A stretch of 64,000 nt of DNA from NCBI GenBank assembly GCA_028277985.1, contig JANQFG010000058.1, positions 1-64,000 of the forward strand, read 5' to 3'. Numbering within the stretch: position 1 is the stretch's first letter; the number at the start of each line of letters is the position of its first letter. A model generated the notes under the pieces. That model worked only from the letters and a program-made list of their open reading frames with translations, was not told where the DNA came from and did no database searches. The translations under genes and the position numbers were made by a program. This document shows positions 1-64,000 of this stretch, piece by piece. This DNA is from a bacterium. GTDB taxonomy: Bacteria; Desulfobacterota; DSWW01.

Positions 1-163
1 CCGGATCGACAAGTAACGTACCTGGAACCGTGGAGGGCATGGAGATGAAGACGAAACAGAAGTGCGTGGTGGCCGGGGGTGGGCCGGTTTCATCCTCACC
101 TCCCGGTGCGGCGATTCCGCCATCAAGTGCGCAGAACTCATAGTGGGAGAGAAGCTACTCTAG
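1..163 (+). pseudogene. 3' end of an upstream gene, apparently frameshifted
   Basis: Two frames each look like one part of a protein end. The frame from base 3 reads through KTKQKCVVAGGG near base 80. The frame entered around base 83 reads AGFILTSRCGDSAIKC and ends at a TAG at 161-163, a natural spacing before the next start at 182. The switch falls in a G-rich stretch (about 74-83). One base missing there, either a real mutation or a homopolymer sequencing error, would join the two frames. I do not recognise the family. If the first frame is read without correction it stops at 141-143. Confidence 0.45.
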
Positions 164-181
164 GACCCTGCGGAGCGGATC

Positions 182-988
182 ATGTCAGAGAAGGATATTC
201 TTTTTTCCCGGGATGGGGCGGTGGCCGTGATCACCTTGAACCGGCCGGAGCGGATGAATGCCCTGACCCTGGCCAACCATGGCGAGTTGGCCGTGGCGAT
301 CGAGGAGGCCCGTCGGGACGAACAGGTGCGCGTGATCGTCCTGACGGGCGCGGGCAAGGGTTTCTGTTCCGGGGACGATGTGGGAGAGGTGTTCCTCGGC
401 CCGGAAGAGGATCAGTTCAAGTCGAGAGAGGCAAGGCTCAGGCAGCTCGAGGGTGAGCACCCCTTTCCGGGAGGGGGGCACGGGCTGCTCACGATCAACA
501 AGCCGTCCATTGCAGCTGTGAACGGCCCGGCCGTCGGGTACGGGTGCGAGCTGGCGCTGCTGTGCAGCATGCGGGTTGCCTCGGAAAGGGCGCGCTTCAG
601 CGAGATCTTCCTCAGGGTCGGGCTGATTCCGGACGAGGCGCTCGTCATCCTGCCGAGGCTGATCGGGCTGGCCAAGACATACGAGATGGTATTGACCACG
701 GATATCATCGACGCGGCGGAGGCAGGGCGAATCGGGCTCGTCAACAGGGTCGTGCCTCACGAACAATTGATGGAAGCCACCATGGAACTGGCGGAGAAGA
801 TCGCCGCCCAGCCTCCGATTGCGGTCCGGCTCGCGATCGAGGGCATCCGAAGGGGCCTCGATTGGCCCATGGAAGAGTACATGCGGTTTCACGCCGTTGC
901 ATCTCCCTACTGTGCCGAGACCGAGGATCACAGGGAGGGAGCATTGGCCTTCCTCGAGAAGAGGAAGCCGGTCTTCAAGGGAAAGTAG
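182..988 (+). CDS. Enoyl-CoA hydratase/isomerase (crotonase) family protein
   Basis: This 268-residue protein has the usual crotonase length and order: N-terminal ITLNRPERMNAL, first oxyanion-hole segment GKGFCSGDD (residues 59-66) and second segment NGPAVGYGCELALLC (114-128). Crotonases act on the alpha/beta carbons of acyl-CoA thioesters. The first catalytic Glu position is kept (E123). The second, in the stretch matching PEITLG of true hydratases, appears to be Phe (F143), so plain enoyl-CoA hydration is doubtful and isomerase or other crotonase chemistry is possible. GGAG lies 6 bases before the ATG. It follows the broken gene end closely and may have been its operon partner. Confidence 0.9.
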   Translation: MSEKDILFSRDGAVAVITLNRPERMNALTLANHGELAVAIEEARRDEQVRVIVLTGAGKGFCSGDDVGEVFLGPEEDQFKSREARLRQLEGEHPFPGGGHGLLTINKPSIAAVNGPAVGYGCELALLCSMRVASERARFSEIFLRVGLIPDEALVILPRLIGLAKTYEMVLTTDIIDAAEAGRIGLVNRVVPHEQLMEATMELAEKIAAQPPIAVRLAIEGIRRGLDWPMEEYMRFHAVASPYCAETEDHREGALAFLEKRKPVFKGK

Positions 989-1096
989 CCGCCTCGTGGC
1001 CGGTCCTGCCGGTCTTTCTTCGCCCCCTTGCCCCGATCTTTGCCCCTCGACAAGAAACGCGTTTATTACCCCCTGCGGTCAGGATCGTTTTTTCTC

Positions 1097-1127
1097 TTGA
1101 CCCTTGGAATGTGAGAGTGTTAACCAT
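1097..1127 (+). promoter_or_regulatory. Putative promoter of the first DUF1302 gene
   Basis: TTGACC at 1097-1102 and TTAACC at 1120-1125 are 17 bases apart. The downstream 9-mer GTTAACCAT (1119-1127) recurs at nearly the same spacing from a TTGACA before the second DUF1302 gene (27495-27524). The -10 match is weak; the support is this conservation. A 5' leader of about 150 bases follows before the ATG at 1284, with nothing else recognisable in the 989-1283 gap. Confidence 0.45.
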
Positions 1128-1283
1128 GTCTCAGCCGGAAGTCGCAAAGGCTCTTCCTCCTACCATCTCAACGTTATAGGTCCGATTCGCCGGGTGAAGT
1201 TCTCTCTCGGCTCTCTGAGTGTAGCGATGCCGGGTTGGTGGTGAACCGCAGATGTCTGCCGGGCAACAGCATAGGGGGGAACG

Positions 1284-2918
1284 ATGATCTCTGGACGAGG
1301 AAGGCTCCTTTTTTGGATCGTTGGTTGGGCAGTGATTCTTTGGCTGACGGCGCCTGCGGAAGCCGTCTACATTGACACGGAAAAGACCCTGAAGGTGACG
1401 GGAAAGGCCCAGACCCGGGCCTCGATCCGTCTGCAGGATTCCGAAGGGTATACCTCCCCGGCGAATGTGTACGTGGGCAATCTGGTGCAGTGGCGGAACC
1501 TGGCCCTCATCGAGATCGACCACAATCTGAGGGACCTGACGGATGAGCTCGATATCCTGTACCCCTTGAAGGCCTTGAAGATAAGAGCGAAGTACCACCT
1601 GGTGGGCCGGTTCCTGTACGAGGCGGTCTACAACGTCGGCCCCCAGGCCTTCCGGGATGTTCGGGACGCGGACCGGGTGAACATCGACAACTTCAAGCAG
1701 AGCTACGACCTCTGGGAGTGTTACGCGGACTTGTCCCGGGGGCCGCTCTTCTTCCGGATCGGCCGGCAGAATCTTTCCTGGGGGGAGACCGATGTGTTTC
1801 GGCTCCTGGACAGCATCAACCCCCTGGACAACACCTTTGGAGGGCCCTTCGAGGATCTGGACGACCGGAGGATCCCGCTGTGGATGATCCGGGGCAGCTA
1901 CAACATCGGAAACGTTGGGCCGGTCAAGTCGCTGAGCGTGGAGGGGTTCTGGGTGCCGGGCACATGGGATGCCCGGATATCTCCCTGGGCCCCGAAGGGC
2001 ACGGCCTATTCGGCCCCCCTGTCCCCGGACCTGGCAAGGTTTCTGGATTTCAAGTACCCGGACAAGCTCATGGAGAGCAGCCGATGGGGATTTCGGCTGC
2101 AGGGTGTGGCGGGCCCCAACATCAATCTCTCGGTGGGCCACTACCGAAGCTTTCTGGATCTTCCGGCACTGCGTGCGGTGGTCGAACCGGGCATCCCCTT
2201 GCTCACGGGTCTCGATCAGATGGCCTTCGAGGTTTCCTGGCAGCCCGTGCACATCACAGGGGGAAGCCTGAACTACTGGGAGCCGCGCACCAATACGGTG
2301 GTCCGTGCCGAGCTGGCCTGGTTCTGGGACGAGCCCGTCTTCATCCCCCAGGAAAACGCATCCATACTTTTCGGGCCGACCCTCCCGCTGCCGGACCCGG
2401 TGCTCGACCTTGCTGCCGAGATGTTCGGGATCGACCTGCGGGATCTCGGCCTGGACGGGCTGCCCCTGAATCCCCAGAGCGGGACCATCCCGGAAAAGGG
2501 CATCCTCAGGTTCATGATCGGGCTGGACAAGCAGATGTGGATACGCCCTCTCAACAAGACCAACATGTTCTTTGTTTCCCTTCAGTACTTCGGGCAATGG
2601 ATTCCGGACTACGACCCGAGGCTGCGTCAGGCGCTTCAGCTCTATCCGAGTCCTGTGAATTACGCGCTTCTCAAGGAGGTCGAGAGCGTGTTCACCGCCC
2701 TCGTGAACACCATGTACCGGAAGGGTACGGTCAACCCTCAGCTCGCTCTGGCCTATGATGTGCGCGGGGCCTGGTTGATCCAGCCCTCGGTGAACCTGAT
2801 CCGAGAGCCATTCCGGTTCATGATCCAGTACAGCGCGATCGCAGGAACGTTCACCAATTTCGGCGCCTTTCGGGACCGTGACCAGATTACCTTTATCCTG
2901 ACGTATCTTTTCAGCTAG
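1284..2918 (+). CDS. DUF1302 family outer-membrane protein (copy A)
   Basis: This 544-residue protein is DUF1302-like: conserved blocks TLKVTGKAQTRASIRLQDSE, WGETDVFRLLDSINPLDNTF and EDLDDRRIPLWM, a C-terminal aromatic-rich strand and a final FS. Residues 1-27 form a signal peptide ending near AEA. The family is predicted to form an outer-membrane beta structure and is usually encoded beside DUF1329, as here (27-base gap). It probably binds or passes a hydrophobic substrate or product, but no member function can be assigned from sequence. A second copy lies at 27622-29178 and most blocks match closely. GGGGGG is 4 bases before the ATG. Confidence 0.88.
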   Translation: MISGRGRLLFWIVGWAVILWLTAPAEAVYIDTEKTLKVTGKAQTRASIRLQDSEGYTSPANVYVGNLVQWRNLALIEIDHNLRDLTDELDILYPLKALKIRAKYHLVGRFLYEAVYNVGPQAFRDVRDADRVNIDNFKQSYDLWECYADLSRGPLFFRIGRQNLSWGETDVFRLLDSINPLDNTFGGPFEDLDDRRIPLWMIRGSYNIGNVGPVKSLSVEGFWVPGTWDARISPWAPKGTAYSAPLSPDLARFLDFKYPDKLMESSRWGFRLQGVAGPNINLSVGHYRSFLDLPALRAVVEPGIPLLTGLDQMAFEVSWQPVHITGGSLNYWEPRTNTVVRAELAWFWDEPVFIPQENASILFGPTLPLPDPVLDLAAEMFGIDLRDLGLDGLPLNPQSGTIPEKGILRFMIGLDKQMWIRPLNKTNMFFVSLQYFGQWIPDYDPRLRQALQLYPSPVNYALLKEVESVFTALVNTMYRKGTVNPQLALAYDVRGAWLIQPSVNLIREPFRFMIQYSAIAGTFTNFGAFRDRDQITFILTYLFS

Positions 2919-2945
2919 CGGAAAGCAGGAAAGGAGATACGAGCC

Positions 2946-4244
2946 ATGAGAATCATCCGGATCTTCGGGATCGTTGTCTTGCTTGTCCTTTCTGTTCCGA
3001 TGATGCAAGCCGCCGTCTTCGCGGATGTCGCCCCGGGGGATGTGATCGACAAGACGAACTGGCAGAAAGCCGAGGAGCTGTTGCCCGCGTCCGTGCTGGA
3101 CTGGGTCAAAAAGGGGGATTTCGTCCTCAACATCGGGGAGCTCGCTTACGACGAAAAGGAGTATTTTGAATTCAACGTGAAGGAGTCCTTGACGGCGAAC
3201 ATCGGGCGGTACAAGGTGGACGAAAAGGACATCATCGTCGATGCGAAGACGGGCACGCCCCCGGATTTCATCTCCGGGCTCCCTTTCCCCCAGGTGGACC
3301 CCGAAGACCCCAAAGCAGGCCAGAAGTTCCTCTATAACAAGCACTACCTGCAGTTCAACACCGGCAACCAGGACGTGGGGTTTCAAGCTGTATGGGTAGG
3401 CACGGGTGGATTCGAAAGAGAAATCGGAGCCGGCTGGATCGCCGCGCCCATGGATGGGTACCCTGGGGCTCAATCGATCCGGAACCCGGATGGCATTCAA
3501 CGCTACACGCTCATCGCGGTTGACCGGCCCTACGACATAGCCGGGTTCAACCTTCTGCTGTGGAGGTACAAGGACGAGCGTCAGGACCTCAACCTGTCCT
3601 ACATTCCAGCGATCCGGCGGGCGCGACGTATGAGCCCGGCCAATCGTTCCGACGCTTTCGTGGGATCGGATTTCTGCATCGACGACCCGAACGGGTACGA
3701 CGGGAAGATCTGTATGTTCGACTGGAAGGTCCTTCGAAAACAGGATGCGCTTTTGCCGTACAAGAGCAAGAACCCGGAACGACTCACTCGGACCAAGCGG
3801 GGTGCATGGCAGACTACGGCCGACGTGACCCCCGGCGAGTATGGGTATCAGACCGAGGGGTGGCAGGGAGCACCCTGGGCCCCGGTGAATCTGTTCTGGG
3901 TCAAGAAGACAGTGTACGTGATCGAGGCCGCTTCCAAAGATCGCTATTACAACTACGGAAAACAGGAGATGTGGTACGACCCGGACGTTCGTTTCCCCAA
4001 ATACAAGATCATCTACGACCGCGCCGGCGACTACTGGAAGACCATGATGATCGGGTTCAGCGCGTACGGGAGCGCGGACGGAAAGATGAAGTTCATGCTC
4101 GTGGATATCCAGGACATCATTGACGATCGGTCCCAGCACGCGTCCCTGTGCGAGAACGCAAGCAAGAGAAACCTCTGGAAGCTCTTCACAGAGGTGGAGA
4201 TGGACGACTTCACGCTCTCCGGGTTTCAGAAATACTGCAAGTAG
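2946..4244 (+). CDS. DUF1329 family exported protein (copy A)
   Basis: The 432-residue product carries a signal peptide (residues 1-27, cleavage probably after VFA) without a lipobox, so a periplasmic or outer-membrane-associated location is likely. Family blocks include YDIAGFNLLLWRYKDERQDL, YIPAIRRARRMSPANRSDAF and the terminal DFTLSGFQKYCK. DUF1329 proteins are relatives of lipoprotein-localisation folds and pair with DUF1302 in many lipid and steroid gene clusters; the role is inferred from pairing only. A more distant paralogue lies at 29215-30513. GGAG is 9 bases before the ATG. The FAD enzyme downstream starts 5 bases after the stop. Confidence 0.87.
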   Translation: MRIIRIFGIVVLLVLSVPMMQAAVFADVAPGDVIDKTNWQKAEELLPASVLDWVKKGDFVLNIGELAYDEKEYFEFNVKESLTANIGRYKVDEKDIIVDAKTGTPPDFISGLPFPQVDPEDPKAGQKFLYNKHYLQFNTGNQDVGFQAVWVGTGGFEREIGAGWIAAPMDGYPGAQSIRNPDGIQRYTLIAVDRPYDIAGFNLLLWRYKDERQDLNLSYIPAIRRARRMSPANRSDAFVGSDFCIDDPNGYDGKICMFDWKVLRKQDALLPYKSKNPERLTRTKRGAWQTTADVTPGEYGYQTEGWQGAPWAPVNLFWVKKTVYVIEAASKDRYYNYGKQEMWYDPDVRFPKYKIIYDRAGDYWKTMMIGFSAYGSADGKMKFMLVDIQDIIDDRSQHASLCENASKRNLWKLFTEVEMDDFTLSGFQKYCK

Positions 4245-4249
4245 AAGCT

Positions 4250-5677
4250 GTGAGACGGCACGAAAGAGCGGTGGTGATCGGTTCGGGCATCGGGGGAGCT
4301 GCTGCTGCCGCACTGCTGGCAGCAAAGGAATTCGACGTTCTTCTCCTCGAACGCAACCGGTCTGCCGGTGGAAAGACCGGGAGCTACGAACGGGAAGGTT
4401 TCACCTGCGACATGGGGGTCCACTACGCGGGCCGGGGAGATCGGGGCCCTCTCGGAGAAGTGGCCCGGCGCGTATCCGCTGACCTGCATTTCATCAAGAA
4501 GGACCCTTTCCTGCGAATGATGAAGGGAGAGAGGTCCCGCGATCTTTCCCTGAGACTCACCTCTTTTCCCTCCCTGGCCAAGCTTGGAAGCCTGATCGGT
4601 GTAAGGGCAAAGAACCTTCCGGGTGTCTACCGCTTCTTCAGGACGCTTAAGAGCGTGAAGACCGAGCAGGACGTCGTTCCATATGACGGCAGGACGATGA
4701 AGGAATTCCTTTTCACTTGTACGGAGGACGAGGAGCTTCATCGGTTGATCGACACCTTCTGCGGGCTTTTGCTCGCCGTTCCCTACGGGGAGGCATCGGC
4801 CGGCGAGTTCCTGTGGGGCTTTGCCACCTGGGCGAGAGATGCATCCTGTTCCTACCCCAGGGGTGGATTTGGCCGGGTCGCATCGTCGTACATCGAGGCC
4901 TGTGAGAGGTTTGGGGGACGCGTTCGTCACGGCGAGGCGGCCAGAGGCATCCGTGTGGAAGAGGGGAGGGCAGTGGGCGTCGAGACCGAAGAGGACTTCT
5001 ATCCGGCCGAGGTGGTGGTAAGCAACGCGGGCATAAGGAGGACGATCGACCTGGCCGGGAGAGACTCATTCGAGACAGACTATGTCGATCGGGCAATGAA
5101 GCTCAAGGATTCGGCAGGAGTGGTGACGATCAAGTACGCTGTGGATTGCGGGCTCGTGGATCTGCCCATCACGATTCACTACGATCCCGGATCGGACTTC
5201 TCGAAGAGCCTTGCGGACATGTCCCGCGGGGTCGTGCCCGATGATCCTCCCCTGTACATCCCCTGTCCAACCCTCGCAGATCCGGAGCTGGCGCCGGAGG
5301 GACAGCATCTGCTCATGGTGGGCACGGTCGTGCCTGCGTCCTTCGAAGCCAAGGATCTGGCCGAAAAGGTGCTCGACAGGGTGGAGGAGAAGATGAAGGT
5401 CATCGTTCCCGGCCTGTACGATCACATCGTGTGGAAGCATCGGGCCAACCTCGACTACATAGGCGCGATGGGGGGAAGGGGAGCAGGGGAGGCGATCGGT
5501 CTGGCCCAACGGTTCGATCAGGTGGGAAAGCTCAAGCCGGCCGCCCGTATGCCCGTGGAGGGGCTCTATCTGGTCGGTTGTGATGCAGGCGGCAGGGGGA
5601 TCGGCACGGAACAGGCGGCCGACAGTGCCCTGAAGGTCGTGGATGAGATCTTAGCTCGAACAAGGAGTGAAGCATGA
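4250..5677 (+). CDS. FAD-dependent oxidoreductase, phytoene-desaturase-like
   Basis: The frame is open from 4148, but the protein proper begins at the GTG at 4250 (475 residues), whose product starts RRHERAVVIGSGIGGAAAAA, a GxGxxG dinucleotide fold, followed by LLLERN and AGGKTGSYEREGF as in phytoene desaturase and amine-oxidase-type flavoproteins. The C-terminal part LYLVGCDAGGRGIGTEQAA matches the second FAD-binding segment of that superfamily. It probably desaturates, saturates or isomerises an isoprenoid or other hydrophobic substrate. It is translationally coupled to its neighbours: 5 bases after the DUF1329 stop, and overlapping the SDR start by ATGA. Confidence 0.82.
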   Translation: MRRHERAVVIGSGIGGAAAAALLAAKEFDVLLLERNRSAGGKTGSYEREGFTCDMGVHYAGRGDRGPLGEVARRVSADLHFIKKDPFLRMMKGERSRDLSLRLTSFPSLAKLGSLIGVRAKNLPGVYRFFRTLKSVKTEQDVVPYDGRTMKEFLFTCTEDEELHRLIDTFCGLLLAVPYGEASAGEFLWGFATWARDASCSYPRGGFGRVASSYIEACERFGGRVRHGEAARGIRVEEGRAVGVETEEDFYPAEVVVSNAGIRRTIDLAGRDSFETDYVDRAMKLKDSAGVVTIKYAVDCGLVDLPITIHYDPGSDFSKSLADMSRGVVPDDPPLYIPCPTLADPELAPEGQHLLMVGTVVPASFEAKDLAEKVLDRVEEKMKVIVPGLYDHIVWKHRANLDYIGAMGGRGAGEAIGLAQRFDQVGKLKPAARMPVEGLYLVGCDAGGRGIGTEQAADSALKVVDEILARTRSEA

Positions 5678-6474
5678 AGCTAAAAGGGAAAGTGGCCCTC
5701 ATTACGGGTGCGGCCAGAGCGATCGGCAGGGCGCATGCCCTGCGGCTGGCAGGACTGGGCGCAGACATCCTGATCAACGACATTGACTTGGAGTCCTTCA
5801 GGGAGTTTGAAGAAGGTATCGGGGCGGCGACGGTGGTGGACGAGATCAGGGCGCAAGGTGTCGAGTGTATCGGGATCGCGGCAGATGTGACGGACAAGGA
5901 GCAGGTGGAATCGATGGTGCAGGAAGCACTCGACGCATTCGGCCACATCGACATCCTGATCAACAACGCAGGAGGCCTTGCCGGCGAGGTGCTCGAGAGC
6001 TTCGCCTCCTCCGTGTCGGAGGATGATCTTCGGGCAACCCTGGACCGAAACCTGATGGGCACACTTTTCTGCTGCCAGGCGGTTGCGCCCTCCATGAAGA
6101 CCCTCGGCTGGGGCAGGATCGTGAACACCTCTTCGCAGGCGGGCCTCCAGGCACAGCAGGGGGGCGTGTATGCCTCGTACGGCGCAGCCAAAGCCGGGGT
6201 CATGGCGTACACGAGGTACCTGGCGCAGGAGCTGGGAGCCTTCGGGATCACCGTGAATTGCCTGGTGCCGGCCTACGTGAAGACCCGGCGCCTGGAAGTC
6301 CTGGTATACGACGCAATCCCGGGAGTTAAGGAACAGCTTCTGGGGCAGATACCCCTCGGCCGGCTGGCCGAACCGGAGGACGTGGCCAAGGCCGCGGAGT
6401 TCTTTGTTACGGACCTGGGCGATTACATAACGGGACAATGCCTGAGTGTGTGCGGGGGGGCGATCAGGTCGTAG
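5674..6474 (+). CDS. Short-chain dehydrogenase/reductase
   Basis: A 266-residue classical SDR: cofactor motif ITGAARAIG (residues 9-17), NNAG, the catalytic Ser in NTSSQAG, and YASYGAAKAG with the Tyr-x3-Lys pair, then the C-terminal GQCLSVCGG cap. SDRs oxidise or reduce secondary alcohols and ketones with NAD(P); the 3-hydroxyacyl or cyclic alcohol substrate is not evident. The start ATG overlaps the preceding TGA by four bases, so it is co-translated with the FAD enzyme and belongs to the DUF1302 module A operon. Confidence 0.92.
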   Translation: MKLKGKVALITGAARAIGRAHALRLAGLGADILINDIDLESFREFEEGIGAATVVDEIRAQGVECIGIAADVTDKEQVESMVQEALDAFGHIDILINNAGGLAGEVLESFASSVSEDDLRATLDRNLMGTLFCCQAVAPSMKTLGWGRIVNTSSQAGLQAQQGGVYASYGAAKAGVMAYTRYLAQELGAFGITVNCLVPAYVKTRRLEVLVYDAIPGVKEQLLGQIPLGRLAEPEDVAKAAEFFVTDLGDYITGQCLSVCGGAIRS

Positions 6475-6549
6475 TGGACCGATCTCGTTTCTTGATTGTG
6501 AGATGGTATACTGTTACACATAGAGCAGACGCTGCACGGGGAGGGCACG

Positions 6550-7680
6550 ATGAGACGACCTGTTCTGGTGCGGAAGGTTGCGTGGCTCATACTGGCAGGG
6601 ATGGTCTCGCTTTCGGCATGCGGGGACGATGGGGAGGATTGGGGCACCGGGGCCGACGAGTTCGTCTACCCGAATCCGACGTGGAAGGTCGAGGCGCCCG
6701 AGGCACACGGTCTGGACTCGATCCTTCTGGAGGAGGCAGCGGACTACGCCGGGGAGAATGCCTCCAATTGCCTCGTGATCACGCGAAACGGCGTGATCGT
6801 GGGCGAGTGGTACTGGAACGGGTGGGGGCCTGCCGACCATCAGAACGTCTTCTCAGTGACCAAATCCATTACCAGCGCCCTCGTCGGTATCGCCCAGGGA
6901 CGGGGCGATCTGGATATCACCGAAAAGGCATCCGCGTACATCACCGAGTGGGTGGGAACCGCCAGTGAAGATGTGACCGTTCAGAACCTCATCAGCAACG
7001 ACTCGGGCCGCCACTGGGATTTCACCACCGACTACGTGAAAATGGCAATCGGGGCGGCGGACAAGACAGCCCTTGCCGTCAGCCTCGGTCAGCAACACCC
7101 ACCCGGCACCATCTGGAACTACAACAACAGCGCGATCCAGACCCTGGAGCCCATCCTGAACCTGGCGACCGGTGTGGACGTGGCCGATTACGCGGAGCAG
7201 GTTCTGTTCAGACCCCTGGGCATGGCTTCGACCTTTGGACGGGATCGTGTCGGCAACCCTACGACCTTTGCGAATGCCGAGTGTTCCTGCAGGGACCTGG
7301 CGAGATTCGGCTACCTCTACCTGCGTGGCGGCCGATGGGGCGGTGGGCGACAGATAGTGCCCGAGGATTGGGTCGAGGAGTCGATCCGGCCCTCCACCCC
7401 CCTCAACTCCATCTATGGATACATGTGGTGGCTCAACCAAGAAGGCGACTGGGTTGCTCCTTCCTGGCCTGACCATATTTACGGCGAAGGGAAACCGATG
7501 GTGAACCTGCCCGAGAATGTCTACCGGGCAAGTGGGGCATTCAATCAGATCATCCTCGTGGATCCGGACCTGGATCTGGTCTTTACGAGGATTGGCTGGG
7601 TCCTGGGGCTCGAGGATACCGCTTCGTCCGGACTCACAGAGGGCCTGGCAGAGCGGATTCGTGCCGCCAGGCTGGATTAG
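6550..7680 (+). CDS. Serine hydrolase lipoprotein, beta-lactamase class C fold
   Basis: The 376-residue product starts with a lipoprotein signal ending LSAC (Cys near residue 24), so it is lipid-anchored outside the cytoplasm. The catalytic S-x-x-K is in FSVTKSI (about residues 101-107) and the Tyr-x-Asn element in WNYNNSA. ASGAFNQ fits the third conserved region of esterases in this fold. Members hydrolyse esters, amides or D-peptides; with catabolic neighbours an esterase role is plausible. It is 75 bases after the SDR stop, so it may have its own promoter. Confidence 0.85.
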   Translation: MRRPVLVRKVAWLILAGMVSLSACGDDGEDWGTGADEFVYPNPTWKVEAPEAHGLDSILLEEAADYAGENASNCLVITRNGVIVGEWYWNGWGPADHQNVFSVTKSITSALVGIAQGRGDLDITEKASAYITEWVGTASEDVTVQNLISNDSGRHWDFTTDYVKMAIGAADKTALAVSLGQQHPPGTIWNYNNSAIQTLEPILNLATGVDVADYAEQVLFRPLGMASTFGRDRVGNPTTFANAECSCRDLARFGYLYLRGGRWGGGRQIVPEDWVEESIRPSTPLNSIYGYMWWLNQEGDWVAPSWPDHIYGEGKPMVNLPENVYRASGAFNQIILVDPDLDLVFTRIGWVLGLEDTASSGLTEGLAERIRAARLD

Positions 7681-7760
7681 CCGATCGAAAGGATCGCTAT
7701 CGAGCAGAGTTGTCACGAAGTCTTCCAACAACTGTCACACGAACAGGAGGAGGCAAGAAG

Positions 7761-9017
7761 ATGACATACTTCGACATGAATCTGGATCTGACCGATGAGG
7801 ACAGGGCGATCAAGGAAGCCGCTCACAAGTTCGCCAAGGAGGTCATGCGTCCCATCGGCATCGAGATCGACAAGATGACGGCCGTGGAGGCGGTGGCGCC
7901 GGGATCTCCCATATGGGATTTCCTGAAGAAGGGCTATGAGCTCGGCTACCACAAGGCCGCTTTTCCGGAGGAGGTGGGAGGCTTGGGATTCACGCCCCTG
8001 CAGAGTCACATCATGTCCGAGGAGCTCGTCTGGGGGAGCCTGGGGCTGACAGGGGTCCTGCTCCTTGCCGGCTGGCCCTATGTAAAGATCCTTCACACGG
8101 GCAATCAGGAGCTCATCGAGGAATTCGTGGTCCCCTTCTGTCAATGCGATGACGCGAGCATCACCGGAAGCTGGGCCATCACGGAACCGGATCACGGCTC
8201 CGATACGCTCGGTCCGGGGGAGGATTTCTTCTACGACCCGAAGCTCAAGTGGCAGTGTCAGGGCAAGCTGGATGGGGACGAGTATGTGATCAACGGCCAG
8301 AAGGCGGCCTGGGTCTCCTGCGCGCCCACAGCGACGCACACAATGCTCAATCTCCAGCTCGACACGTCCATGGGCATGGCAGGCGGGGGAACCTGCATCC
8401 TCCCCTTGAACCTGCCGGGTATAGAGAGGGGCAAGCCTCTGGAAAAAGTCGGCCAGCGTGATCTGCCCCAGGGCGAGCTCTTCTTTGACAACGTGAGGAT
8501 CCCGAAGCGCTGGATGTTCGTCGGCCCGGAGGAATGGGCGGATTGGGTGACCGGGAACCTGGGATTTGGCAACTCGGCCATGACCCTATTCGCCATCGGT
8601 CTGGCACGGGCCGCTTTTGACGAGACTCTTGCGTACGCAAAAGAGCGGGTTCAGGGTGGTAAGCCCCTGATCGAGCACTACGCCATGAAGATTCGTATCC
8701 ACCGGATGTTCGCACAAGTTGAGGCGATCCGGGCCATGAGCCGTGCCGTCTGGATTATGAACTCGCGCATTTACCCGGTTGCCAGTGAGTATGCCTTTGC
8801 AGGCAAGACCTTCTGCTCGGAAACGGCCCGGGAAGTGATCGACGAGGGTGTGCAGATCTTCGGCGGGAACGGGCTCACCAAGGAGTACTTCATTGAGAAA
8901 CTCTGGAGGGACTCGCGGGCCTTGACCATCGAGGACGGGGAGAACTACGTCCTCAACCGGGTGGGGGGTAACCTCCTGAAGGACCTCTATCCGAGAACCA
9001 GCGTCAATCTGCTCTAA
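7761..9017 (+). CDS. Acyl-CoA dehydrogenase with Asp at the catalytic-base position
   Basis: The open frame begins at 7710, but AGGAGG precedes the ATG at 7761, giving 418 residues. ACAD landmarks are ITGSWAITEPDHGSD (FAD/substrate region), INGQKAAWVS and the C-terminal GGNGLTKEYFIEKLWRDSRA. The motif that carries the catalytic Glu in MCAD-type enzymes (IYEGT) reads IEDGE here, with D392 exactly 21 residues after GNG as in MCAD. The alternative Glu of isovaleryl-CoA type enzymes is absent (LGFGNS). Asp as base is known in some alicyclic acyl-CoA dehydrogenases of benzoate-degrading anaerobes, so a cyclic acyl-CoA substrate is a reasonable guess. Confidence 0.9.
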   Translation: MTYFDMNLDLTDEDRAIKEAAHKFAKEVMRPIGIEIDKMTAVEAVAPGSPIWDFLKKGYELGYHKAAFPEEVGGLGFTPLQSHIMSEELVWGSLGLTGVLLLAGWPYVKILHTGNQELIEEFVVPFCQCDDASITGSWAITEPDHGSDTLGPGEDFFYDPKLKWQCQGKLDGDEYVINGQKAAWVSCAPTATHTMLNLQLDTSMGMAGGGTCILPLNLPGIERGKPLEKVGQRDLPQGELFFDNVRIPKRWMFVGPEEWADWVTGNLGFGNSAMTLFAIGLARAAFDETLAYAKERVQGGKPLIEHYAMKIRIHRMFAQVEAIRAMSRAVWIMNSRIYPVASEYAFAGKTFCSETAREVIDEGVQIFGGNGLTKEYFIEKLWRDSRALTIEDGENYVLNRVGGNLLKDLYPRTSVNLL

Positions 9018-9075
9018 TAGTCTCAGGGCGTTTGGCACCAATGGCGAACGTTGCGAGGGAGTGAAGACGACCGAA

Positions 9076-9116
9076 GCAATCCCCCAGCTCAGGAGGCTCT
9101 CCAGACGGGGGATTGC
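9076..9116. repeat. 10-bp inverted repeat in the ACAD/AKR-like gap
   Basis: GCAATCCCCC at 9076-9085 and its exact complement at 9107-9116 enclose a 21-base loop. It lies in the 258-base non-coding gap 9018-9275 between convergent genes, upstream of a much longer hairpin. The surrounding sequence looks like a dispersed intergenic repeat, but only one copy is visible here. Confidence 0.6.
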
Positions 9117-9196
9117 CACGGGCGCCCGCGCGCCCTCGCAATCTCCTTCAACCCGGATATTGCGAGCCGAAGGCGCGGCAACCTCCCTGCAACTCA

Positions 9197-9264
9197 AAGG
9201 GGTCAGGTCGTCATTCTACATTTTACGGCCATCCGTAAAATGTAGAATGACGACCTGACCCCTT
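9197..9264. repeat. Perfect 32-bp stem hairpin between convergent genes
   Basis: The arms 9197-9228 and 9233-9264 are exact complements of 32 bases with a 4-base CCAT loop. The outer end of each arm begins AAGGGGTCAGG. A T-rich run (CTTCTTTTC) follows on the + strand. It could terminate transcription from the acyl-CoA dehydrogenase, but the length and perfection are more like a palindromic mobile repeat (REP or MITE type) than a normal terminator. GGGGTC-type ends recur in the palindrome at 13251. Confidence 0.85.
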
Positions 9265-9275
9265 CTTTTCGCTCT

Positions 9276-10148
9276 CTATTTCTTCTTCAGTCCCCGGCTG
9301 GGCACGAGGAAGTCAAAGGTCGTGCTCGGGCTCAGCGGGTATACGTGATTCCCGATCCGCTCGAGCCACTCCCTCTCTTCGTCCGTGACAGGACCTGACT
9401 CCAGCGTCTTCACGTTCTCTTTGAGCTGTTCAAAGGTCTCGGGCGCGGTCAACACCATCTGGATATTCGGATTCGAGAGCACATACCGGTAGAGATCCAC
9501 CGGACTGGGAGTCCGCTCCCCCTCGGGCATCCACTGCGGATCGAAAAGGTTTCCCCATCGCGTGGAGTTGTAGCAGATGACCCCGGGCGGGTTCTCCTTG
9601 GGCAGGAAGGGGAAGACCTCCTTGTCCGCCCCCCGGTGAGCCGCATTGTAGCGGACCATGATCAGGTCGAATACGTTCCGCTCCATATGCGCCTTGTAGG
9701 TGGGCCGGGTGTGGGAGCTCACGATCAGATGCTTGACAAGGCCTTTGTCCTTGAGGGCGAGGGCCTTGTCCATGATGCGGGGCGGAACGGGCTTGTTCCG
9801 CATGCCCAGGATGAACGCGTCGGCGTACTCGATCTTGAGCTGCTTCAGGCCTCGCAGAAAGGTCTGCTCCAGTGCCAGTCCGGTGTAGTCGTAGGTCTGG
9901 AGGACGATGATCATCTTCTCCCGTGAGCGGGGAGCAAGCTTCTGAATCGCCTCCTTCATCCCTTTTGTACGTCGAGAGCCCCAGTAGAAGTAATTGATCC
10001 CTCGCTCGAAGGCCCATTCGAGCGCCTCGCACGGAACGCCTGAGTCGGAGCCGATGCCCATGCGCGGGGTGGTCAGGCCGGAAGCGCCCAGAACGACGGG
10101 CTCGCTGAAATCAGCCGGTACGGACTTGTTTTCGCGATCGGTTTCCAT
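9276..10148 (-). CDS. Aldo/keto-reductase-fold protein lacking the catalytic tetrad
   Basis: A 290-residue AKR-like barrel: N-terminal LGASGLTTPRMGIGS, ALEWAFERGINYF, VKHLIVSSHTRP and the C-terminal SNPNIQMVLTAPETFEQLKENV are typical. The residues that should be Asp-Tyr-Lys-His are replaced: where INxFDTAxxYG is expected it reads INYFYWGSRR (Tyr55, no YG), the Lys strand reads IVLQTYDY, and the His strand reads AFILGMRNK. A standard carbonyl reductase is therefore unlikely. AGAGGTGA precedes the ATG. It starts 6 bases after the stop of the CoA-transferase/GNAT gene, so the two are co-transcribed. Confidence 0.78.
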   Translation of the reverse strand: METDRENKSVPADFSEPVVLGASGLTTPRMGIGSDSGVPCEALEWAFERGINYFYWGSRRTKGMKEAIQKLAPRSREKMIIVLQTYDYTGLALEQTFLRGLKQLKIEYADAFILGMRNKPVPPRIMDKALALKDKGLVKHLIVSSHTRPTYKAHMERNVFDLIMVRYNAAHRGADKEVFPFLPKENPPGVICYNSTRWGNLFDPQWMPEGERTPSPVDLYRYVLSNPNIQMVLTAPETFEQLKENVKTLESGPVTDEEREWLERIGNHVYPLSPSTTFDFLVPSRGLKKK

Positions 10149-10154
10149 CTTCGT

Positions 10155-12059
10155 TCACCTCTTGTGGTCGTATTGGATCCGTTTTCCGTTCTGGGGTGGG
10201 TCCGCATCGAAGGGGATGACGAGCTCGTACACCCCCTGTTCCAGGCTGGCCTTGACCGGCAGGCCTCCCTTGTCCAGCACCTTCATCATACTCTGGTTGG
10301 TGGCGAGGACACTGGCCGTGAATCCGGGCAGCCCCTGGTCCCTGGCCAGTCGGATGAGCATCTTGTACAAATAGGTCGCGATCCCGAGACCCTGGTACCC
10401 TTCGTCCACGACGAATGCCATGTCTGCATAAGGGCCGCGCGGTTCCCTGACGTATCGCGCCTCGGCAATGACGTGGTCCTGTCCGGACTCTCCAACCAGC
10501 CCGACGATCGACATGGCCTTACGGTAGTCCACGTTCACGTATTCCTGCATCTTTGCGTGGGGCATGGTCTTGATCGGGCTGAAATAGCGATAGTAGACCG
10601 CCTTGTCCGAGAACCGATAGAAGAGGCGGCGCATCTCTTCCTCGTCCGAAGGCTTGATGGCCCGGAACCGTACCTCCTGCCCCCCTTTGAAGGTGTGCTG
10701 GGTAGCGATGTGAGATGGGTAGAGGTGGGCGGATTCTGCGATGAAGATCTGGTCCGGATAAAGGATCTTCTCCTTCTTGCCCTGCTCCACCAACTCCGGC
10801 CGGTCGTCAGGATGGGCGATTTCGATCAGCGCCTGGGCGCGTTCCCGCACGGATCGACCGCTCAAGCTGGCCACGCCGTATTCGGTGATGACCATGTCAG
10901 CGCCCGGCCCCATGCCGAACTGGTTCGGGAAGTCCCCCACCGAGATCCGGATATTCGGCTCCCCCTTCCGGTTTCGGCTCGGCAGGGCGAAGACGGTCTT
11001 TCCTCCGCAGGACAGCTCCGCCCCATGGAAGAAGTCGACCACCTCGGCCGGTCCGGCGGACACGTTGCCCTTGCCGAAATGGAGGGCGATGCGACCGGAC
11101 AGATCCACCTTGCGCGCAGGCATGACCGCAACGAACCGCGGATTCTTGCCGATCTGGGTAGGTGAGAACACCTTGTCCACACCCTGGAATTCAACCAGCG
11201 GGTTCCGGTCGAGCCAGTCCATCATCTCGCGGGATCCGAAGGCATAGGAGGCAAGACACTTTCCGCGAAAGATCTCCTTGTATCGATTGCTCACCGCCCC
11301 ACTCTCGATCAGATCCATCAGGGCGTCGGTGAAGAAGGGCGAGTGCACCCCAAGATCCTGTTTGTTCGTAAGGTGGGGGCTCAGGGACTCGAACAGGGGG
11401 CCCAGGGAGAAGGCGATGCAGCTTCCATCGTCAATCACGGAGGCCACGTTCGCCCCCACGTGGTCAAACACATCGTCGACGGGCCATCGGTCGAAGAGGA
11501 TCAGCTCCTCTGTGGAATGCACGAGCATATCGAAAGCCGACACCCGAACAAAGGTGTCACCGAACGTGCTCGGTGCCTTTGTGTTGATCTCACCCACTAC
11601 GAAGGAAGCGTGTTCCATGGCCTGTCGGCCAACGTCGACGGCTGCGCCAAGGCTGCAGTAGCCCGCCTCGTTCGGGGGCGTGATCTGCAAGACGGCCACG
11701 TCGATCGGGATCTGTCCCGATTCGATGAGCCGGGGAATCCGGGAGAAGGGGCTTGGGATCAGATCCACCCGGCCGGCCCCGATTGCCTCGCTCGCTACCC
11801 AGCCCGAGAAGAAGGTCTTGAGCCGGTACTTCTGGGCATGGAGCTCTTCAAGGGAAATCGCGTCACCCAGGCTCACGATCTGAATCAACTCCAGGTCGCG
11901 CAGGTTTCCCTGGTCCGAGGCCATCATGTTCCGGACCAGAGTCCGGGGTTCGGCCACTCCGGTTCCGATGAAGATGCTCATCCCGGGCTCGATCCGCTTC
12001 AGCACCTCTTCGGGTGGGACGATCATCTCTTTCCAGTTCTTGAAATTTTTCTTTTCCAT
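10155..12059 (-). CDS. Acetyl-CoA hydrolase/CoA-transferase-like and GNAT acetyltransferase fusion
   Basis: Read from the ATG at 12059 the protein has 634 residues; an upstream extension in frame is possible but lacks family similarity. Residues about 15-445 resemble 4-hydroxybutyrate CoA-transferase / acetyl-CoA hydrolase, with PPNEAGYCSLG and FGMGPGADMVITEYGVASLSGRS. Residues about 470-625 are a GNAT domain (VRFRAIKPSDEEEM, VDEGYQGLGIATYLYKMLI). This fusion is common in Desulfobacterota. The catalytic Glu, in HTEMFSDG of active enzymes, is replaced: the stretch reads HSPFFTDA with Pro241. CoA transfer by the usual glutamyl-CoA route would not be possible. Confidence 0.88.
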   Translation of the reverse strand: MEKKNFKNWKEMIVPPEEVLKRIEPGMSIFIGTGVAEPRTLVRNMMASDQGNLRDLELIQIVSLGDAISLEELHAQKYRLKTFFSGWVASEAIGAGRVDLIPSPFSRIPRLIESGQIPIDVAVLQITPPNEAGYCSLGAAVDVGRQAMEHASFVVGEINTKAPSTFGDTFVRVSAFDMLVHSTEELILFDRWPVDDVFDHVGANVASVIDDGSCIAFSLGPLFESLSPHLTNKQDLGVHSPFFTDALMDLIESGAVSNRYKEIFRGKCLASYAFGSREMMDWLDRNPLVEFQGVDKVFSPTQIGKNPRFVAVMPARKVDLSGRIALHFGKGNVSAGPAEVVDFFHGAELSCGGKTVFALPSRNRKGEPNIRISVGDFPNQFGMGPGADMVITEYGVASLSGRSVRERAQALIEIAHPDDRPELVEQGKKEKILYPDQIFIAESAHLYPSHIATQHTFKGGQEVRFRAIKPSDEEEMRRLFYRFSDKAVYYRYFSPIKTMPHAKMQEYVNVDYRKAMSIVGLVGESGQDHVIAEARYVREPRGPYADMAFVVDEGYQGLGIATYLYKMLIRLARDQGLPGFTASVLATNQSMMKVLDKGGLPVKASLEQGVYELVIPFDADPPQNGKRIQYDHKR

Positions 12060-12211
12060 TCGCGGGTCCCCCTGGGGCGTTGACGGCCCCGATTCTAGCA
12101 CGAGAAACCAGGGATAGGTAGTTGAAGTTGTTGGTGTGGTGGGGCAGAATAGTTCGTACACGAAAGAACCGGGAGATGTCAAACCCTGAAAGGAAACGAG
12201 AGGACCCGAAG

Positions 12212-13246
12212 ATGGAAGACCTGACCCGGAGAGTGATCGATTACGCAAGGCTGGAGGGAGCGTGCAAGGTCGGTATCGCAACGTTGGAGACCCTTTCCGG
12301 TGGGCCTCCAACGGCGGATATCACCTACGTCCTGCCGGAAGCAAGGTCTGCTGTCTGCTTTGCCTTTGCCTTGGACCAGGCACTGATCCCACCCTTCCTC
12401 ATGAAGGAGGATCGACGCTCCCATGAGCGGGACAATATCCGTTCCAATACCCTGGCGAGCGGAACGAGCATCGATCTGGCAAGGTACCTGGATCAGATGG
12501 GCCATCCGTCGTATGCCCTGTCCGCGAACAACGTCTACCGAAAGGATACGAAGCGAGGTGCACTGGACATGTACCCTGACATCTCGTTGCGGTACCTCGC
12601 CGTGGCATCCGGTGTTGCCGCGTTCGGCCTCTCCGGAAATGTGCATACAAGCGAGCAGGGGGCTGGTATCATTCTGGGTGCTCTGATCACCTCGGCGGAA
12701 CTGACGCCCACCGCCCCAATGACGGAAGAAGAGAACTACTGTGACGGCTGTCGGCTGTGCATGACCTCTTGTGCATCGAGCATGATGGACCCGAAGGAGG
12801 AAGAGGGGGTAACCCTGGGCGGCAGGGAGTACACCTACTCGAAGCGTCGGAGCTACCTGAGGTGCGAGTTCGTGTGTGGAGGGTTCACCGGGCTCCATCC
12901 CTCCGGAAAGTGGTCCACATGGTCACCGGGCCGTTTCGAAATCCCGGAAGACAACAAGGAATTCATCGCGGCCCTCAGGCATGGGATGAAAGCCTACGAG
13001 GGCAGGCCATCGGTGGAGGGCGGATTCTTCAATCCCCTGTCGAAGAAGAAGCTGAACCTGACCTGCGGCAACTGCCAGCTAATCTGTGTTCCGGACAAGG
13101 AGGAGAGGAAGAGACGCCACAAGATGATCACTGATAGCGGGTGTGTGGTACAGGGGCCCGATGGAACCCTGGAACCGGTGTCGTCCGAAGAAGCGGTCCG
13201 TCGGATGGCTTCCATGCCTGCGGAAACCAGAGCCCTCTATGAATAA
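12212..13246 (+). CDS. Fe-S protein of the QueG / reductive-dehalogenase-like type
   Basis: A start at the ATG at 12212 (344 residues) is chosen because GAGAGG lies about 9 bases before it; ATG 12177 is in frame but its purine run touches the codon. C177, C180, C183 and C187 (CDGCRLCMTSC) form a ferredoxin-type cluster motif, and a second Cys group is in CEFVC (218-222) and CGNCQLIC (285-292). The N-terminal half resembles the cobalamin-binding region of epoxyqueuosine reductase and dehalogenase relatives, but I cannot confirm cobalamin binding. It precedes a ferredoxin-nitroreductase and a methyltransferase in one operon. Confidence 0.72.
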   Translation: MEDLTRRVIDYARLEGACKVGIATLETLSGGPPTADITYVLPEARSAVCFAFALDQALIPPFLMKEDRRSHERDNIRSNTLASGTSIDLARYLDQMGHPSYALSANNVYRKDTKRGALDMYPDISLRYLAVASGVAAFGLSGNVHTSEQGAGIILGALITSAELTPTAPMTEEENYCDGCRLCMTSCASSMMDPKEEEGVTLGGREYTYSKRRSYLRCEFVCGGFTGLHPSGKWSTWSPGRFEIPEDNKEFIAALRHGMKAYEGRPSVEGGFFNPLSKKKLNLTCGNCQLICVPDKEERKRRHKMITDSGCVVQGPDGTLEPVSSEEAVRRMASMPAETRALYE

Positions 13247-13250
13247 AAGA

Positions 13251-13318
13251 AGCAGAAAAGGGGTCTGACCCCTTTTCTGCTCAGGAGGAACCGCAGAAAG
13301 GGCTTGCGCACTTTCTGC
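13251..13318. repeat. Two consecutive palindromes in an operon gap
   Basis: A 31-base palindrome (15-base arms around one T, 13251-13281, centre GGGGTCTGACCCC) is followed by a second stem with arms GCAGAAAG (13293-13300) and CTTTCTGC (13311-13318) and a 10-base loop. Both arms carry GCAGAAA, so the second looks like an imperfect echo of the first. They fill the 87-base gap between the Fe-S gene stop and the nitroreductase start. The function may be RNA processing, attenuation or simply a mobile palindromic repeat. Confidence 0.8.
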
Positions 13319-13333
13319 TATGGGGGAGAAGAA

Positions 13334-14203
13334 ATGAGTTGGACCAAGATCGACCAGGACCTTTGCACCCAGTGCGGCATCTGCGTTGCACGTTGCATTC
13401 TGAATTTCAAGGAAGTGGACGGAGTGATCACGACGAACGCGGGCATGGCAACCTGCAGCCTCTGCGGCCACTGCATGGCGCTGTGTCCCACCGGGGCGAT
13501 CACCCATGAGAAGATGGACATGGGGAACTTCATCGATCTTCAGAAGAAGCTCCCTTTCGATTTCGATGGATTCGAGCACTTCGTTCGGGCAAGGCGGAGC
13601 CACCGGCTCTTCGAGGACAAGGAAGTGCCCAGAGAGCACCTGGAGAAGCTGGTCGATCTCTGCCGCTATGCGCCCACAGGAAGCAATCGGCAGACCCTTG
13701 AGATCATGATCATCCAGGACCGGGACAAGATCCAGAGACTCTCGGACCACACGGTGGACTTCTTCGAGAGCCGTACCGGTGATCTGGAGAAGGAGGCCCG
13801 GGAGTTCGAGCAGGCGGGCAAGGAAATACCTCAGATCACCAAATCCGCCCTGACCATGGCCGACACACTGAAGATGGTGGTGACTGCGAGGCAGTTCGGG
13901 ATGGAAGTGATCTTTCACAGGGCGCCAGCGGTCATGCTCTTCCATTCCCCCACCGAGACGAGCACGCCCAAGGACGATTGCGTGATCGCCTCCACGACCG
14001 TTTCCCTCGCGGCAAGGACCCTTGACCTCGAGACGACCTACATCGGCCTGTTCGAATTCGTGGCCAACCGGTACCCTCCGATTGTCGAGGAACTGGACTT
14101 GCCGCCCGGCCACAAGGTCTTCAGCATCCTGATCCTGGGCTACCCGAAGCTGAAATTCCTCCGGACCGTGGACCGAAAGCCGATGAAAGTGAGGTGGGCA
14201 TGA
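13334..14203 (+). CDS. Ferredoxin-nitroreductase fusion
   Basis: From the ATG at 13334 (GGGAG upstream) the protein has 289 residues. The N-terminal ~60 residues hold two 4Fe-4S motifs, CTQCGICVARC and CSLCGHCMALCPTG. The rest is a nitroreductase FMN domain beginning ARRSHRLFEDKEVP and LCRYAPTGSNRQTLE. Such fusions pass electrons from ferredoxin or clusters to FMN for reduction of unsaturated or nitro substrates. Its closest counterpart here is the minus-strand gene at 17195-18097, which has the same domain order. The TGA overlaps the next ATG, so it is coupled to the methyltransferase. Confidence 0.9.
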   Translation: MSWTKIDQDLCTQCGICVARCILNFKEVDGVITTNAGMATCSLCGHCMALCPTGAITHEKMDMGNFIDLQKKLPFDFDGFEHFVRARRSHRLFEDKEVPREHLEKLVDLCRYAPTGSNRQTLEIMIIQDRDKIQRLSDHTVDFFESRTGDLEKEAREFEQAGKEIPQITKSALTMADTLKMVVTARQFGMEVIFHRAPAVMLFHSPTETSTPKDDCVIASTTVSLAARTLDLETTYIGLFEFVANRYPPIVEELDLPPGHKVFSILILGYPKLKFLRTVDRKPMKVRWA

Positions 14204-15033
14204 AATCGATTGAAGGCGCTGTGAACGCCCACTACAGCCAGGCAGGCTTGGGTGCGAGCATTCTCAAGGCCCTCGAAGATGCAGGCAAGGATGTGAACGC
14301 CCTCACTCCGGAAGACCTGGCGCCGGTCGAGGAGTTCCACATCGGAGGCCGTAAGCCGACCCTGGATCTGGGTCGTCTCGCCGGATTGTCAGAGGGGACG
14401 AAGGTCGTAGACGTAGGCTGCGGAGTCGGAGGCCCGGCAAGGGCGCTGGCTCACTACTTCGGATGTGACGTGACCGGCGTGGATCTGACCGAGGAGTTCT
14501 GTGCGGCCGCCGTCTTGCTGAACAAGCGCACAGGGTTGGATCGAAAAGTGACGATTCGGCAGGGGAGCGCCCTGGCGCTGCCCCTGGAGGACGCGTCCGT
14601 GGACGTCGTCTGGATGCAACACGTGGGAATGAACATAGAGGACAAGGCCGGCCTCCTCCAGGAACTGAAAAGGGTACTCAAGCCCAACGGCAGATTCGCC
14701 ATGTACGAGGTTTTTTGCGGCAAGGAATCAGGAGTACACTTCCCCCTTCCGTTTGCCGGCGGTCCGGATATGAGCTTTCTCGTTTCACCGGAGGAGGCTC
14801 AAGGCCTGTGTGAGGCCGCAGGATTCAAAACCGAGGTGTGGAAGGATGTGACCGACGAAGCGACCGGCTTGTTGCGAGCGGCACTCGAGAAGGCCATGAC
14901 GGACGGCCCCGCTCCGCTCAGCGTGGGCATTCTGATGGGCCCGGAGTTTCCGATCAAGGTGGGCAATGTGCTCAGGAACCTCGAGGAGAACCGGATCCGG
15001 GTCGTGCGGGCAGTCCTGACGTTGAATCCCTAG
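14200..15033 (+). CDS. SAM-dependent methyltransferase, class I
   Basis: The 277-residue protein has the SAM motif VVDVGCGVGGPARALA (about residues 69-84), the acidic end of strand 2 in VTGVDLTEEFC, and post-motif LKRVLKPNGRFAMYEVF. The layout resembles gamma-tocopherol/sarcosine-dimethylglycine type small-molecule methyltransferases. The substrate is unknown. The ATG at 14200 overlaps the preceding TGA by ATGA, preferred over GTG 14194. It converges with the minus-strand membrane protein, their stops sharing the CTAG at 15030-15033. Confidence 0.87.
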   Translation: MKSIEGAVNAHYSQAGLGASILKALEDAGKDVNALTPEDLAPVEEFHIGGRKPTLDLGRLAGLSEGTKVVDVGCGVGGPARALAHYFGCDVTGVDLTEEFCAAAVLLNKRTGLDRKVTIRQGSALALPLEDASVDVVWMQHVGMNIEDKAGLLQELKRVLKPNGRFAMYEVFCGKESGVHFPLPFAGGPDMSFLVSPEEAQGLCEAAGFKTEVWKDVTDEATGLLRAALEKAMTDGPAPLSVGILMGPEFPIKVGNVLRNLEENRIRVVRAVLTLNP

Positions 15034-15443
15034 CCCCTGTTTCCATCAAAAGAAACCCGATAATACAGCGCTGCCAGCAGGATGACGAATCCCCGCAGGC
15101 CGTCTGTCAAGAGCACCTGTACGTTTCCGAGCCGGATATAGAAGAAGACCCCGATCAAGAAGAGGGCCGTGCCGCTCAGTATTGCCAGGGGAAAGCCTAC
15201 GGGTGAGTCTCTGAACACAAGATAGGCCGTGAAGAGAGAGTAGGCGGATATGAAGAGCAGGGAAGGGCCGAACAGGTGCTGAAGCGTTACGACAATCGGG
15301 GCCGCCAGCAATTCTTCCGTTGCAGGGATGCCGAAGGTCGCGACGATCCCCTCTGCATCCAGCAGCAGCCAAAGCCCCAGGATCACCTGCAGGGTTCCCG
15401 AAAGAGCCAGCACAACAACCAGGATCCATTTCGAACGGTTCAA
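15030..15443 (-). CDS. Small membrane protein with four predicted helices
   Basis: This 137-residue protein starts at TTG 15443, chosen because GGAGG stands 7 bases upstream. Hydrophobic segments lie at about residues 6-28, 45-75, 80-105 and 110-128, separated by short polar loops. I do not recognise a family. It is the last gene in the direction of the minus operon that starts at 18097, 140 bases after the decarboxylase-like gene, and could be part of it or have its own promoter. Confidence 0.62.
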   Translation of the reverse strand: MNRSKWILVVVLALSGTLQVILGLWLLLDAEGIVATFGIPATEELLAAPIVVTLQHLFGPSLLFISAYSLFTAYLVFRDSPVGFPLAILSGTALFLIGVFFYIRLGNVQVLLTDGLRGFVILLAALYYRVSFDGNRG

Positions 15444-15583
15444 GTCTCTACCTCCAGGATTTGAGCAGTGAATCGTCCGGCATCATGCGCACGGCTTAGC
15501 GTACCGTATAGCTGGACGAATGCCAACACGCGCAATCCATTCCCCAAAGAAATGTGAAACCATTGCGATCTTCTTCGCAGGAT

Positions 15584-16363
15584 TCAATCACCGTACGGCA
15601 ATGGGGGGGAAGGATGTGTCATGACCCTGACGCCATCATTGAGGATGAATTCAATCTTGTCCGCGCTCTGCAGGAGAAAGGGGGTTGCTCCGTCAAGACC
15701 CAGATCCCTCAGGTTGTGCGCCATGGGGTGATCGATACCTGCAACTTCCAGCCGGGCCCTCTTGTCTCTGGCGATTCTTGCGGAACAGTTGAAGTTCGAG
15801 ATGATCTTCAGGATCGAATCCTTGTGATTGCTGTAGACCATGGAATCGAGAAATCTGAAGGGCACGCCCTTGTTGAAGGAACTCTCGAGTGACAGGATCT
15901 TCTCTCCCGTGCTCTTGACAAGGACCTCACCTCTGAACCTGTCATTGGAAAAGCTGAGTGAAATGTGGGCGAGGAATTTGGGCACACCCCAGATTTCCCT
16001 GCCTGCTACCAGTGGAAGCTCTTCCGTGATCGGCAAATCGAGCGTGTAGAAGCCAAGCTTCCTCTTTTCGGCACTGAGAAAGATCTGAAGCCTCTGGGCG
16101 AGCAATGACATCTTCGGCTGGGGAGAGACCGCAATCATCAGGAACCCTTCATTATAAGGCTCCAAGGTTGACTGCCGGTATTCAAATAGACCGAGAGTAG
16201 CTATCGCCTTTCCTCTTGAGGTTTCTATCGGATAGAGGCCCGTACCCTTGAGCTTTTGAGTCGCCTTTTCATGATCGCATGCGAAGAATGCAGCAACGGC
16301 TGAGCCATCCGAACAGAAGACGGGAAGTTCAACAGGCCCCAGGGAGGTGTGTGTGGTCTTCAT
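15584..16363 (-). CDS. Acetoacetate decarboxylase family protein
   Basis: The ATG at 16363 (AGAGG 7 bases upstream) is preferred over 16384, giving 259 residues, usual for the family. The signature LVAGREIWGVPKFLAH includes K129 at the place of the Schiff-base Lys of acetoacetate decarboxylase. NEGFLMIAV and the C-terminal DKIEFILNDG also fit. Many family members are not true decarboxylases but act on keto acids or enol intermediates. It is the third gene of the minus operon behind the operator at 18199 and follows a protein of similar size that may share the fold. Confidence 0.8.
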   Translation of the reverse strand: MKTTHTSLGPVELPVFCSDGSAVAAFFACDHEKATQKLKGTGLYPIETSRGKAIATLGLFEYRQSTLEPYNEGFLMIAVSPQPKMSLLAQRLQIFLSAEKRKLGFYTLDLPITEELPLVAGREIWGVPKFLAHISLSFSNDRFRGEVLVKSTGEKILSLESSFNKGVPFRFLDSMVYSNHKDSILKIISNFNCSARIARDKRARLEVAGIDHPMAHNLRDLGLDGATPFLLQSADKIEFILNDGVRVMTHPSPPLPYGD

Positions 16364-16405
16364 TAGAATGCCTCTTTTCTTCATCTTTCATCGACCTGTG
16401 GCTTG

Positions 16406-17185
16406 TCAGTCCGTCGGGTGAAAGTAGGCTTTGTAGCGCATGGACTTCGAAATTGTGAAAATGAACTCGGAATAGTGGCCGAAAGTGTTCTCGTTGTTCT
16501 TGATAACGGACCCCTTGTAGTTCCATTCGTAGACCGGTGACGTGTCGAGCACTTTCGTAATAGAAAACACTCTCGTCGTGTAGAAGTAGGTCTGCTTGAG
16601 AAAGGAAACCGTCACCGTCGGATTCTCGAAGGTCTGCACGAAGAATGGGTCGAGTTCATGCCTGTTATCTGTCGAAGTCCGGCGAAAATCCGCATAGACG
16701 GTGTCTTTGATCGTACATCTCCTTGACGTATCCGTCTCTTCAATGATCATTCCCGGGTGGTACAATTTGCGTAAACCCCAGAACAGGTCCCCGATGATTA
16801 CGCCGAAGAGGTAGTCCAGGTAGAGCACCGGTACGTAGGAGCACAGCTGTTCCTCATTCCCGTGGGTGTAAATGACGGGAATATAGAACATGAACTCCTC
16901 ATAGGGAGGATAGGAAGAGGACGAAGACGCCTCATCATCGGTGCTCAGAGGTCCCACATTGCTGCCCGTGGCCAGCTGCAACATGAAGGGATGCATGCCC
17001 TCGATCTTCTTTACCGTCGGGTATTTTTCAGCCATCATCTTGTCTGAGGGTATGGACATCGCACGTGGCAGGAACCTCTCAACCTCTTCCCTGGGGTAAT
17101 ACCCCACCGCCATGTTGGCCGAGTAGTCTCCAATGAGAATCGGGTCGTGGGGGTTTTGTCTTATCAACTCTATGGTTCTCTTCAT
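16406..17185 (-). CDS. Unrecognised 259-residue protein, possibly decarboxylase-fold
   Basis: No family is recognised with certainty. The protein has no signal peptide or clear membrane segment. It opens with YYPREEVERFLPRAMSIP, a pattern like the start of acetoacetate-decarboxylase-fold proteins, and has YVPVLYLDYLFGVIIGDLF followed by WGLRKLYHPG, which could match the GREIWGxPKxL region of the neighbouring decarboxylase-like protein. That would make the pair a diverged duplication (inference). GGGGGT lies before the ATG. It sits 9 bases after the ferredoxin-nitroreductase stop. Confidence 0.6.
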   Translation of the reverse strand: MKRTIELIRQNPHDPILIGDYSANMAVGYYPREEVERFLPRAMSIPSDKMMAEKYPTVKKIEGMHPFMLQLATGSNVGPLSTDDEASSSSSYPPYEEFMFYIPVIYTHGNEEQLCSYVPVLYLDYLFGVIIGDLFWGLRKLYHPGMIIEETDTSRRCTIKDTVYADFRRTSTDNRHELDPFFVQTFENPTVTVSFLKQTYFYTTRVFSITKVLDTSPVYEWNYKGSVIKNNENTFGHYSEFIFTISKSMRYKAYFHPTD

Positions 17186-17194
17186 GGTTACCCC

Positions 17195-18097
17195 CTATCC
17201 TATCCACTTGATGATTGGCTCATTTCTCAAGGGTATCCGTTGATATTCGTTCTTTGGATAGCCGATGCTCATGGAATCATACAGGGTACACCCCATGGGG
17301 ATCATGCTCTCGACGGCTTCCCGCGCCGGGGGGTGCATCATGGTAGCTGCGGTAAGAAACCCGTTCCAGACGGTTCGAATGCCATGCGGTATCGCTGCCA
17401 GTTCGAGGTAGACCTGGCGAATTGCGCTCTGCTCCCGGGCGATGTAGTAGTCTGTCATGAAGGCGGGACCGAAGAGAATGATAAGGTGCGGTGCTCCCCG
17501 GAAGATGGAATCTTCGCCCTTTTCCCATAGATCGACAAGAAGATCCGAATCGGTATGGTAGTAGTCCCACGGATAGGGATGCTCCAGATTCGGCTCCTTG
17601 CTGGCAATCATGAAGTCGATGACAGCCTGGCCGATCCGCCTGATCTCCTCCTTGTCGCTGACAACGAGCCATTGCGTAAGCTGGCTGTTGTGACCGGAAG
17701 GAGCGTACCTGGCCACGTTGATGATTTCTTCTATGGTTTCACGCGGTATCTGTTTATCGAGGTAAGCCCGGTGCGTACGCCTGCCCGTCAGGAGCTGGAC
17801 CATTTGCTCTCTGCTCACGCCCAGTTCCGGGCGGATCTCGAGGCATTCCTCCGGATCCTGGACCCCGGGTGATGCCATCAGACCGTGGGATGCACCGTTG
17901 AGCCTTAGCGCACCGACAGGGCAGACAGCCATGCAATGCCCGCAATTGATGCAACGTTTTTCCGCCGATCGCACTTCGATTTCTCTGGGGCTGGGCAGAG
18001 AACTCTCTGTCTTCATTTCCAGCAAACGAAAAGGACATTCCTCCAGACAGCAACCGCAACGAATACATTTCTCATCATCTACAGCTATCAAGTCCAT
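17195..18097 (-). CDS. Ferredoxin-nitroreductase fusion (first gene of minus operon)
   Basis: The 300-residue product has two 4Fe-4S motifs, CIRCGCCLEECPF and CINCGHCMAVCPVG, then an FMN nitroreductase domain (TGRRTHRAYLDKQIP, VARYAPSGHNSQLTQW). It is a diverged counterpart of 13334-14203. GAGGGG lies 9 bases upstream of the ATG. As the first gene behind the operator-promoter at 18199-18249 it defines the operon with the unknown protein and the decarboxylase-like protein. A reductive step on an unsaturated or keto substrate before decarboxylation is plausible. Confidence 0.88.
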   Translation of the reverse strand: MDLIAVDDEKCIRCGCCLEECPFRLLEMKTESSLPSPREIEVRSAEKRCINCGHCMAVCPVGALRLNGASHGLMASPGVQDPEECLEIRPELGVSREQMVQLLTGRRTHRAYLDKQIPRETIEEIINVARYAPSGHNSQLTQWLVVSDKEEIRRIGQAVIDFMIASKEPNLEHPYPWDYYHTDSDLLVDLWEKGEDSIFRGAPHLIILFGPAFMTDYYIAREQSAIRQVYLELAAIPHGIRTVWNGFLTAATMMHPPAREAVESMIPMGCTLYDSMSIGYPKNEYQRIPLRNEPIIKWIG

Positions 18098-18198
18098 GTT
18101 CGCGGTTCCCCTCTTCCCAATTGTCTGACAGTGTGAGCAAGCCTCTTGTCCCTATTCGACTTCGATCACTGATCCGCCCATCCTCCACCTGACCAAAC

Positions 18199-18249
18199 AT
18201 ACCGACCGTCGGTATTTATCTATATTGCTCAAATCCTCTCCTGTGTCAA
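18199..18249 (-). promoter_or_regulatory. Promoter with TetR-type palindromic operator
   Basis: Reading the minus strand, TTGACA (18249-18244) and TATAGA (18224-18219) stand 19 bases apart, or 18 if ATATAG is used. Directly downstream is the perfect 17-bp palindrome ATACCGACCGTCGGTAT (18199-18215), where the transcript would start. This is the position and size of a TetR-family operator. The likely partner, a TetR-like remnant, is divergently placed at 18292. Confidence 0.72.
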
Positions 18250-18291
18250 GGAATTTCCTCGAGACGTCAGACCAACCATCTACGACAACAG

Positions 18292-18537
18292 GTGGTCACC
18301 CGTTTTCCGGCACCCATACCAAGTGGGCAGGAGCTTCACGAAAAGCTCGCAGCCCTGGTGGACCACCGTTCAAAGATCTACGAATTCGTAGCCCCCTTTC
18401 GGCGTTTAGCCGATTCATTGCAGCGGTCACAACCGGCAGTCGCGGCGGGTCTGGCAGAGGGACGCAAAGCCTTGCGGATGCATCTTGAGTGGCTCCTGGG
18501 AGAGCACATCGAGCCACATGACCAAGAGCGTTACTAA
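18292..18537 (+). pseudogene. TetR-family C-terminal remnant, DNA-binding domain missing
   Basis: The 81-residue frame (GTG start) reads LHEKLAALVDHRSKIYEFVA, PFRRLADSLQRS and QPAVAAGLAEGRKALRMHLE, the pattern of the ligand-binding C-terminal half of many TetR regulators. Only 77 bases separate it from the operator palindrome at 18199-18215, too short for the usual ~150-base HTH part, and no HTH is readable there in any frame. It looks like a regulator that lost its N-terminus by deletion. A short independent gene is the alternative. The wider 18098-18671 gap otherwise holds only the operator-promoter. Confidence 0.5.
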
Positions 18538-18671
18538 ACAATCAGATACCAAAGAGAAACCCGTTTTCGATATCTCTCGCCTACTCGCGGTTCTTGTACA
18601 TTCCTGCAGATTGGGGTTATGATTGCCCAGCGATTGTGCTGATCGATTCACCTGGTGGAAAGAACGGAACC

Positions 18672-19496
18672 GTGGGCAAGATCTTCTTGCTAATCCGAAC
18701 GAGTCGACCGGTGTTATGGATGGTGGGCCCCTTCGTGTTCTTCGCCTTTTTGGACCCTGATGTAGAACGTTTTGCCCCATTACCGGTTCTTCAGCTCATC
18801 CTCCTCTCGTTTCCCTATTGCGTATTCCTTTACGGGATCAATGATGTGTACGACTACGAGTCGGACAGGATCAATCCGAGAAGAAAGGGACAATCCCAAC
18901 GGCCCCTGGAGCCCGAGGGGCGCAAGCTTGTCAAACAGGCAGCCGCGATCGCCTTCGTGCTCCTGGTGTTGAGCTCGGTCATAACACTCAACCCAACCAA
19001 TATGGTCGGGATGTCTCTCTTACTGTTGTTCTCCTACTTCTACTCTGCTCCTCCGATACGATTCAAGGAGCGGCCGCCTTTGGATTCTGTGGCGAACGGG
19101 ATCATCTACCTGCTCGGGCCGGTGATACTGGCGAGGAGTTACGGGGGCTTGATGCTGGTCCGTTTCTATCTCCTGGCGCTGAGCGTTATGGGAATTCATG
19201 CTTTCAGCACGGTCATGGATTATACACCCGACAAGCAGGCGGGCCATCGCACCTTTGCCGTGGTCTTTGGGAAGAGGACCGCAGCCTTCGCTGCACTGAT
19301 TGCTTTCGTCGTAACGAGGCTCTTCGGGAATCTGGGGCCTTACGCACACCATTATCTCGAGTTCTGTGGTGTGTTGGCGCTCCTCCTCGTCATCTTCCCG
19401 TCAGAGAAGCTGGCCAAGATCCTGATCTGCATCATCTTCCTGACTTTCTTGGTGGGCTTTGTGGTCATCGGGTATACGTACAACTGGGTTTACTAA
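18672..19496 (+). CDS. UbiA-family prenyltransferase
   Basis: An integral membrane protein of about 274 residues with several hydrophobic helices. The first Asp-rich motif NDVYDYESDRINPRRKGQ matches the NDxxDxxxD of UbiA enzymes; the second is in TVMDYTPDKQAGHRT. These enzymes join a prenyl diphosphate to an aromatic or other acceptor, as in quinone or (archaeal-type) lipid synthesis. The start is uncertain: the frame is open from TTG 18594, GTG 18672 is preferred because it begins right before KIFLLIRTSRP. It converges with the MarR gene, 34 bases apart. Confidence 0.82.
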   Translation: MGKIFLLIRTSRPVLWMVGPFVFFAFLDPDVERFAPLPVLQLILLSFPYCVFLYGINDVYDYESDRINPRRKGQSQRPLEPEGRKLVKQAAAIAFVLLVLSSVITLNPTNMVGMSLLLLFSYFYSAPPIRFKERPPLDSVANGIIYLLGPVILARSYGGLMLVRFYLLALSVMGIHAFSTVMDYTPDKQAGHRTFAVVFGKRTAAFAALIAFVVTRLFGNLGPYAHHYLEFCGVLALLLVIFPSEKLAKILICIIFLTFLVGFVVIGYTYNWVY

Positions 19497-19530
19497 CGTC
19501 CCCTATTTCCTCTTTGCGGATTGTTCTCCT

Positions 19531-19962
19531 TCAGCGATAGTTTTCCAGAATGGTATCCAGAAACTTGTGGACAACTGCAACTTCATCCTCTGTAAACCGA
19601 TCCAGCAGCCCCTGGCTTAACTCCGCTATCAGGGGACGGACTTGTTTGTTGATCTGTCGCCCCTTGTCAGTCAAAAAAACGTGCGTTGCCCGGCCGTCTG
19701 TCTCAGATTCTCTTCTCACAACAAGATCGTTCTTTACCATGCGCTCGATCAGGGTTGTGGTGGCCGACTTGTTTTGCAGCAATGCACTGTTCAAATCTTT
19801 GATCAGGCATCCATCATTCTTCACAAGATATTGCAGGGCAGCAGACTGGGCGACCGGAATGCCCAGCCTTTTTCTTACCTCACGGTCCACATATTTCAGC
19901 AATAGTCGATGGGATGTATTCAGTTTATAGAAAAGCCGTTTGTCAGGTGTTTTGTCAGGCAT
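19531..19962 (-). CDS. MarR-family transcriptional regulator
   Basis: From the ATG at 19962 the protein has 143 residues; the frame extends upstream to a TTG at 19995. The winged-helix core is LGIPVAQSAALQYLVKNDGC, IKDLNSALLQNKSATTTLIERM and the wing RRESETDGRATHVFLTDKG. It is the second gene of the minus operon with the CoA-ligase-like gene (53-base gap). The operator over that operon's promoter (21510-21543) is its most likely binding site, giving autorepression relieved by an acyl-CoA or aromatic ligand (inference). Confidence 0.88.
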   Translation of the reverse strand: MPDKTPDKRLFYKLNTSHRLLLKYVDREVRKRLGIPVAQSAALQYLVKNDGCLIKDLNSALLQNKSATTTLIERMVKNDLVVRRESETDGRATHVFLTDKGRQINKQVRPLIAELSQGLLDRFTEDEVAVVHKFLDTILENYR

Positions 19963-20015
19963 GCCCCTGCCCTCAATGTAAGAGTTGTTTCCCAATCGTG
20001 CAGCATAGGATGATG

Positions 20016-21461
20016 TCAGAGAGCCATCGTTTTCACATGCTGATGGTATTCATAATATCGTCTAAATGCTTTGACGGTTCGTTCGATGGTCGGGAAGCTT
20101 GGCACGCCCTGTTTGTTCAGTGCCTCTTTCATGTGCAACCGGAGTTCCTCAGCCTCCAGGCTTTCGAATGCAGCCGAATTACTGCACACCACAGGCAGAC
20201 CCGTGGCCCTGGCTGCTGCGCCCACTCCTTCCGCCTGATGGTCAAGCAGCTTTTTCGGATCCATGCCAATCCGGTCAGAACTGGTGATAAGAAAAGCAAA
20301 ATGAGAGACAAAGATGATGGCATCGATATTCGGATCGTCTCCAACCGTATTAAGGGTTCGTTCGATTGCGCCGGGCAGCCACCCGCTGGAACTGAGGTCT
20401 ACTGGGTTGACGACCATAGTTCCCACCTGTGCAAGAAACTCGAACAACCTGGCCTTGGTCTCGTCCCGGAGCTCGGGTAGTTCGATGCCCTGTAAGGTGC
20501 AGACATCCGTATACGTCACACTGGATCCCCCGCCAAAGGCGACCAGGCAAGATCTTTTGGTCTGGGGGGGCGGCATGAAGCGATACAGCTTGATGAAGTC
20601 GTGCATTTCCTCAATACTGTCGACCAGAATGACCCCGTACTGTCTGGCCAGCGTGGGCCAGATAAGGGAATCCCCTGCCAAAGCAGCGGTGTGGCTTTGC
20701 GCAGCTCTGGCCCCTTGCTCGGTCAGCCCGCCCTTCCATATGAGCACGGGCTTCTTGCCAACCAGGTTTCTGATGGCCTCGAGGAATCGTTCACCTTCGC
20801 CATCACCCAGGCCTTCGATATAAGTACAAATGACTTCTGTCTCATCGTCTTCACTGAAATACTCCAGGAAGTCCGTGAGTCTCAGGTCCATGGAATTGCC
20901 GATGCTCACCACCTTGCTGCAGAAGTTCCCCTCCCTGATCCCGGTTTGTATGAATCCTAGGGACAGTCCTCCGCTTTGAGATACAAATCCCGCCCCACCG
21001 GCAATGGCGGGCTGGCCCAGGTCACAAGCAATTTTGGCCTTGGGATTGTAAAACCCAAAACAATTGGGTCCCAAAATGCGCAGCCTGCCCCGATCCATCT
21101 CGTCCAGCCTCTTCTGCAGCGCTTTACCCTCATCCGTGGCCACCTCGGCGAATCCTGAGGTAAAGAACTGAACAGACCGGACCCCTTTCTTGACCGCATC
21201 TTCAATGACGGAAGGTGCGTTGCAGGCTGGAACGGCGACGACCACGTGATCCACAGGGCCGGGGGCGTCCGTCAAGGTCGGGTATGCCTTGATCCCCAGT
21301 GATTCGTCTACATTGGGATTGATCGGATAAATAAGTCCTTCAAAGCCGATTTCCTGCAAACAGGCCACAAAGCCTGTTGCGGGGCGATGCATCTCATTGT
21401 TGGCGCCAACCACGGCAATGGCTTTGGGATTGAGGATTTTCTCAATGTCGGTTCTTTTCAT
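20016..21461 (-). CDS. NDP-forming acyl-CoA synthetase, alpha-type subunit without ATP-grasp part
   Basis: The 481-residue protein has a CoA-binding Rossmann domain (LNPKAIAVVGANNEMHRPAT), succinyl-CoA-ligase-like domains (ILGPNCFGFYNP, GFVSQSGGLSLGF, SIGNSMDLRLTDFLEYF) and the phospho-His segment AAQSHTAALAGD. The ATP-grasp domain present in full-length ACD/pimeloyl-type synthetases is absent, so either a separate beta subunit lies elsewhere or the protein has another role. GGGG lies 7 bases before the ATG. It is the first gene of the MarR-controlled operon. Confidence 0.86.
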   Translation of the reverse strand: MKRTDIEKILNPKAIAVVGANNEMHRPATGFVACLQEIGFEGLIYPINPNVDESLGIKAYPTLTDAPGPVDHVVVAVPACNAPSVIEDAVKKGVRSVQFFTSGFAEVATDEGKALQKRLDEMDRGRLRILGPNCFGFYNPKAKIACDLGQPAIAGGAGFVSQSGGLSLGFIQTGIREGNFCSKVVSIGNSMDLRLTDFLEYFSEDDETEVICTYIEGLGDGEGERFLEAIRNLVGKKPVLIWKGGLTEQGARAAQSHTAALAGDSLIWPTLARQYGVILVDSIEEMHDFIKLYRFMPPPQTKRSCLVAFGGGSSVTYTDVCTLQGIELPELRDETKARLFEFLAQVGTMVVNPVDLSSSGWLPGAIERTLNTVGDDPNIDAIIFVSHFAFLITSSDRIGMDPKKLLDHQAEGVGAAARATGLPVVCSNSAAFESLEAEELRLHMKEALNKQGVPSFPTIERTVKAFRRYYEYHQHVKTMAL

Positions 21462-21509
21462 GTGAGATCCCCTAATTTCTTCCTCGTACGGATTTGCACG
21501 ACATATTTA

Positions 21510-21553
21510 GTACACATGTGAACAATTTAATTCATATGTGTACCATTTGTCAA
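21510..21553 (-). promoter_or_regulatory. Promoter overlapped by a MarR-type inverted repeat
   Basis: GTACACATGTGAA (21510-21522) and TTCATATGTGTAC (21531-21543) are inverted copies with 12 of 13 matches and an 8-base spacer. On the minus strand TTGACA (21553-21548) and TAAATT (21529-21524) stand 18 bases apart, so the repeat covers the promoter spacer, the -10 and the start region. A bound regulator would block RNA polymerase. The MarR gene of the same operon is the obvious candidate. Confidence 0.72.
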
Positions 21554-21910
21554 CCAGAAAGATCTCCATCAGGTGAAGGGCACCCTTTGGGGCAAGACCG
21601 GACAAACAGGCCGCGTCCCAGACACAGGCCTTCCTCCAGTCTGGCCAGTTTCATTTTCTGTCGATGGGGGTCATTGACCGTTGCCATGTCGTTTCGAAAG
21701 CAGTGACCCGCATTGGTCGTGCGCAAGCTGTTGTTGACTTGACAGAAGAGCATTCGAGATTACATATTCTCCCTCAAAACTCGATCTCCGAGCCCACAGG
21801 TCCCCTGCTTTACTCCTAGAGAAACGAGGCAGGAATCACTCTGTTGAAGAGATTATGGACCAACACTCTTTTGTTTGGGCCTAGAGGAGTCTTCAAAGGA
21901 GATTCGCACA
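21554..21910. other. Non-coding gap before the 2-hydroxyacid dehydrogenase
   Basis: No convincing gene is present. A 67-codon minus frame (21550-21753) has no recognisable domain. TTGACA at 21739-21744 followed by TACATA at 21761 (16-base spacing) could be the promoter of the dehydrogenase, with a leader of about 140 bases. Confidence 0.4.
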
Positions 21911-22858
21911 ATGGAACGAATCGTCTTTCTTGACCGTGATGCGATTCGAGTGTCAGTCAGGCGTCCTGAGTTTGAGCATGAATGGAAGGAGTATCCTTAC
22001 ACACCTCCAGAAAAGGTGGTCGAGAGATTGGCTGAGGCGAGCGTGGCGATAACGAACAGGGTGTTTCTGCGGGAGGGTGAGTTGGCCCAATTGCCCTCTC
22101 TCAAGTTCATTGCCGTGGCCGCCACCGGCGTGGATTGCGTGGACTTGGATGCATGTCGCCGCCGTGGGATATCTGTTTCAAACGTCCGCAATTGGTCCAT
22201 ATCGGTGCCCGAGCACATCTTCGCATTGATATTGGCCCTGAGACGAAACCTCTTCGCTTACCATGAAGCTGTGAGAAGCGGTGAATGGCACCAATCAAAG
22301 AACTACACTCTGTTGAAGGAACCCATGCCTCGTGCTCTTCGAGGTCACACACTAGGTATCATCGGCTATGGAATGCTCGGGCAGGCTGTTGGGAGAATGG
22401 CCGAGGCTTTTGGCATGAACCTGTTGATTTCCGAACATAAGGGTGCTGACGTGATTCGAGAGGGTCGAATACCTTTTGATGAAACGATACGCTTGAGTGA
22501 CATCATCGTCGTCTTGTGCCCTCTGACGGAGGAGACTCGAGGGCTTATCGGGCAGGAGGAACTCAGAGCAATGCCCAGGCATGCTCTGCTTATCAATTGT
22601 GCCCGAGGCGGTATCGTAGATGACACAGCATTGGCTGAAGCGATGGAATCAGGCGAAATCGCGGGCGCAGGGGTCGATGTATTGAATCAAGAGCCTCCGC
22701 GGGATGGCAATCCACTTCTAGATCCCGGCCTGAAGAACGTGATTGTGACGCCCCATGTCGCATGGGCGAGCGTGGAGGCATTGGAAACTCTGGCCGAGCA
22801 ACTCATCGAAAACATTGAAGCCTTCGTGCGAGGGAGACCGCAGAATCTCGTGACGTAA
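21911..22858 (+). CDS. D-isomer-specific 2-hydroxyacid dehydrogenase
   Basis: The ATG at 21911 follows AAGGAGA and gives 315 residues. The NAD fold is LGIIGYGMLGQAVGRMAEAF, and the catalytic residues are present: Arg in NCARGGIVDD, Glu in NQEPPRDGNPLL and His in VTPHVAWAS. The family reduces 2-keto acids (glycerate/hydroxypyruvate type is nearest by pattern). It stands alone between the MarR operon and the corrinoid operon; codon use is more AT-rich than in its neighbours, as in region 15500-22900 generally. Confidence 0.92.
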   Translation: MERIVFLDRDAIRVSVRRPEFEHEWKEYPYTPPEKVVERLAEASVAITNRVFLREGELAQLPSLKFIAVAATGVDCVDLDACRRRGISVSNVRNWSISVPEHIFALILALRRNLFAYHEAVRSGEWHQSKNYTLLKEPMPRALRGHTLGIIGYGMLGQAVGRMAEAFGMNLLISEHKGADVIREGRIPFDETIRLSDIIVVLCPLTEETRGLIGQEELRAMPRHALLINCARGGIVDDTALAEAMESGEIAGAGVDVLNQEPPRDGNPLLDPGLKNVIVTPHVAWASVEALETLAEQLIENIEAFVRGRPQNLVT

Positions 22859-23242
22859 GCGTACGAGTACCTTTGATAGCTTTTATATAGCCTTGCCTGC
22901 CGTCAGTGTAGAACCTACGATCTCATGTTGAAACATGGAATCCGCGTAAGGTGCGACTCCTGACCAACTACCCTAAACTCAGAGAGAACCTTTCCGATAT
23001 CAAGATAATTCAGAAGAAACCTGAAGGGAACTGAAGCAGTGATTGGCTCCTTTGTTTCGTTGTTATCTTGAGCTCTACCGATCTGGATAGACTGTCTGTG
23101 CATGTGTTCCCATACTCCTCGATACGATGCCACCAGGAAACAAGGGTCCTTACACGCTCGGGACCTATTGATATCGAGATGAATCTGGAAGCCTGACCGC
23201 GACAACAACAATCTTGACATGCCAAGAATCGGATGATATCAG
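22859..23242 (+). promoter_or_regulatory. Non-coding gap ending in the corrinoid-operon promoter
   Basis: No gene is supported between 22859 and 23320; minus-strand frames of about 100 codons have no domain or good start site. TTGACA at 23214-23219 and TATCAG at 23237-23242, 17 bases apart, form a good sigma-70-like promoter about 80 bases before the corrinoid protein start. No cobalamin riboswitch could be recognised. Confidence 0.5.
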
Positions 23243-23320
23243 GGTTGTAGTCGTTACTAACACGTGAATAGCTATCAATTTCCATCTGTAGTTGCTGTTC
23301 AGGAAAAGGTGAGAGGACGC

Positions 23321-23962
23321 ATGAGCGAGCGGGATCATTCAATTACTGATGCTATGGTGAACATGCGGGAAGAGGAGGTTGTGGAAGAAGCGAGGCAGAT
23401 CCTCGATGGAGGAGGCGACCCCCTGAAGCTCATGGAGCAGTGCAGAGAAGCCATGGGGATCGTTGGAAAACGTTTCGAGGAAGGCCAGTACTTCCTTCCG
23501 GAACTGATCCTGGCCGGCGAGATGCTGAGAACCGTCTCGACCATGGTCCAGGAGAAACTCGGCAAGGAATCACACGTCCAACGCTCCGGCAAGGTGGTGG
23601 TTGGCACCGTAGAGGGGGACATTCACGACATCGGAAAGGACATCGTCGTCTTCATGCTGGACGCCGGTGGATTCGATGTCCTCGACTTAGGGATCGACGT
23701 CCCGCCGGAGAAGTTCGTGGCCGCGATCCGGGATTTCAAGCCACAGGTCGTGGGCCTGAGCGGTTTCCTGACCCTCGCGTTCGACTCCATGAAGGTTACG
23801 GTGGACGCCATCAAGGAAGCAGGCTTACGGGACCAGGTGAAGATCATGATTGGTGGCGGACAGATGGACGAACATGTACGGGAGTACTGTGGAGCAGATG
23901 CTTGCGGAGCGGATGCCGTGGCTGCGGTAACCCTCTCCAAGAGTTGGATCGGGGGTGGATGA
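23321..23962 (+). CDS. Corrinoid (B12-binding) protein of methyltransferase systems
   Basis: From the ATG at 23321 (GAGAGG upstream) it has 213 residues: a helical cap (residues 1-90, with FLPELILAGEMLR) and a B12 domain with the lower-ligand motif DIHDIG (D100, H102, G105), VLDLGIDVPPEKF and GLSGFLTLAFDSMK, IMIGGGQ. This is the MtaC/MtbC/MtmC type, which carries a methyl group between a substrate methyltransferase and an acceptor methyltransferase. The next gene overlaps it by 8 bases and is the likely partner enzyme. No reductive activator (RamA-like) is seen nearby. Confidence 0.93.
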   Translation: MSERDHSITDAMVNMREEEVVEEARQILDGGGDPLKLMEQCREAMGIVGKRFEEGQYFLPELILAGEMLRTVSTMVQEKLGKESHVQRSGKVVVGTVEGDIHDIGKDIVVFMLDAGGFDVLDLGIDVPPEKFVAAIRDFKPQVVGLSGFLTLAFDSMKVTVDAIKEAGLRDQVKIMIGGGQMDEHVREYCGADACGADAVAAVTLSKSWIGGG

Positions 23963-25223
23963 AGTGGAGAAATCGCCTCAGGAATTATGCCGGGAGAGAG
24001 AAAAGCGAATCAACGAGGCGATTCAGCTGAAAGTACCCGACAGGGTGCCCTTTTTTCTTCCTTCAGGGCTCTTCCCGGCCAAGTACGTCGGGATGACCTA
24101 CGAGGAGGCCTTCTACGATCCTGAGAAATGGTTTTCGGCACACAAGAAGGTGAACCAGGATTTCGAGTCGGATCTGTACTGGAATCCGAGGTTTGGCATA
24201 TTGACATCGGGTCAAGCCTTCGAGGCGGTCGACTTCAAGCAGTTAAAATGGCCCGGCCATGGCGTATCCCCTGAACATTCGTTCCAGTTTGTGGAAGGGG
24301 AGTACATGAAGCCGGAAGAGTACGATGCATTCCTCGACGACCCTTCGGATTACGCCTTCAGGACCTATCTGCCCCGTGTGTGCGGGACTCTGGCCCCCCT
24401 TGCGATGCTTCCCCCGCTAAAAAGCATGCTGCTGGGATACGCGGCAGTGGGCCTGACCGCCATACTCGCCATACCGGATATCGCAAAGGCTTTCGAATCC
24501 CTTTACCGAGCAGGGCTGGAAGCCGCGAAATGGGACGCCGCGTCAACGCGATTTCACGACGAAATGGCGGACCTTGGGTTTCCGCCCCTTGCGGGTGACG
24601 CGGCGGTAAGTCTGGCGCCCTTTGACCTGGTCTCCGACTTCCTAAGGGGAATGCGAGGGACCATGCTGGATATGTATCGTCGGCCCGAACAGCTTCTTCA
24701 GGCCATCGAAAAGGTGGAGCCGCTGGTGATCAACGCGGCCTTAGCGGGCGCACATATGAGCGGGATCCCCCGTGTATTCATCCCACTGCACAGGGGGGCA
24801 GACGGGTTCATGTCCAACGAGCAGTTCGAGACCTTTTACTGGCCGGGTCTGAAGAAGCTACTCATGTCGCTGATCAATGCGGGACTGACGCCCTGCCCCA
24901 TTTTCGAGGGCTGCTACGATTCCAGATTGCCCTATCTCAAGGAATTGCCCAAAGGGAAGATCTTCGGGATGTTCGACGCGACGGACGTGTTCCAGGCAAA
25001 AGGAATCATCGGGGATAGGATCTGTATCGTCGGAAACCTGCCGTTGTCGTTGCTGCAGACGGGCACACTGGATCAAATCAGGGACTACAGCAAGAGGCTC
25101 ATCGAAGAAGTCGGCAGGGACGGCGGGTTCATCATGAGTGCCCGGGCTGCCCTGGACGAAGCGGATCCGGAGCGGGTCAAGGCGTGGGCAGACTTCACGA
25201 AGGAATATGGTGTGTATGGATGA
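23955..25223 (+). CDS. UroD-fold corrinoid methyltransferase-like protein
   Basis: A 422-residue member of the uroporphyrinogen-decarboxylase-like superfamily (RINEAIQLKVPDRVPFF, DMYRRPEQLLQAIEK, GKIFGMFDATD). Beside a corrinoid protein the expected role is methyl transfer to or from it (MtaA/MtbA type or a substrate demethylase, e.g. of methoxylated compounds). The zinc motif H-x-C of MtaA appears as E318-G-C320 (PIFEGCYD), so the metal site would be altered. The start is GTG 23955, overlapping the previous gene; GTG 23964 is the alternative. Confidence 0.85.
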   Translation: MDEVEKSPQELCREREKRINEAIQLKVPDRVPFFLPSGLFPAKYVGMTYEEAFYDPEKWFSAHKKVNQDFESDLYWNPRFGILTSGQAFEAVDFKQLKWPGHGVSPEHSFQFVEGEYMKPEEYDAFLDDPSDYAFRTYLPRVCGTLAPLAMLPPLKSMLLGYAAVGLTAILAIPDIAKAFESLYRAGLEAAKWDAASTRFHDEMADLGFPPLAGDAAVSLAPFDLVSDFLRGMRGTMLDMYRRPEQLLQAIEKVEPLVINAALAGAHMSGIPRVFIPLHRGADGFMSNEQFETFYWPGLKKLLMSLINAGLTPCPIFEGCYDSRLPYLKELPKGKIFGMFDATDVFQAKGIIGDRICIVGNLPLSLLQTGTLDQIRDYSKRLIEEVGRDGGFIMSARAALDEADPERVKAWADFTKEYGVYG

Positions 25224-25281
25224 GGGCTCGAGTGAACCTCACCGCCCTCAGACGTCAGAAGCGAAAGGAGCATTTCGCAAT

Positions 25282-25908
25282 ATGAACATCGTGGAGAAAT
25301 CAAAGGAAAAGTACCTCGAATACGAGAGGCGGCAGCAGGATATCCTGGATGTAGCTATAAGGATCTTCAATTCAAAGGGCTACCGATCGTCGACCACAGC
25401 GGAGATCGCCAAGGAGGCGGGCGTCTCGGAACCGACCATGTACAAGCATTTTCCCAGCAAGAAGGATCTCTTTCTCAAGTGTGTCCGCTCGATCGAAGAG
25501 GAATTGCAGAGGCAATACCACACCATTTACCTGGGGTATCGGGATCACGGGGATGAAGTGCGCTACATGGAGGAAGTGACGAGAGTCTACGTGGACTTTG
25601 TGAAGAACAAGCCCCACAAATCCATGTTCATGATCCATTTGCTCAGTTACAGGGAAGACCCTGATTTCTCCAGGGTGCTCGGCGATTGGATACGCTCGAG
25701 TATCATCGGGATCGAGAGGATACTGGCGAGTGCAAAAAAGAAGGGTAGAACAAAGAGCCCGCTCGATCCCTATACCCTCGCATGCCTCTACGTCAACCAG
25801 TATTTCACCATCGTGGCCTTGAAAGAATTCATGGAACCGAGCCGCTTCAAAGGGAAGGCGATCATCCAGTGGATGAGCGGGATGCTCGGCTTCCACACCG
25901 ATGCATAG
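25282..25908 (+). CDS. TetR-family regulator (paralogue 1)
   Basis: The 208-residue protein (ATG 25282) has a TetR HTH in TTAEIAKEAGVSEPTMYKHF and a FadR/AcrR-like C-terminal half. It is closely related along its whole length to the regulator at 31656-32294 (roughly three quarters identical by eye). It lies 58 bases after the methyltransferase gene, probably in that operon, and faces the tail of the flavin oxidoreductase whose promoter carries the TAGCGATAAGCTA operator. It or its paralogue is the best candidate to bind that site. Confidence 0.93.
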   Translation: MNIVEKSKEKYLEYERRQQDILDVAIRIFNSKGYRSSTTAEIAKEAGVSEPTMYKHFPSKKDLFLKCVRSIEEELQRQYHTIYLGYRDHGDEVRYMEEVTRVYVDFVKNKPHKSMFMIHLLSYREDPDFSRVLGDWIRSSIIGIERILASAKKKGRTKSPLDPYTLACLYVNQYFTIVALKEFMEPSRFKGKAIIQWMSGMLGFHTDA

Positions 25909-25959
25909 AGCGTCCCAGCGAATTTGTACTCGGCAGTCCAGAGGCTAGGTACTTCAGAG

Positions 25960-27183
25960 TCATGGTTGCGTCTTCTGCAGCAGTTCCCTGAAGTCGTCCT
26001 TGTAATAACAACGAAGAGGAAGCTCGTGGGCAATGGCTCCGAAGCACTTGTTGCAGTACTCGCAGCTTGCCTCATCGGTCTTGCCCTCTCTGATTCTTTT
26101 GACGAGGAACGGTTCCCGGATAAAGGGTCGGCAGATGGAGATGAAATGCGCGTCTCCCTTCTCGAGCACCTCCTCCATATGGGAGACCTTCCTCATGCCT
26201 CCAACGGCCATGAGCGGGATCTCGCCCAGGGCAGGCTTTATCGCCTTCGAATCCTCAAGATTGTACCCATCATAGACATCAAACTTGCCGACCATTCTTT
26301 GGAGTGAGATCCTGGACAAGAGCTTTTTCCAGGAAGAATGCATCATGACAAGCTCGTCCACCGGAACGTCACCTCGTATTGCGCTCATGAAGGAGAAACC
26401 CGACCCGCAGCTGTTCTCCACCGCATCTATGCCCATCTCCGCGAGCCACGCGATGTACGTTCTCGCGAGGTCCGGCGTGATTCCTGGATCAGGCGTGTGG
26501 TCGTTGGTGTTGAGCTTGATCATGAGGGGCATCCCCTCCGGCAGGGCTGCCCTGATCTGCCCAAAGACCTCTTTCAAAAACCGAAACATGTTCTCTTCGG
26601 AACCTCCCCATGCATCCCTTCTTCGATTGAAGAAAGGGGAGAGGAACTCGTTGATCAGATAGCCGTGGGCTCCGTGGATCTGCACACCGTCGGCCCCGGC
26701 CGCCACGGCCCTCCTTGCGGCGTGGCCGAATGACTCGATCACGACCTGAATGTCCTCTTCGGTCATCGCCCTAGGTTTCACGAAGAACAGGGAAGGGTCG
26801 CGCCTGTGACGGGATGGGGCCATTGGGGTTTCACCGATGACGTCTTTCGTGGTCTGCCGTCCCACATGAACCAACTGGAAGACGACCTTGCCGTCTGCCT
26901 GGTGAATCGTTTCTACCAGCCTCCGGAGTCCAGGAATCATTGCATCATTGTGAATGCCCATCTGGCTGTTCTTTGTGCGTCCCAGGGGGTGCACGTACAT
27001 GTACCCGGGGATGATGAGCCCAATCTCTCCCTTTGCAAGTGTCCTGTATCGGTTGATCAGGGCTTCGGTTACTGCGCCGTCTTCTGCCATGGCTTCATAA
27101 GTTGCGGAATGGACAAAGCGGTTCTTGACCTCCATATCCCTTAACTTGATCGGCCGGAAAAGAAGACGCTGGCTCCTGTCCAT
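25960..27183 (-). CDS. NADH:flavin oxidoreductase (old-yellow-enzyme family) with C-terminal Cys cluster
   Basis: A 407-residue OYE barrel: LFRPIKLRDMEVKNRFVHSA, active-site IHGAHGYLINEFLSPFFN and GGSEENMFRF. The C-terminus carries CEYCNKC followed 11 residues later by another Cys, a variant of the 4Fe-4S motif of dienoyl-CoA reductases, but the FAD/NAD domains of those enzymes are absent. It probably reduces an activated C=C bond. GGGAG is 6 bases before the ATG. It is transcribed away from the large operon, from a promoter sharing that operon's operator. Confidence 0.9.
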   Translation of the reverse strand: MDRSQRLLFRPIKLRDMEVKNRFVHSATYEAMAEDGAVTEALINRYRTLAKGEIGLIIPGYMYVHPLGRTKNSQMGIHNDAMIPGLRRLVETIHQADGKVVFQLVHVGRQTTKDVIGETPMAPSRHRRDPSLFFVKPRAMTEEDIQVVIESFGHAARRAVAAGADGVQIHGAHGYLINEFLSPFFNRRRDAWGGSEENMFRFLKEVFGQIRAALPEGMPLMIKLNTNDHTPDPGITPDLARTYIAWLAEMGIDAVENSCGSGFSFMSAIRGDVPVDELVMMHSSWKKLLSRISLQRMVGKFDVYDGYNLEDSKAIKPALGEIPLMAVGGMRKVSHMEEVLEKGDAHFISICRPFIREPFLVKRIREGKTDEASCEYCNKCFGAIAHELPLRCYYKDDFRELLQKTQP

Positions 27184-27256
27184 GGGCCACTCCCCGATTC
27201 CGTTGTCCAGACTTTCTGCGAAAGCTCCTAGGAGAAAACCAATGCCAAGTACTTAC

Positions 27257-27292
27257 TAGCGATAAGCTAGCAATAAGTTTTCTTTGCGTCAA
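27257..27292 (-). promoter_or_regulatory. Promoter of the flavin oxidoreductase with operator TAGCGATAAGCTA
   Basis: On the minus strand TTGACG (27292-27287) and TAGCTT (27269-27264) stand 17 bases apart. The -10 lies inside the 13-mer TAGCGATAAGCTA (27257-27269), itself part of a larger imperfect palindrome with ACTTA and TAAGT ends (27251-27278). The same 13-mer with one change occurs at 27501-27513 in the divergent promoter. This fits a TetR operator. Confidence 0.68.
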
Positions 27293-27347
27293 GTCTTTCC
27301 TTTCGGTTGTCCAGACTTGAACCATTCCGTAACGCCCCGTCCGGCGC

Positions 27348-27422
27348 AATCGGGGACAGCCACCGAATTAAACTATTGATTTCTATATGTTTTTGTCTTT
27401 AGTTCGGTGGCTGTCCGCGATT
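27348..27422. repeat. Inverted repeat (20-bp arms, one mismatch) between divergent promoters
   Basis: GGACAGCCACCGAA (27354-27367) and its exact complement (27403-27416) enclose a 35-base AT-rich loop; the arms extend to 27348 and 27422 with one mismatch. The loop is much richer in A/T than the surroundings. It resembles a small mobile palindromic element inserted between the two divergent promoters. It shares the GGGG(A/T)CAG arm end with the hairpin at 9197. No transposase is present nearby. Confidence 0.75.
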
Positions 27423-27494
27423 TCGGCATAGCGCATTGCCGGGATTCCTTTTGGCAACCGTCCAGAGGTGACCCCTTTTGGCTCAAAAAAAGAC

Positions 27495-27524
27495 TTGACA
27501 TAGCGAAAAGCTAATGTTAACCAT
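27495..27524 (+). promoter_or_regulatory. Promoter of the large operon with operator TAGCGAAAAGCTA
   Basis: TTGACA (27495-27500) is followed 16 bases later by TTAACC (27517-27522). The spacer contains TAGCGAAAAGCTA (27501-27513), a 12/13 match to the operator of the divergent gene. A second partial site, CTAGTGTGTACTAGCAATA, lies just downstream (27528-27546) and shares CTAGCAATA with the first region. GTTAACCAT recurs before the first DUF1302 gene, but the operator does not. Confidence 0.68.
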
Positions 27525-27621
27525 TGGCTAGTGTGTACTAGCAATATGGAAATAGACAATGTTTTCGCTCAATGATGGGTCCAGACTCTTGTCAAACGAG
27601 CAATCTACAATGGGGGAAAAA

Positions 27622-29178
27622 ATGAAACGCTCTTCATCCACTCGCATTGCCCTTCTCTGCGCACTTGCCGCGATCGGCTTTGCCGGGAATGCCTGGGCCT
27701 TCTACGTCGATGGGGGCCGGACCCTGGAGGTGACGGGCAAAGCCCAGACCCGGCTCTCGGTCCGGCTTCAGGATTCCGAGGGGTTCACGGCACCACCGAA
27801 CATCTCCGTGGGCAACCTGGTGCAGTGGCGGAATATCTTCTACCTGGAGGTGAACCACGACCTGGAGAAGCTCCAGGGGGAGCTCGATATCCTGAAGCCG
27901 CTGGACCGGCTCGGGGTGCGCACCAAGTACCACCTGGTGGCCCGGTTCATGTACGAAGCGATTTACAACGTGGGGCCCCAGGGGTTCAAGGATGCCCGGG
28001 ACAATGACAAGGAGAACATCGACAGCTTCAAGGCACAGTACGACCTGTGGGAGGCCTATGTGGACTTCTCCCGGGGGCCGGTGTTCCTTCGAATCGGCAA
28101 GCAGAACCTGGCCTGGGGCGAGACGGACGTGTTCCGCCTGCTGGACCAGATCAATCCCCTGGACAACACGTTCGGCGGCCCCTTTGAGGATCTGGACGAC
28201 CGGCGGATCCCGCTCTGGATGCTCCGTGGGAGCTACAACCTGGGGGTGGTGGGCCCGATCGATTCATTGACCATCGAGGGCTTCTGGGTGCCAGGCAATT
28301 GGGACGTGAAGATCTCGCCACTGGCCCCCTACGGGACAGCCTATTCGCCACCCCTGCCGCTCCTGCCTGCTCCGCTGCAGCAGCGGATCATCTATCCGGC
28401 CAAGGTCATGTCGAACAGCCGGTGGGGAGTAAGGCTGATGGCCATGCTCTGGGGCATGAACCTGTCGGTGGCCCACTACAAGACCTTCATGGACCTTCCG
28501 CAGCCCGTGTTCGTGATCGAGCCGAACCCGCCACCCATCGGCAGCCCCTATCAGGAGTTGCGCTTTGACGACATCCAGATCACGGGCGGTTCGCTCAATT
28601 ACTGGGAGTCTATGACCGACACGGTGATCCGTGCCGAGCTGGCCTGGTTCTGGAAAGAGGCGGTCCTGATTCCGGATATCAACATCCCGCTTCAGCCGCT
28701 GCCGATTCCGATTCCCGGGGTGCCGGGGCTTCCCCAGAACGGCCAGATCCCGGAGAAGGACTTCCTGCGGTGGATGATCGGCCTGGACAAGAACGTGTGG
28801 ATCCGGCCCCTGAACAAGACCCAGACCTTCCTGGTCTCGCTGCAGTACTTTGGCCAGTATGTGCCGAACTACGACGCCCGGATGCGGCAGGCGGTGCCCC
28901 TGTATCCGAATCCGACGGAATTCCCGGCCGTACGGGAGATGGAGGGAACGTTCACGATGCTCATGAACTCGACCTACCTGAGCGGGAAAGTGACGCCCCA
29001 GATGGTCCTGGCCTACGACGTTCGCGGGGCATGGTTGATCCAGCCTTCGGTGAACCTGTTGCGGGAGCCCTTCCGGCTGATGATCCAGTACAGCGCCATT
29101 GCGGGCAACTTCACCGGCTTCGGCGTGTTCCGGGACCGGGATCAAATAAGCTTCATTTTTAGCTACTTGCTCAATTGA
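27622..29178 (+). CDS. DUF1302 family outer-membrane protein (copy B)
   Basis: The ATG at 27622 (GGGGG 5 bases upstream) gives 518 residues with a signal peptide ending GNAWA near residue 25; the frame is open from 27559. The conserved blocks are the same as in copy A (LEVTGKAQTRLSVRLQDSEG, WGETDVFRLLDQINPLDNTF, EDLDDRRIPLWMLRGSYN). It is the first gene of the large operon, consistent with an outer-membrane entry or binding role for its hydrophobic substrate (inference). The copies differ mainly in the loop regions around residues 230-280 and 340-380. Confidence 0.88.
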   Translation: MKRSSSTRIALLCALAAIGFAGNAWAFYVDGGRTLEVTGKAQTRLSVRLQDSEGFTAPPNISVGNLVQWRNIFYLEVNHDLEKLQGELDILKPLDRLGVRTKYHLVARFMYEAIYNVGPQGFKDARDNDKENIDSFKAQYDLWEAYVDFSRGPVFLRIGKQNLAWGETDVFRLLDQINPLDNTFGGPFEDLDDRRIPLWMLRGSYNLGVVGPIDSLTIEGFWVPGNWDVKISPLAPYGTAYSPPLPLLPAPLQQRIIYPAKVMSNSRWGVRLMAMLWGMNLSVAHYKTFMDLPQPVFVIEPNPPPIGSPYQELRFDDIQITGGSLNYWESMTDTVIRAELAWFWKEAVLIPDINIPLQPLPIPIPGVPGLPQNGQIPEKDFLRWMIGLDKNVWIRPLNKTQTFLVSLQYFGQYVPNYDARMRQAVPLYPNPTEFPAVREMEGTFTMLMNSTYLSGKVTPQMVLAYDVRGAWLIQPSVNLLREPFRLMIQYSAIAGNFTGFGVFRDRDQISFIFSYLLN

Positions 29179-29214
29179 CGGCGACACGAACGAATACAAG
29201 AGGAGGGATCCAAA

Positions 29215-30513
29215 ATGAAGGAAACACGAAACCTCAGAACGTTCTTGTTCATCCTTGCGTTCTTTCTCTGCACCGCGCTGCAGGCCATTGCCGGTGAGCC
29301 ATCCGTAGAGGTGATCGACAAGACCAATTGGGAGAAAATCAAGGGGCTCGTGCCTGATCCCCTCCCGGAGTGGGTCAAGGAAGGCAAATTCATTCTCACC
29401 TTGCAGGACCTGAACTACGACCCGGTCGAGCACTTCATGCCCTTTGCCGCGGAATCTCGCTCGGCCAACGTTGGGAGGTTCGATCTCAGCGAAGAGAACG
29501 AAGTCGTGGATGCGAATACTGGCAAACTGGCCGTACACCTTGAGGGCTTTCCTTTCCCCAAGGTTGACCCGGCCGATCCGAAGGCCGCCGTGAAGGTCAT
29601 GTACAATAAACAGTATTTGCCTTACGTGATCGGGTACAAACGCTTCACCACCATTGTTTCCTGGGTGGGCCGTGGGGGTCTGGAGAGAGAGGTGGAGGCC
29701 CTTTTTCGTGATTTCTATTTCACCGGATTCCCCGGCGCGAATAAGCATTCGAATCCAAAGGACATGGAGAGGTATTCGATCATCTCGGTGCGCAGTCCTT
29801 ACGATCTGGCCGGCACATCGGTCATGCTCTGGCGGTACCTGGCCAATAAACAGGACGTAAATTTTAGCTACGTTCCCGCAATCCGCAGGGTACGGCGCAC
29901 GACCCCGGCCAACCGCTCCGATGGGTTTCTGGGGTCGGATTTTACGCAGGATGACATCCTCGCCTATGACGGCAAGATACCCGCCTTTGAGTGGAAGCTC
30001 GTTGGAAAGAAAGACGTATTGGGGAACTTCCACTCACCGGACCCAGTACGGATGACCCAAACCGGGAAGGGGGAATGGCTGATGGACCAGAATGTGGATC
30101 CCATCCGTTACGGGTTTATGGAAGAAAGCACAACCCTTGAGCCCTGGTGCCCGACCAATACGGTCTATACGAGGCGCCCGGCGTGGGTGATCGAAGCCAA
30201 GTCGAAAGATCCCTATTACAACTACGGGATCCAATACATATATGTGGATGCCGAACTCTGGGCGCCCCTGTATAAACTGGTACACGACCGGACGGGCAAT
30301 TTCTGGAAGTACATTATGGTCACCATGGTGGGCCTGGAGAGTCAGGACAAGAAGAGCAAGCTTCTGGTAGCCGTGGATCACTTGATCCTGGATCCTCGCA
30401 GGGACCATGCCACCTATCTGAAGATCACGAATCCTGACAGCGAGTTCGTCTTCTTTGCCGATCTCGATGTGAATGACTTCTCTCTGGCCGGGTTCCAGAA
30501 GTACTGCAAATAG
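29215..30513 (+). CDS. DUF1329 family exported protein (copy B)
   Basis: A 432-residue partner of copy B of DUF1302, with a signal peptide ending near QAIAG (residues 1-27) and no lipobox. The blocks YVPAIRRVRRTTPANRSDGF, SPYDLAGTSVMLWRYL and the end DFSLAGFQKYCK match copy A, but overall similarity is lower than between the DUF1302 copies. Identical length and ends suggest duplication of the module and then faster change in this protein, perhaps to suit another ligand. GGAGGG is upstream of the ATG. Confidence 0.87.
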   Translation: MKETRNLRTFLFILAFFLCTALQAIAGEPSVEVIDKTNWEKIKGLVPDPLPEWVKEGKFILTLQDLNYDPVEHFMPFAAESRSANVGRFDLSEENEVVDANTGKLAVHLEGFPFPKVDPADPKAAVKVMYNKQYLPYVIGYKRFTTIVSWVGRGGLEREVEALFRDFYFTGFPGANKHSNPKDMERYSIISVRSPYDLAGTSVMLWRYLANKQDVNFSYVPAIRRVRRTTPANRSDGFLGSDFTQDDILAYDGKIPAFEWKLVGKKDVLGNFHSPDPVRMTQTGKGEWLMDQNVDPIRYGFMEESTTLEPWCPTNTVYTRRPAWVIEAKSKDPYYNYGIQYIYVDAELWAPLYKLVHDRTGNFWKYIMVTMVGLESQDKKSKLLVAVDHLILDPRRDHATYLKITNPDSEFVFFADLDVNDFSLAGFQKYCK

Positions 30514-30522
30514 GAGAACATC

Positions 30523-31611
30523 ATGAGAGAATTTGATGTTTGTATCATCGGATCCGGGCCGGCAGGGGCTGGGGCTGCAAAATCTTTGACCGGGTCAGGC
30601 TTGAAGACGGTCATCCTGGAGAAGCAGAGGCTCCCCCGCTACAAGATGTGCAGCGGCATGCTCTTTCCTGAGGCGCAGCAGATCATTCGGGATCATTTCG
30701 GAAGGATCCCGGAAGAGATTCTCTCCGACCCGAAAGAATTCAATGGCATCCGGGTCTATCCCACCAAAGAAACTCCGCTCGACAGCCCTACAGAGATCCC
30801 GATGCCCTCTCGTCTCTTCAGCAAGTTGCCGGACCTTGCGGGCTGTCTGTTGAACGTTTCCCGTGGCGGGCTGGATTCCTGGTTGTGCGCCCAATCCGAC
30901 GCGAACGTCTTGGACGGGTGCAGGCTGCTGGACATGTCCTTGGACAACGGACACGTGCAGGTAAGGTTCGAACGGGACGGGGAGACCCTCGAAATCAAGA
31001 GCCGTTTTCTCGTGGGGGCGGACGGAGGCCAATCCCGGGTCAGGAGGGTGTTCCTGTCCGATCCTTCCAAGCCGATCATGCAGATTCCGGCATACGAGGA
31101 ACATTACATCGGAGAAGTGGATCTGGACGTGGAGAACTGGTTCTATGCCTTCCTGGATCCGGAGCTCTCCCAGGGGTTTGCGAGTTTTCACAAGAAGGAC
31201 AACCGGCTGATTACGGTGTCAGGGGCTCTTCAAGGGAACTCTGCGAAGGCTTACCTGAATCGATTCAGAGCTCACCTCGAAAGCGTGCATGGTCTCAGGG
31301 CCGAGGAATGTGTGCACAGCTACGGGATCGTGCTTACGGACATGTGTTTTCGGGGTGATTTTCGTCTCGGGAGAGAGAATATTCTGCTCTGTGGCGAGGC
31401 GGCGGGCTTCATGCGGTTCTTCACGGAGGGAATCACCACTGCATTGATTACGGGTCGCAAAGTCGGAGAGTCTATCCTTGAAAGCATGAAAACGGGAAGA
31501 CAGCCGCTAGAGATCTATGCTCGAGCGGTGGCTAGGGAGATGGACTTCATCATGGAGCAACACAAACAGTACTCCGAAATCCAGAGCGCCGGCGATTCCT
31601 TGTTCGTATGA
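30523..31611 (+). CDS. FAD-dependent oxidoreductase, geranylgeranyl-reductase-like
   Basis: A 362-residue flavoprotein: GxGxxG in VCIIGSGPAGAGAAKSL, then LEKQRLPRYKMCSGMLFPEA, the second FAD site VGADGGQSRVRRVF and GRENILLCGEAAGF. This is the pattern of the geranylgeranyl reductase / PHBH-like group, which reduces isoprenoid double bonds in several lineages and serves as an electron carrier in others. The position after DUF1302-DUF1329 mirrors the FAD enzyme of module A, though the two flavoproteins belong to different subfamilies. AGGAG precedes the ATG, 9 bases after the previous stop. Confidence 0.85.
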   Translation: MREFDVCIIGSGPAGAGAAKSLTGSGLKTVILEKQRLPRYKMCSGMLFPEAQQIIRDHFGRIPEEILSDPKEFNGIRVYPTKETPLDSPTEIPMPSRLFSKLPDLAGCLLNVSRGGLDSWLCAQSDANVLDGCRLLDMSLDNGHVQVRFERDGETLEIKSRFLVGADGGQSRVRRVFLSDPSKPIMQIPAYEEHYIGEVDLDVENWFYAFLDPELSQGFASFHKKDNRLITVSGALQGNSAKAYLNRFRAHLESVHGLRAEECVHSYGIVLTDMCFRGDFRLGRENILLCGEAAGFMRFFTEGITTALITGRKVGESILESMKTGRQPLEIYARAVAREMDFIMEQHKQYSEIQSAGDSLFV

Positions 31612-31655
31612 GAATCCCGGGGATCCGGTTGAATTCTGTATATGGAAGTCTTCAC

Positions 31656-32294
31656 ATGAACATCGTTGAGAAATCCAGGGGGAAGTACCTGGAGTACGAG
31701 CAACGACATCAGGATATCCTGGATGTAGCCGTAACGATCTTCAATTCGAAAGGCTATCGATCCGCCACCACGGCAGAGATCGCCAAAGCGGCAGGGATTT
31801 CCGAACCAACCATGTACAAGCACTTTCCCAGCAAGAAAGATCTCTTTCTCAAGTGTGTCCGCTCGATCGAAGAGGAATTGCAGAGGCAATATCGCACGCT
31901 CTATCGGGAGTATCAGGATCGCGGAGATGAAATAAGCTACATGGAAGGAGTGACGAGAATCTATGCGAGCTTTGTGAAGAACCAGCCCCACAAGTCCATG
32001 TTCATGGTCCACATGCTCAGCTACAGAGACGACCCTGATTTCGCGAAAGTGCTCGACGCTTGGATAGGAGCGAGTATTATCGGGGTCGAGAGGATACTGG
32101 CGAGCGCAAAGAAGAAAGAGAAAATAAAGAGTCCACTGGATCCTTATACGCTCGCCTGTCTGTATGTGAACCAGTACTTCACGATCGTGGCGCTGAAGGA
32201 ATTCATGGAACCGAGTCGTTTCAACGAAGATGTTCTACTCACGTGGGTACGCAGCACCCTCGGCGTGGATGTAGCGTTCGGTGAGCACTGGTAG
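31656..32294 (+). CDS. TetR-family regulator (paralogue 2) inside the large operon
   Basis: From ATG 31656 (GGAAG 8 bases upstream) it has 212 residues. HTH: TTAEIAKAAGISEPTMYKHF. It is nearly identical to the 25282 regulator through the HTH and most of the ligand domain (e.g. shared PSKKDLFLKCVRSIEEELQR), differing mostly in the last 20 residues. As an early gene of the operon with the TAGCGAAAAGCTA operator in its promoter, autoregulation is likely. A nearly identical recognition helix means both paralogues could bind the same operators. Confidence 0.93.
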   Translation: MNIVEKSRGKYLEYEQRHQDILDVAVTIFNSKGYRSATTAEIAKAAGISEPTMYKHFPSKKDLFLKCVRSIEEELQRQYRTLYREYQDRGDEISYMEGVTRIYASFVKNQPHKSMFMVHMLSYRDDPDFAKVLDAWIGASIIGVERILASAKKKEKIKSPLDPYTLACLYVNQYFTIVALKEFMEPSRFNEDVLLTWVRSTLGVDVAFGEHW

Positions 32295-32336
32295 TGAGAG
32301 CCCTTCTGGTCTGGCAGGGAAGGAGGAGGACAACAC

Positions 32337-33401
32337 ATGGAGAAGAGGTCGGGCATCCGAAGGGTTCTGTCCGAATGGGGCGCCCGTCTCTCTCTCGAGC
32401 GTTGGGAGCGACAGATATTGGACCTGGAGAGTCGGTTCATCGAAAAACACCGACCAAGGATGAGGCTTTCTCTTCCGTCAAGCCCTGTTCGTCAGGAAGG
32501 CATCATCCGCTACCGGGATATGGCGGGCTGGAAGCCTATGCGTGATGAATGGAGGGAGATGCGGGACATCATGCCCTTGTACAGGGAAGTGATCCGCTCA
32601 GCCAGGGCTACTTTTGAGATTTCAGCGAAGAACGGGGATCTTTCGGCCCATAGCGCACCGGTCTCGACTCCTTTCTGGCAAGAATTCGAAGGCGTCGCTA
32701 ACGCCCATGGCGTTGACCTCATCGGATATACCGCTGTGCCGAGGGAGTTCATCTTCAAAGAAAAGGGAGTTCTTTTCGAGAATGCCATTGTTCTGGGGAT
32801 GGAAATGGAAGCGGGCCCAATTTCGCGGGCGCCCAGCTACGAAGCAGGGAAAGAAACTCTCCGCGTCTACCAAGACCTCGGAGACGCTGTTATCGAACTC
32901 GCAATATGGCTACAAGAGCGAGGCGTGCGGGCTCAACCCGTCCATCCCTATGGGGGCACGACTCTCTTCCCGTTGATGGCGGCGAAGGCAGGCCTTGGGA
33001 CCCCGGGGCTTCACGGCCTCCTGATGTCGAAGCAGTTCGGTCCACGCCAGCGCCTCACCATCATTTCAACCGATGCCCAGCCGATCCCGCCACCTCGGGA
33101 GAACTCGATGGCCGACATTCGGGACTTCTGTGAGGTCTGTCGACAATGCATTCGAGCCTGTCCTGCCGGAGCTTTTCATGATCCGCCGATTAAGCAGCAT
33201 GGGAACAAGATTGTGACCCACATAGACAATACGAAATGCTACCCCTACTTTGCCCGGTTCAAGAGTTGTTCTGTCTGTCTGAAGATTTGTGCGCGTGTGC
33301 TCGAAGAATCCGGAATGCTGGCCGGGGGGGTGAATGAGAGCAGGGGGAGCCAAACGGAAGATGGAAATAACCATGGGCGAGACGATAACAAAGCTGTTTG
33401 A
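32337..33401 (+). CDS. QueG / reductive-dehalogenase-like Fe-S protein
   Basis: The 354-residue product starts after a strong AAGGAGGAGG. Eight Cys supply two 4Fe-4S clusters: C265, C268, C271, C275 (CEVCRQCIRACP) and C301, C311, C314, C318 (KSCSVCLKICA). The middle region (HGVDLIGYTAVP, HPYGGTTLFPLMAAKAGLG, GLLMSKQFGPRQRL) is like the cobalamin-binding part of dehalogenase and QueG relatives. It has no Tat signal, so it is cytoplasmic and probably an electron carrier or reductase for the pathway. It resembles 12212-13246 in type. The last ~10 codons overlap the next gene. Confidence 0.75.
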   Translation: MEKRSGIRRVLSEWGARLSLERWERQILDLESRFIEKHRPRMRLSLPSSPVRQEGIIRYRDMAGWKPMRDEWREMRDIMPLYREVIRSARATFEISAKNGDLSAHSAPVSTPFWQEFEGVANAHGVDLIGYTAVPREFIFKEKGVLFENAIVLGMEMEAGPISRAPSYEAGKETLRVYQDLGDAVIELAIWLQERGVRAQPVHPYGGTTLFPLMAAKAGLGTPGLHGLLMSKQFGPRQRLTIISTDAQPIPPPRENSMADIRDFCEVCRQCIRACPAGAFHDPPIKQHGNKIVTHIDNTKCYPYFARFKSCSVCLKICARVLEESGMLAGGVNESRGSQTEDGNNHGRDDNKAV

Positions 33402-35157
33402 GAGTCGCGTGTCAAAGACGCCCCAAGAAGTTGCCTTGTGCTCCAAGGAGGACGATGACTGGGCGTCCATCTCCTGGGCATCGTATGGGGAGAGGGTTGA
33501 TCGGTTTGCCAGGGGATTGATCGCTGCGGGTGTGGGCAAAGGCGACAAGGTTGCACTGATCGGCTCCAACACCCCGGAGTGGTTCATTGCGGATATGGCG
33601 ATCATGACGATGGGTGCCGTGTCCGTGCCCGTTTATGCGACCAACAGCGGAGATCAGATCTGTTACATCCTGAATCACTCGGAAAGCAAGGTATTTATCG
33701 TAGAGGAGGTCGGCTACTTTCAAAGGATCGAGAGCCTGCTAGAAAAGGTGCCTCAGCTCGAGCGGGTAGTTCTCTTGAGCGGAGATGCGCCTCCGGGGGA
33801 AAGCATCCTCATCGATTCTGATGGTTTCGCAGAAACAGGGAAAGAGGTTTCGGAAGAAGATCTGAAACAGGTTCGGGATGCTGTGACCCCGGACTCCGCT
33901 TCGACCTTCATCTACACCTCGGGGACAACCGGTCCACCCAAGGCCGTCATACTCACGCATAAGAACAGTGTTGCGGCTGCAAAGAACGTGCACCTGACAA
34001 CGGAGATGAGCGCCAAGGAGAAGATCTCCTGCTCCTACCTGTCACTTGCCCACGTGGCGGAAAGGTGCGTAAACCTGTTGTCCCCTCTGCTGGATGGAAG
34101 AACTGTGTATTTCATGGGCGGGTACGAGAAGTTCGCCGAGTACCTGACGGAAATCCGTCCTACGATGTGGTTGGGCGTGCCGCGGGTCTGGGAGAAACTG
34201 TACGAAGGCGTGATGGGCAATCGAGCTACCATGTCCCCCCGAAAGCAGAGGATCTTTGATTGGGCGCTGCGGATGGGCGGTGAATGCAATTGGGCCATGT
34301 ACGACGGAACAAGGATATCTCCTCTGTTGAAGATGAAACACGCAGTCGCTCGTCGCCTGGTGATCGATAAGGTGCGGGCCGCCCTGGGTTTGAATCGCAC
34401 AGAGATCTTTGTTACCGGCGGGGCCCCGACGTCGAAAGAGATCCTGGATTTCTTCATGTCCCTGGGCATCTGGCTGCAGGATGTGTACGGGCAGACAGAG
34501 GGGCACGGAACCACCAGCTTCGCGACCAAGGATGCCATTCATTTCGGTTCCGCCGGAAAGCCGTACCCCCTGGTTGAGGTTCGTATCGCGGATGACGGCG
34601 AGATCTTGGTGCGGGGAGACAGCGTCTCGCCCGGATACTACAAGGACCCGAAACTGACGGAAGAGACCTTCCGAGACGGCTGGCTTCATTCCGGGGACCT
34701 CGGAAACCTTGACGAAAATGGGTTCCTTTGGATCACGGGTCGCAAGAAGGACATCATCATCACCTCGGGTGGCAAGAATATCACACCCTCGAAGATCGAG
34801 ACCGCGCTCATGGGCTTTCCGTTAATCGAGCACGCGGTTGTCGTGGGCGACGGCAAGAAGTTCCTTGGTGCCCTGCTCACACTCAGCGAAGAAGAAGCGA
34901 GAAAGACGTGTGAAGACCACGGGAGCGAAGGCAAGGGTCTCGAGGGTTTGATTGTGGACCCGGCAGTCACGAAACAGGTTGAGCAGCATGTGACCGAAGT
35001 AAACGCGAAGCTCTCACGGGTAGAGCAGATAAAGAAATACACGCTTCTGCCAAGAACCTTTTCTATTGAGAGTGGGGAGCTTACACACATCCTGAAGATA
35101 AAGCGCAATGTGGTTCAGAAGACCTATGCGAACGAAATCGAGACCATGTATTCATAA
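33373..35157 (+). CDS. AMP-forming long-chain acyl-CoA synthetase
   Basis: From ATG 33373 (GGAA 6 bases upstream; ATG 33361 is possible) it has 594 residues, usual for bacterial FACL. Motifs: TFIYTSGTTGPPKAVILTHK (P-loop), QDVYGQTEGHGTTS, WLHSGDLGNLDENGFLWITG, GRKKDIIITSGGKNI, and the C-terminal ELTHILKIKRNVV with the acyl-adenylate Lys. It would activate the free carboxylate of the pathway substrate as a CoA thioester with ATP. It overlaps the preceding gene by 29 bases, so translation is coupled. Confidence 0.94.
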   Translation: MGETITKLFESRVSKTPQEVALCSKEDDDWASISWASYGERVDRFARGLIAAGVGKGDKVALIGSNTPEWFIADMAIMTMGAVSVPVYATNSGDQICYILNHSESKVFIVEEVGYFQRIESLLEKVPQLERVVLLSGDAPPGESILIDSDGFAETGKEVSEEDLKQVRDAVTPDSASTFIYTSGTTGPPKAVILTHKNSVAAAKNVHLTTEMSAKEKISCSYLSLAHVAERCVNLLSPLLDGRTVYFMGGYEKFAEYLTEIRPTMWLGVPRVWEKLYEGVMGNRATMSPRKQRIFDWALRMGGECNWAMYDGTRISPLLKMKHAVARRLVIDKVRAALGLNRTEIFVTGGAPTSKEILDFFMSLGIWLQDVYGQTEGHGTTSFATKDAIHFGSAGKPYPLVEVRIADDGEILVRGDSVSPGYYKDPKLTEETFRDGWLHSGDLGNLDENGFLWITGRKKDIIITSGGKNITPSKIETALMGFPLIEHAVVVGDGKKFLGALLTLSEEEARKTCEDHGSEGKGLEGLIVDPAVTKQVEQHVTEVNAKLSRVEQIKKYTLLPRTFSIESGELTHILKIKRNVVQKTYANEIETMYS

Positions 35158-35193
35158 ACGAGTAAAGGGAATGACTCGGGAAGGAGGCATTCG

Positions 35194-35652
35194 GTGGCCA
35201 ATATGGAGATGACGGGAAAAAAGATAGCCGACGGGGAGTTCCCCGTGGAGAGAGGGAAGATCCGGGAATTCGCGAGCGCGATCTGTGACCCGAACCCGGT
35301 GTACAGGGATCGGGAATATGCGAGAGGTAAGGGATTCAAGGACGTTCTCATGCCCATAACCTTTCCGGGCACCTTCACGTTCTATCTTGGGTCGGAAAAC
35401 GCGGTCATGGAGATGATGGAAACGCTGGACATGGATGCGGGCAAGAGCGTTCACGGCAGCTTTGAAGTGATCTACGAAAGGCCTGTCTGTGCAGGGGAAC
35501 CGCTGAGGATGGAAGTCGTGGTCGGCAGGATCTACCAGAAGGAGGGGAAACGCGGGGGTGCGATGACCTTCGTAGAAATGGATATCCGTTTCTACGATGC
35601 AGAGGACAAACTTGCGCTCACGGTCCGAAACGAGTTCATCGAGAGAGGCTAA
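35194..35652 (+). CDS. MaoC-like hot-dog protein, non-catalytic half
   Basis: AAGGAGG 6 bases before GTG 35194 fixes the start; 152 residues. The fold is MaoC dehydratase N-terminal type (FASAICDPNPVYRDREYARG), where the hydratase signature normally ends in His; here Tyr takes the His place. The next gene has the intact signature. Heteromeric (R)-hydratases such as HadAB or ChsH1-ChsH2 combine one structural and one catalytic subunit, which these two probably form (inference). Confidence 0.84.
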   Translation: MANMEMTGKKIADGEFPVERGKIREFASAICDPNPVYRDREYARGKGFKDVLMPITFPGTFTFYLGSENAVMEMMETLDMDAGKSVHGSFEVIYERPVCAGEPLRMEVVVGRIYQKEGKRGGAMTFVEMDIRFYDAEDKLALTVRNEFIERG

Positions 35653-35662
35653 GGAGCACGTT

Positions 35663-36094
35663 ATGGGAGAAGCCGCACGATACTTCGAAGATGTGAAGGA
35701 ACAAGAGGAGCTTCCTTCTATCGAAATCACCGTGACCCGGACACACATCGTCAAATTCGCAGGCGCAGGAGGGGATTTCAACCCGATTCATCATGACGAG
35801 GAATATGCCAAGTCTCTGGGACTTCCCTCGGTCTTTGCCATGGGTCTCATGCACGGAGGATTTCTGTCAAGAGTCGTAACCGAGTGGGCCGGTGACGGAA
35901 ATGTGAAGCGATACAAGATCCGGTTCGCAGGCATTGTCTGGCCGAACGACACCCTCACGTGCAAAGGCCGGACGGTTCGAAAATACCAGGAAGGCGGAGA
36001 GAACCTCGTAGATTGCGAGCTGGCTGTCGTGACGCAGAATGGTGAGAATGCGATCGTAGGCGAGGCTACGGTTTCACTGCCCGGAAAGGGCTGA
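35663..36094 (+). CDS. MaoC-like enoyl-CoA hydratase, catalytic half
   Basis: The ATG at 35663 follows AAGGAG by 7 bases; 143 residues. The hydratase signature AGAGGDFNPIHHDEEYAK carries the Asp and His of (R)-specific enoyl-CoA hydratases, and VFAMGLMHGGFLSR follows as in the family. It would hydrate the 2-enoyl-CoA made by the acyl-CoA dehydrogenase encoded 20 bases downstream. It is paired with the upstream half lacking the His. Confidence 0.9.
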   Translation: MGEAARYFEDVKEQEELPSIEITVTRTHIVKFAGAGGDFNPIHHDEEYAKSLGLPSVFAMGLMHGGFLSRVVTEWAGDGNVKRYKIRFAGIVWPNDTLTCKGRTVRKYQEGGENLVDCELAVVTQNGENAIVGEATVSLPGKG

Positions 36095-36113
36095 ACAAAG
36101 AGGAGGTCGATCC

Positions 36114-37259
36114 ATGGACTTCAGTTTCACGGAAGAGCAAATCATGTTTCGCGACTCGGTGGAAAAATTCGCACAGAAGGAGATCGCCCCGGGCGTGGAC
36201 GAACGGGAGAGAAAGGCGGAATTCTCGTATGAAGTATGGAAGAAGATGGCGGATTTTGGCCTCGCCGGGCTTACCATTCCGGCGGATTACGGCGGTGGCG
36301 GTGCGGACGCGCTCACAACCGTCCTTGCCATGGAAGCCTTTGCAAGGGGCAGCAGGGATATGTCCATCTGTGTTGTCTGGGGCTCTCACCTTCTTCTGGC
36401 CGCCATGCCGATCGCGGACCTCGGCACGGAAGAACAGAAGAAGAAGTATCTGCCCAAGATGGCCTCCGGAGAGTGGATCGGGGCCATGGCGTTGACCGAA
36501 CCGGATGCAGGCACGGATGCGACGTCCCTGAGGACGACGGCGAAGAAGGATGGAAATCATTACCTGCTGAACGGGAACAAGACCTATATTTCAAACGCTC
36601 CCATCGCAGATGTGCTCACTACCTTCGCATCCGTAGACCTCGCCAAGAGGGCCCAGGGGTTGACCTTGTTCATCGTGGAGACGGATTCGCCGGGGCTTAC
36701 GCTCGGGAAGCCTCTGGAGAAGTATGAATCCCATTCTTCGCCAACAGGGGAGATCTTCTTTGAAGATTGCAAGGTCCCGGTTGAGAACCTCCTGGGCGGT
36801 GAGGGGGAGGGGTTCCACGCCATGGTTCACTCGCTGGGATGGGAACGCATCGCTTTCGCTCCTTTTGTGGGATTGATGGAAGCGGACCTGAACAGCTGCA
36901 TCGAGTACGCGAAAGAGAGGAAGCAGTTCGGCAAGCCCATCGGCAAGTTCCAGCTTGTGCAGGCCATGCTCTCGGAGATCAAGATGGACCTCGAGGCTTC
37001 GCGATATCTGGCTTACAACCTGGCCTGGAAGAAAGACCAGAATGAATGGATTGGAATGGATGCTGCCATTGTGAAGACCTTCATCACCGAGGCCTATGAG
37101 CGGTCGGCACAAAAGGCGGTCCAGATATTCGGAGGCAATGGGTGCATGCGCGAATACCCGATTGGCCGAAGCCTGTGGGCAGGGAAGATGGCCACCATTG
37201 GTGGAGGAACGTCACAGATTCAGCGGACGATCATCGGAAGGATGCTGACCGGGCTGTGA
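36114..37259 (+). CDS. Acyl-CoA dehydrogenase of the isovaleryl/long-chain type
   Basis: A 381-residue ACAD: WIGAMALTEPDAGTDATSLR, LNGNKTYISNAP, GFHAMVHSLGWERIAFAP, RKQFGKPIGKFQLVQ, FGGNGCMREYPIGR. The MCAD-type Glu is Gly here (IGGGTSQIQR), but E244 in LGWERIAFA matches the Glu of isovaleryl-CoA and long-chain dehydrogenases, so it should be active. It contrasts with the Asp-type enzyme at 7761. Introduces the 2,3-double bond before the MaoC pair acts. Electrons would go to ETF, not encoded here. Confidence 0.94.
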   Translation: MDFSFTEEQIMFRDSVEKFAQKEIAPGVDERERKAEFSYEVWKKMADFGLAGLTIPADYGGGGADALTTVLAMEAFARGSRDMSICVVWGSHLLLAAMPIADLGTEEQKKKYLPKMASGEWIGAMALTEPDAGTDATSLRTTAKKDGNHYLLNGNKTYISNAPIADVLTTFASVDLAKRAQGLTLFIVETDSPGLTLGKPLEKYESHSSPTGEIFFEDCKVPVENLLGGEGEGFHAMVHSLGWERIAFAPFVGLMEADLNSCIEYAKERKQFGKPIGKFQLVQAMLSEIKMDLEASRYLAYNLAWKKDQNEWIGMDAAIVKTFITEAYERSAQKAVQIFGGNGCMREYPIGRSLWAGKMATIGGGTSQIQRTIIGRMLTGL

Positions 37260-37323
37260 TGTGACGCAAGGCGATTCGGACGCAGGTACTATCCGCGGAC
37301 AGGTTGAAAGGAGGACGGAATCG

Positions 37324-38508
37324 ATGGAAACGATTCGAGGAAAGGCGGCAATCGTGGGGATCGGGGAGGTCCCGACCGGACACTTTCCGGAGCGGTCCTA
37401 CATCGAGGCCGCGGTGGGTGTTGCCGAAATGGCGATCAGGGATGCAGGGATACCCAAGGAGGAGATCGACACGGTCATACCGATCGGCGTGTTGGCCAAT
37501 CCGCTGGACAACGCGAACATGGTCTGCTCGTGGATGATTGAAGAACTGGGGATGGGCAAGACGGCCAAGAGCAACTTCCAGGTCATGTCCGGGGGGTCGA
37601 GTTCCGCCAGTTCCCTCAAGGTCGCGATTTCGCTCGTCCTCACGGGATTCTCCAAGGCCGTCCTGGTGGTGCACTGCGATCGCTTTGGAACCGGGGTGGA
37701 TCTGTCCTCTGCACTCACTATGTTTGCAAAGGCATCGATCAACCAGGAATACGAAGCCCCTTACGGATTCAGCCAACTCGCCCTTGCAGGTTTCCTTCAA
37801 CAGCGATACATGTACGAAACCGGGGCAACGGAGAGACAGATTGCTGCCGTTGTCGAGTCCCTTCGAAAATGGGCTGCCCTGAATCCGAACGCCATGCTGA
37901 GGAAGCCCAGGACTGCGGACGAAGTGCTGGCGTCCAAGATGATCTCGTCCCCCGTGAGAAAGCGAATGATGAACATCCTTGCAGACGGTGCGGCAGCATA
38001 CATTGTAACCACCGCTGAAAGGGCAAGGGACCTGACCGACACGCCGGCCTATGTCCTCGGGCTGGGATCCAGGTGTACGAATTTCACAGTAACCCAGCAA
38101 CCCCAGAGTTTCTTCGACGCCTGGGGACCGGCAGCGGATGAAGCATACGAAATGGCGGGTGTGAGGCCGGAAGATGTGGATGTTGCGGAGATCTACGACG
38201 CCTTTCCCACCTTCATCCTTATTTCGATGGAGATTCTTCGCCTGTGCAAGAGAGGAGAAGCGGGCAAGCTCGTGGAGGAAGGGCACACCTCTCCCGGAGG
38301 CAAGCTGCCCGTCTCAACGAACGGGGCCATGATGGCCCAGGGCCACACAGGCGCTGGCGGGGGGATCGCCATTCTGGTGGAAGCGGCCCGTCAAATCATG
38401 GGCAAGGCAGGGGAACGACAGGTCAAGGATGCAAAAATCGCCATAGAAACAGCGTCCGGAGGTGTGGGGATGGACTTTCACGTCGGAATCCTGGGCTCGG
38501 AGGGCTAG
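37324..38508 (+). CDS. Thiolase-like protein (Ltp2/SCPx type) lacking the nucleophilic Cys
   Basis: From ATG 37324 (GGAGG upstream) it has 394 residues with thiolase-fold marks AAIVGIGEVPTGHFP, AEIYDAFPTFILI and the GHTGAGG segment with His. Where thiolases have the acylated Cys (VNxxCxSG) it reads VMSGGSSS (residues 87-94), so Claisen-type thiolysis is not expected. Ltp2 of steroid side-chain degradation also lacks thiolase Cys residues and is an aldol-lyase acting with a DUF35 partner; the next gene is DUF35. A retro-aldol cleavage of a tertiary or branched 3-hydroxyacyl-CoA is therefore plausible. Confidence 0.86.
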   Translation: METIRGKAAIVGIGEVPTGHFPERSYIEAAVGVAEMAIRDAGIPKEEIDTVIPIGVLANPLDNANMVCSWMIEELGMGKTAKSNFQVMSGGSSSASSLKVAISLVLTGFSKAVLVVHCDRFGTGVDLSSALTMFAKASINQEYEAPYGFSQLALAGFLQQRYMYETGATERQIAAVVESLRKWAALNPNAMLRKPRTADEVLASKMISSPVRKRMMNILADGAAAYIVTTAERARDLTDTPAYVLGLGSRCTNFTVTQQPQSFFDAWGPAADEAYEMAGVRPEDVDVAEIYDAFPTFILISMEILRLCKRGEAGKLVEEGHTSPGGKLPVSTNGAMMAQGHTGAGGGIAILVEAARQIMGKAGERQVKDAKIAIETASGGVGMDFHVGILGSEG

Positions 38509-38512
38509 GAAA

Positions 38513-38926
38513 ATGAGCGAATACAAGAAGCCACTTCCTTTGATAACCGAGTTGAGCAAGGTCTTCTACGATGGCTGTAAGGAAGAGAAGCTCCTGTACC
38601 AGCAATGCAAGGACTGCGACGAAGTCGTCTTCTTCCCGAAGCAGCTGTGCTCCAACTGCATGGGCCACAATCTGGAATGGAAGGAGTCAAAGGGAAAGGG
38701 AAAGATACACACGTTCACCGTGACCTACGATTCGGCCCCTCCGGAGTTTGCAGCCGATTGCCCTTATTCGCTTGCGATTATCAACCTGGACGAGGGGTTC
38801 AGCATGATGAGCAACATCGTAGAGTGTGACCTGGAGAAGATCACCTGCGACATGCCGGTCGAGGTCGTTTTTGAGCCGATCACGCCTGAGATCACCCTGC
38901 CAAGATTCAGGCCCGCCAGGGGATAA
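38513..38926 (+). CDS. DUF35 OB-fold zinc-ribbon protein, partner of the thiolase-like protein
   Basis: A 137-residue protein with the rubredoxin-like zinc ribbon CKDCDEVVFFPKQLCSNC and an OB-fold of about 80 residues (GKIHTFTVTYDSAPPEF, YSLAIINLDEGFSMMSN). DUF35 proteins form complexes with thiolase-like enzymes and supply part of the acyl-CoA site. It starts 4 bases after the thiolase-like stop, consistent with equal production. The open frame extends upstream, but ATG 38513 begins the conserved part. Confidence 0.9.
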   Translation: MSEYKKPLPLITELSKVFYDGCKEEKLLYQQCKDCDEVVFFPKQLCSNCMGHNLEWKESKGKGKIHTFTVTYDSAPPEFAADCPYSLAIINLDEGFSMMSNIVECDLEKITCDMPVEVVFEPITPEITLPRFRPARG

Positions 38927-38956
38927 ACAGATATCCGTGAAGGGCAGGAGGTGAGC

Positions 38957-40327
38957 ATGGCCAAGAAGAAGGCAGAAAAGCGGGATGTGAGCGCCATATT
39001 CGAACCGATCATGATCGGGAATGTGGAGATCAAGAACCGGATCGCCATGGCTCCGATGAACATGAACTATACGGCCCCCAACCGCTACGTGAGCAGACAG
39101 CAGATGGCCTACTATGCGGCCAGGGCGAAAGGGGGGACAGGGCTGATCATTACGGAAGGCATATGGGCCTCCGAGAGGTCGGGAGACACCTACAGAAAGT
39201 ACAATAACCTGTCTCTTGCCAACGAGCTCTATGTTCCTCTCATGTCCGAGTTGGTCCAGCACGTCCATGCCTTCGGCGCGAAGTTCTTTGCCCAGCTCGC
39301 AATCAGCCCGGGACGGCAGGGCAGCAGCGAACTGACAGGCGTCAAGCCTGTCTCCGCCTCGGCGATTCCCTACATGTCATACCCGGAGCATCAAATCAAC
39401 AACCTCGATCCTCGTGAAATGGCGCGGGCCATGGGATATCAGGGCCCCATTCCGGATACAGACGATATTGACGAACTCATGGACTTTGCGAGGAGCATAC
39501 CCGGTACGCACATGGGGGGCGAAACACCCAGAGAAATCACCGTCGGGGAGATTCAGGAACTCGTTCACGATTTGGGTACGGCAGCCAAGCTTGCAAAAAG
39601 GTCCGGTTTCGATGGTATCGAGATTCACGCACCCCACGGATATCTGATCCACTCTTTCTTCGCCCTCCGATCGAACAAGAGGACGGATGAATACGGAGGG
39701 AGCTTTGAAAACCGGATCCGGATTCTGCTGGAGTGCATTCACTCGTGCAGAAAGACGGTCGGCCCGGACTACGCTGTGGGCGTAAGGATCAGTGCGTCGG
39801 ACAATCTGCCCGAAGGATTTGACCCGGCTTTTGCCGCGCGGGTGGCCAAACGCTGCGAAGAGGAAGGGGCCGACTTCATTCATCTCTCGGACGGGTCCTA
39901 CGAAAAGATGAATGATTTCCTTCCCAACAAGGAAGGGCAGGTGATGCCGAAGTCCGCGATCGTCAAAAAAGGGTTGAAGATTCCACTGATCTGCCCTTCC
40001 GTGCATGAGGTTGAGAATGTGTTGGATGTGCTGGAGACCGGCAAGGCGGACATGGTCTCCCAGGGGCGTCAGCAGATTGCGGATCCCGACTGGGTCAACA
40101 AGGTTCAGGAGGGGAGGGAAAAGGAGATCATCAAGTGTACGCGATGCAACATCGGGTGTATCACGCGGTTTGCTATAGCGCTTCCCTGTAGATGTATCTT
40201 GAATCCGATCGTGGGCGACGAGCAGTTCATGGATGAATACATGAAGCGGCCGACTTTGCCCATCAAGAAGCGACCCTGGCAGATCGTCAAGGAAATCGGC
40301 AAGGAGCCCAGCACACCGGTAGAGTAA
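38957..40327 (+). CDS. Fe-S old-yellow-enzyme protein, dienoyl-CoA-reductase-like (copy 1)
   Basis: GGAGG 5 bases upstream selects ATG 38957; 456 residues. OYE barrel: FEPIMIGNVEIKNRIAMAPM, FDGIEIHAPHGYLIHSFF, NKRTDEYGGSFENRIRIL. A C-terminal CTRCNIGC and a fourth Cys 11 residues later match the 4Fe-4S site of 2,4-dienoyl-CoA reductase, but the FAD and NAD(P)H domains (about 250 more residues in FadH) are missing; the protein ends PIKKRPWQIVKEIGKE. Electrons must come from another protein. About 30 residues are inserted around 150-180 (YMSYPEHQINNLDPREMAR) relative to usual OYEs. Confidence 0.92.
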   Translation: MAKKKAEKRDVSAIFEPIMIGNVEIKNRIAMAPMNMNYTAPNRYVSRQQMAYYAARAKGGTGLIITEGIWASERSGDTYRKYNNLSLANELYVPLMSELVQHVHAFGAKFFAQLAISPGRQGSSELTGVKPVSASAIPYMSYPEHQINNLDPREMARAMGYQGPIPDTDDIDELMDFARSIPGTHMGGETPREITVGEIQELVHDLGTAAKLAKRSGFDGIEIHAPHGYLIHSFFALRSNKRTDEYGGSFENRIRILLECIHSCRKTVGPDYAVGVRISASDNLPEGFDPAFAARVAKRCEEEGADFIHLSDGSYEKMNDFLPNKEGQVMPKSAIVKKGLKIPLICPSVHEVENVLDVLETGKADMVSQGRQQIADPDWVNKVQEGREKEIIKCTRCNIGCITRFAIALPCRCILNPIVGDEQFMDEYMKRPTLPIKKRPWQIVKEIGKEPSTPVE

Positions 40328-40379
40328 TCAGGTGAGATTTGAACCGTCTCATTGGACACTAGCAGAAGGAGCAAAGAAG

Positions 40380-41753
40380 ATGGGAAAGAAGAAGACAGAG
40401 AAACTGGACGTGAGCCCCATATTCAAGCCGATCAAGATCGGGAATGTGGAGATCAAGAACCGGATTGCCATGGCCCCGATGAACATGAACTTCACGGGCC
40501 CGAACCGATATGTGAGCCGTCAGCAGATGGCCTATTATGCGGCGAGGGCAAAAGGGGGAACCGGGCTGATCATCATGGAAGCCGCCATGGCTTCCGAAAT
40601 GGCCATCTCGGATACGTACAGGAAATACAACAACGCCTGCCTCTCGAGTGAGATCTACGTGCCGTTGATGGCGGAACTCGTGGAGCACGTGCACTCTTTC
40701 GGCGCCAAGTTCTTTGTCCAACTTGCCGTCAATGCAGGCAGGCAGGGCACGAGCGAGGCCGGCGCCTGTCAGCCCGTTTCGGCGTCGCCGATACCCTGGA
40801 AGGGATTTCCCGAATATATGATCAACAACTTTGAGCCGAGACAGCTCGCCCGTGCCTGCGGATACCAGGGAAAGATTCCTGAGTTTGATGACCATGAGGA
40901 ATTGATGGATTTCGCCCGGAAGATCCCGGGTGTACATCTGGGGGGAGAAACCCCGCGTGAGATTACCGTTGAGGAGATCAAGGCACAATTAGCCGATCTT
41001 GGGCAGTCTGCCAAGAATGCAAAGCGGGCCGGTTTTGACGGTATCGAGATTCATGCGCCTCACGGGTACCTGATGCACTCCTTCTTCTCACCCAGAAGCA
41101 ACAAGCGGACCGATGAGTACGGGGGGACTTTTGAAAACCGGATCAGGATCGTACTCGAGGCGATTCATGCCTGCAGGAAGAAGGTGGGGCCGGATTACGT
41201 TGTGGGCGTAAGAATCAGCGCCTCAGAGAATCTCCCCGAGGGATTCGACCCGGAATACGCCAGAAGAATCGCAAAACGATGTGAGGAAGAAGGGGCGGAT
41301 TACATTCATCTTTCTGATGGATCCTATGAAAAGATGAACGATTTCCTCCCGGACAAGGAAGGGCAGGTGATGCCCAAGGCAGCCATCATCAAGAAGGGGC
41401 TGAAGATCCCCTTGATTTGCCCCTCGGTTCACAACCCAGAGAACATCGTCGACGTCCTCACGACAGGGAAGGCGGACATGGTCTCCCAGGGACGTCAGCA
41501 GATCGCGGATCCCGAATGGGTGAACAAGGTACAGGCGGGCAAGTTCAAAGACATCATCAAATGCACGCGCTGCAACATCGGATGCTTAACGCGATTCGTG
41601 CTGGCCCTGCCGGGAAGATGCATCCTGAACCCGACCGTGGGGCAGGAGCAGTGGATGGATGAATACATGAAGCGGCCGATTCTCCCCATAAAGAAGCGGG
41701 CCTGGCAGATCATGAAGGAGATCGGTAAAGAACCTAGTGTCCCGGTGGAATAG
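40380..41753 (+). CDS. Fe-S old-yellow-enzyme protein, dienoyl-CoA-reductase-like (copy 2)
   Basis: Tandem duplicate of the previous gene (457 residues, ATG 40380 after AAGGAG). Barrel motifs and the C-terminal cluster CTRCNIGC plus a fourth Cys 11 residues on are kept, as is the tail PIKKRAWQIMKEIGKE. The two differ in the substrate-side region: ITEGIWASERSGDTY versus IMEAAMASEMAISDTY, and SYPEHQINN versus GFPEYMINN. This suggests a heteromer or two successive reductions on different positions of one substrate. Confidence 0.92.
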   Translation: MGKKKTEKLDVSPIFKPIKIGNVEIKNRIAMAPMNMNFTGPNRYVSRQQMAYYAARAKGGTGLIIMEAAMASEMAISDTYRKYNNACLSSEIYVPLMAELVEHVHSFGAKFFVQLAVNAGRQGTSEAGACQPVSASPIPWKGFPEYMINNFEPRQLARACGYQGKIPEFDDHEELMDFARKIPGVHLGGETPREITVEEIKAQLADLGQSAKNAKRAGFDGIEIHAPHGYLMHSFFSPRSNKRTDEYGGTFENRIRIVLEAIHACRKKVGPDYVVGVRISASENLPEGFDPEYARRIAKRCEEEGADYIHLSDGSYEKMNDFLPDKEGQVMPKAAIIKKGLKIPLICPSVHNPENIVDVLTTGKADMVSQGRQQIADPEWVNKVQAGKFKDIIKCTRCNIGCLTRFVLALPGRCILNPTVGQEQWMDEYMKRPILPIKKRAWQIMKEIGKEPSVPVE

Positions 41754-41772
41754 CTTGGGAGAGGTGAGGGGC

Positions 41773-42579
41773 ATGAGCCGAGACGATTTGTTGAGGGTCG
41801 ATCAGGAAGGTCCCGTTACATGGCTGACCATCAACCGGCCGGAGAAACGAAACGCTCTGACCGCGGCCTTCTTTTCGAAACTGGCCGAAGTCATGCTCGA
41901 GGTGGATTCGGATCCCGCTGTTCGTGTGGTGGTTATCAGAGGGGAGGGCAAGTGCTTTACGGTGGGAATGGACATGAATGAGGCATCCAGCCTGGCGCTG
42001 GATAGCTCTGCAGCGGGACGGGAGGAGCTCCGAAAACATGTCCTCGACCTTCAGGAGACCATCAACACCATTGAAAGATGTTCCAAGCCTGTCATAGCAG
42101 CCGTACACGGCTATTGTCTCGGCGGCGGGATTGATATTACTACCGCATGTGACCTGCGGATCGCTTCCAAGGATGCGGTCTTCTCCATTCGTGAGACAAA
42201 GGTCGCCATCATTGCAGACATGGGAACCCTCCAGCGGATGCCAGCGATTATCGGGCAGGGATGGTTCCGGGACCTGGCACTGACCGGAAGGGACTTCTGC
42301 GCGGAGGAGGCTCTACAGATGGGTTTCGTCACCCGTATCTGCGAAACCAGGGAGGAATTGATTGACGAAGCACGGAGACTGGCAGAGGAGATATCTGCCA
42401 ACTCCCCGTTGACGGTCAGCGGAACAAAGGAGGTGATCAACTACACCCGTGATCACGGCGTGAATGCGAGCCTTCAATTTGTTGCGCAGAAGAACGCGGT
42501 GCTCCTTCACAGCGAGGACCTGACAGAGGCTGTCGGAGCATTCCTGGAAAAAAGGCGGCCTGCATTCAAGGGCAGGTAG
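41773..42579 (+). CDS. Delta3,5-Delta2,4-dienoyl-CoA isomerase-like crotonase
   Basis: The ATG at 41773 follows GAGAGGTGAGGGG; 268 residues. The three acidic residues of the ECH1 type dienoyl-CoA isomerase are all present: D121 in GGGIDITTACD, E141 in FSIRETKV and D149 in IADMGTLQRMP. The same GTLQR segment occurs in mammalian ECH1. It would shift conjugated double bonds into the position used by a dienoyl-CoA reductase, which fits the two OYE genes just upstream. Confidence 0.9.
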   Translation: MSRDDLLRVDQEGPVTWLTINRPEKRNALTAAFFSKLAEVMLEVDSDPAVRVVVIRGEGKCFTVGMDMNEASSLALDSSAAGREELRKHVLDLQETINTIERCSKPVIAAVHGYCLGGGIDITTACDLRIASKDAVFSIRETKVAIIADMGTLQRMPAIIGQGWFRDLALTGRDFCAEEALQMGFVTRICETREELIDEARRLAEEISANSPLTVSGTKEVINYTRDHGVNASLQFVAQKNAVLLHSEDLTEAVGAFLEKRRPAFKGR

Positions 42580-42643
42580 TCGTTCGGCCAAGACCGGGGA
42601 AGAACAACCACGAGGAGCATCAGGAAGTTGTGGGGCCCATTCG

Positions 42644-43480
42644 ATGAAGATACTTGGTATCAGCGCGAGTTGCCGGAAGTGGGGGAACACGGATATCCTT
42701 GTACATCATGCTCTGAAGGGGGCATCCTCCGAAGGCGCGGAGATCCGTTTTCTTCGTCTGACGGATTTGGACATCCGTCAATGCACGGGATGCTTCAGCT
42801 GTCTGGCGAAAGAGGTCGATTGCGTCCAGCCTGACCAGTTTCCCGAGGTGCTTGCAGCCATGCGTTGGGCGGACGGGGTGGTTCTTGGGTCACCCGTTTA
42901 TACGCTTTGCGCGGCCGGGTCGGTTCAGAAGATGATTCCCCGGTTCTTCCGGCCCAACTACACAGGTGAGTTCGAAGGGAAACCCGGGCTGGCCCTGGTT
43001 GCCACGGGAGGAAAAGGTTTTGACGGACTTGCCCGGCCTCAGGTTTCGCTGTTCTTCCTTTTTGCGGGGATGCCGGTGATCGACCAGATTGTGGGCTACG
43101 GCCAGGGCCCCGGAGAGGTCTTCTATCACGAAGAGGCTTGCCAGGCGGCCCTGAGGGGCGGAGAAGCCATGGCAAGGGGAGAAACCGAATTCCAAGGGGA
43201 ACCCGGGATCTGCCCGAGCTGCCACTTCAACCTGGTGGAGACCCGACAGGACGGCGGAGCCCATTGTGTGCTTTGTGATCTACCCGGACGGTGGGTGAGC
43301 AGCGCTGAGGCAACGCGCTTCGAGCCCGATCCAGATGAAGAGTCCAGATTTTCCCCGGGATGGATGCGCCAGCACTTCGAAAGGGACGTATTGACCTCGC
43401 TAGAACGATTTCGGGCCAGGGCCAAAGACATAAGGGAGAGGGTGAAGAGGTTGCAGGAATCCGGCACATACCAGCCGTAA
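42644..43480 (+). CDS. Flavodoxin-fold NAD(P)H:FMN reductase with zinc-ribbon tail
   Basis: Of 278 residues, the first ~180 are a flavodoxin-like NADPH-dependent FMN reductase domain: MKILGISASCRKWGNTDIL (phosphate loop), CTGCFSC near residue 48-54 as in iron-sulfur flavoproteins, and VVLGSPVYTLCAAGSVQKM. Residues about 185-220 hold CPSC and CVLC, a likely zinc ribbon. It is a candidate electron donor for the OYE twins, which lack their own FAD domain (inference). Confidence 0.82.
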   Translation: MKILGISASCRKWGNTDILVHHALKGASSEGAEIRFLRLTDLDIRQCTGCFSCLAKEVDCVQPDQFPEVLAAMRWADGVVLGSPVYTLCAAGSVQKMIPRFFRPNYTGEFEGKPGLALVATGGKGFDGLARPQVSLFFLFAGMPVIDQIVGYGQGPGEVFYHEEACQAALRGGEAMARGETEFQGEPGICPSCHFNLVETRQDGGAHCVLCDLPGRWVSSAEATRFEPDPDEESRFSPGWMRQHFERDVLTSLERFRARAKDIRERVKRLQESGTYQP

Positions 43481-43499
43481 TTGAAAAAGGAGGTGCAGA

Positions 43500-44432
43500 A
43501 TGAAGATCTATGATGTCCATGCTCATATCTTCATGGACAAGATGATTCCCGATGCGTACGAGATCGGGATGGCAAGGACGATGAAGCTGGTTCTGAAGAA
43601 CAAACACAACATGGATATGACGGAAGAAGAGGCCCGAAACAACCTCATCAAGGGCATGTACGACCCGGGTGGAGAGAGGCTCCTGGAAACGATGGACAAG
43701 GCGGGCATAACCAAATCGGTTATCTTCGGCGCGGACTTCGGCCCTGAACTCGGGGATGCCGAGATTCATCCCTACGAGGTGAACAAGATCTATGCGGAGA
43801 TTGCCAAGAAGCATCCTGACAAGCTCATTGCCCTCGCGGCTATCGACCCCCGCCGCCCCGGGGCCATGAAACACTGCGAACAGTGCATCGAGGAATGGGG
43901 CATGAAGGGGCTCAAAATGCACCCGGCGGCAGGGTTCTACCCGACCGACGAGATCCTTTACCCCTTCTACGAAAAATGTGCGGACTGGAACGTGCCGATC
44001 GTATACCACACAGGGGGGCAGCCGGCGGCACCCGTCAAGCTGGATACGCAGCGGCCGCACTTCATCGCCGAGGCAGCCACGCGCTTTCCGGATACGAAGA
44101 TGATCATGGCCCACGCTGGTATGGATCTGTGGAACGAGGCGGTCATGTACGGAAAGCTCATACCGAATGTCTACTTTGACCTGTCCTACCATCAGTTCTC
44201 GTACGTGGGTTGGGGGGCCCAGAAATTCTACGAGTGGGTCCGGCTGTTGATCGATGAGTGCGGTGTGAGGAAGATCATGTGGGCCACCGACACGCCTCTA
44301 CCCTCTGCTGTGCTGCCGGCGGAGGAATATGTGAAAGTCTTTACGGAGAGAGACACGAGTGTCCCCTTCACCGAAGAGGAAATCGAGATCATGATGGGAG
44401 GAGCCGCAGAAGAGGTCTTCGACCTGACGTAG
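43500..44432 (+). CDS. Amidohydrolase-2 (ACMSD-like) family metal-dependent hydrolase/decarboxylase
   Basis: A 310-residue TIM barrel with the metal ligands of the ACMSD group: VHAHIF near the N-terminus, VYHTGGQP, IMAHAGM and MWATDTPLPS with the catalytic Asp. Members either decarboxylate (e.g. hydroxybenzoates, ACMS) or hydrolyse C-C/C-O bonds of lactones and cyclic diketones. In this operon a ring-cleaving hydrolase or a decarboxylase is possible. GGAGG stands 6 bases before the ATG, 19 bases after the previous stop. Confidence 0.88.
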   Translation: MKIYDVHAHIFMDKMIPDAYEIGMARTMKLVLKNKHNMDMTEEEARNNLIKGMYDPGGERLLETMDKAGITKSVIFGADFGPELGDAEIHPYEVNKIYAEIAKKHPDKLIALAAIDPRRPGAMKHCEQCIEEWGMKGLKMHPAAGFYPTDEILYPFYEKCADWNVPIVYHTGGQPAAPVKLDTQRPHFIAEAATRFPDTKMIMAHAGMDLWNEAVMYGKLIPNVYFDLSYHQFSYVGWGAQKFYEWVRLLIDECGVRKIMWATDTPLPSAVLPAEEYVKVFTERDTSVPFTEEEIEIMMGGAAEEVFDLT

Positions 44433-44499
44433 CAGGTTGAATCGATCTATAGGAATCAAATCCTGCGCCTCGGCGAAGTGATCGCAGACGGGGGAGTGC

Positions 44500-47451
44500 G
44501 TGAAACTCTCTGTCATACTCTATGGCCTGTATCAACTCCTGAACCGCACAGCAAGAAAGCACCCCCTCTTCCGGGAACGTCTCAAGGAAGAGGATCTCAC
44601 CGCACAGATCAAGGTGAGGGATGATTCCGAAGGAAGGTATTTCACCTTCCTTGGCGGAAAGGTCACGTCGAAAAGGGGAATTCATCCCAGCCCGGATGTA
44701 TGTATGTCCTTTCTGGACGCTGAACTGGCCGTGAAGCTCCTTCTTCCGACCAGAAAGCAGCAGGACATGATCCACGCCATGAAGAACTTCCTGATCGAAT
44801 TGGAAGGGCCCGATGACCTGGCCTCGTGGTTCGTGGAGACCTTGGCTCTCATGATGCAAGCCGGCATGGATTACGGGGTGGATGCCGGGGACGGGGTCAG
44901 GAGATACGTCAACAACACGAACGGTGGGCCTGTCTTCGTCTATGTGAAGGACGACAAGATCCTGCGCATCACGCCCATAGACTTCGATGAGAGCGATGCG
45001 GGGCCCTACACGATCGAGGCCAGGGGAAGAAGGTTTACGCCTCCGCGAAAGACAACGATCAACCCCTATTCGTTGGCCATGAAGTCGCTGGTCTATTCCC
45101 CGGACAGGCTCCTTTACCCGATGAAACGGGTGGATTTCGACCCGAAGGGTGAACGAAATTGCAGGAACCGCGGCATTTCGGGCTACGAGCGGATCACCTG
45201 GGACGAAGCCCTGGATATCGTTGCGAGTGAAATCAAACGAATGAAGCAGGACCATGGCCCGGGTGCAATTATGAGCAGCACGGGCTCCCACCACACGTGG
45301 GGAGCGATCGGCTACTGGTTGAGCACCCACCGTCGATTCATGAACACCATCGGTTACACGCCGGTCGTCCAGAACCCGGACAGTTGGGAGGGATGGTACT
45401 GGGGCGCTGTGCATCATTGGGGATACACCATGCGCCTAGGGGGCCTGGAAGGATACGGTCTGGTTGAAGACTGCCTCAAGGAATGCGAGATGATCGTGTT
45501 CTGGTCGAGCGACCCGGAGGCAACCAGCGGTGTCTATGGGGCCTTCGAGGGTACGGTGCGGCGCCAATGGGCAAAAGAGCTTGGGATCAAGATGGTACAC
45601 GTCGATCCCTTCTACAATCACACGGCCGCCCTGATGGGTGGAAAGTGGTTTGCCCCGAGACCTGCCACGAGCCATGCAATGGCCATGGCGATTGCCTATG
45701 TCTGGTTAACCGAGGATCTGTACGACAAGGAGTACGTTGCAGCCCGGACCAAAGGCTTCGATGAGTGGAAGGATTACATCCTGGGCAGGGAGGACGGTAT
45801 TCCCAAGACCCCGGAGTGGCAGGAACAGGAGACCACGATCCCGGCGAAGAACGTGAGGGCTCTGGCCAGAGAATGGGCATCGAAGAAAACATACCTTGCT
45901 GTCGGAGGTGCGGGGAATACGGTTGGCGGGGCCTGCCGATCCGCAACCGGAATCGAATGGGCACGCACGATGGTCTGTCTAATGGCCATGCAGGGTTTGG
46001 GCAAGCCCGGGATCAACATGGGCAACCTGCAGATGGGGGCGCCTCTTGATCATGACTTCTTCTTCCCGGGTTACGGTGAAGGCGGAATGTCCGGTGACCT
46101 GGAAGGCACGGCGATGGCCGTGAACATGTATCAGCGGATGCCACAGCTGCCGACCATGAACACGACGGCACAGAAGATCCCCAGACTGCGGATTCCTGAG
46201 GCGATCCTTGATGGCCACTGTTATGGCTATCCCATGGACCCGAGGTCGATCGAGGGCCAGTTCGAAAGGTACGACTATCCCCAGGCGGGCTATTCAAGAG
46301 TTCGGATGTATTACAAATACGGCGGTTCGTTTATCGGTACCCAGGCTGAGACGAACCGTTATGTAAAAGCCTATCGGACCGACAACCTCGAGTTTGTGGT
46401 GAACCAGTCGATCTGGTTCGAGGGGGAAGCGAAGTTTGCGGATATTATTTTGCCCGCATGTACGAATTTCGAGCGGTGGGACATCGGTGAATGGGCCAGC
46501 TCCGGCGGAGTCGTTCAGCACTCCTTCAGTCAGCTCAACCATCGAGTCATTGCCCTGCAACACAAGTGCATCGAGCCGTTGGGAGAATCAAGATCCGATT
46601 ATGATATCTTCCTCGCCTTGTCGAAGAGGCTGGGGATGAGTTCACCCTTCTCGGAGGGCATGACACAGTTGGATTGGGTGAAGAGGCTCTTTGACGCAAC
46701 AGACTTGCCAAGTGTCACTACGTGGAAGAAATTCTTAAAGAAGGGCTACTACGTAGTCCCGCCCGTGCCTGAAAAGCTCAAACCTCCCGTCAGTATGCGT
46801 TGGTTCGCAGAGGGCAGGAAGAAGGACGTCCCGGAGGCTGCGCCCCTGCCTCCTGATTATACGGAGGAGTTCGGGAAAGGCCTTCAGACGCAATCCGGGA
46901 AGATCGAGTTCGTTTCTTCCAGTCTCAAGCGGTTCGATCCCGATGACCCGGAGAGGCCGGTCATGCCCAAGTACATCCCTTCGTGGGAAGGTCACCACAC
47001 GACGGATCTGCTTGAAAAATACCCCCTGCATCTCGTTACACCACATCCCAAATTCAGCTTTCACACCATGGGAGACGGCAAAGACAGCTTTGTGAACGAT
47101 GTGAAGGACCACCGGGTCTTGATCGACGGATACTACTACTGGATCGTGAGGATCAACACCAGGGATGCGGAGGAGAGGCAGATCAGGTCGGACGATCTGG
47201 TCAAGGTGTTCAATGACCGGGGAGCCGTGGTCTGTGCCGCTCAAGTCACCGAGCGAGTTCCTCCCGGTACGGCCCATTCCTACGAATCGTCGGCCAATTA
47301 CGACCCACTCGGTGAGCCCGGCTACTCGGCAGATCGGGGAGGCTGCATGAACCTGCTGACTCCGAGCCGATTCATCATCAAGAAGTCGCACGCGGCAGCA
47401 TTCAATTCGTGCCTGGTTCAGGTCGTCAAATGGAATGGTGGAGAGAGCTGA
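44500..47451 (+). CDS. Transhydroxylase-like molybdopterin oxidoreductase with N-terminal SCP2-like domain
   Basis: GTG start after GGGGGA; 983 residues. From residue ~131 on it matches the large subunit of pyrogallol-phloroglucinol transhydroxylase ([55 protein letters not shown]). As in that enzyme there is no N-terminal Fe-S Cys motif. By offset the known active-site residues are kept: H144 as H264, D174 as D294, Mo ligand S175 as S295, Y404 as Y525. Residues 1-125 are extra and read like an SCP2 sterol-carrier domain ([40 protein letters not shown]). It forms an enzyme with the next gene's product, 1 base downstream. Confidence 0.9.
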
Positions 47452-47452
47452 C

Positions 47453-48319
47453 ATGCGCAAATGGAACCTCATCATCGACATAGCGAGGTGTGAGGACTGC
47501 AACAACTGTTTCCTCTCCTGTAAAGATGAGTTCGTTGACAACGACTTTCTTCCCTACTCCGTGAGTCAGTCCAAGCACGGGCACAGATGGATGAACATCA
47601 TGCGCAAAGAGAGGGGGCAATGTCCGGTGATCGATGTTGCCTACCGGCCCACCCCGTGCATGCACTGCGATGAGCCGAGCTGTATGAAGGAAGCGAAGGT
47701 CGGTGGCGTATACAAGCGCGATGACGGTATTACGATGATCGATCCGGAAGAAGCCAAGGGACAGCAGGAACTCGTGGATGCCTGTCCCTACGGTGCGATT
47801 TGGTGGAACGAAGAGAAGAATGTGTCGCAGAAGTGCACCTTTTGTGCTCATCTGCTGGATGGAGGGTGGAAAGAGCCCAGATGTGTTCAGGCATGCCCGA
47901 CCGGGGCTCTGAAGGTGATGCGTGCGAATGAAAACGAGATACACGGAATCATTGATTCGGAGGGCCTGGAAGTCCTGAGTCCCGAATTCCAGACAAGTCC
48001 GCGCGTATACTACAAGAACCTCTACCGATTCGACCGGTGTTTCATAGCGGGCAGTGTGGCGATCGAGTTGGATGGAAGGGAGGAGTGCGCCGAGGGTGCC
48101 CGGGTTGCCCTGCTCAAAGACTCCAAGACCATCGACGAGCAGATGACCGACAACTATGGGGATTTCAAGTTCGACAAACTCGAGGAGGACAGCGGTTCGT
48201 ACAGGCTCGAGATCACATGGGCAGCCTATGAGAAGAAAACCCTAGAACTGGACCTCAAGAGAAGTATCTACGCTGGGACTCTTCTTCTGCGCTCATCCGA
48301 CAAGGTGCCGTGTCCATAG
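47453..48319 (+). CDS. Transhydroxylase-like Fe-S small subunit with transthyretin-like domain
   Basis: 288 residues from ATG 47453. Cys motifs for 4Fe-4S clusters: CEDCNNCFLSC, CMHCDEPSC, CPYGA, CTFCAHLLD and CVQACPTGA. YRPTPCMHC, QKCTFCAHLLD and PRVYYKNLYRF match the transhydroxylase small subunit closely. Residues ~200-288 are a beta-sandwich (IAGSVAIELDGREECAEGA, DNYGDFKFDKL) like the C-terminal barrel of that subunit. No twin-arginine signal is present on either subunit, so the enzyme is cytoplasmic. It is the last gene of the operon. Confidence 0.92.
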   Translation: MRKWNLIIDIARCEDCNNCFLSCKDEFVDNDFLPYSVSQSKHGHRWMNIMRKERGQCPVIDVAYRPTPCMHCDEPSCMKEAKVGGVYKRDDGITMIDPEEAKGQQELVDACPYGAIWWNEEKNVSQKCTFCAHLLDGGWKEPRCVQACPTGALKVMRANENEIHGIIDSEGLEVLSPEFQTSPRVYYKNLYRFDRCFIAGSVAIELDGREECAEGARVALLKDSKTIDEQMTDNYGDFKFDKLEEDSGSYRLEITWAAYEKKTLELDLKRSIYAGTLLLRSSDKVPCP

Positions 48320-48324
48320 CTTGC

Positions 48325-48380
48325 AGACTCCTGGCGGGGCAGTCCAGTCCCCCCTTGGTGAAGAGCTCGGCCAGGAGTCT
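48325..48380 (+). terminator. Hairpin at the end of the large operon
   Basis: AGACTCCTGGC (48325-48335) and GCCAGGAGTCT (48370-48380) are exact 11-base complements, 6 bases after the last stop codon. The loop contains GGGG and CCCC runs that can pair further inside. A T-rich TGCTTCTTAC follows. It is probably the operon terminator, although the T-tract is short. Confidence 0.6.
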
Positions 48381-48763
48381 TGCTTCTTACATTCGGGTTC
48401 GACCGCACTTCGTTCTGAATAACAAAGATGACTGAGAAACGACCGGACCTGATCCACTTCAGATAACTCTGAGTCGGGCGTGTATTGGGTTGGTCTTCCA
48501 GCGTTCATGTCTGTGTCTGTTACATTCGAAAGGAAAGGGCAGATCCCGAACTGAGATAGCTCTTATCTACACGTACTCTGCTGCCCGCACAGATTGCAGC
48601 GATCTCGTTTCGACACATGAAAACGACGCAAGATGCCGCTGTTGACCAACGACCTTGACTCGAGAAGAACGGTCGAGATGCGAAAATGACTCCGGTGATA
48701 GACGAAAAGCGATGAACGGCCGATTTGGCTTATCTTACTTGTTGTCATCCCGGCTTTTCGTCT
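48381..48763. other. Gene-free convergent gap with an 11-bp inverted repeat
   Basis: No coding frame is convincing here. AGACGAAAAGC (48700-48710) and its complement (48753-48763) form 11-base arms around a 42-base loop; the right arm overlaps the stop of the minus-strand hydrolase gene. It may terminate that transcript. Confidence 0.5.
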
Positions 48764-50556
48764 CAAGCTTGACTCGGCCAGTCGAAGAGCGAAAAGAAGG
48801 ACTGGGCCTTCTCCTCGTTTCCGGTCATGTCGCCTTTCCTGAAGCCCTTCTCCAACGACTGCATCCCGATATAGAAGAGACGGAAAGTGCGGCTGTTCAT
48901 GCAAAGGTCGGCCGACTCGTCGGCCGTGCTTGACCGGACCTCTGCAACCCCGCCGCGCTGTTCGATGATGAAGCGCTCGTCTGTGTCCGTGATCGCCAGG
49001 GTCAGCCGACCCTTCTGCTTCACCGCCTTCTCTACGTTCAGACGGAAGGGCAGGTTCTTGACCAGGGAGGCGACCGGCACGATCGAGACGGCCTCGAGCG
49101 TGAACCGGGCCTTCATCGGAATTTCGATCCGTCCTTCCAGCGATGCCGCATGCTGCAAGTAGAAATGGCGGTGCGAACCAGCAATGGTGCGAGCTGCCAG
49201 CACGCGGAGTGCGGACGCCTTGAGGTCTTTCGCCTTCTGGTTCTGGGGCTGTACACGGATCAGGTGGGTCGCCGCACGCGCTACCCAGACATAATCTCCC
49301 CTGTCATAGGCTTCCTTGAGCCTCTGAAAATACGGTTCCGGGCCGCCCGCCAGAGCGATCATGTTCGAGTCGGCCACCTCGGGTGAGAGCAGGGGCATCT
49401 CGGCCACATCCCCATAGTGACCGACCAGATAGCTGTATATGCCGCGGATTTGGGTCTGAAAATCGTTGTACCATTGGCCCAGGGCCCAGTAATTCGCCAG
49501 GTGGGGCGGCATGCTCAGCTTCTCCGCAATCTCTTCCGGTCTGAGTCCCTGGTTGATCAGGCGGACCGTCTGGTGGTAGAGGAACGCGACCGCATCCCGG
49601 AAATGGATGAGAACCTCCTGGGCCATGGGGCCGGAGAAGGCGGGCCCGTGGCTGGATATCACGTGCTCGGGCCCGAGGGAACGCATGAGATCCATGGAAT
49701 TCAAGTAACCCTGCGGATCGCGTACCCGCTGACCTCGAGCCGTGTAGATGGGCGGAAGGGTGGGCACCAGAGCGTCTCCTGCAAGAACGGTCTTCTTCTC
49801 TGGCCACCAAAGGAGGATGTTGTCCGGCGTTTCGCTGGGCGAATGAATCAGCTCGAATTCGATTCCGGAAATGTTGAGTGCCAGTCTGTCCCGAAAGGTG
49901 CAGTTCGGGTAGATCACGTGACGTTTATGGCCCTTTGCCGACCCGATGCGCGGAAACTGGATCCCCAGCAGACCGGAGCAGAGCGGGCCTTCACCGACCT
50001 CACAGCTCTCGTCCAGGTACATGCCGAACTGCATGGCCAGTCCCCAGTCGGTACGGGGAGCCAGAGCCGACACTCGTTCGTTCAGGTATTTGACCGTGGA
50101 TTCATGGGCGATGATCTGTACATCCTTTTCCGCGGCCTCCACCCAGGCCTTGCACCCGAAGACGTGATCAAAATGGTAGTGGGAATAGATGATCGCCTTG
50201 ATCGGCTTGGTTGTATGCTCTCGAAAAGCGGCCAGCATCGCCTTGCCGTGCTCGTAGCTGTCCCCCATGTCGAAGATCACGATCCCGTCTTCACCTTCCA
50301 GCATAATTGCGTTGCCCTGCCCGTACCCACGGGCCAGGAAGACCCCTTCCGTGACCTTGTTGACCTGGGGCTTGTTCATTCCCAGGAAAAGCTGCGTGAA
50401 CACCTCCTTGATCTTCGGGTTCGTAACGATAACGGATCTGTATTCCGGCTTGGGCTCGAAGTCGGCTTGAACACTGCCAAGGGGGATAAGAAACGATACA
50501 GTCGCCACAATGATGATTCGATTTGCCAGAGCTGAGAGCAATCGGTGTTTGGCCAT
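48763..50556 (-). CDS. Exported alkylsulfatase-type metallo-beta-lactamase-fold hydrolase
   Basis: 597 residues, signal peptide 1-31 ending VQA. The metal motif H126-x-H128-x-D130-H131 (SHYHFDH), then HSPSETPDNILLWWPEKK, LAGDALVPTLPPIYT and SSHGPAFSG match SdsA1/BDS1 alkylsulfatases: MBL domain, dimerisation domain (about 385-470) and a C-terminal SCP2-like domain. These cleave alkyl sulfate esters in the periplasm. AGGAG precedes the ATG. It is the last gene of the minus operon that starts at 54383. A related lipoprotein is at 61891. Confidence 0.87.
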   Translation of the reverse strand: MAKHRLLSALANRIIIVATVSFLIPLGSVQADFEPKPEYRSVIVTNPKIKEVFTQLFLGMNKPQVNKVTEGVFLARGYGQGNAIMLEGEDGIVIFDMGDSYEHGKAMLAAFREHTTKPIKAIIYSHYHFDHVFGCKAWVEAAEKDVQIIAHESTVKYLNERVSALAPRTDWGLAMQFGMYLDESCEVGEGPLCSGLLGIQFPRIGSAKGHKRHVIYPNCTFRDRLALNISGIEFELIHSPSETPDNILLWWPEKKTVLAGDALVPTLPPIYTARGQRVRDPQGYLNSMDLMRSLGPEHVISSHGPAFSGPMAQEVLIHFRDAVAFLYHQTVRLINQGLRPEEIAEKLSMPPHLANYWALGQWYNDFQTQIRGIYSYLVGHYGDVAEMPLLSPEVADSNMIALAGGPEPYFQRLKEAYDRGDYVWVARAATHLIRVQPQNQKAKDLKASALRVLAARTIAGSHRHFYLQHAASLEGRIEIPMKARFTLEAVSIVPVASLVKNLPFRLNVEKAVKQKGRLTLAITDTDERFIIEQRGGVAEVRSSTADESADLCMNSRTFRLFYIGMQSLEKGFRKGDMTGNEEKAQSFFSLFDWPSQA

Positions 50557-50586
50557 TCTCTTACTCCTGCGATCATCTTCAAGGAT

Positions 50587-51249
50587 TCAAGGGGTTCCCT
50601 TCGCCTTGTGAAGATCCTGAAACATGGTGGAGATGTCCTTCGGCAGGACCGCTATTTCCTTGCCGGTGCACAGCGCCTGGTAGTAGACGGTTGCCACCTT
50701 CTCGAGGAGTTCCGCGTTCCTTACCGCGTTTTCAAGTGTGTCGCCCAGGCAGAGCGCTCCGTGATTCTGGAGTACGTACGCGTTCATCATGTTGCCCACG
50801 ACCGCTTCCACGTTGGTTACGAGCTCCGGGGAGCCGGACAGGCTGTAGGGCACGACCTCGATCGGATCGCCCAGGTACAGGGTCACTTCGTCAAAAAGAG
50901 GTGGGATGGGTAGATTGAGAACGGAGAGCACGCTCACATAGTGCTGATGCGTGTGAAGCACGGCCCCCACGTCCGGCCGTTTCCGGTAGGCGCACAGATG
51001 CATGCTGGATTCGATGCTTGGCTTGAGGTTCCCCTCCACGAGGTTCATATCGAAGTCGAGGATACAGATGTCCTCAGGCTTCATGTTCTCGTAGGCCTGC
51101 CCGCTCGGGGTGACGGCCACCCGTTCTTCCTGACCGATGCGGACCGAGACGTTCCCGGCGGTACCGCGTTCCGAGCCGAAGAACCCTTTGGCCTGTAATT
51201 CCTGAGCGACTCGAATCACCGACTTTCTCGCTTCCAGTACCTTGTCCAT
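50587..51249 (-). CDS. Class II aldolase/adducin-family protein (fuculose-phosphate aldolase-like)
   Basis: 220 residues with the phosphate-binding GTAGNVSVR, zinc ligands HTHQH (about residues 99-103) and LQNHGALCLGDTLENA with the third His, as in FucA, RhaD and AraD. These cleave or epimerise sugar phosphates. The neighbouring FGGY kinase would supply the phosphorylated substrate. AGGAGG precedes the ATG. It lies 29 bases from the kinase stop. Confidence 0.9.
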   Translation of the reverse strand: MDKVLEARKSVIRVAQELQAKGFFGSERGTAGNVSVRIGQEERVAVTPSGQAYENMKPEDICILDFDMNLVEGNLKPSIESSMHLCAYRKRPDVGAVLHTHQHYVSVLSVLNLPIPPLFDEVTLYLGDPIEVVPYSLSGSPELVTNVEAVVGNMMNAYVLQNHGALCLGDTLENAVRNAELLEKVATVYYQALCTGKEIAVLPKDISTMFQDLHKAKGTP

Positions 51250-51278
51250 CCTTCGGTCCTCCTAATCGGGTCGGTGGA

Positions 51279-52886
51279 TCATGTTGGTGCGTTGAGTTTG
51301 CGAAAAAGCTTCTTGTTGCCTTCGTACAGGGATCGGAACACATCGAAGTGCCGGTCGTAGATGCTCTTGTACTCCTCGCGGGGCTCGTATCGGCCGGATA
51401 CCCGAATGAAGTCCGCTGCTGTTCTGAAGTCCGGAATGATCCCCAGACCGACGCCGCAGACCACGGCAGCACCGAGGGTGCCCACGTCCTGCGCATTTTC
51501 TACGGTTTCTATCCGCCGGCCCGTCACGTCCGCCATGATCTGGCACCAGACTTCGGATTTAGCCCCGCCTCCGACGAGCCGGACCTTCTCCTGCCTCGGG
51601 ATCCTCCGTTCGATCGCTTCGAGCATCCAGCGTTTGTGAAGGGCCACGCCTTCCAGGACAGCACGGATGAGCATCCGCTTCCCCGTATTCAGGCCGAGAT
51701 TGAAGAACATCCCCCGGGCATGCGTGTCTTCCCGGGGGGAGCGGTTGCCGTGGAGCCAGGGGGTGAAGATCACGCCGCCTGCCCCGGGCGGGGTTTCGCT
51801 GACAGCCTGATTGAGCAGTTCGTACAACTCGAGCTGCTCAGCTTCGCGGTCCTCTGTCGCCTGATCCTTTAGGTAGATGCCGATCTCGTCCATGGCCAGA
51901 TGGTCGCGGACCCATTTTAGACAGGCCCCTGAGGTTTCCATCTCGGCCACGTAGTTGTACAGGCCAGGGATGGCACCGAGGATCGAGGCGATGAAGTTCC
52001 CTACATCCACCTTCCGTTTGTCCAGGTTTGCGACGACCCAGCCCGAGGTGCCGATGTACATGTGGGTGTCGTAGCGGCGGACACAGCCCGCGCCGATCGA
52101 AGTGAGGGTCGTGTCCCCGCCGCCGCCGAAGACGGGGATCCCGGCGACCAGGCCGAGCTGATCCGCAGGCTCCCGGGTCAAGGGGCCGACGATGTCGGTG
52201 GCCTTCACGACCGGGGGCAGGTGTTCGAGGTTCACGCCGAACCTTCTGCATAGCCCCTCGTGCCAGCCCAGCTTCCCCGGGCGGGTGTCGTACACAAAGG
52301 TCAGATGTGCGGAGTCCAGGGTCTGGCCATGTCTTCCCGTACAGCGGAAGACCAGGATGTCCTTCACGTCCAGCCACTTGTCGGCCAGGGCGAAGAGTTC
52401 CGGCCGGTTGTCCTTTACCCAATGGTACTTCCAGAGAGGGTCTTTGGGCGTGCCTGCCAACCCCCCGGCGATATGGAGAGCGTAGAGCGCCTTGCGGGCG
52501 TTGAAGGGACCGATTCGGATCAGCCCGCCGTACAGGGCCCGCTCGATCTGTCGGGTCGATCGGCTGTCCATGTAGATCATCGGGTTGTGCAGAGGATTTC
52601 CTTCCCGATCTACGAGAACCGACCCCTGCATCTGAGAACAGAAGGCCATTCCCGCGATACGATCCGGAGGAACGCCTGTCCGGTCGAGGAGCATCCGTGT
52701 GGACTTGCAGACAGCATCCCACCAATCGTCGACTTTCTGCTCCACCCCGCCGTCAGGCGTCATGTAAAGCGGATACTCCTCCAGACATGCGTCCACTTGT
52801 TCCAGGGTGTCGCCGATCCGGTAGAGGCAGGTCTTGCATCCCGTGGTCCCCACATCGAAGGTGAGGACCAGCGCGGGCTTTTTCAT
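51279..52886 (-). CDS. FGGY-family carbohydrate kinase (xylulokinase-like)
   Basis: 535 residues from ATG 52886 (AAGGAG 8 bases upstream; GTG 52889 is the alternative). N-terminal LTFDVGTTGCKTCLYRIGD phosphate loop; MAFCSQMQGSVLVDREGNP; catalytic Asp in GGGGDTTLTSIGAG; C-terminal RLVGGGAKSEVWCQIMADV (FGGY C domain). It phosphorylates a sugar or polyol for the class II aldolase downstream; specificity is unknown. Confidence 0.92.
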   Translation of the reverse strand: MKKPALVLTFDVGTTGCKTCLYRIGDTLEQVDACLEEYPLYMTPDGGVEQKVDDWWDAVCKSTRMLLDRTGVPPDRIAGMAFCSQMQGSVLVDREGNPLHNPMIYMDSRSTRQIERALYGGLIRIGPFNARKALYALHIAGGLAGTPKDPLWKYHWVKDNRPELFALADKWLDVKDILVFRCTGRHGQTLDSAHLTFVYDTRPGKLGWHEGLCRRFGVNLEHLPPVVKATDIVGPLTREPADQLGLVAGIPVFGGGGDTTLTSIGAGCVRRYDTHMYIGTSGWVVANLDKRKVDVGNFIASILGAIPGLYNYVAEMETSGACLKWVRDHLAMDEIGIYLKDQATEDREAEQLELYELLNQAVSETPPGAGGVIFTPWLHGNRSPREDTHARGMFFNLGLNTGKRMLIRAVLEGVALHKRWMLEAIERRIPRQEKVRLVGGGAKSEVWCQIMADVTGRRIETVENAQDVGTLGAAVVCGVGLGIIPDFRTAADFIRVSGRYEPREEYKSIYDRHFDVFRSLYEGNKKLFRKLNAPT

Positions 52887-52934
52887 CACCGCGGCTCCTT
52901 CCCTTTCGGACAGCAGCGCCGAACCCCTGTCCGC

Positions 52935-54383
52935 TCACATGTGGCGGAAGATTCGCTCGAATCGCTCGAGGGCGTCTTCCACTACATCGTCCGTGTCGGC
53001 CATGGACGTGTACAAACGGCTTCCCGCGAGGGTCACGATGCCCTCGGCCATGAAGGCCGCGCCCATCTCCTCCATCATGTCCTTTCGTTTGTGTGCCTCC
53101 TCGATGATGTTCGGGTGTGTCATATCGAGCAGCATAGGCCCGGAGGTCTCCAGGTGACATATGGAACCGTGGTTGAAGGCCACAAAAGGCAGCTCATAGT
53201 CCGCAATGATCGACTGCAGGCCCCGGGTGAGCCGGTCGCCGGCCCGCCCGGCCTTGATGTGAGCCTTCTCCTTTTCGATCTCCAGGATAGAATAGTAACC
53301 GGCCGCGCAGCTCAACGGATTGGCCGAGAGGGTCCCTCCCACCATGACACGCGGCTTGCCCGACTGGATTCCGGCCGCCAGGGTGGACATGATCTCGGCG
53401 CTCCCGCCGAGGCCGCCCGCCGCCGGATACCCGCCGGCCACACACTTGCCGAAGATCGTCAGATCCGGCCTGACATCGAAATAGGCCTGTGCCCCTCCGA
53501 GGCCGACCCGGAAGCCCGTCACCACCTCATCGAAGATCAGGAGCGAGCCGAATTCATCGCAAAGTTCCCGCACCTGCCGGTTGTAGTCCGGCATGACCGG
53601 CCGGGTGCCGCTCTCCGGGCCCAGGGGTTCCACGATGACCGCTGCGGTGCCGCCCTGCTTCTCGTTCTCCGCCATCCTTTTCCGCAATCCAGCCGGGCTG
53701 TCCACATCGTTGGGAAAGATTTCCTGGACATGGGCCAGGCAGTCCATCGGAATGCCGTGTGCATCCAGATTGGCCGTACCCGGAATACGAAGGCCGAACA
53801 CCATTTGGTCGCTCCACCCATGGTACCCGCCGCCCACCTTGATCACCTTCTGGTTGCCTGTAAAATTGCGAGCCGTCCGAAGGGCCGCCATCACGCTTTC
53901 CGTTCCGGACCCCAGCATCCGGAATTGCTCTACCGAGGGCATGTGCTTGGTGATGAGCCGAGCCAGCTTCAATTCGTATTCGTGAAACAGGCCGGTAGAT
54001 GGGCCGCAATGGCGAATCAGCTCGATCACCTTTTCCTGGACCGGCTCGTAGTTGCTGCCGAGCAGTGTCGGACCGCCGGCCTGCAGGAAATCGATGTAGC
54101 GGTTCCCGTCCACGTCCCACAAATGTGCTCCCTCGGCCTTGTCGATGGCGAGCGGAAAGGGGTAGTTGAAGGCCAGGTTGTGTTGCACCCCGCCAGGGAT
54201 GTATTCCCGGGCGTCTTCGATTAGAGCCTTCGACTTCTTGCAGCGTTCCTCGAAGTAGGCCAGGTATCCCTCCATGCGATCCCTTGGGATCGGCCGCATG
54301 GGCTGGCTGACCAGGGCGTCCAGTTGATCCAGGATCTTCCGGGTGTCGGGCCATTCGGATATTGCGTGGATTTGTTCAGTCAT
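52935..54383 (-). CDS. Class III aminotransferase (glutamate-1-semialdehyde aminomutase-like)
   Basis: AAGGAGG 5 bases upstream selects ATG 54383, giving 482 residues. YIPGGVQHNLAFNYPFPLAI, SGTESVMAALRTARNFTG, IFDEVVTGFRVGLGGAQ and the PLP Lys K313 in IFGKCVAGGYPAAGG are typical. True HemL is about 430 residues and part of heme genes; with a kinase and aldolase next to it, a catabolic aminotransferase or phospho-lyase is more likely. First gene of the minus operon, divergent from the LuxR gene. Confidence 0.9.
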   Translation of the reverse strand: MTEQIHAISEWPDTRKILDQLDALVSQPMRPIPRDRMEGYLAYFEERCKKSKALIEDAREYIPGGVQHNLAFNYPFPLAIDKAEGAHLWDVDGNRYIDFLQAGGPTLLGSNYEPVQEKVIELIRHCGPSTGLFHEYELKLARLITKHMPSVEQFRMLGSGTESVMAALRTARNFTGNQKVIKVGGGYHGWSDQMVFGLRIPGTANLDAHGIPMDCLAHVQEIFPNDVDSPAGLRKRMAENEKQGGTAAVIVEPLGPESGTRPVMPDYNRQVRELCDEFGSLLIFDEVVTGFRVGLGGAQAYFDVRPDLTIFGKCVAGGYPAAGGLGGSAEIMSTLAAGIQSGKPRVMVGGTLSANPLSCAAGYYSILEIEKEKAHIKAGRAGDRLTRGLQSIIADYELPFVAFNHGSICHLETSGPMLLDMTHPNIIEEAHKRKDMMEEMGAAFMAEGIVTLAGSRLYTSMADTDDVVEDALERFERIFRHM

Positions 54384-54609
54384 GGAACCTCCTTGTGTGG
54401 ACTCCACCGGGGGAGACCCCCGGTAGCATATAACCCATTGAAAAGAAGCAATAATCAGAATCCGTCTTCGATCTTGCCCGTTCCTGGTTGTGAATACCGA
54501 ATGCGAGCCGTATGATATGTCCAGATGGTATTCTCATGACCCGATCCAAGCAAGAGTTGAAGTGTTCTTGTCTTGAAATGCAAACATACTACGTGATCGA
54601 GAAGAAGTG

Positions 54610-54627
54610 ATCACCCAAATGGGTGAT
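54610..54627. promoter_or_regulatory. Palindrome in the divergent LuxR/aminotransferase region
   Basis: ATCACCCAAATGGGTGAT is a near-perfect 18-base palindrome (7-base arms, AAAT centre) 35 bases before the LuxR start, in the 278-base gap 54384-54661. It could be the operator of the LuxR regulator or another factor. No clear -35/-10 pair was found for either gene. Confidence 0.5.
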
Positions 54628-54661
54628 TTTGGGGGTGAATCTGTATCCCGACTTGTGAGAA

Positions 54662-57448
54662 ATGGACAACAACCCGCCGATCCTGAAATCCAAGCTCAGA
54701 GTCCCCCGGGCCCCATCAAGATGGCTGTCCCGAAGCCATCTGCTCGATGAACTGCAAAAAGCCACTGAATACAGGCTTGTCCTGATCTCTGCACCCGCCG
54801 GATATGGAAAAACATCCGTCCTTGGTGAATGGGCCAGGGAGAGGCCGGAACAGGTCTCGTGGATTGCCCTGGATGAAAACGACGATGATCCCAACCGAGT
54901 TCTGAGTCTTCTGAGAGAAGGACTGAAAAGAATTGCTCCGACACTGGCGGACCTGGATGATACGCTCCAGGCATATCCAACGGCACCGGTTTCGACCGGG
55001 GTAGGGCTCCTGCTGAATGAAATCGAGATGGAAGAAGACGACTTCTACATCGTTCTCGAAGACGTTCATCTCATAAGAAACCCTTCGGTTCATGAGCTGC
55101 TGTCCTACCTGATCCGATACCTGCCACCACGGCTCCATCTAGTTCTATCTACCAGGATCGATCCCCCATTGGATTTGGATCGGTATCGGGCCCAGAATCA
55201 GATGATGGAAATTCGTCAGCAGGACCTGAGCTTCTCGGCAACCGAGATCTCGTCTTTGCTGAATGAGATCATGGGGCTGGACCTGGCAGAGGCCGAAACC
55301 GAAGTCCTGGCCGAAAGAACGGAAGGATGGATCGCAGGGGTGCAGATCGCGGCCCTGGCCCTTTCGAAATCCGACAGCAGAGGTGATTTCATAAGGGGAT
55401 TCAAAGGGAATCATTCGTATGTCGTGAACTATCTTGCAAAAGAGGTCCTGTTTCACCAGCCACCGGAAATCAGAACCTTTCTTGTTCGGACTTCCGTGCT
55501 TGAACATCTTTCAGCGGATCTGTGCAACGAGGTCACCGGACGGGATGACAGCATTGACATTCTTGAAAGACTCGTCTCGGAAAACCAGTTCATCGTTCAG
55601 TTGGATGATCAGAGGCATTGGTACCGATACCACCATCTGTTCAGCGAGGCGCTCCGCAGCGTGCAGCAAAAGGAGATGCCGGATCAGTTACTGGACATCT
55701 ACGAGAGAGCGGCGAACTGGTATCACAGGCAAGGATTTCGTGGTGAGGCGATCGAATATTCCCTGAAGACAGGCAATACGAGCCGGGTCGTGAATCTGAT
55801 GGAATCCTATGCCAAGGTCGTATTGCAGGAGGGGGAACGTTCGAATGTGAGAAGATGGATCCATCACCTGGACGAGAAAACCGTCGGCGAGCGCCCCCTC
55901 CTTGGTCTCATTCATGCCTGGTCGATCATGAACGACAAGACCAGCGTATCGGATCAGACTTTCGCAAAACGGCTGGATGATGCGGAGCGACTTCTGCAAC
56001 AGTCCGGCTGCGCGGCAAATGAGAACTTGTCGGATCCGTTTTTCTCGAAAGAGAACCTGCTTGGAGTCATTACCATTCTTAGGGCCATATTCGCTTTTGA
56101 AAGGGGAGAGCCTTCCACCATCTATTTGAAGGGGTTGGAGCAGTCCTTGCACCACTCCGAAGGCGAGATCAATGAAGTCCACAGCGCCGTCCATTTCTTG
56201 ATGGGGCATATTCAACTGCGAGCGGTTGACCTGGATGCTGCGTATCACTCACTGGATGAGGCGGAAAGCACCGCCGAGGCACTTGGGCAGCACTACTTGT
56301 CTGTTTACGCGACCTATCTCAAGGCCTGGATCTTCTTTCAACAGGGGAAATACCACCAGGCGCTGCATCTATGTGATTCCTGTCTGAGACAAACCGAGTT
56401 CGAAGGGTCGCAACAACGTTCTCGACCGAAACTGATCGATGCCCTTCGCATCATCAAGGGAGCGGTTCACCTGGAGTGGAACCAGCCTTCAGAGGCGAAC
56501 AGGGAAGTCGATCTGGCGATGCGTTCATTGCAGCCATCATCTGAAGTCGGAATACTCATCAACGGTCTGGCTGTTCAAATATCGGCCAAACTGGCAATAG
56601 GAGAATCAGAAGAGAACATCCGCCCGATGATTACCAGGCTTGTATCCATGACCCGGTACCATCCGGCCGTAGAGACGCTCTCGCAGGCACTGGAAATGCA
56701 GTTGTCTTTTCAGGCGGGAGCCGGAGCTCTCGAATTGGAGGAAATCGTCAACCTCGAGGAGAAGCTGAAAACCGGTCTTCTGAGTTTCGAAGACGAATTG
56801 CCTTACTATCAGATTTTCGTATGGCAACTGAAAGCTCGATTGCTGTTGATTCGCATGGTTCTCCATCAACAAGCGGATAAGAAGAGGGTCGTCGCACCTT
56901 CGCTGTTCTCAACCATCAAGAACTATCTGAAGCACCAATTGACGGGAGTCAACCGTTGGGGTCTGAACCAATTGAAAACAGAGCTTCTCGTGGTCCTCTC
57001 CATGGTCTCGGAATTGGATTCGGATCAGGAAGAGGCAGATTCAACATTGCGGGACGCCATTCGTACGGCTTTCAACCAGTCAGCACTTAGGAGTTTTGTT
57101 GAGAACGGCGAAATCCTGATGGAACCCTTGAAAAGACTCGGAAGAAGCGGCTATCACCAGGAATTCATCGAGAAGGTCCTGCAACGCGCGAGCCCTGTTC
57201 CACAGCCCGATACCGGCGCCGCAAGCGGAATCCGGGAATCGGCCGGCAGATTCGTTGAGCCCCTGAGTCCAAGGGAAAGAGAAGTGCTGCAACTGATGGC
57301 GCAAGGGAATTCGAATCGCGATATCTCGAGCAAGCTGTTCATATCGCTGAATACGGTAAAAACGCACACTTCTGCGATATACGGCAAACTTGGGGTCAGC
57401 AATCGAGCCGAGGCAGTCTCCGTTGCGTCTCAACTTGGCCTGTTGTAG
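54662..57448 (+). CDS. MalT-type LuxR-family regulator (LAL-like)
   Basis: 928 residues. P-loop SAPAGYGKTS (44-52), an STAND NTPase region with YRYHHLFSEAL ending it, a helical-repeat middle (about 330-830) and a C-terminal LuxR HTH LSPREREVLQLMAQGNSNRD, ISSKLFISLNTVKTHTSAIY (about 865-925). Such regulators are switched by ATP and a ligand. It probably controls the divergent aminotransferase-kinase-aldolase-hydrolase operon. Start assigned at ATG 54662; the ribosome site is weak. Confidence 0.93.
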   Translation: MDNNPPILKSKLRVPRAPSRWLSRSHLLDELQKATEYRLVLISAPAGYGKTSVLGEWARERPEQVSWIALDENDDDPNRVLSLLREGLKRIAPTLADLDDTLQAYPTAPVSTGVGLLLNEIEMEEDDFYIVLEDVHLIRNPSVHELLSYLIRYLPPRLHLVLSTRIDPPLDLDRYRAQNQMMEIRQQDLSFSATEISSLLNEIMGLDLAEAETEVLAERTEGWIAGVQIAALALSKSDSRGDFIRGFKGNHSYVVNYLAKEVLFHQPPEIRTFLVRTSVLEHLSADLCNEVTGRDDSIDILERLVSENQFIVQLDDQRHWYRYHHLFSEALRSVQQKEMPDQLLDIYERAANWYHRQGFRGEAIEYSLKTGNTSRVVNLMESYAKVVLQEGERSNVRRWIHHLDEKTVGERPLLGLIHAWSIMNDKTSVSDQTFAKRLDDAERLLQQSGCAANENLSDPFFSKENLLGVITILRAIFAFERGEPSTIYLKGLEQSLHHSEGEINEVHSAVHFLMGHIQLRAVDLDAAYHSLDEAESTAEALGQHYLSVYATYLKAWIFFQQGKYHQALHLCDSCLRQTEFEGSQQRSRPKLIDALRIIKGAVHLEWNQPSEANREVDLAMRSLQPSSEVGILINGLAVQISAKLAIGESEENIRPMITRLVSMTRYHPAVETLSQALEMQLSFQAGAGALELEEIVNLEEKLKTGLLSFEDELPYYQIFVWQLKARLLLIRMVLHQQADKKRVVAPSLFSTIKNYLKHQLTGVNRWGLNQLKTELLVVLSMVSELDSDQEEADSTLRDAIRTAFNQSALRSFVENGEILMEPLKRLGRSGYHQEFIEKVLQRASPVPQPDTGAASGIRESAGRFVEPLSPREREVLQLMAQGNSNRDISSKLFISLNTVKTHTSAIYGKLGVSNRAEAVSVASQLGLL

Positions 57449-57465
57449 AAGTCGGCCCTTCTCGG

Positions 57466-58944
57466 TCAATTCGAAGGTTTGTAGGAGTCCGGAGCACCCA
57501 GGGGTACATTCGGGTACTGCTTCACGCTCTTCTGGAAGTCGGCCAGCACCTTCATCATCGGATACTGTATCCAGGTGTTGTAAGGCTCGGCCACCTGACG
57601 CTCTTCACGGGGATCCGTGATCAGATTGACCACCTTCGGTACGGTCGATAGGACCTCCTTCGGGCTGTACTTCGATTCCTGCCAGATGTAGTGAACTTTC
57701 CAGTTCCTCCATTTCAATGCATAGAAGTCGTTGCCCACGAATATGGGAAACCCCTCACGTCCTGATTTGTCGCTCTTTCCCAGTAGGAAATCCGATAGAT
57801 CGAGACCATCGATCGGCCTGTCTGACGGCACCTTCGCTCCTGCGAGCCGTGCCAGGGTCGTGAAAAAATCCACGATGTGAACGATCTCATTGCTCCTGCG
57901 TCCGGGCGGAATCTTCCCCGGCCAGCGCAGAATGCATGGTGCCCGCAGACCCCCTTCCCGGGCCGTGAAGTAAGTGCCGGCCCAGGGACCCGTCCATCCG
58001 TTGAAGCGGTCGTTTCCATTGTCCGGGTCTTCCGGCCCGTTGTCGGCCGTGAAGACGACAAGGGTGTTGTCTTCGACACCGAGTTCCTCGAGGGCGGAAA
58101 GCATCCTGCCCAGGTAGTGGTCCGTCTGTACCAGCATATCCGCATACTCCCCGTACCCCGTCTTGCCGTCGAAGTCCGGATGGGGAAGTGTCGGGTAGTG
58201 CGTGGCAGTGAGGGGGACGAAAGCAAAGAAGGGCTTCTTCGCCCGAGCATGCTTGCTCATGAATTCGATGGTTCGGCGCGTCAATTCGGCGTCGATCCGT
58301 CTTCGCTCCTTCAGGTCATAGCGTTTCAGCTTTTCGGGCTTTTCCCCCTTTCGGGCTTCCATGACCCAGGGGACCTGGGATTCCGGAAGCGTCTCCTCGA
58401 GGTCTCCTGCATTTGTGAAATTTCGAATCTCGTCGGGAGATATCCATATGGATTCGTCCGTGGAGTTCGGAATGCCGTACCAGACATCGAAACCCTGATC
58501 GGTGGGAAAGCGTCCTTCTGTCTTGCCCAGGTGCCATTTCCCGAACATGCCGGTGGCATAGCCCCTCTCGCTCAGCAGTTCAGCAATCGTGATTTCCCAG
58601 GGGACCAACCCGTAGTACGGGACGCCGATCGGAACACTCTGATTCCCGCTGCGGATCGCAAATCGACCTGTCATCAAGGCGGAACGGCTGGGCGTGCACT
58701 GCGGCTCCGTGTTGAAGTTCTGGAGAAGCAGCCCTTCACGGGCCATGCGGTCCACGTTGGGTGAAGGGGCTCCCCGTGCCTCACCGCCTCCGTAAGCACC
58801 AAAGTCACCCCAGCCCGTGTTGTCCGTGAGGACGAAGAGGATGTTCGGTGTGGAGGTCTCTTTTGCTCCGGCGCCTGGATGAATCAGCAACGTCAGGGCG
58901 AGGGTTATCCACAAGCTCCACCCTGGTAGTCTGTGACGCTTCAT
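57466..58944 (-). CDS. Formylglycine-dependent sulfatase (arylsulfatase family)
   Basis: 492 residues from ATG 58944 (AAGGAGG upstream); signal peptide 1-27 (GAGA). The sulfatase signature CTPSRSALMTGR starts at C83, the residue turned into formylglycine, followed by ATGMFGKWHLGK. NILFVLTDN and VVFTADNGPED supply metal ligands. It hydrolyses sulfate esters outside the cytoplasm and needs an FGE or anSME maturase, not seen here. It is the last gene of a three-gene minus operon with an acyl-CoA ligase and a dehydrogenase. Confidence 0.93.
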   Translation of the reverse strand: MKRHRLPGWSLWITLALTLLIHPGAGAKETSTPNILFVLTDNTGWGDFGAYGGGEARGAPSPNVDRMAREGLLLQNFNTEPQCTPSRSALMTGRFAIRSGNQSVPIGVPYYGLVPWEITIAELLSERGYATGMFGKWHLGKTEGRFPTDQGFDVWYGIPNSTDESIWISPDEIRNFTNAGDLEETLPESQVPWVMEARKGEKPEKLKRYDLKERRRIDAELTRRTIEFMSKHARAKKPFFAFVPLTATHYPTLPHPDFDGKTGYGEYADMLVQTDHYLGRMLSALEELGVEDNTLVVFTADNGPEDPDNGNDRFNGWTGPWAGTYFTAREGGLRAPCILRWPGKIPPGRRSNEIVHIVDFFTTLARLAGAKVPSDRPIDGLDLSDFLLGKSDKSGREGFPIFVGNDFYALKWRNWKVHYIWQESKYSPKEVLSTVPKVVNLITDPREERQVAEPYNTWIQYPMMKVLADFQKSVKQYPNVPLGAPDSYKPSN

Positions 58945-58957
58945 TTCATTTCCTCCT

Positions 58958-60637
58958 TCAGGTCTTATGGTCCTCCAACTTGTGGATACGCTCAGGATGG
59001 GATTCAAAGGCTTCCCGCAAGAACCTCTCCTGAGGCTTTTCACTGATTGTCTTGGGGATCTCGTCAAGGAACAGGAGATAGCTGGGCACGCTGTTCGCCT
59101 CCAGGCCTTTACGGCAACATTCGAATATACTTGCCGAATCAGGTTCTTTGCCTGGGAAGAGGACGATCCCGGCAACGAGGTCGGATTCGCCCGGCGCCCC
59201 ACTGGCCGCGGGAATCCCAAAGACTGCGACCTCGCTCACATCGGGATGGTCACCAATGACCTTCTCCACAGTGTCGGGTTGTATGAAGTCCCCAGCCCTT
59301 CTCAGCCCGCCACCGACGCGATAGTCAAAGAAGAACCAGCCATTCTCATCCACATGGGCAATATCCCCGGTACGATTCCATCCGCCACGAGTCTTCTTCT
59401 TGCTCGCTTCAGGATTGTCAAAGTAATTGACGACCGTGCTGCCGCTTCTGAAACTGGCAATGACCTCTCCGGGAACGCCGGGCGGGCAGGGCTTGTCATT
59501 CTCATCTACGACCCGCATCTTGAACATCCACACCGGCTTACCGAAGCTGCCTACGGGACCCTTTCCTGGGGGCTTGCGGGCAAATCCTCCCCCCTCCAGG
59601 GTGGAGTACCACTCGAGGATCTTCACATCAAAACGTTTCTCGAAGTCTGCCCAGATGGCCCGCGGCATACCGGCGCTCACGATATGCCGCACCGGGTTAT
59701 CCGCATCATTCGGCTTGGGCGGCTCGTTGTAAATGCCGGCTGCCACTCCACCCAGCATACTGAACGACGTCACACCGTGTTTCCGGGTGATATCCCAGAG
59801 CCGGCTCTTTGTGAACTTCGCGCTGAAGACGGCCCTGATACACCTGTACACGGCCGGTGTCAGCGTACAACCCAGGGCATTGCCATGGGTAAGGGACAGC
59901 CCGGTATAGAGGATATCGTCTTTCCTGTAGTTCCAGTATCTGCTGAAAAGATAGCCGACAACCGGCATACGAAGATTCTCGAACACCACACCTTTCGGAT
60001 CACCCGTCGTCCCGGAGGTATAAATGATCTGCAGAGGATGGTTCAGGTCGCTGACTCGATAGTCGACCGGCCTGAAAGGAGCTTCGAGTACTTCCTGAAT
60101 GGAAGAGAGTTTCGATACATCGCCGGTTGCCGGATTCCCTGGTTTCTCGATCGTGAAAACCCTCTCGACCCCAGGAATCTTGTCCCTGACGGCTTCCATG
60201 TTCTCCAACAGGTCGGCCGTTATGAAGACAGCCTTGCTCTTGGAATTACGTATCTGATGAGCGAGCTTGTCCCCCTTGGTCCTGGGATCGATGGGGACGA
60301 TCACCGCTCCCAGGATGCTCGCGGCCCCTATCAAATGAACCATTTCAGGGTAATTGTACATGATGGCCGCATAGGTATCCCCCTTTTCTATGCCCGCATT
60401 GACCAGGGCTTGCGCGAAACGATGTGAATTCTCGTGCAAATCCCGGAATGTCTGAACCGTGTCGGGACCCGAGGGGTTCTCGAAGGTCAGGACGGGGAAA
60501 TCGGGTCTCGTATGGGCTCTTACCTCGAACAGATGGCTCAGGAAGCACACGTTGAGCTTCCTTCTCAAGGCGAACGAGACATTCCTTGTCTTTTCAAACA
60601 TGGGATTTGAAAGCGTGTTCCGTGATTCAGGGGCCAT
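58958..60637 (-). CDS. AMP-dependent acyl-CoA ligase (CaiC-like)
   Basis: 559 residues from ATG 60637 (GGAGG upstream). P-loop IIYTSGTTGDPKGVVFEN, LEWYSTLEGGG, WNRTGDIAHVDENGWFFFDY and the C-terminal Lys motif DEIPKTISEKPQERFL are those of the ANL superfamily, nearest to carnitine/crotonobetaine-CoA ligase by layout. The usual A8 hinge DRIKDxIRRxGENI is altered to DYRVGGGLRRAGDFI. Activates a carboxylic acid, possibly the one released by the sulfatase or hydrolase next to it. Confidence 0.9.
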   Translation of the reverse strand: MAPESRNTLSNPMFEKTRNVSFALRRKLNVCFLSHLFEVRAHTRPDFPVLTFENPSGPDTVQTFRDLHENSHRFAQALVNAGIEKGDTYAAIMYNYPEMVHLIGAASILGAVIVPIDPRTKGDKLAHQIRNSKSKAVFITADLLENMEAVRDKIPGVERVFTIEKPGNPATGDVSKLSSIQEVLEAPFRPVDYRVSDLNHPLQIIYTSGTTGDPKGVVFENLRMPVVGYLFSRYWNYRKDDILYTGLSLTHGNALGCTLTPAVYRCIRAVFSAKFTKSRLWDITRKHGVTSFSMLGGVAAGIYNEPPKPNDADNPVRHIVSAGMPRAIWADFEKRFDVKILEWYSTLEGGGFARKPPGKGPVGSFGKPVWMFKMRVVDENDKPCPPGVPGEVIASFRSGSTVVNYFDNPEASKKKTRGGWNRTGDIAHVDENGWFFFDYRVGGGLRRAGDFIQPDTVEKVIGDHPDVSEVAVFGIPAASGAPGESDLVAGIVLFPGKEPDSASIFECCRKGLEANSVPSYLLFLDEIPKTISEKPQERFLREAFESHPERIHKLEDHKT

Positions 60638-60771
60638 GTGTCTCCACCTCCCGGGCATACACCCTCTGTTTGCCGGAGCAGTGTACGAGAGAGAACGGTT
60701 GTGTGTAAAGAGGAGGGGCTCGGGTCGATCGCCGAAATCGGTCGGCCTGCTCGTCGATCGGCAGGGAATCC

Positions 60772-61689
60772 TCAGCGGTTCTTCCAATCAACGTTGGACA
60801 GGGACGCGAGGGCCAGTTGCAGGGCGTGCGTGCCGGCTCGCCCGTGCCCCTGGGCCTTCACAGCCAGGTAGAGTTGGTTTGCCAGGGCCAATCCCGGCAG
60901 GGAGAGTCCCATGCGTCGGGCTTCCTCCAGGGCGATACCCATGTCTTTGATGAAATGCTCGACAAAGAAACCTGGATCGAAGTTGTTGTTGATGATCCGA
61001 GGTCCAAGGTTGGAGAGCGACCAGCTTCCGGCTGCCCCGGCTGCCACCGATTGCATGACGGTGTCGAGGTCGAGCCCGGCCTTGTGTGCGTACAACAGGG
61101 CTTCACACAATCCGATCATTTTCGTTGCGATGAGCGTCTGGTTGACCATCTTTGTGTGTTGACCCGCCCCGGGTCCGCCTTGGTGGACGATCGTCTTTCC
61201 CATCGCCTCCCAGCAAGGGTGCAGGGCTTCGACCGCCTCCTTGTCTCCACCGATCATGATCGACAACCGTGCCTCGCGAGCTCCGACATCGCCGCCGGAA
61301 ACCGGTGCATCTATGCTGTATACCCCTCTGGATCGAGCCCGTTCCGAGATTTCGACCGCAAGTGAAGGCTCACTCGTGGTCATGTCAACCAGGATGTTCC
61401 CTTTCCTGGCGCCGGCCAGAACGCCCTTCGGGCCCAGGATCACCTCGCGGACATCGGCGGGGAGACCGACGATGGTGAAGACCACGTCGCTCTGTTCCGC
61501 GACCTCCTCGGGGCTGTCGGCCCAGGCGGCCCCTTTGGCCAACAGGCGTTCCGCCTTGCTTCGGGTGCGGTTGAAGACCGTGGCGGTGAATCCGCTGTCG
61601 ATCAGGTGCCCGCACATGCTGGATCCCATCACGCCGGTGCCGATCCAGCCGATTCTGGTTTCGCCAGGAGCAATCGTCTTGTGCATCAT
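60772..61689 (-). CDS. NAD(P)-dependent beta-hydroxyacid dehydrogenase (HIBADH family)
   Basis: 305 residues from ATG 61689 (GGGAA 7 bases upstream); the frame extends to 61779. Motifs are [20 protein letters not shown] (NAD fold), [19 protein letters not shown] (substrate binding) and [15 protein letters not shown] with the catalytic Lys. It oxidises 3-hydroxyisobutyrate, tartronate semialdehyde or a related 3-hydroxy acid. First gene of the minus operon, divergent from the lipoprotein hydrolase. Confidence 0.93.
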
Positions 61690-61824
61690 CGCGATTTCCC
61701 GAGAGGTTCGAGTGAAGATCTTCGGAACGGTTCTGCCGTTTGCGCGAAAATGACAGAAAAACCGGTTTCCGTCAATCATGTGTTCCGCTCCTCGCTTTCC
61801 GGCGGTTCGGCAAGGGGCGGGTTC

Positions 61825-61853
61825 TTGACATGGGAAAGCTCACGACGCAATAT
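61825..61853 (+). promoter_or_regulatory. Promoter of the lipoprotein hydrolase gene
   Basis: TTGACA (61825-61830) and CAATAT (61848-61853) are 17 bases apart, about 38 bases before the ATG at 61891, in the 201-base divergent region. No operator-like palindrome is evident. Confidence 0.5.
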
Positions 61854-61890
61854 TGCCTGAGTCGTGCAACAGGGCAGGGAGACATTCAAA

Positions 61891-63663
61891 ATGAGAAAAG
61901 TGTACGGGTCCTTTCCGTTCGCCGCGCTATTCGCTGGGCTGTTCAGCCTCACGCTTCTCCTCGGTGCTTGCGACCGGACGCAGGAAGTGGACGAGGGTGT
62001 GTCGATCGCCACGCCCGAGCTTCTGGACGAGCATTGCAGAGACATGGTGGGACCTCCGAGAGTGGAGAAGATCTCCGAGCATGTCTGGATCGCCATCGGG
62101 TTCGATCTTGCGAGTACCGTCCTGATTCACACGCCGGAGGGGAACGTGATCGTGGACGCAGGGATCAGTCCCCCCAAGGCTCGTGAAATCAGGGCTGCCC
62201 TCGAAGCAGAGGCGCCGAAGGGCCCTGTCAAGGCGGTCATCTTCACCCACAGTCACATCGACCACGTGGGAGGGGCAACGGTCTGGGCCGGGGAGGGTGT
62301 TCCCATCTGGTCTACGGAGAGCCTCCCGGGGCATCTGCTCAAGCAGTACGCTATGTACCTGCCCATCGAAACGATCCGGGGTGCACGTCAATTCGGCCGC
62401 AGTGTCCCCTCGAGCAAGATTCCATGCAGCGGCCTGGGGCCCCGGCCCGACTTCGACCTGATGGGCGAATCCGGCATGCTCTTGCCCACACACACGTTCT
62501 CGGGAAGAAAGACGCTGGAGATCGGAGGCCTGACGATCGAGCTCGTCGAGGCCCATGGGGAGACGCACGATCAGCTCTTTGTCTGGATCCCTGAGGATGA
62601 AACGGTGATCGCAGGCGACAATTTCTACTGGTCGTTTCCGAATCTCTACACCTTGCGTGGTACGAGCCCAAGGCCCGTGGACGACTGGATCGAGAGCGTG
62701 GACATGATGCGTCGCTGCAACCCCGCTCACCTCGTGCCGAATCACACTCGCCCGATCCACGGCAAGGAGAAGATCGCCGAAGTTCTGACCGACTATCGGG
62801 ATGCGATCCAGTGGGTCCGTGACGAGGTCGTGAGAGGGGCCAACCAGGGCCTCGACGTGGACACCCTGGCCGAGAGTATTCGGCTCCCGAAGCACCTAGC
62901 GGAGAGGCATTACAACAAGGAGTTCTACGGCCAGGTCGACTGGGCGGTGAGGGCGATCTACACAAACAACCTGGGTTGGTTCGACGGGCGTGCGGACAAG
63001 CTCTATCCCCTGCCTCATCAGGAGGCGGCCCGACGTGAGGTGGATCTTCTCGGAGGTGCGGACAAGGTCGTGGGTCTTGCAGACAAGGCTACCCGAGAGG
63101 GGGACCTTCGCTGGGCGGTTCACCTGTTGGCAAAGGTGGAAGACAGTGGACTGGCGGAAGGGGCGGACGCCGATCAACTCGTCGAAAAGCTGGCTCTCTC
63201 CTATGAGAAGCTGGCAGAGGGAATTTTCAATACAAACGGGCGGGCCTACCTGCTGCAGTATGCCGTGGAGCTCAGGAGGAGTCATAAGGAAATGGAACAG
63301 GCCACCGTTTCCGAAGGCCTCGTGGCCCGGATTCCTCTGGAGCACATCTTCTTCATCCTGGGCTCCAAGCTGATACCGGAGAAGGCCGCCCAGGTCCATG
63401 AATCCCTCCAGTTCGTCTTTCCGGACGAGGAAAAGCGTGTCACCATTACGGTACGGCGAGGAATCGCCGAAATCGTGGAGGGTGACCCTTTGCCCGGCAC
63501 ACCGGACCCGGTGGCGGTTCTGACTTTCGATTCCCTGGACTTTCGGAAAATGATCTTCCAGATGGCGCGACCTGCCGGTCTCTGGGCCACGGGAAGAATC
63601 AGCGCCGAAGGCAGCTGGGTCGATGCCTTGAAGTTCCTCGGACGCTTCGATACTTCCACATAA
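61891..63663 (+). CDS. Alkylsulfatase-like MBL-fold lipoprotein
   Basis: 590 residues from ATG 61891 with a lipoprotein signal (LLGAC, Cys27). Metal motif H120-x-H122-x-D124-H125 (THSHIDH), AHGETHDQLFVWIPEDETVI, AGDNFYWSFPNLYTLRG and NHTRPIHG follow the alkylsulfatase MBL domain; dimerisation and SCP2-like C-terminal domains follow. The paralogue at 48763 has a normal signal peptide and different spacing. Sulfate ester or related hydrolysis at the cell surface is the expected role. Confidence 0.87.
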   Translation: MRKVYGSFPFAALFAGLFSLTLLLGACDRTQEVDEGVSIATPELLDEHCRDMVGPPRVEKISEHVWIAIGFDLASTVLIHTPEGNVIVDAGISPPKAREIRAALEAEAPKGPVKAVIFTHSHIDHVGGATVWAGEGVPIWSTESLPGHLLKQYAMYLPIETIRGARQFGRSVPSSKIPCSGLGPRPDFDLMGESGMLLPTHTFSGRKTLEIGGLTIELVEAHGETHDQLFVWIPEDETVIAGDNFYWSFPNLYTLRGTSPRPVDDWIESVDMMRRCNPAHLVPNHTRPIHGKEKIAEVLTDYRDAIQWVRDEVVRGANQGLDVDTLAESIRLPKHLAERHYNKEFYGQVDWAVRAIYTNNLGWFDGRADKLYPLPHQEAARREVDLLGGADKVVGLADKATREGDLRWAVHLLAKVEDSGLAEGADADQLVEKLALSYEKLAEGIFNTNGRAYLLQYAVELRRSHKEMEQATVSEGLVARIPLEHIFFILGSKLIPEKAAQVHESLQFVFPDEEKRVTITVRRGIAEIVEGDPLPGTPDPVAVLTFDSLDFRKMIFQMARPAGLWATGRISAEGSWVDALKFLGRFDTST

Positions 63664-63677
63664 GGACGACCACGGGC

Positions 63678-64000
63678 ATGCTCCGGAAAGCAAAGGCTAC
63701 TGCCAAGAGATTCTTCAGGCTCGCTCTCCAGGGTTTCTTTATTCTTGTCTTCTATCCGTTTCTATGCCTTCTGCCCCACCGTTGGGGATACCGGATCGCC
63801 CGTTGGCAGGGAACCCTCAATTTCCGCAGGATGCACCAGCTCCGGAGAGACATGCTGAGGGAGATGAAGGAATGCCTGCCTGAGCGCACCGAAGAGGAGA
63901 TCCAGGAGATCGCCCACCGCGCCTTTCAGGTGCAGGCAACCTTTCTCTATGACAGCTACCTCTTGATGAGATACAGCGTCGACACCTGGACCGACAGGTT
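63678..64000 (+). CDS. LpxL/HtrB-like lipid A acyltransferase, 5' part only
   Basis: The window ends inside the gene. About 107 codons are seen: an N-terminal basic stretch, a hydrophobic segment (LALQGFFILVFYPFLCLLPH), WGYRIARWQGTLNF and EEIQEIAHRAFQVQATFLYD, which resembles the N-terminus of lysophospholipid (lipid A) acyltransferases. The catalytic HxxxxD is not yet reached, so the assignment is tentative. The start at ATG 63678 is 14 bases after the previous stop. Confidence 0.5.
   Translation, partial: MLRKAKATAKRFFRLALQGFFILVFYPFLCLLPHRWGYRIARWQGTLNFRRMHQLRRDMLREMKECLPERTEEEIQEIAHRAFQVQATFLYDSYLLMRYSVDTWTDR

Follow-up and report, generated by a model that had tools for sequence, protein, structure and literature searches.

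The divergent promoters in front of an Old Yellow Enzyme (OYE) gene and of a long operon with acyl-CoA genes raise the question of which DNA element and which regulator could place both transcription units under common control. The window analysed here is the whole stretch of 64,000 nucleotides of contig JANQFG010000058.1. It contains two genes encoding TetR-type regulators, each in an operon close to the intergenic region in question:

23264-23962, plus strand: B12-binding protein, upstream of tetR1; likely start ATG at 23321
23955-25223, plus strand: UroD-like methyltransferase, upstream of tetR1
25282-25908, plus strand: tetR1, with a TetR_N domain; last gene of the B12-binding/UroD/tetR1 operon
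25960-27183, minus strand: OYE family flavin oxidoreductase (PF00724), downstream of promoter L
27622-42579, plus strand: long presumed operon, from DUF1302 to an enoyl-CoA hydratase-like gene
31656-32294, plus strand: tetR2, inside the long operon

The first genes of the long operon encode a DUF1302 protein, a DUF1329 protein, a geranylgeranyl-reductase-like FAD protein, TetR2, an Fe-S protein and an AMP ligase, and they are followed by genes for two MaoC-like proteins, an acyl-CoA dehydrogenase, a thiolase, a DUF35-type protein, two OYEs and the enoyl-CoA hydratase-like protein; the MaoC, DUF35 and hydratase names are in part what we take them to be from general knowledge of such sequences. 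TetR1 and TetR2 are ~76% identical, have the same recognition helix (SEPTMYKHF) and belong to the TetR family, with TetR_N (PF00440) scores of 65.1 and 63.8 bits at a cut-off of 24. All NCBIfam equivalog models for named TetR subfamilies (FasR, FadR, AcrR, BetI, KstR and others) stayed far below their cut-offs, the best being FasR with 57 of 330 bits. A search of positions 25000-30000 against Rfam gave no match.

The first-pass annotation had proposed a 13-bp inverted repeat as the operator in both divergent promoters, and both copies were indeed found, each with the structure TAGC-N5-GCTA:

27257-27269, plus strand: copy 1, TAGCGATAAGCTA; spans the -10 of the OYE promoter (minus strand) and overlaps the left half of the putative operator O-L
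27501-27513, plus strand: copy 2, TAGCGAAAAGCTA; placed between the -35 and the -10 of the long-operon promoter

The placement of the copies relative to the predicted promoters was as annotated, and no further copy with up to 2 mismatches is present in the window. A motif scan extended this to the genome: only these two exact matches were found in 8.85 Mb, and the next matches have 1 mismatch. Pairs of 13-mers alike at 12 or more positions arose in 37 of 1000 dinucleotide shuffles of the intergenic region, and pairs that were in addition inverted repeats with 4-bp arms in none of 1000. In shuffles of the whole window, at least two matches to the 13-mer (up to 2 mismatches) were seen in 13 of 100. 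The pair thus exceeds chance in part; it is somewhat unusual, but it was picked post hoc.

A stronger common feature is the likeness of the promoters themselves. A repeat search revealed an inverted repeat of 51 nt with 71% complementarity, formed by 27248-27298 and 27489-27539. When both are oriented in their direction of transcription, the promoter of the OYE gene (L) and that of the long operon (R) are identical at 36 of 51 positions, a value reached by none of 1000 shuffles (shuffle maximum 31). Both have the order AAAGACTTGAC, an extended -10 (TGCTAGC in L, TGTTAAC in R) and then GCTAGTnnGTACT, which is the element that coincides in the alignment; R has the palindrome GCTAGT-GTGT-ACTAGC. 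Scanning the window with TAGT-N4-ACTA revealed another such palindrome just downstream of a TTGACA (23214) and a TGATATC, in front of the B12-binding/UroD/tetR1 operon. This promoter (T) is identical to R at 30 of 51 positions in register, which was reached by 2 of 1000 shuffles. The common control proposed for the two divergent units is retained, and the tetR1 operon, which the first-pass annotation had missed, is added as a third unit. The predicted promoters all match the composite TTGAC-N15-TGnTAnC-N7-TAGTnnnTACT:

23214-23258, plus strand: promoter T; TTGAC(A) from 23214, extended -10 TGATATC at 23234-23240, exact composite match
27248-27292, minus strand: promoter L; TTGAC(G) from 27292 leftwards, extended -10 TGCTAGC at 27272-27266, exact composite match
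27495-27539, plus strand: promoter R; TTGAC(A) from 27495, extended -10 TGTTAAC at 27515-27521, exact composite match

The extended -10, TGnTAnC, precedes the putative operator in all three, and TAGT starts at exactly base 35 from the TTGAC of the -35 in each of them. The promoter boxes are predictions; a scan for the sigma-70 consensus and for terminators reported none. The putative operators are:

23248-23259, plus strand: O-T, TAGTCGTTACTA; perfect, over the predicted start of the tetR1 operon
27247-27258, minus strand: O-L, TAGTAAGTACTT; degenerate in its right half, covering the start site predicted for the OYE gene
27527-27542, plus strand: O-R, GCTAGT-GTGT-ACTAGC, with the core TAGTGTGTACTA at 27529-27540; perfect, covering the start site predicted for the long operon

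The candidate element thus stands at the promoters of both regulators' own operons (O-T and O-R) and, in degenerate form, at that of the target OYE (O-L). O-L is the weakest site; it is supported by its position and by the likeness of L to R, not by the quality of its palindrome.

Further elements were seen in this region. The three extended -10s contain a self-complementary hexamer GNTANC (GATATC at 23235-23240, GCTAGC at 27266-27271 and GTTAAC at 27516-27521), and in each promoter the centre of this hexamer is 16 bp upstream of that of the operator. Between promoters L and R there is a strong hairpin (27345-27425) composed of GGGGACAGCCACCGAATTAAAC and its mirror, with 28-nt arms that are 89% complementary and a DNA fold z-score of -8; it resembles a REP- or MITE-type repeat, and no second copy was found within the window. 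GTCCAGACT occurs three times (27205-27213, 27309-27317 and 27579-27587), always in the intergenic region and leaders, and twice inside a 17-nt repeat, TTCSGTTGTCCAGACTT, flanking promoter L on both sides; these repeats are possibly a second regulatory element or the trace of a duplication.

In the 8.85 Mb genome, which was scanned with patterns and not with a matrix, TAGT-N4-ACTA occurs at 5 sites, compared with 92 for the reversed pattern as control, and two of the five are at the promoters of the two tetR-containing operons. The composite is confined to this locus: it has 3 exact matches in the genome, all of them here, and the next best match has 3 mismatches. The composite was derived from L, R and T themselves, so the informative part is the lack of other matches. 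The bare palindrome is less confined, with three of its five sites elsewhere (C95, C146 and C153); these look unrelated, as they have different neighbour genes and lack the composite promoter. A matrix built from sites of other species only ranked O-R first and O-T fourth among ~64,000 window positions and scored O-R at 10.67 versus 0.94 for the weak O-L, although its sites had been chosen with the pattern first seen in O-R and locus L070 and the test is therefore only partly independent. A literature search for the literal motif string found none, which is weak evidence.

Two side observations concern the rest of the genome. The nearest other composite match, with 3 mismatches (L113, G000:C99:66496-66540), is located directly in front of a different TetR gene; it includes TTGGTTACTAACCAA, which is probably the operator of that regulator itself. 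A small gene resembling an XRE-type HTH regulator has the perfect palindrome TAGTATATACTA 28 bp upstream (L097 3968, G000:C146:87967), probably a case of unrelated autoregulation.

Orthologues of the TetR pair with 49-55% identity were found in L070 (Candidatus Zymogenus), L071 (a MAG labelled Proteobacteria) and L081 (same phylum), and more distant ones in L092-L095; relatives sought among viral contigs and plasmids were not found. The operon TetR, AMP ligase, MaoC, acyl-CoA dehydrogenase, thiolase and DUF35 is kept in L070, L081 and L092. DNA flanking tetR contains exact TAGT-N4-ACTA sites in L070 (6539 and 7289), L071 (9918) and L081 (8089 and 8898). The palindromes of these loci are AGATAGTAGGTACTATCT, AGATAGTAGTCACTAAC and ATTAGTGGTCACTAAT, always of the form TAGT-N4-ACTA; L070 and L081 have two copies each, one in front of tetR and the other between this gene and that of the ligase. 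For the pattern as set in advance, these 5 sites in 3 loci compare with 0.03 expected and were matched by none of 2000 shuffles. Because R and L070 are where the pattern was originally seen, tests on them are not independent; those on T, L071, L081, L092 and L094 are. Of the distant loci, L092 has the palindrome at 10153 (exact) and 7360 (1 mismatch), L093 at 2989 (1 mismatch) and L094, reversed, at 5467 and 8653 (both exact) and 7480 (1 mismatch). The putative operator is hence conserved beside the orthologous regulators in L070, L071, L081, L092 and L094 and, with 1 mismatch, in L093. Its position relative to TTGAC varies from base 21 to 28, and in L081 it lies upstream of the -35; in L070, L071 and L094 it covers the -10 region. 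An unguided palindrome search of the orthologue flanks also ranked TAGT/4 first, with 3 of 7 loci, a result not beyond shuffles, 36 of 60 of which reached at least 3 loci.

The helix SEPTMYKHF is kept exactly or nearly in the closest TetR orthologues. The palindrome was not found in relatives with the helix TEKTMYRHF (L033/L082 and L095), which fits the assignment of the palindrome to TetRs of the SEPTMYKHF type. Upstream of OYE homologues in other genomes, neither the 13-mer nor the palindrome was convincingly present; there was one weak match to the palindrome with 1 mismatch, in L102. A third paralogue of this TetR (42%) is encoded at L082 (G000:C274; L033 2331-2385) close to genes for a ketoacyl-synthase-III-like protein and a second DUF1329 protein, and the adjoining promoter has GCGGAAAAGTGTAATGTTAATC, which is close to GCGAAAAGCTAATGTTAACC of promoter R.

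The proposal that the TAGCGAWAAGCTA pair (TAGC-N5-GCTA) is itself the common operator of the TetR paralogues would agree with its two exact genomic copies both lying in the divergent promoter region and with a paired inverted repeat that no shuffle of the region reproduced. But the copies are out of register (counted from TTGAC, copy 1 is at bases 24-36 and copy 2 at bases 7-19), the 13-mer was not found in promoter T (23214-23259), and the promoter regions of the TetR orthologues contain none with up to 2 mismatches; the sole such copy in the orthologue loci (L092 11103) lies within a coding region. Besides, the left half of the TAGT-N4-ACTA operator (GCTAgt) makes up part of copy 1. Because its position differs between L and R and it is absent from T and from the orthologous promoter regions, the 13-mer was rejected as operator, a role we regard as highly improbable. 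The pair is probably not the main operator and would contribute, at most, additional GCTA half-sites. Such half-sites might allow a second dimer to bind cooperatively upstream of a primary TAGT-N4-ACTA site, as in a QacR-like dimer of dimers. The spacing of GCTAGC and GCTAGT in promoter L (11 bp apart, bases 22 and 33), the GCTAAT upstream of GCTAGT in promoter R and the additional dimer upstream of one operator of FadRSa (PMC6449355) point in this direction, but the geometry differs between L and R and T has nothing comparable, so that a second dimer seems unlikely; it would overlap with a TetR regulon based on TAGT-N4-ACTA and not exclude it.

A common promoter type or a duplicated promoter could account for the joint sequence without a specific regulator. 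The 71% identity of L and R over 51 nt is what is expected of duplicated DNA, and the -35 and extended -10 are shared by the promoters; however, other species also have the palindrome next to orthologous tetR genes, there at different distances from the -35, and the combination of promoter and operator is confined to this locus in the genome, which makes this explanation very doubtful.

With high probability, then, the locus is a local TetR regulon of three units, with TAGT-N4-ACTA as putative operator, repression by TetR1/TetR2, autoregulation and release by a pathway intermediate. What the DNA shows directly is the sites, with their fixed position, rarity and conservation next to orthologous tetR genes; from this we infer binding, repression, autoregulation and the inducer. 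The regulon would comprise the OYE gene, the long DUF1302-to-hydratase acyl-CoA operon with tetR2 and the B12-binding/UroD/tetR1 operon. TAGT-N4-ACTA would be occupied by TetR1 and/or TetR2 dimers, which would block initiation, also at the promoters of their own operons. The predicted start site lies under the operator in L, R and T (the -10 in L070, L071 and L094), which suits steric repression, and since each tetR belongs to an operon whose promoter has the putative operator, negative autoregulation is to be expected. An intermediate of the pathway would release the dimers, plausibly an acyl-CoA that the enzymes of the cluster produce; the nature of these enzymes suggests an inducer of the acyl-CoA type, as for FadRSa (PMC6449355). 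The first-pass view that one regulator, most likely the TetR paralogues, ties the two promoters together thus stands for the joint design and falls for the operator sequence. It is conceivable, if rather improbable, that the two TetRs, which have the same helix, differ in diverged ligand-binding domains and compete for the sites, thereby feeding two metabolite signals into the three units, with L as an extended dimer-of-dimers site.

An autoregulated local TetR regulon is a well-known, routine kind of genetic switch. FadRSa of Sulfolobus acidocaldarius is a TetR family repressor of an acyl-CoA/fatty acid cluster with a 16-bp dyad motif, four genomic sites, one of its targets being the control region of its own gene, and an acyl-CoA ligand (PMC6449355). 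The likeness was drawn on these features: a TetR beside an acyl-CoA cluster, a dyad motif, very few genomic sites and a site, here predicted, at its own gene. FadRSa differs in being archaeal, with one tetR gene and a known acyl-CoA ligand, whereas here there are two paralogues and the ligand is only inferred. EdcR of Caenibius tardaugens, a divergently expressed TetR family regulator of the oestradiol pathway, has the palindrome TnnCnnTACnAnTnGTAnnGnnA, which is weaker at the regulator's own promoter (PMC8700777). In both systems a single palindrome recurs in several promoters of a catabolic cluster and covers their -10 regions, but TnnCnnTACnAnTnGTAnnGnnA is unrelated to TAGT-N4-ACTA, and pathway and divergent regulator differ as well. 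In TetR/tetA, two 15-bp operators lie between tetR and the efflux target tetA (PMC3511530). Palindromic, dimer-bound operators in divergent promoters are the common feature, with binding predicted here, but the tetR genes of this locus are inside the target operons. The nemA product of E. coli is a reductase of the OYE family. Its gene is the target of NemR, a TetR family protein (PMC6790063), and the likeness is that of a TetR-family repressor controlling an OYE-family reductase, as predicted here; there is no sign of orthology, and no NemR model was among the NCBIfam matches.

In sum, the analysis provides a concrete candidate operator and regulator for an uncharacterised acyl-CoA/DUF1302-DUF1329/OYE cluster and links a third operon, with corrinoid and UroD-like methyltransferase genes, to the same proposed control. 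The motif can be used to find the regulon in related genomes.
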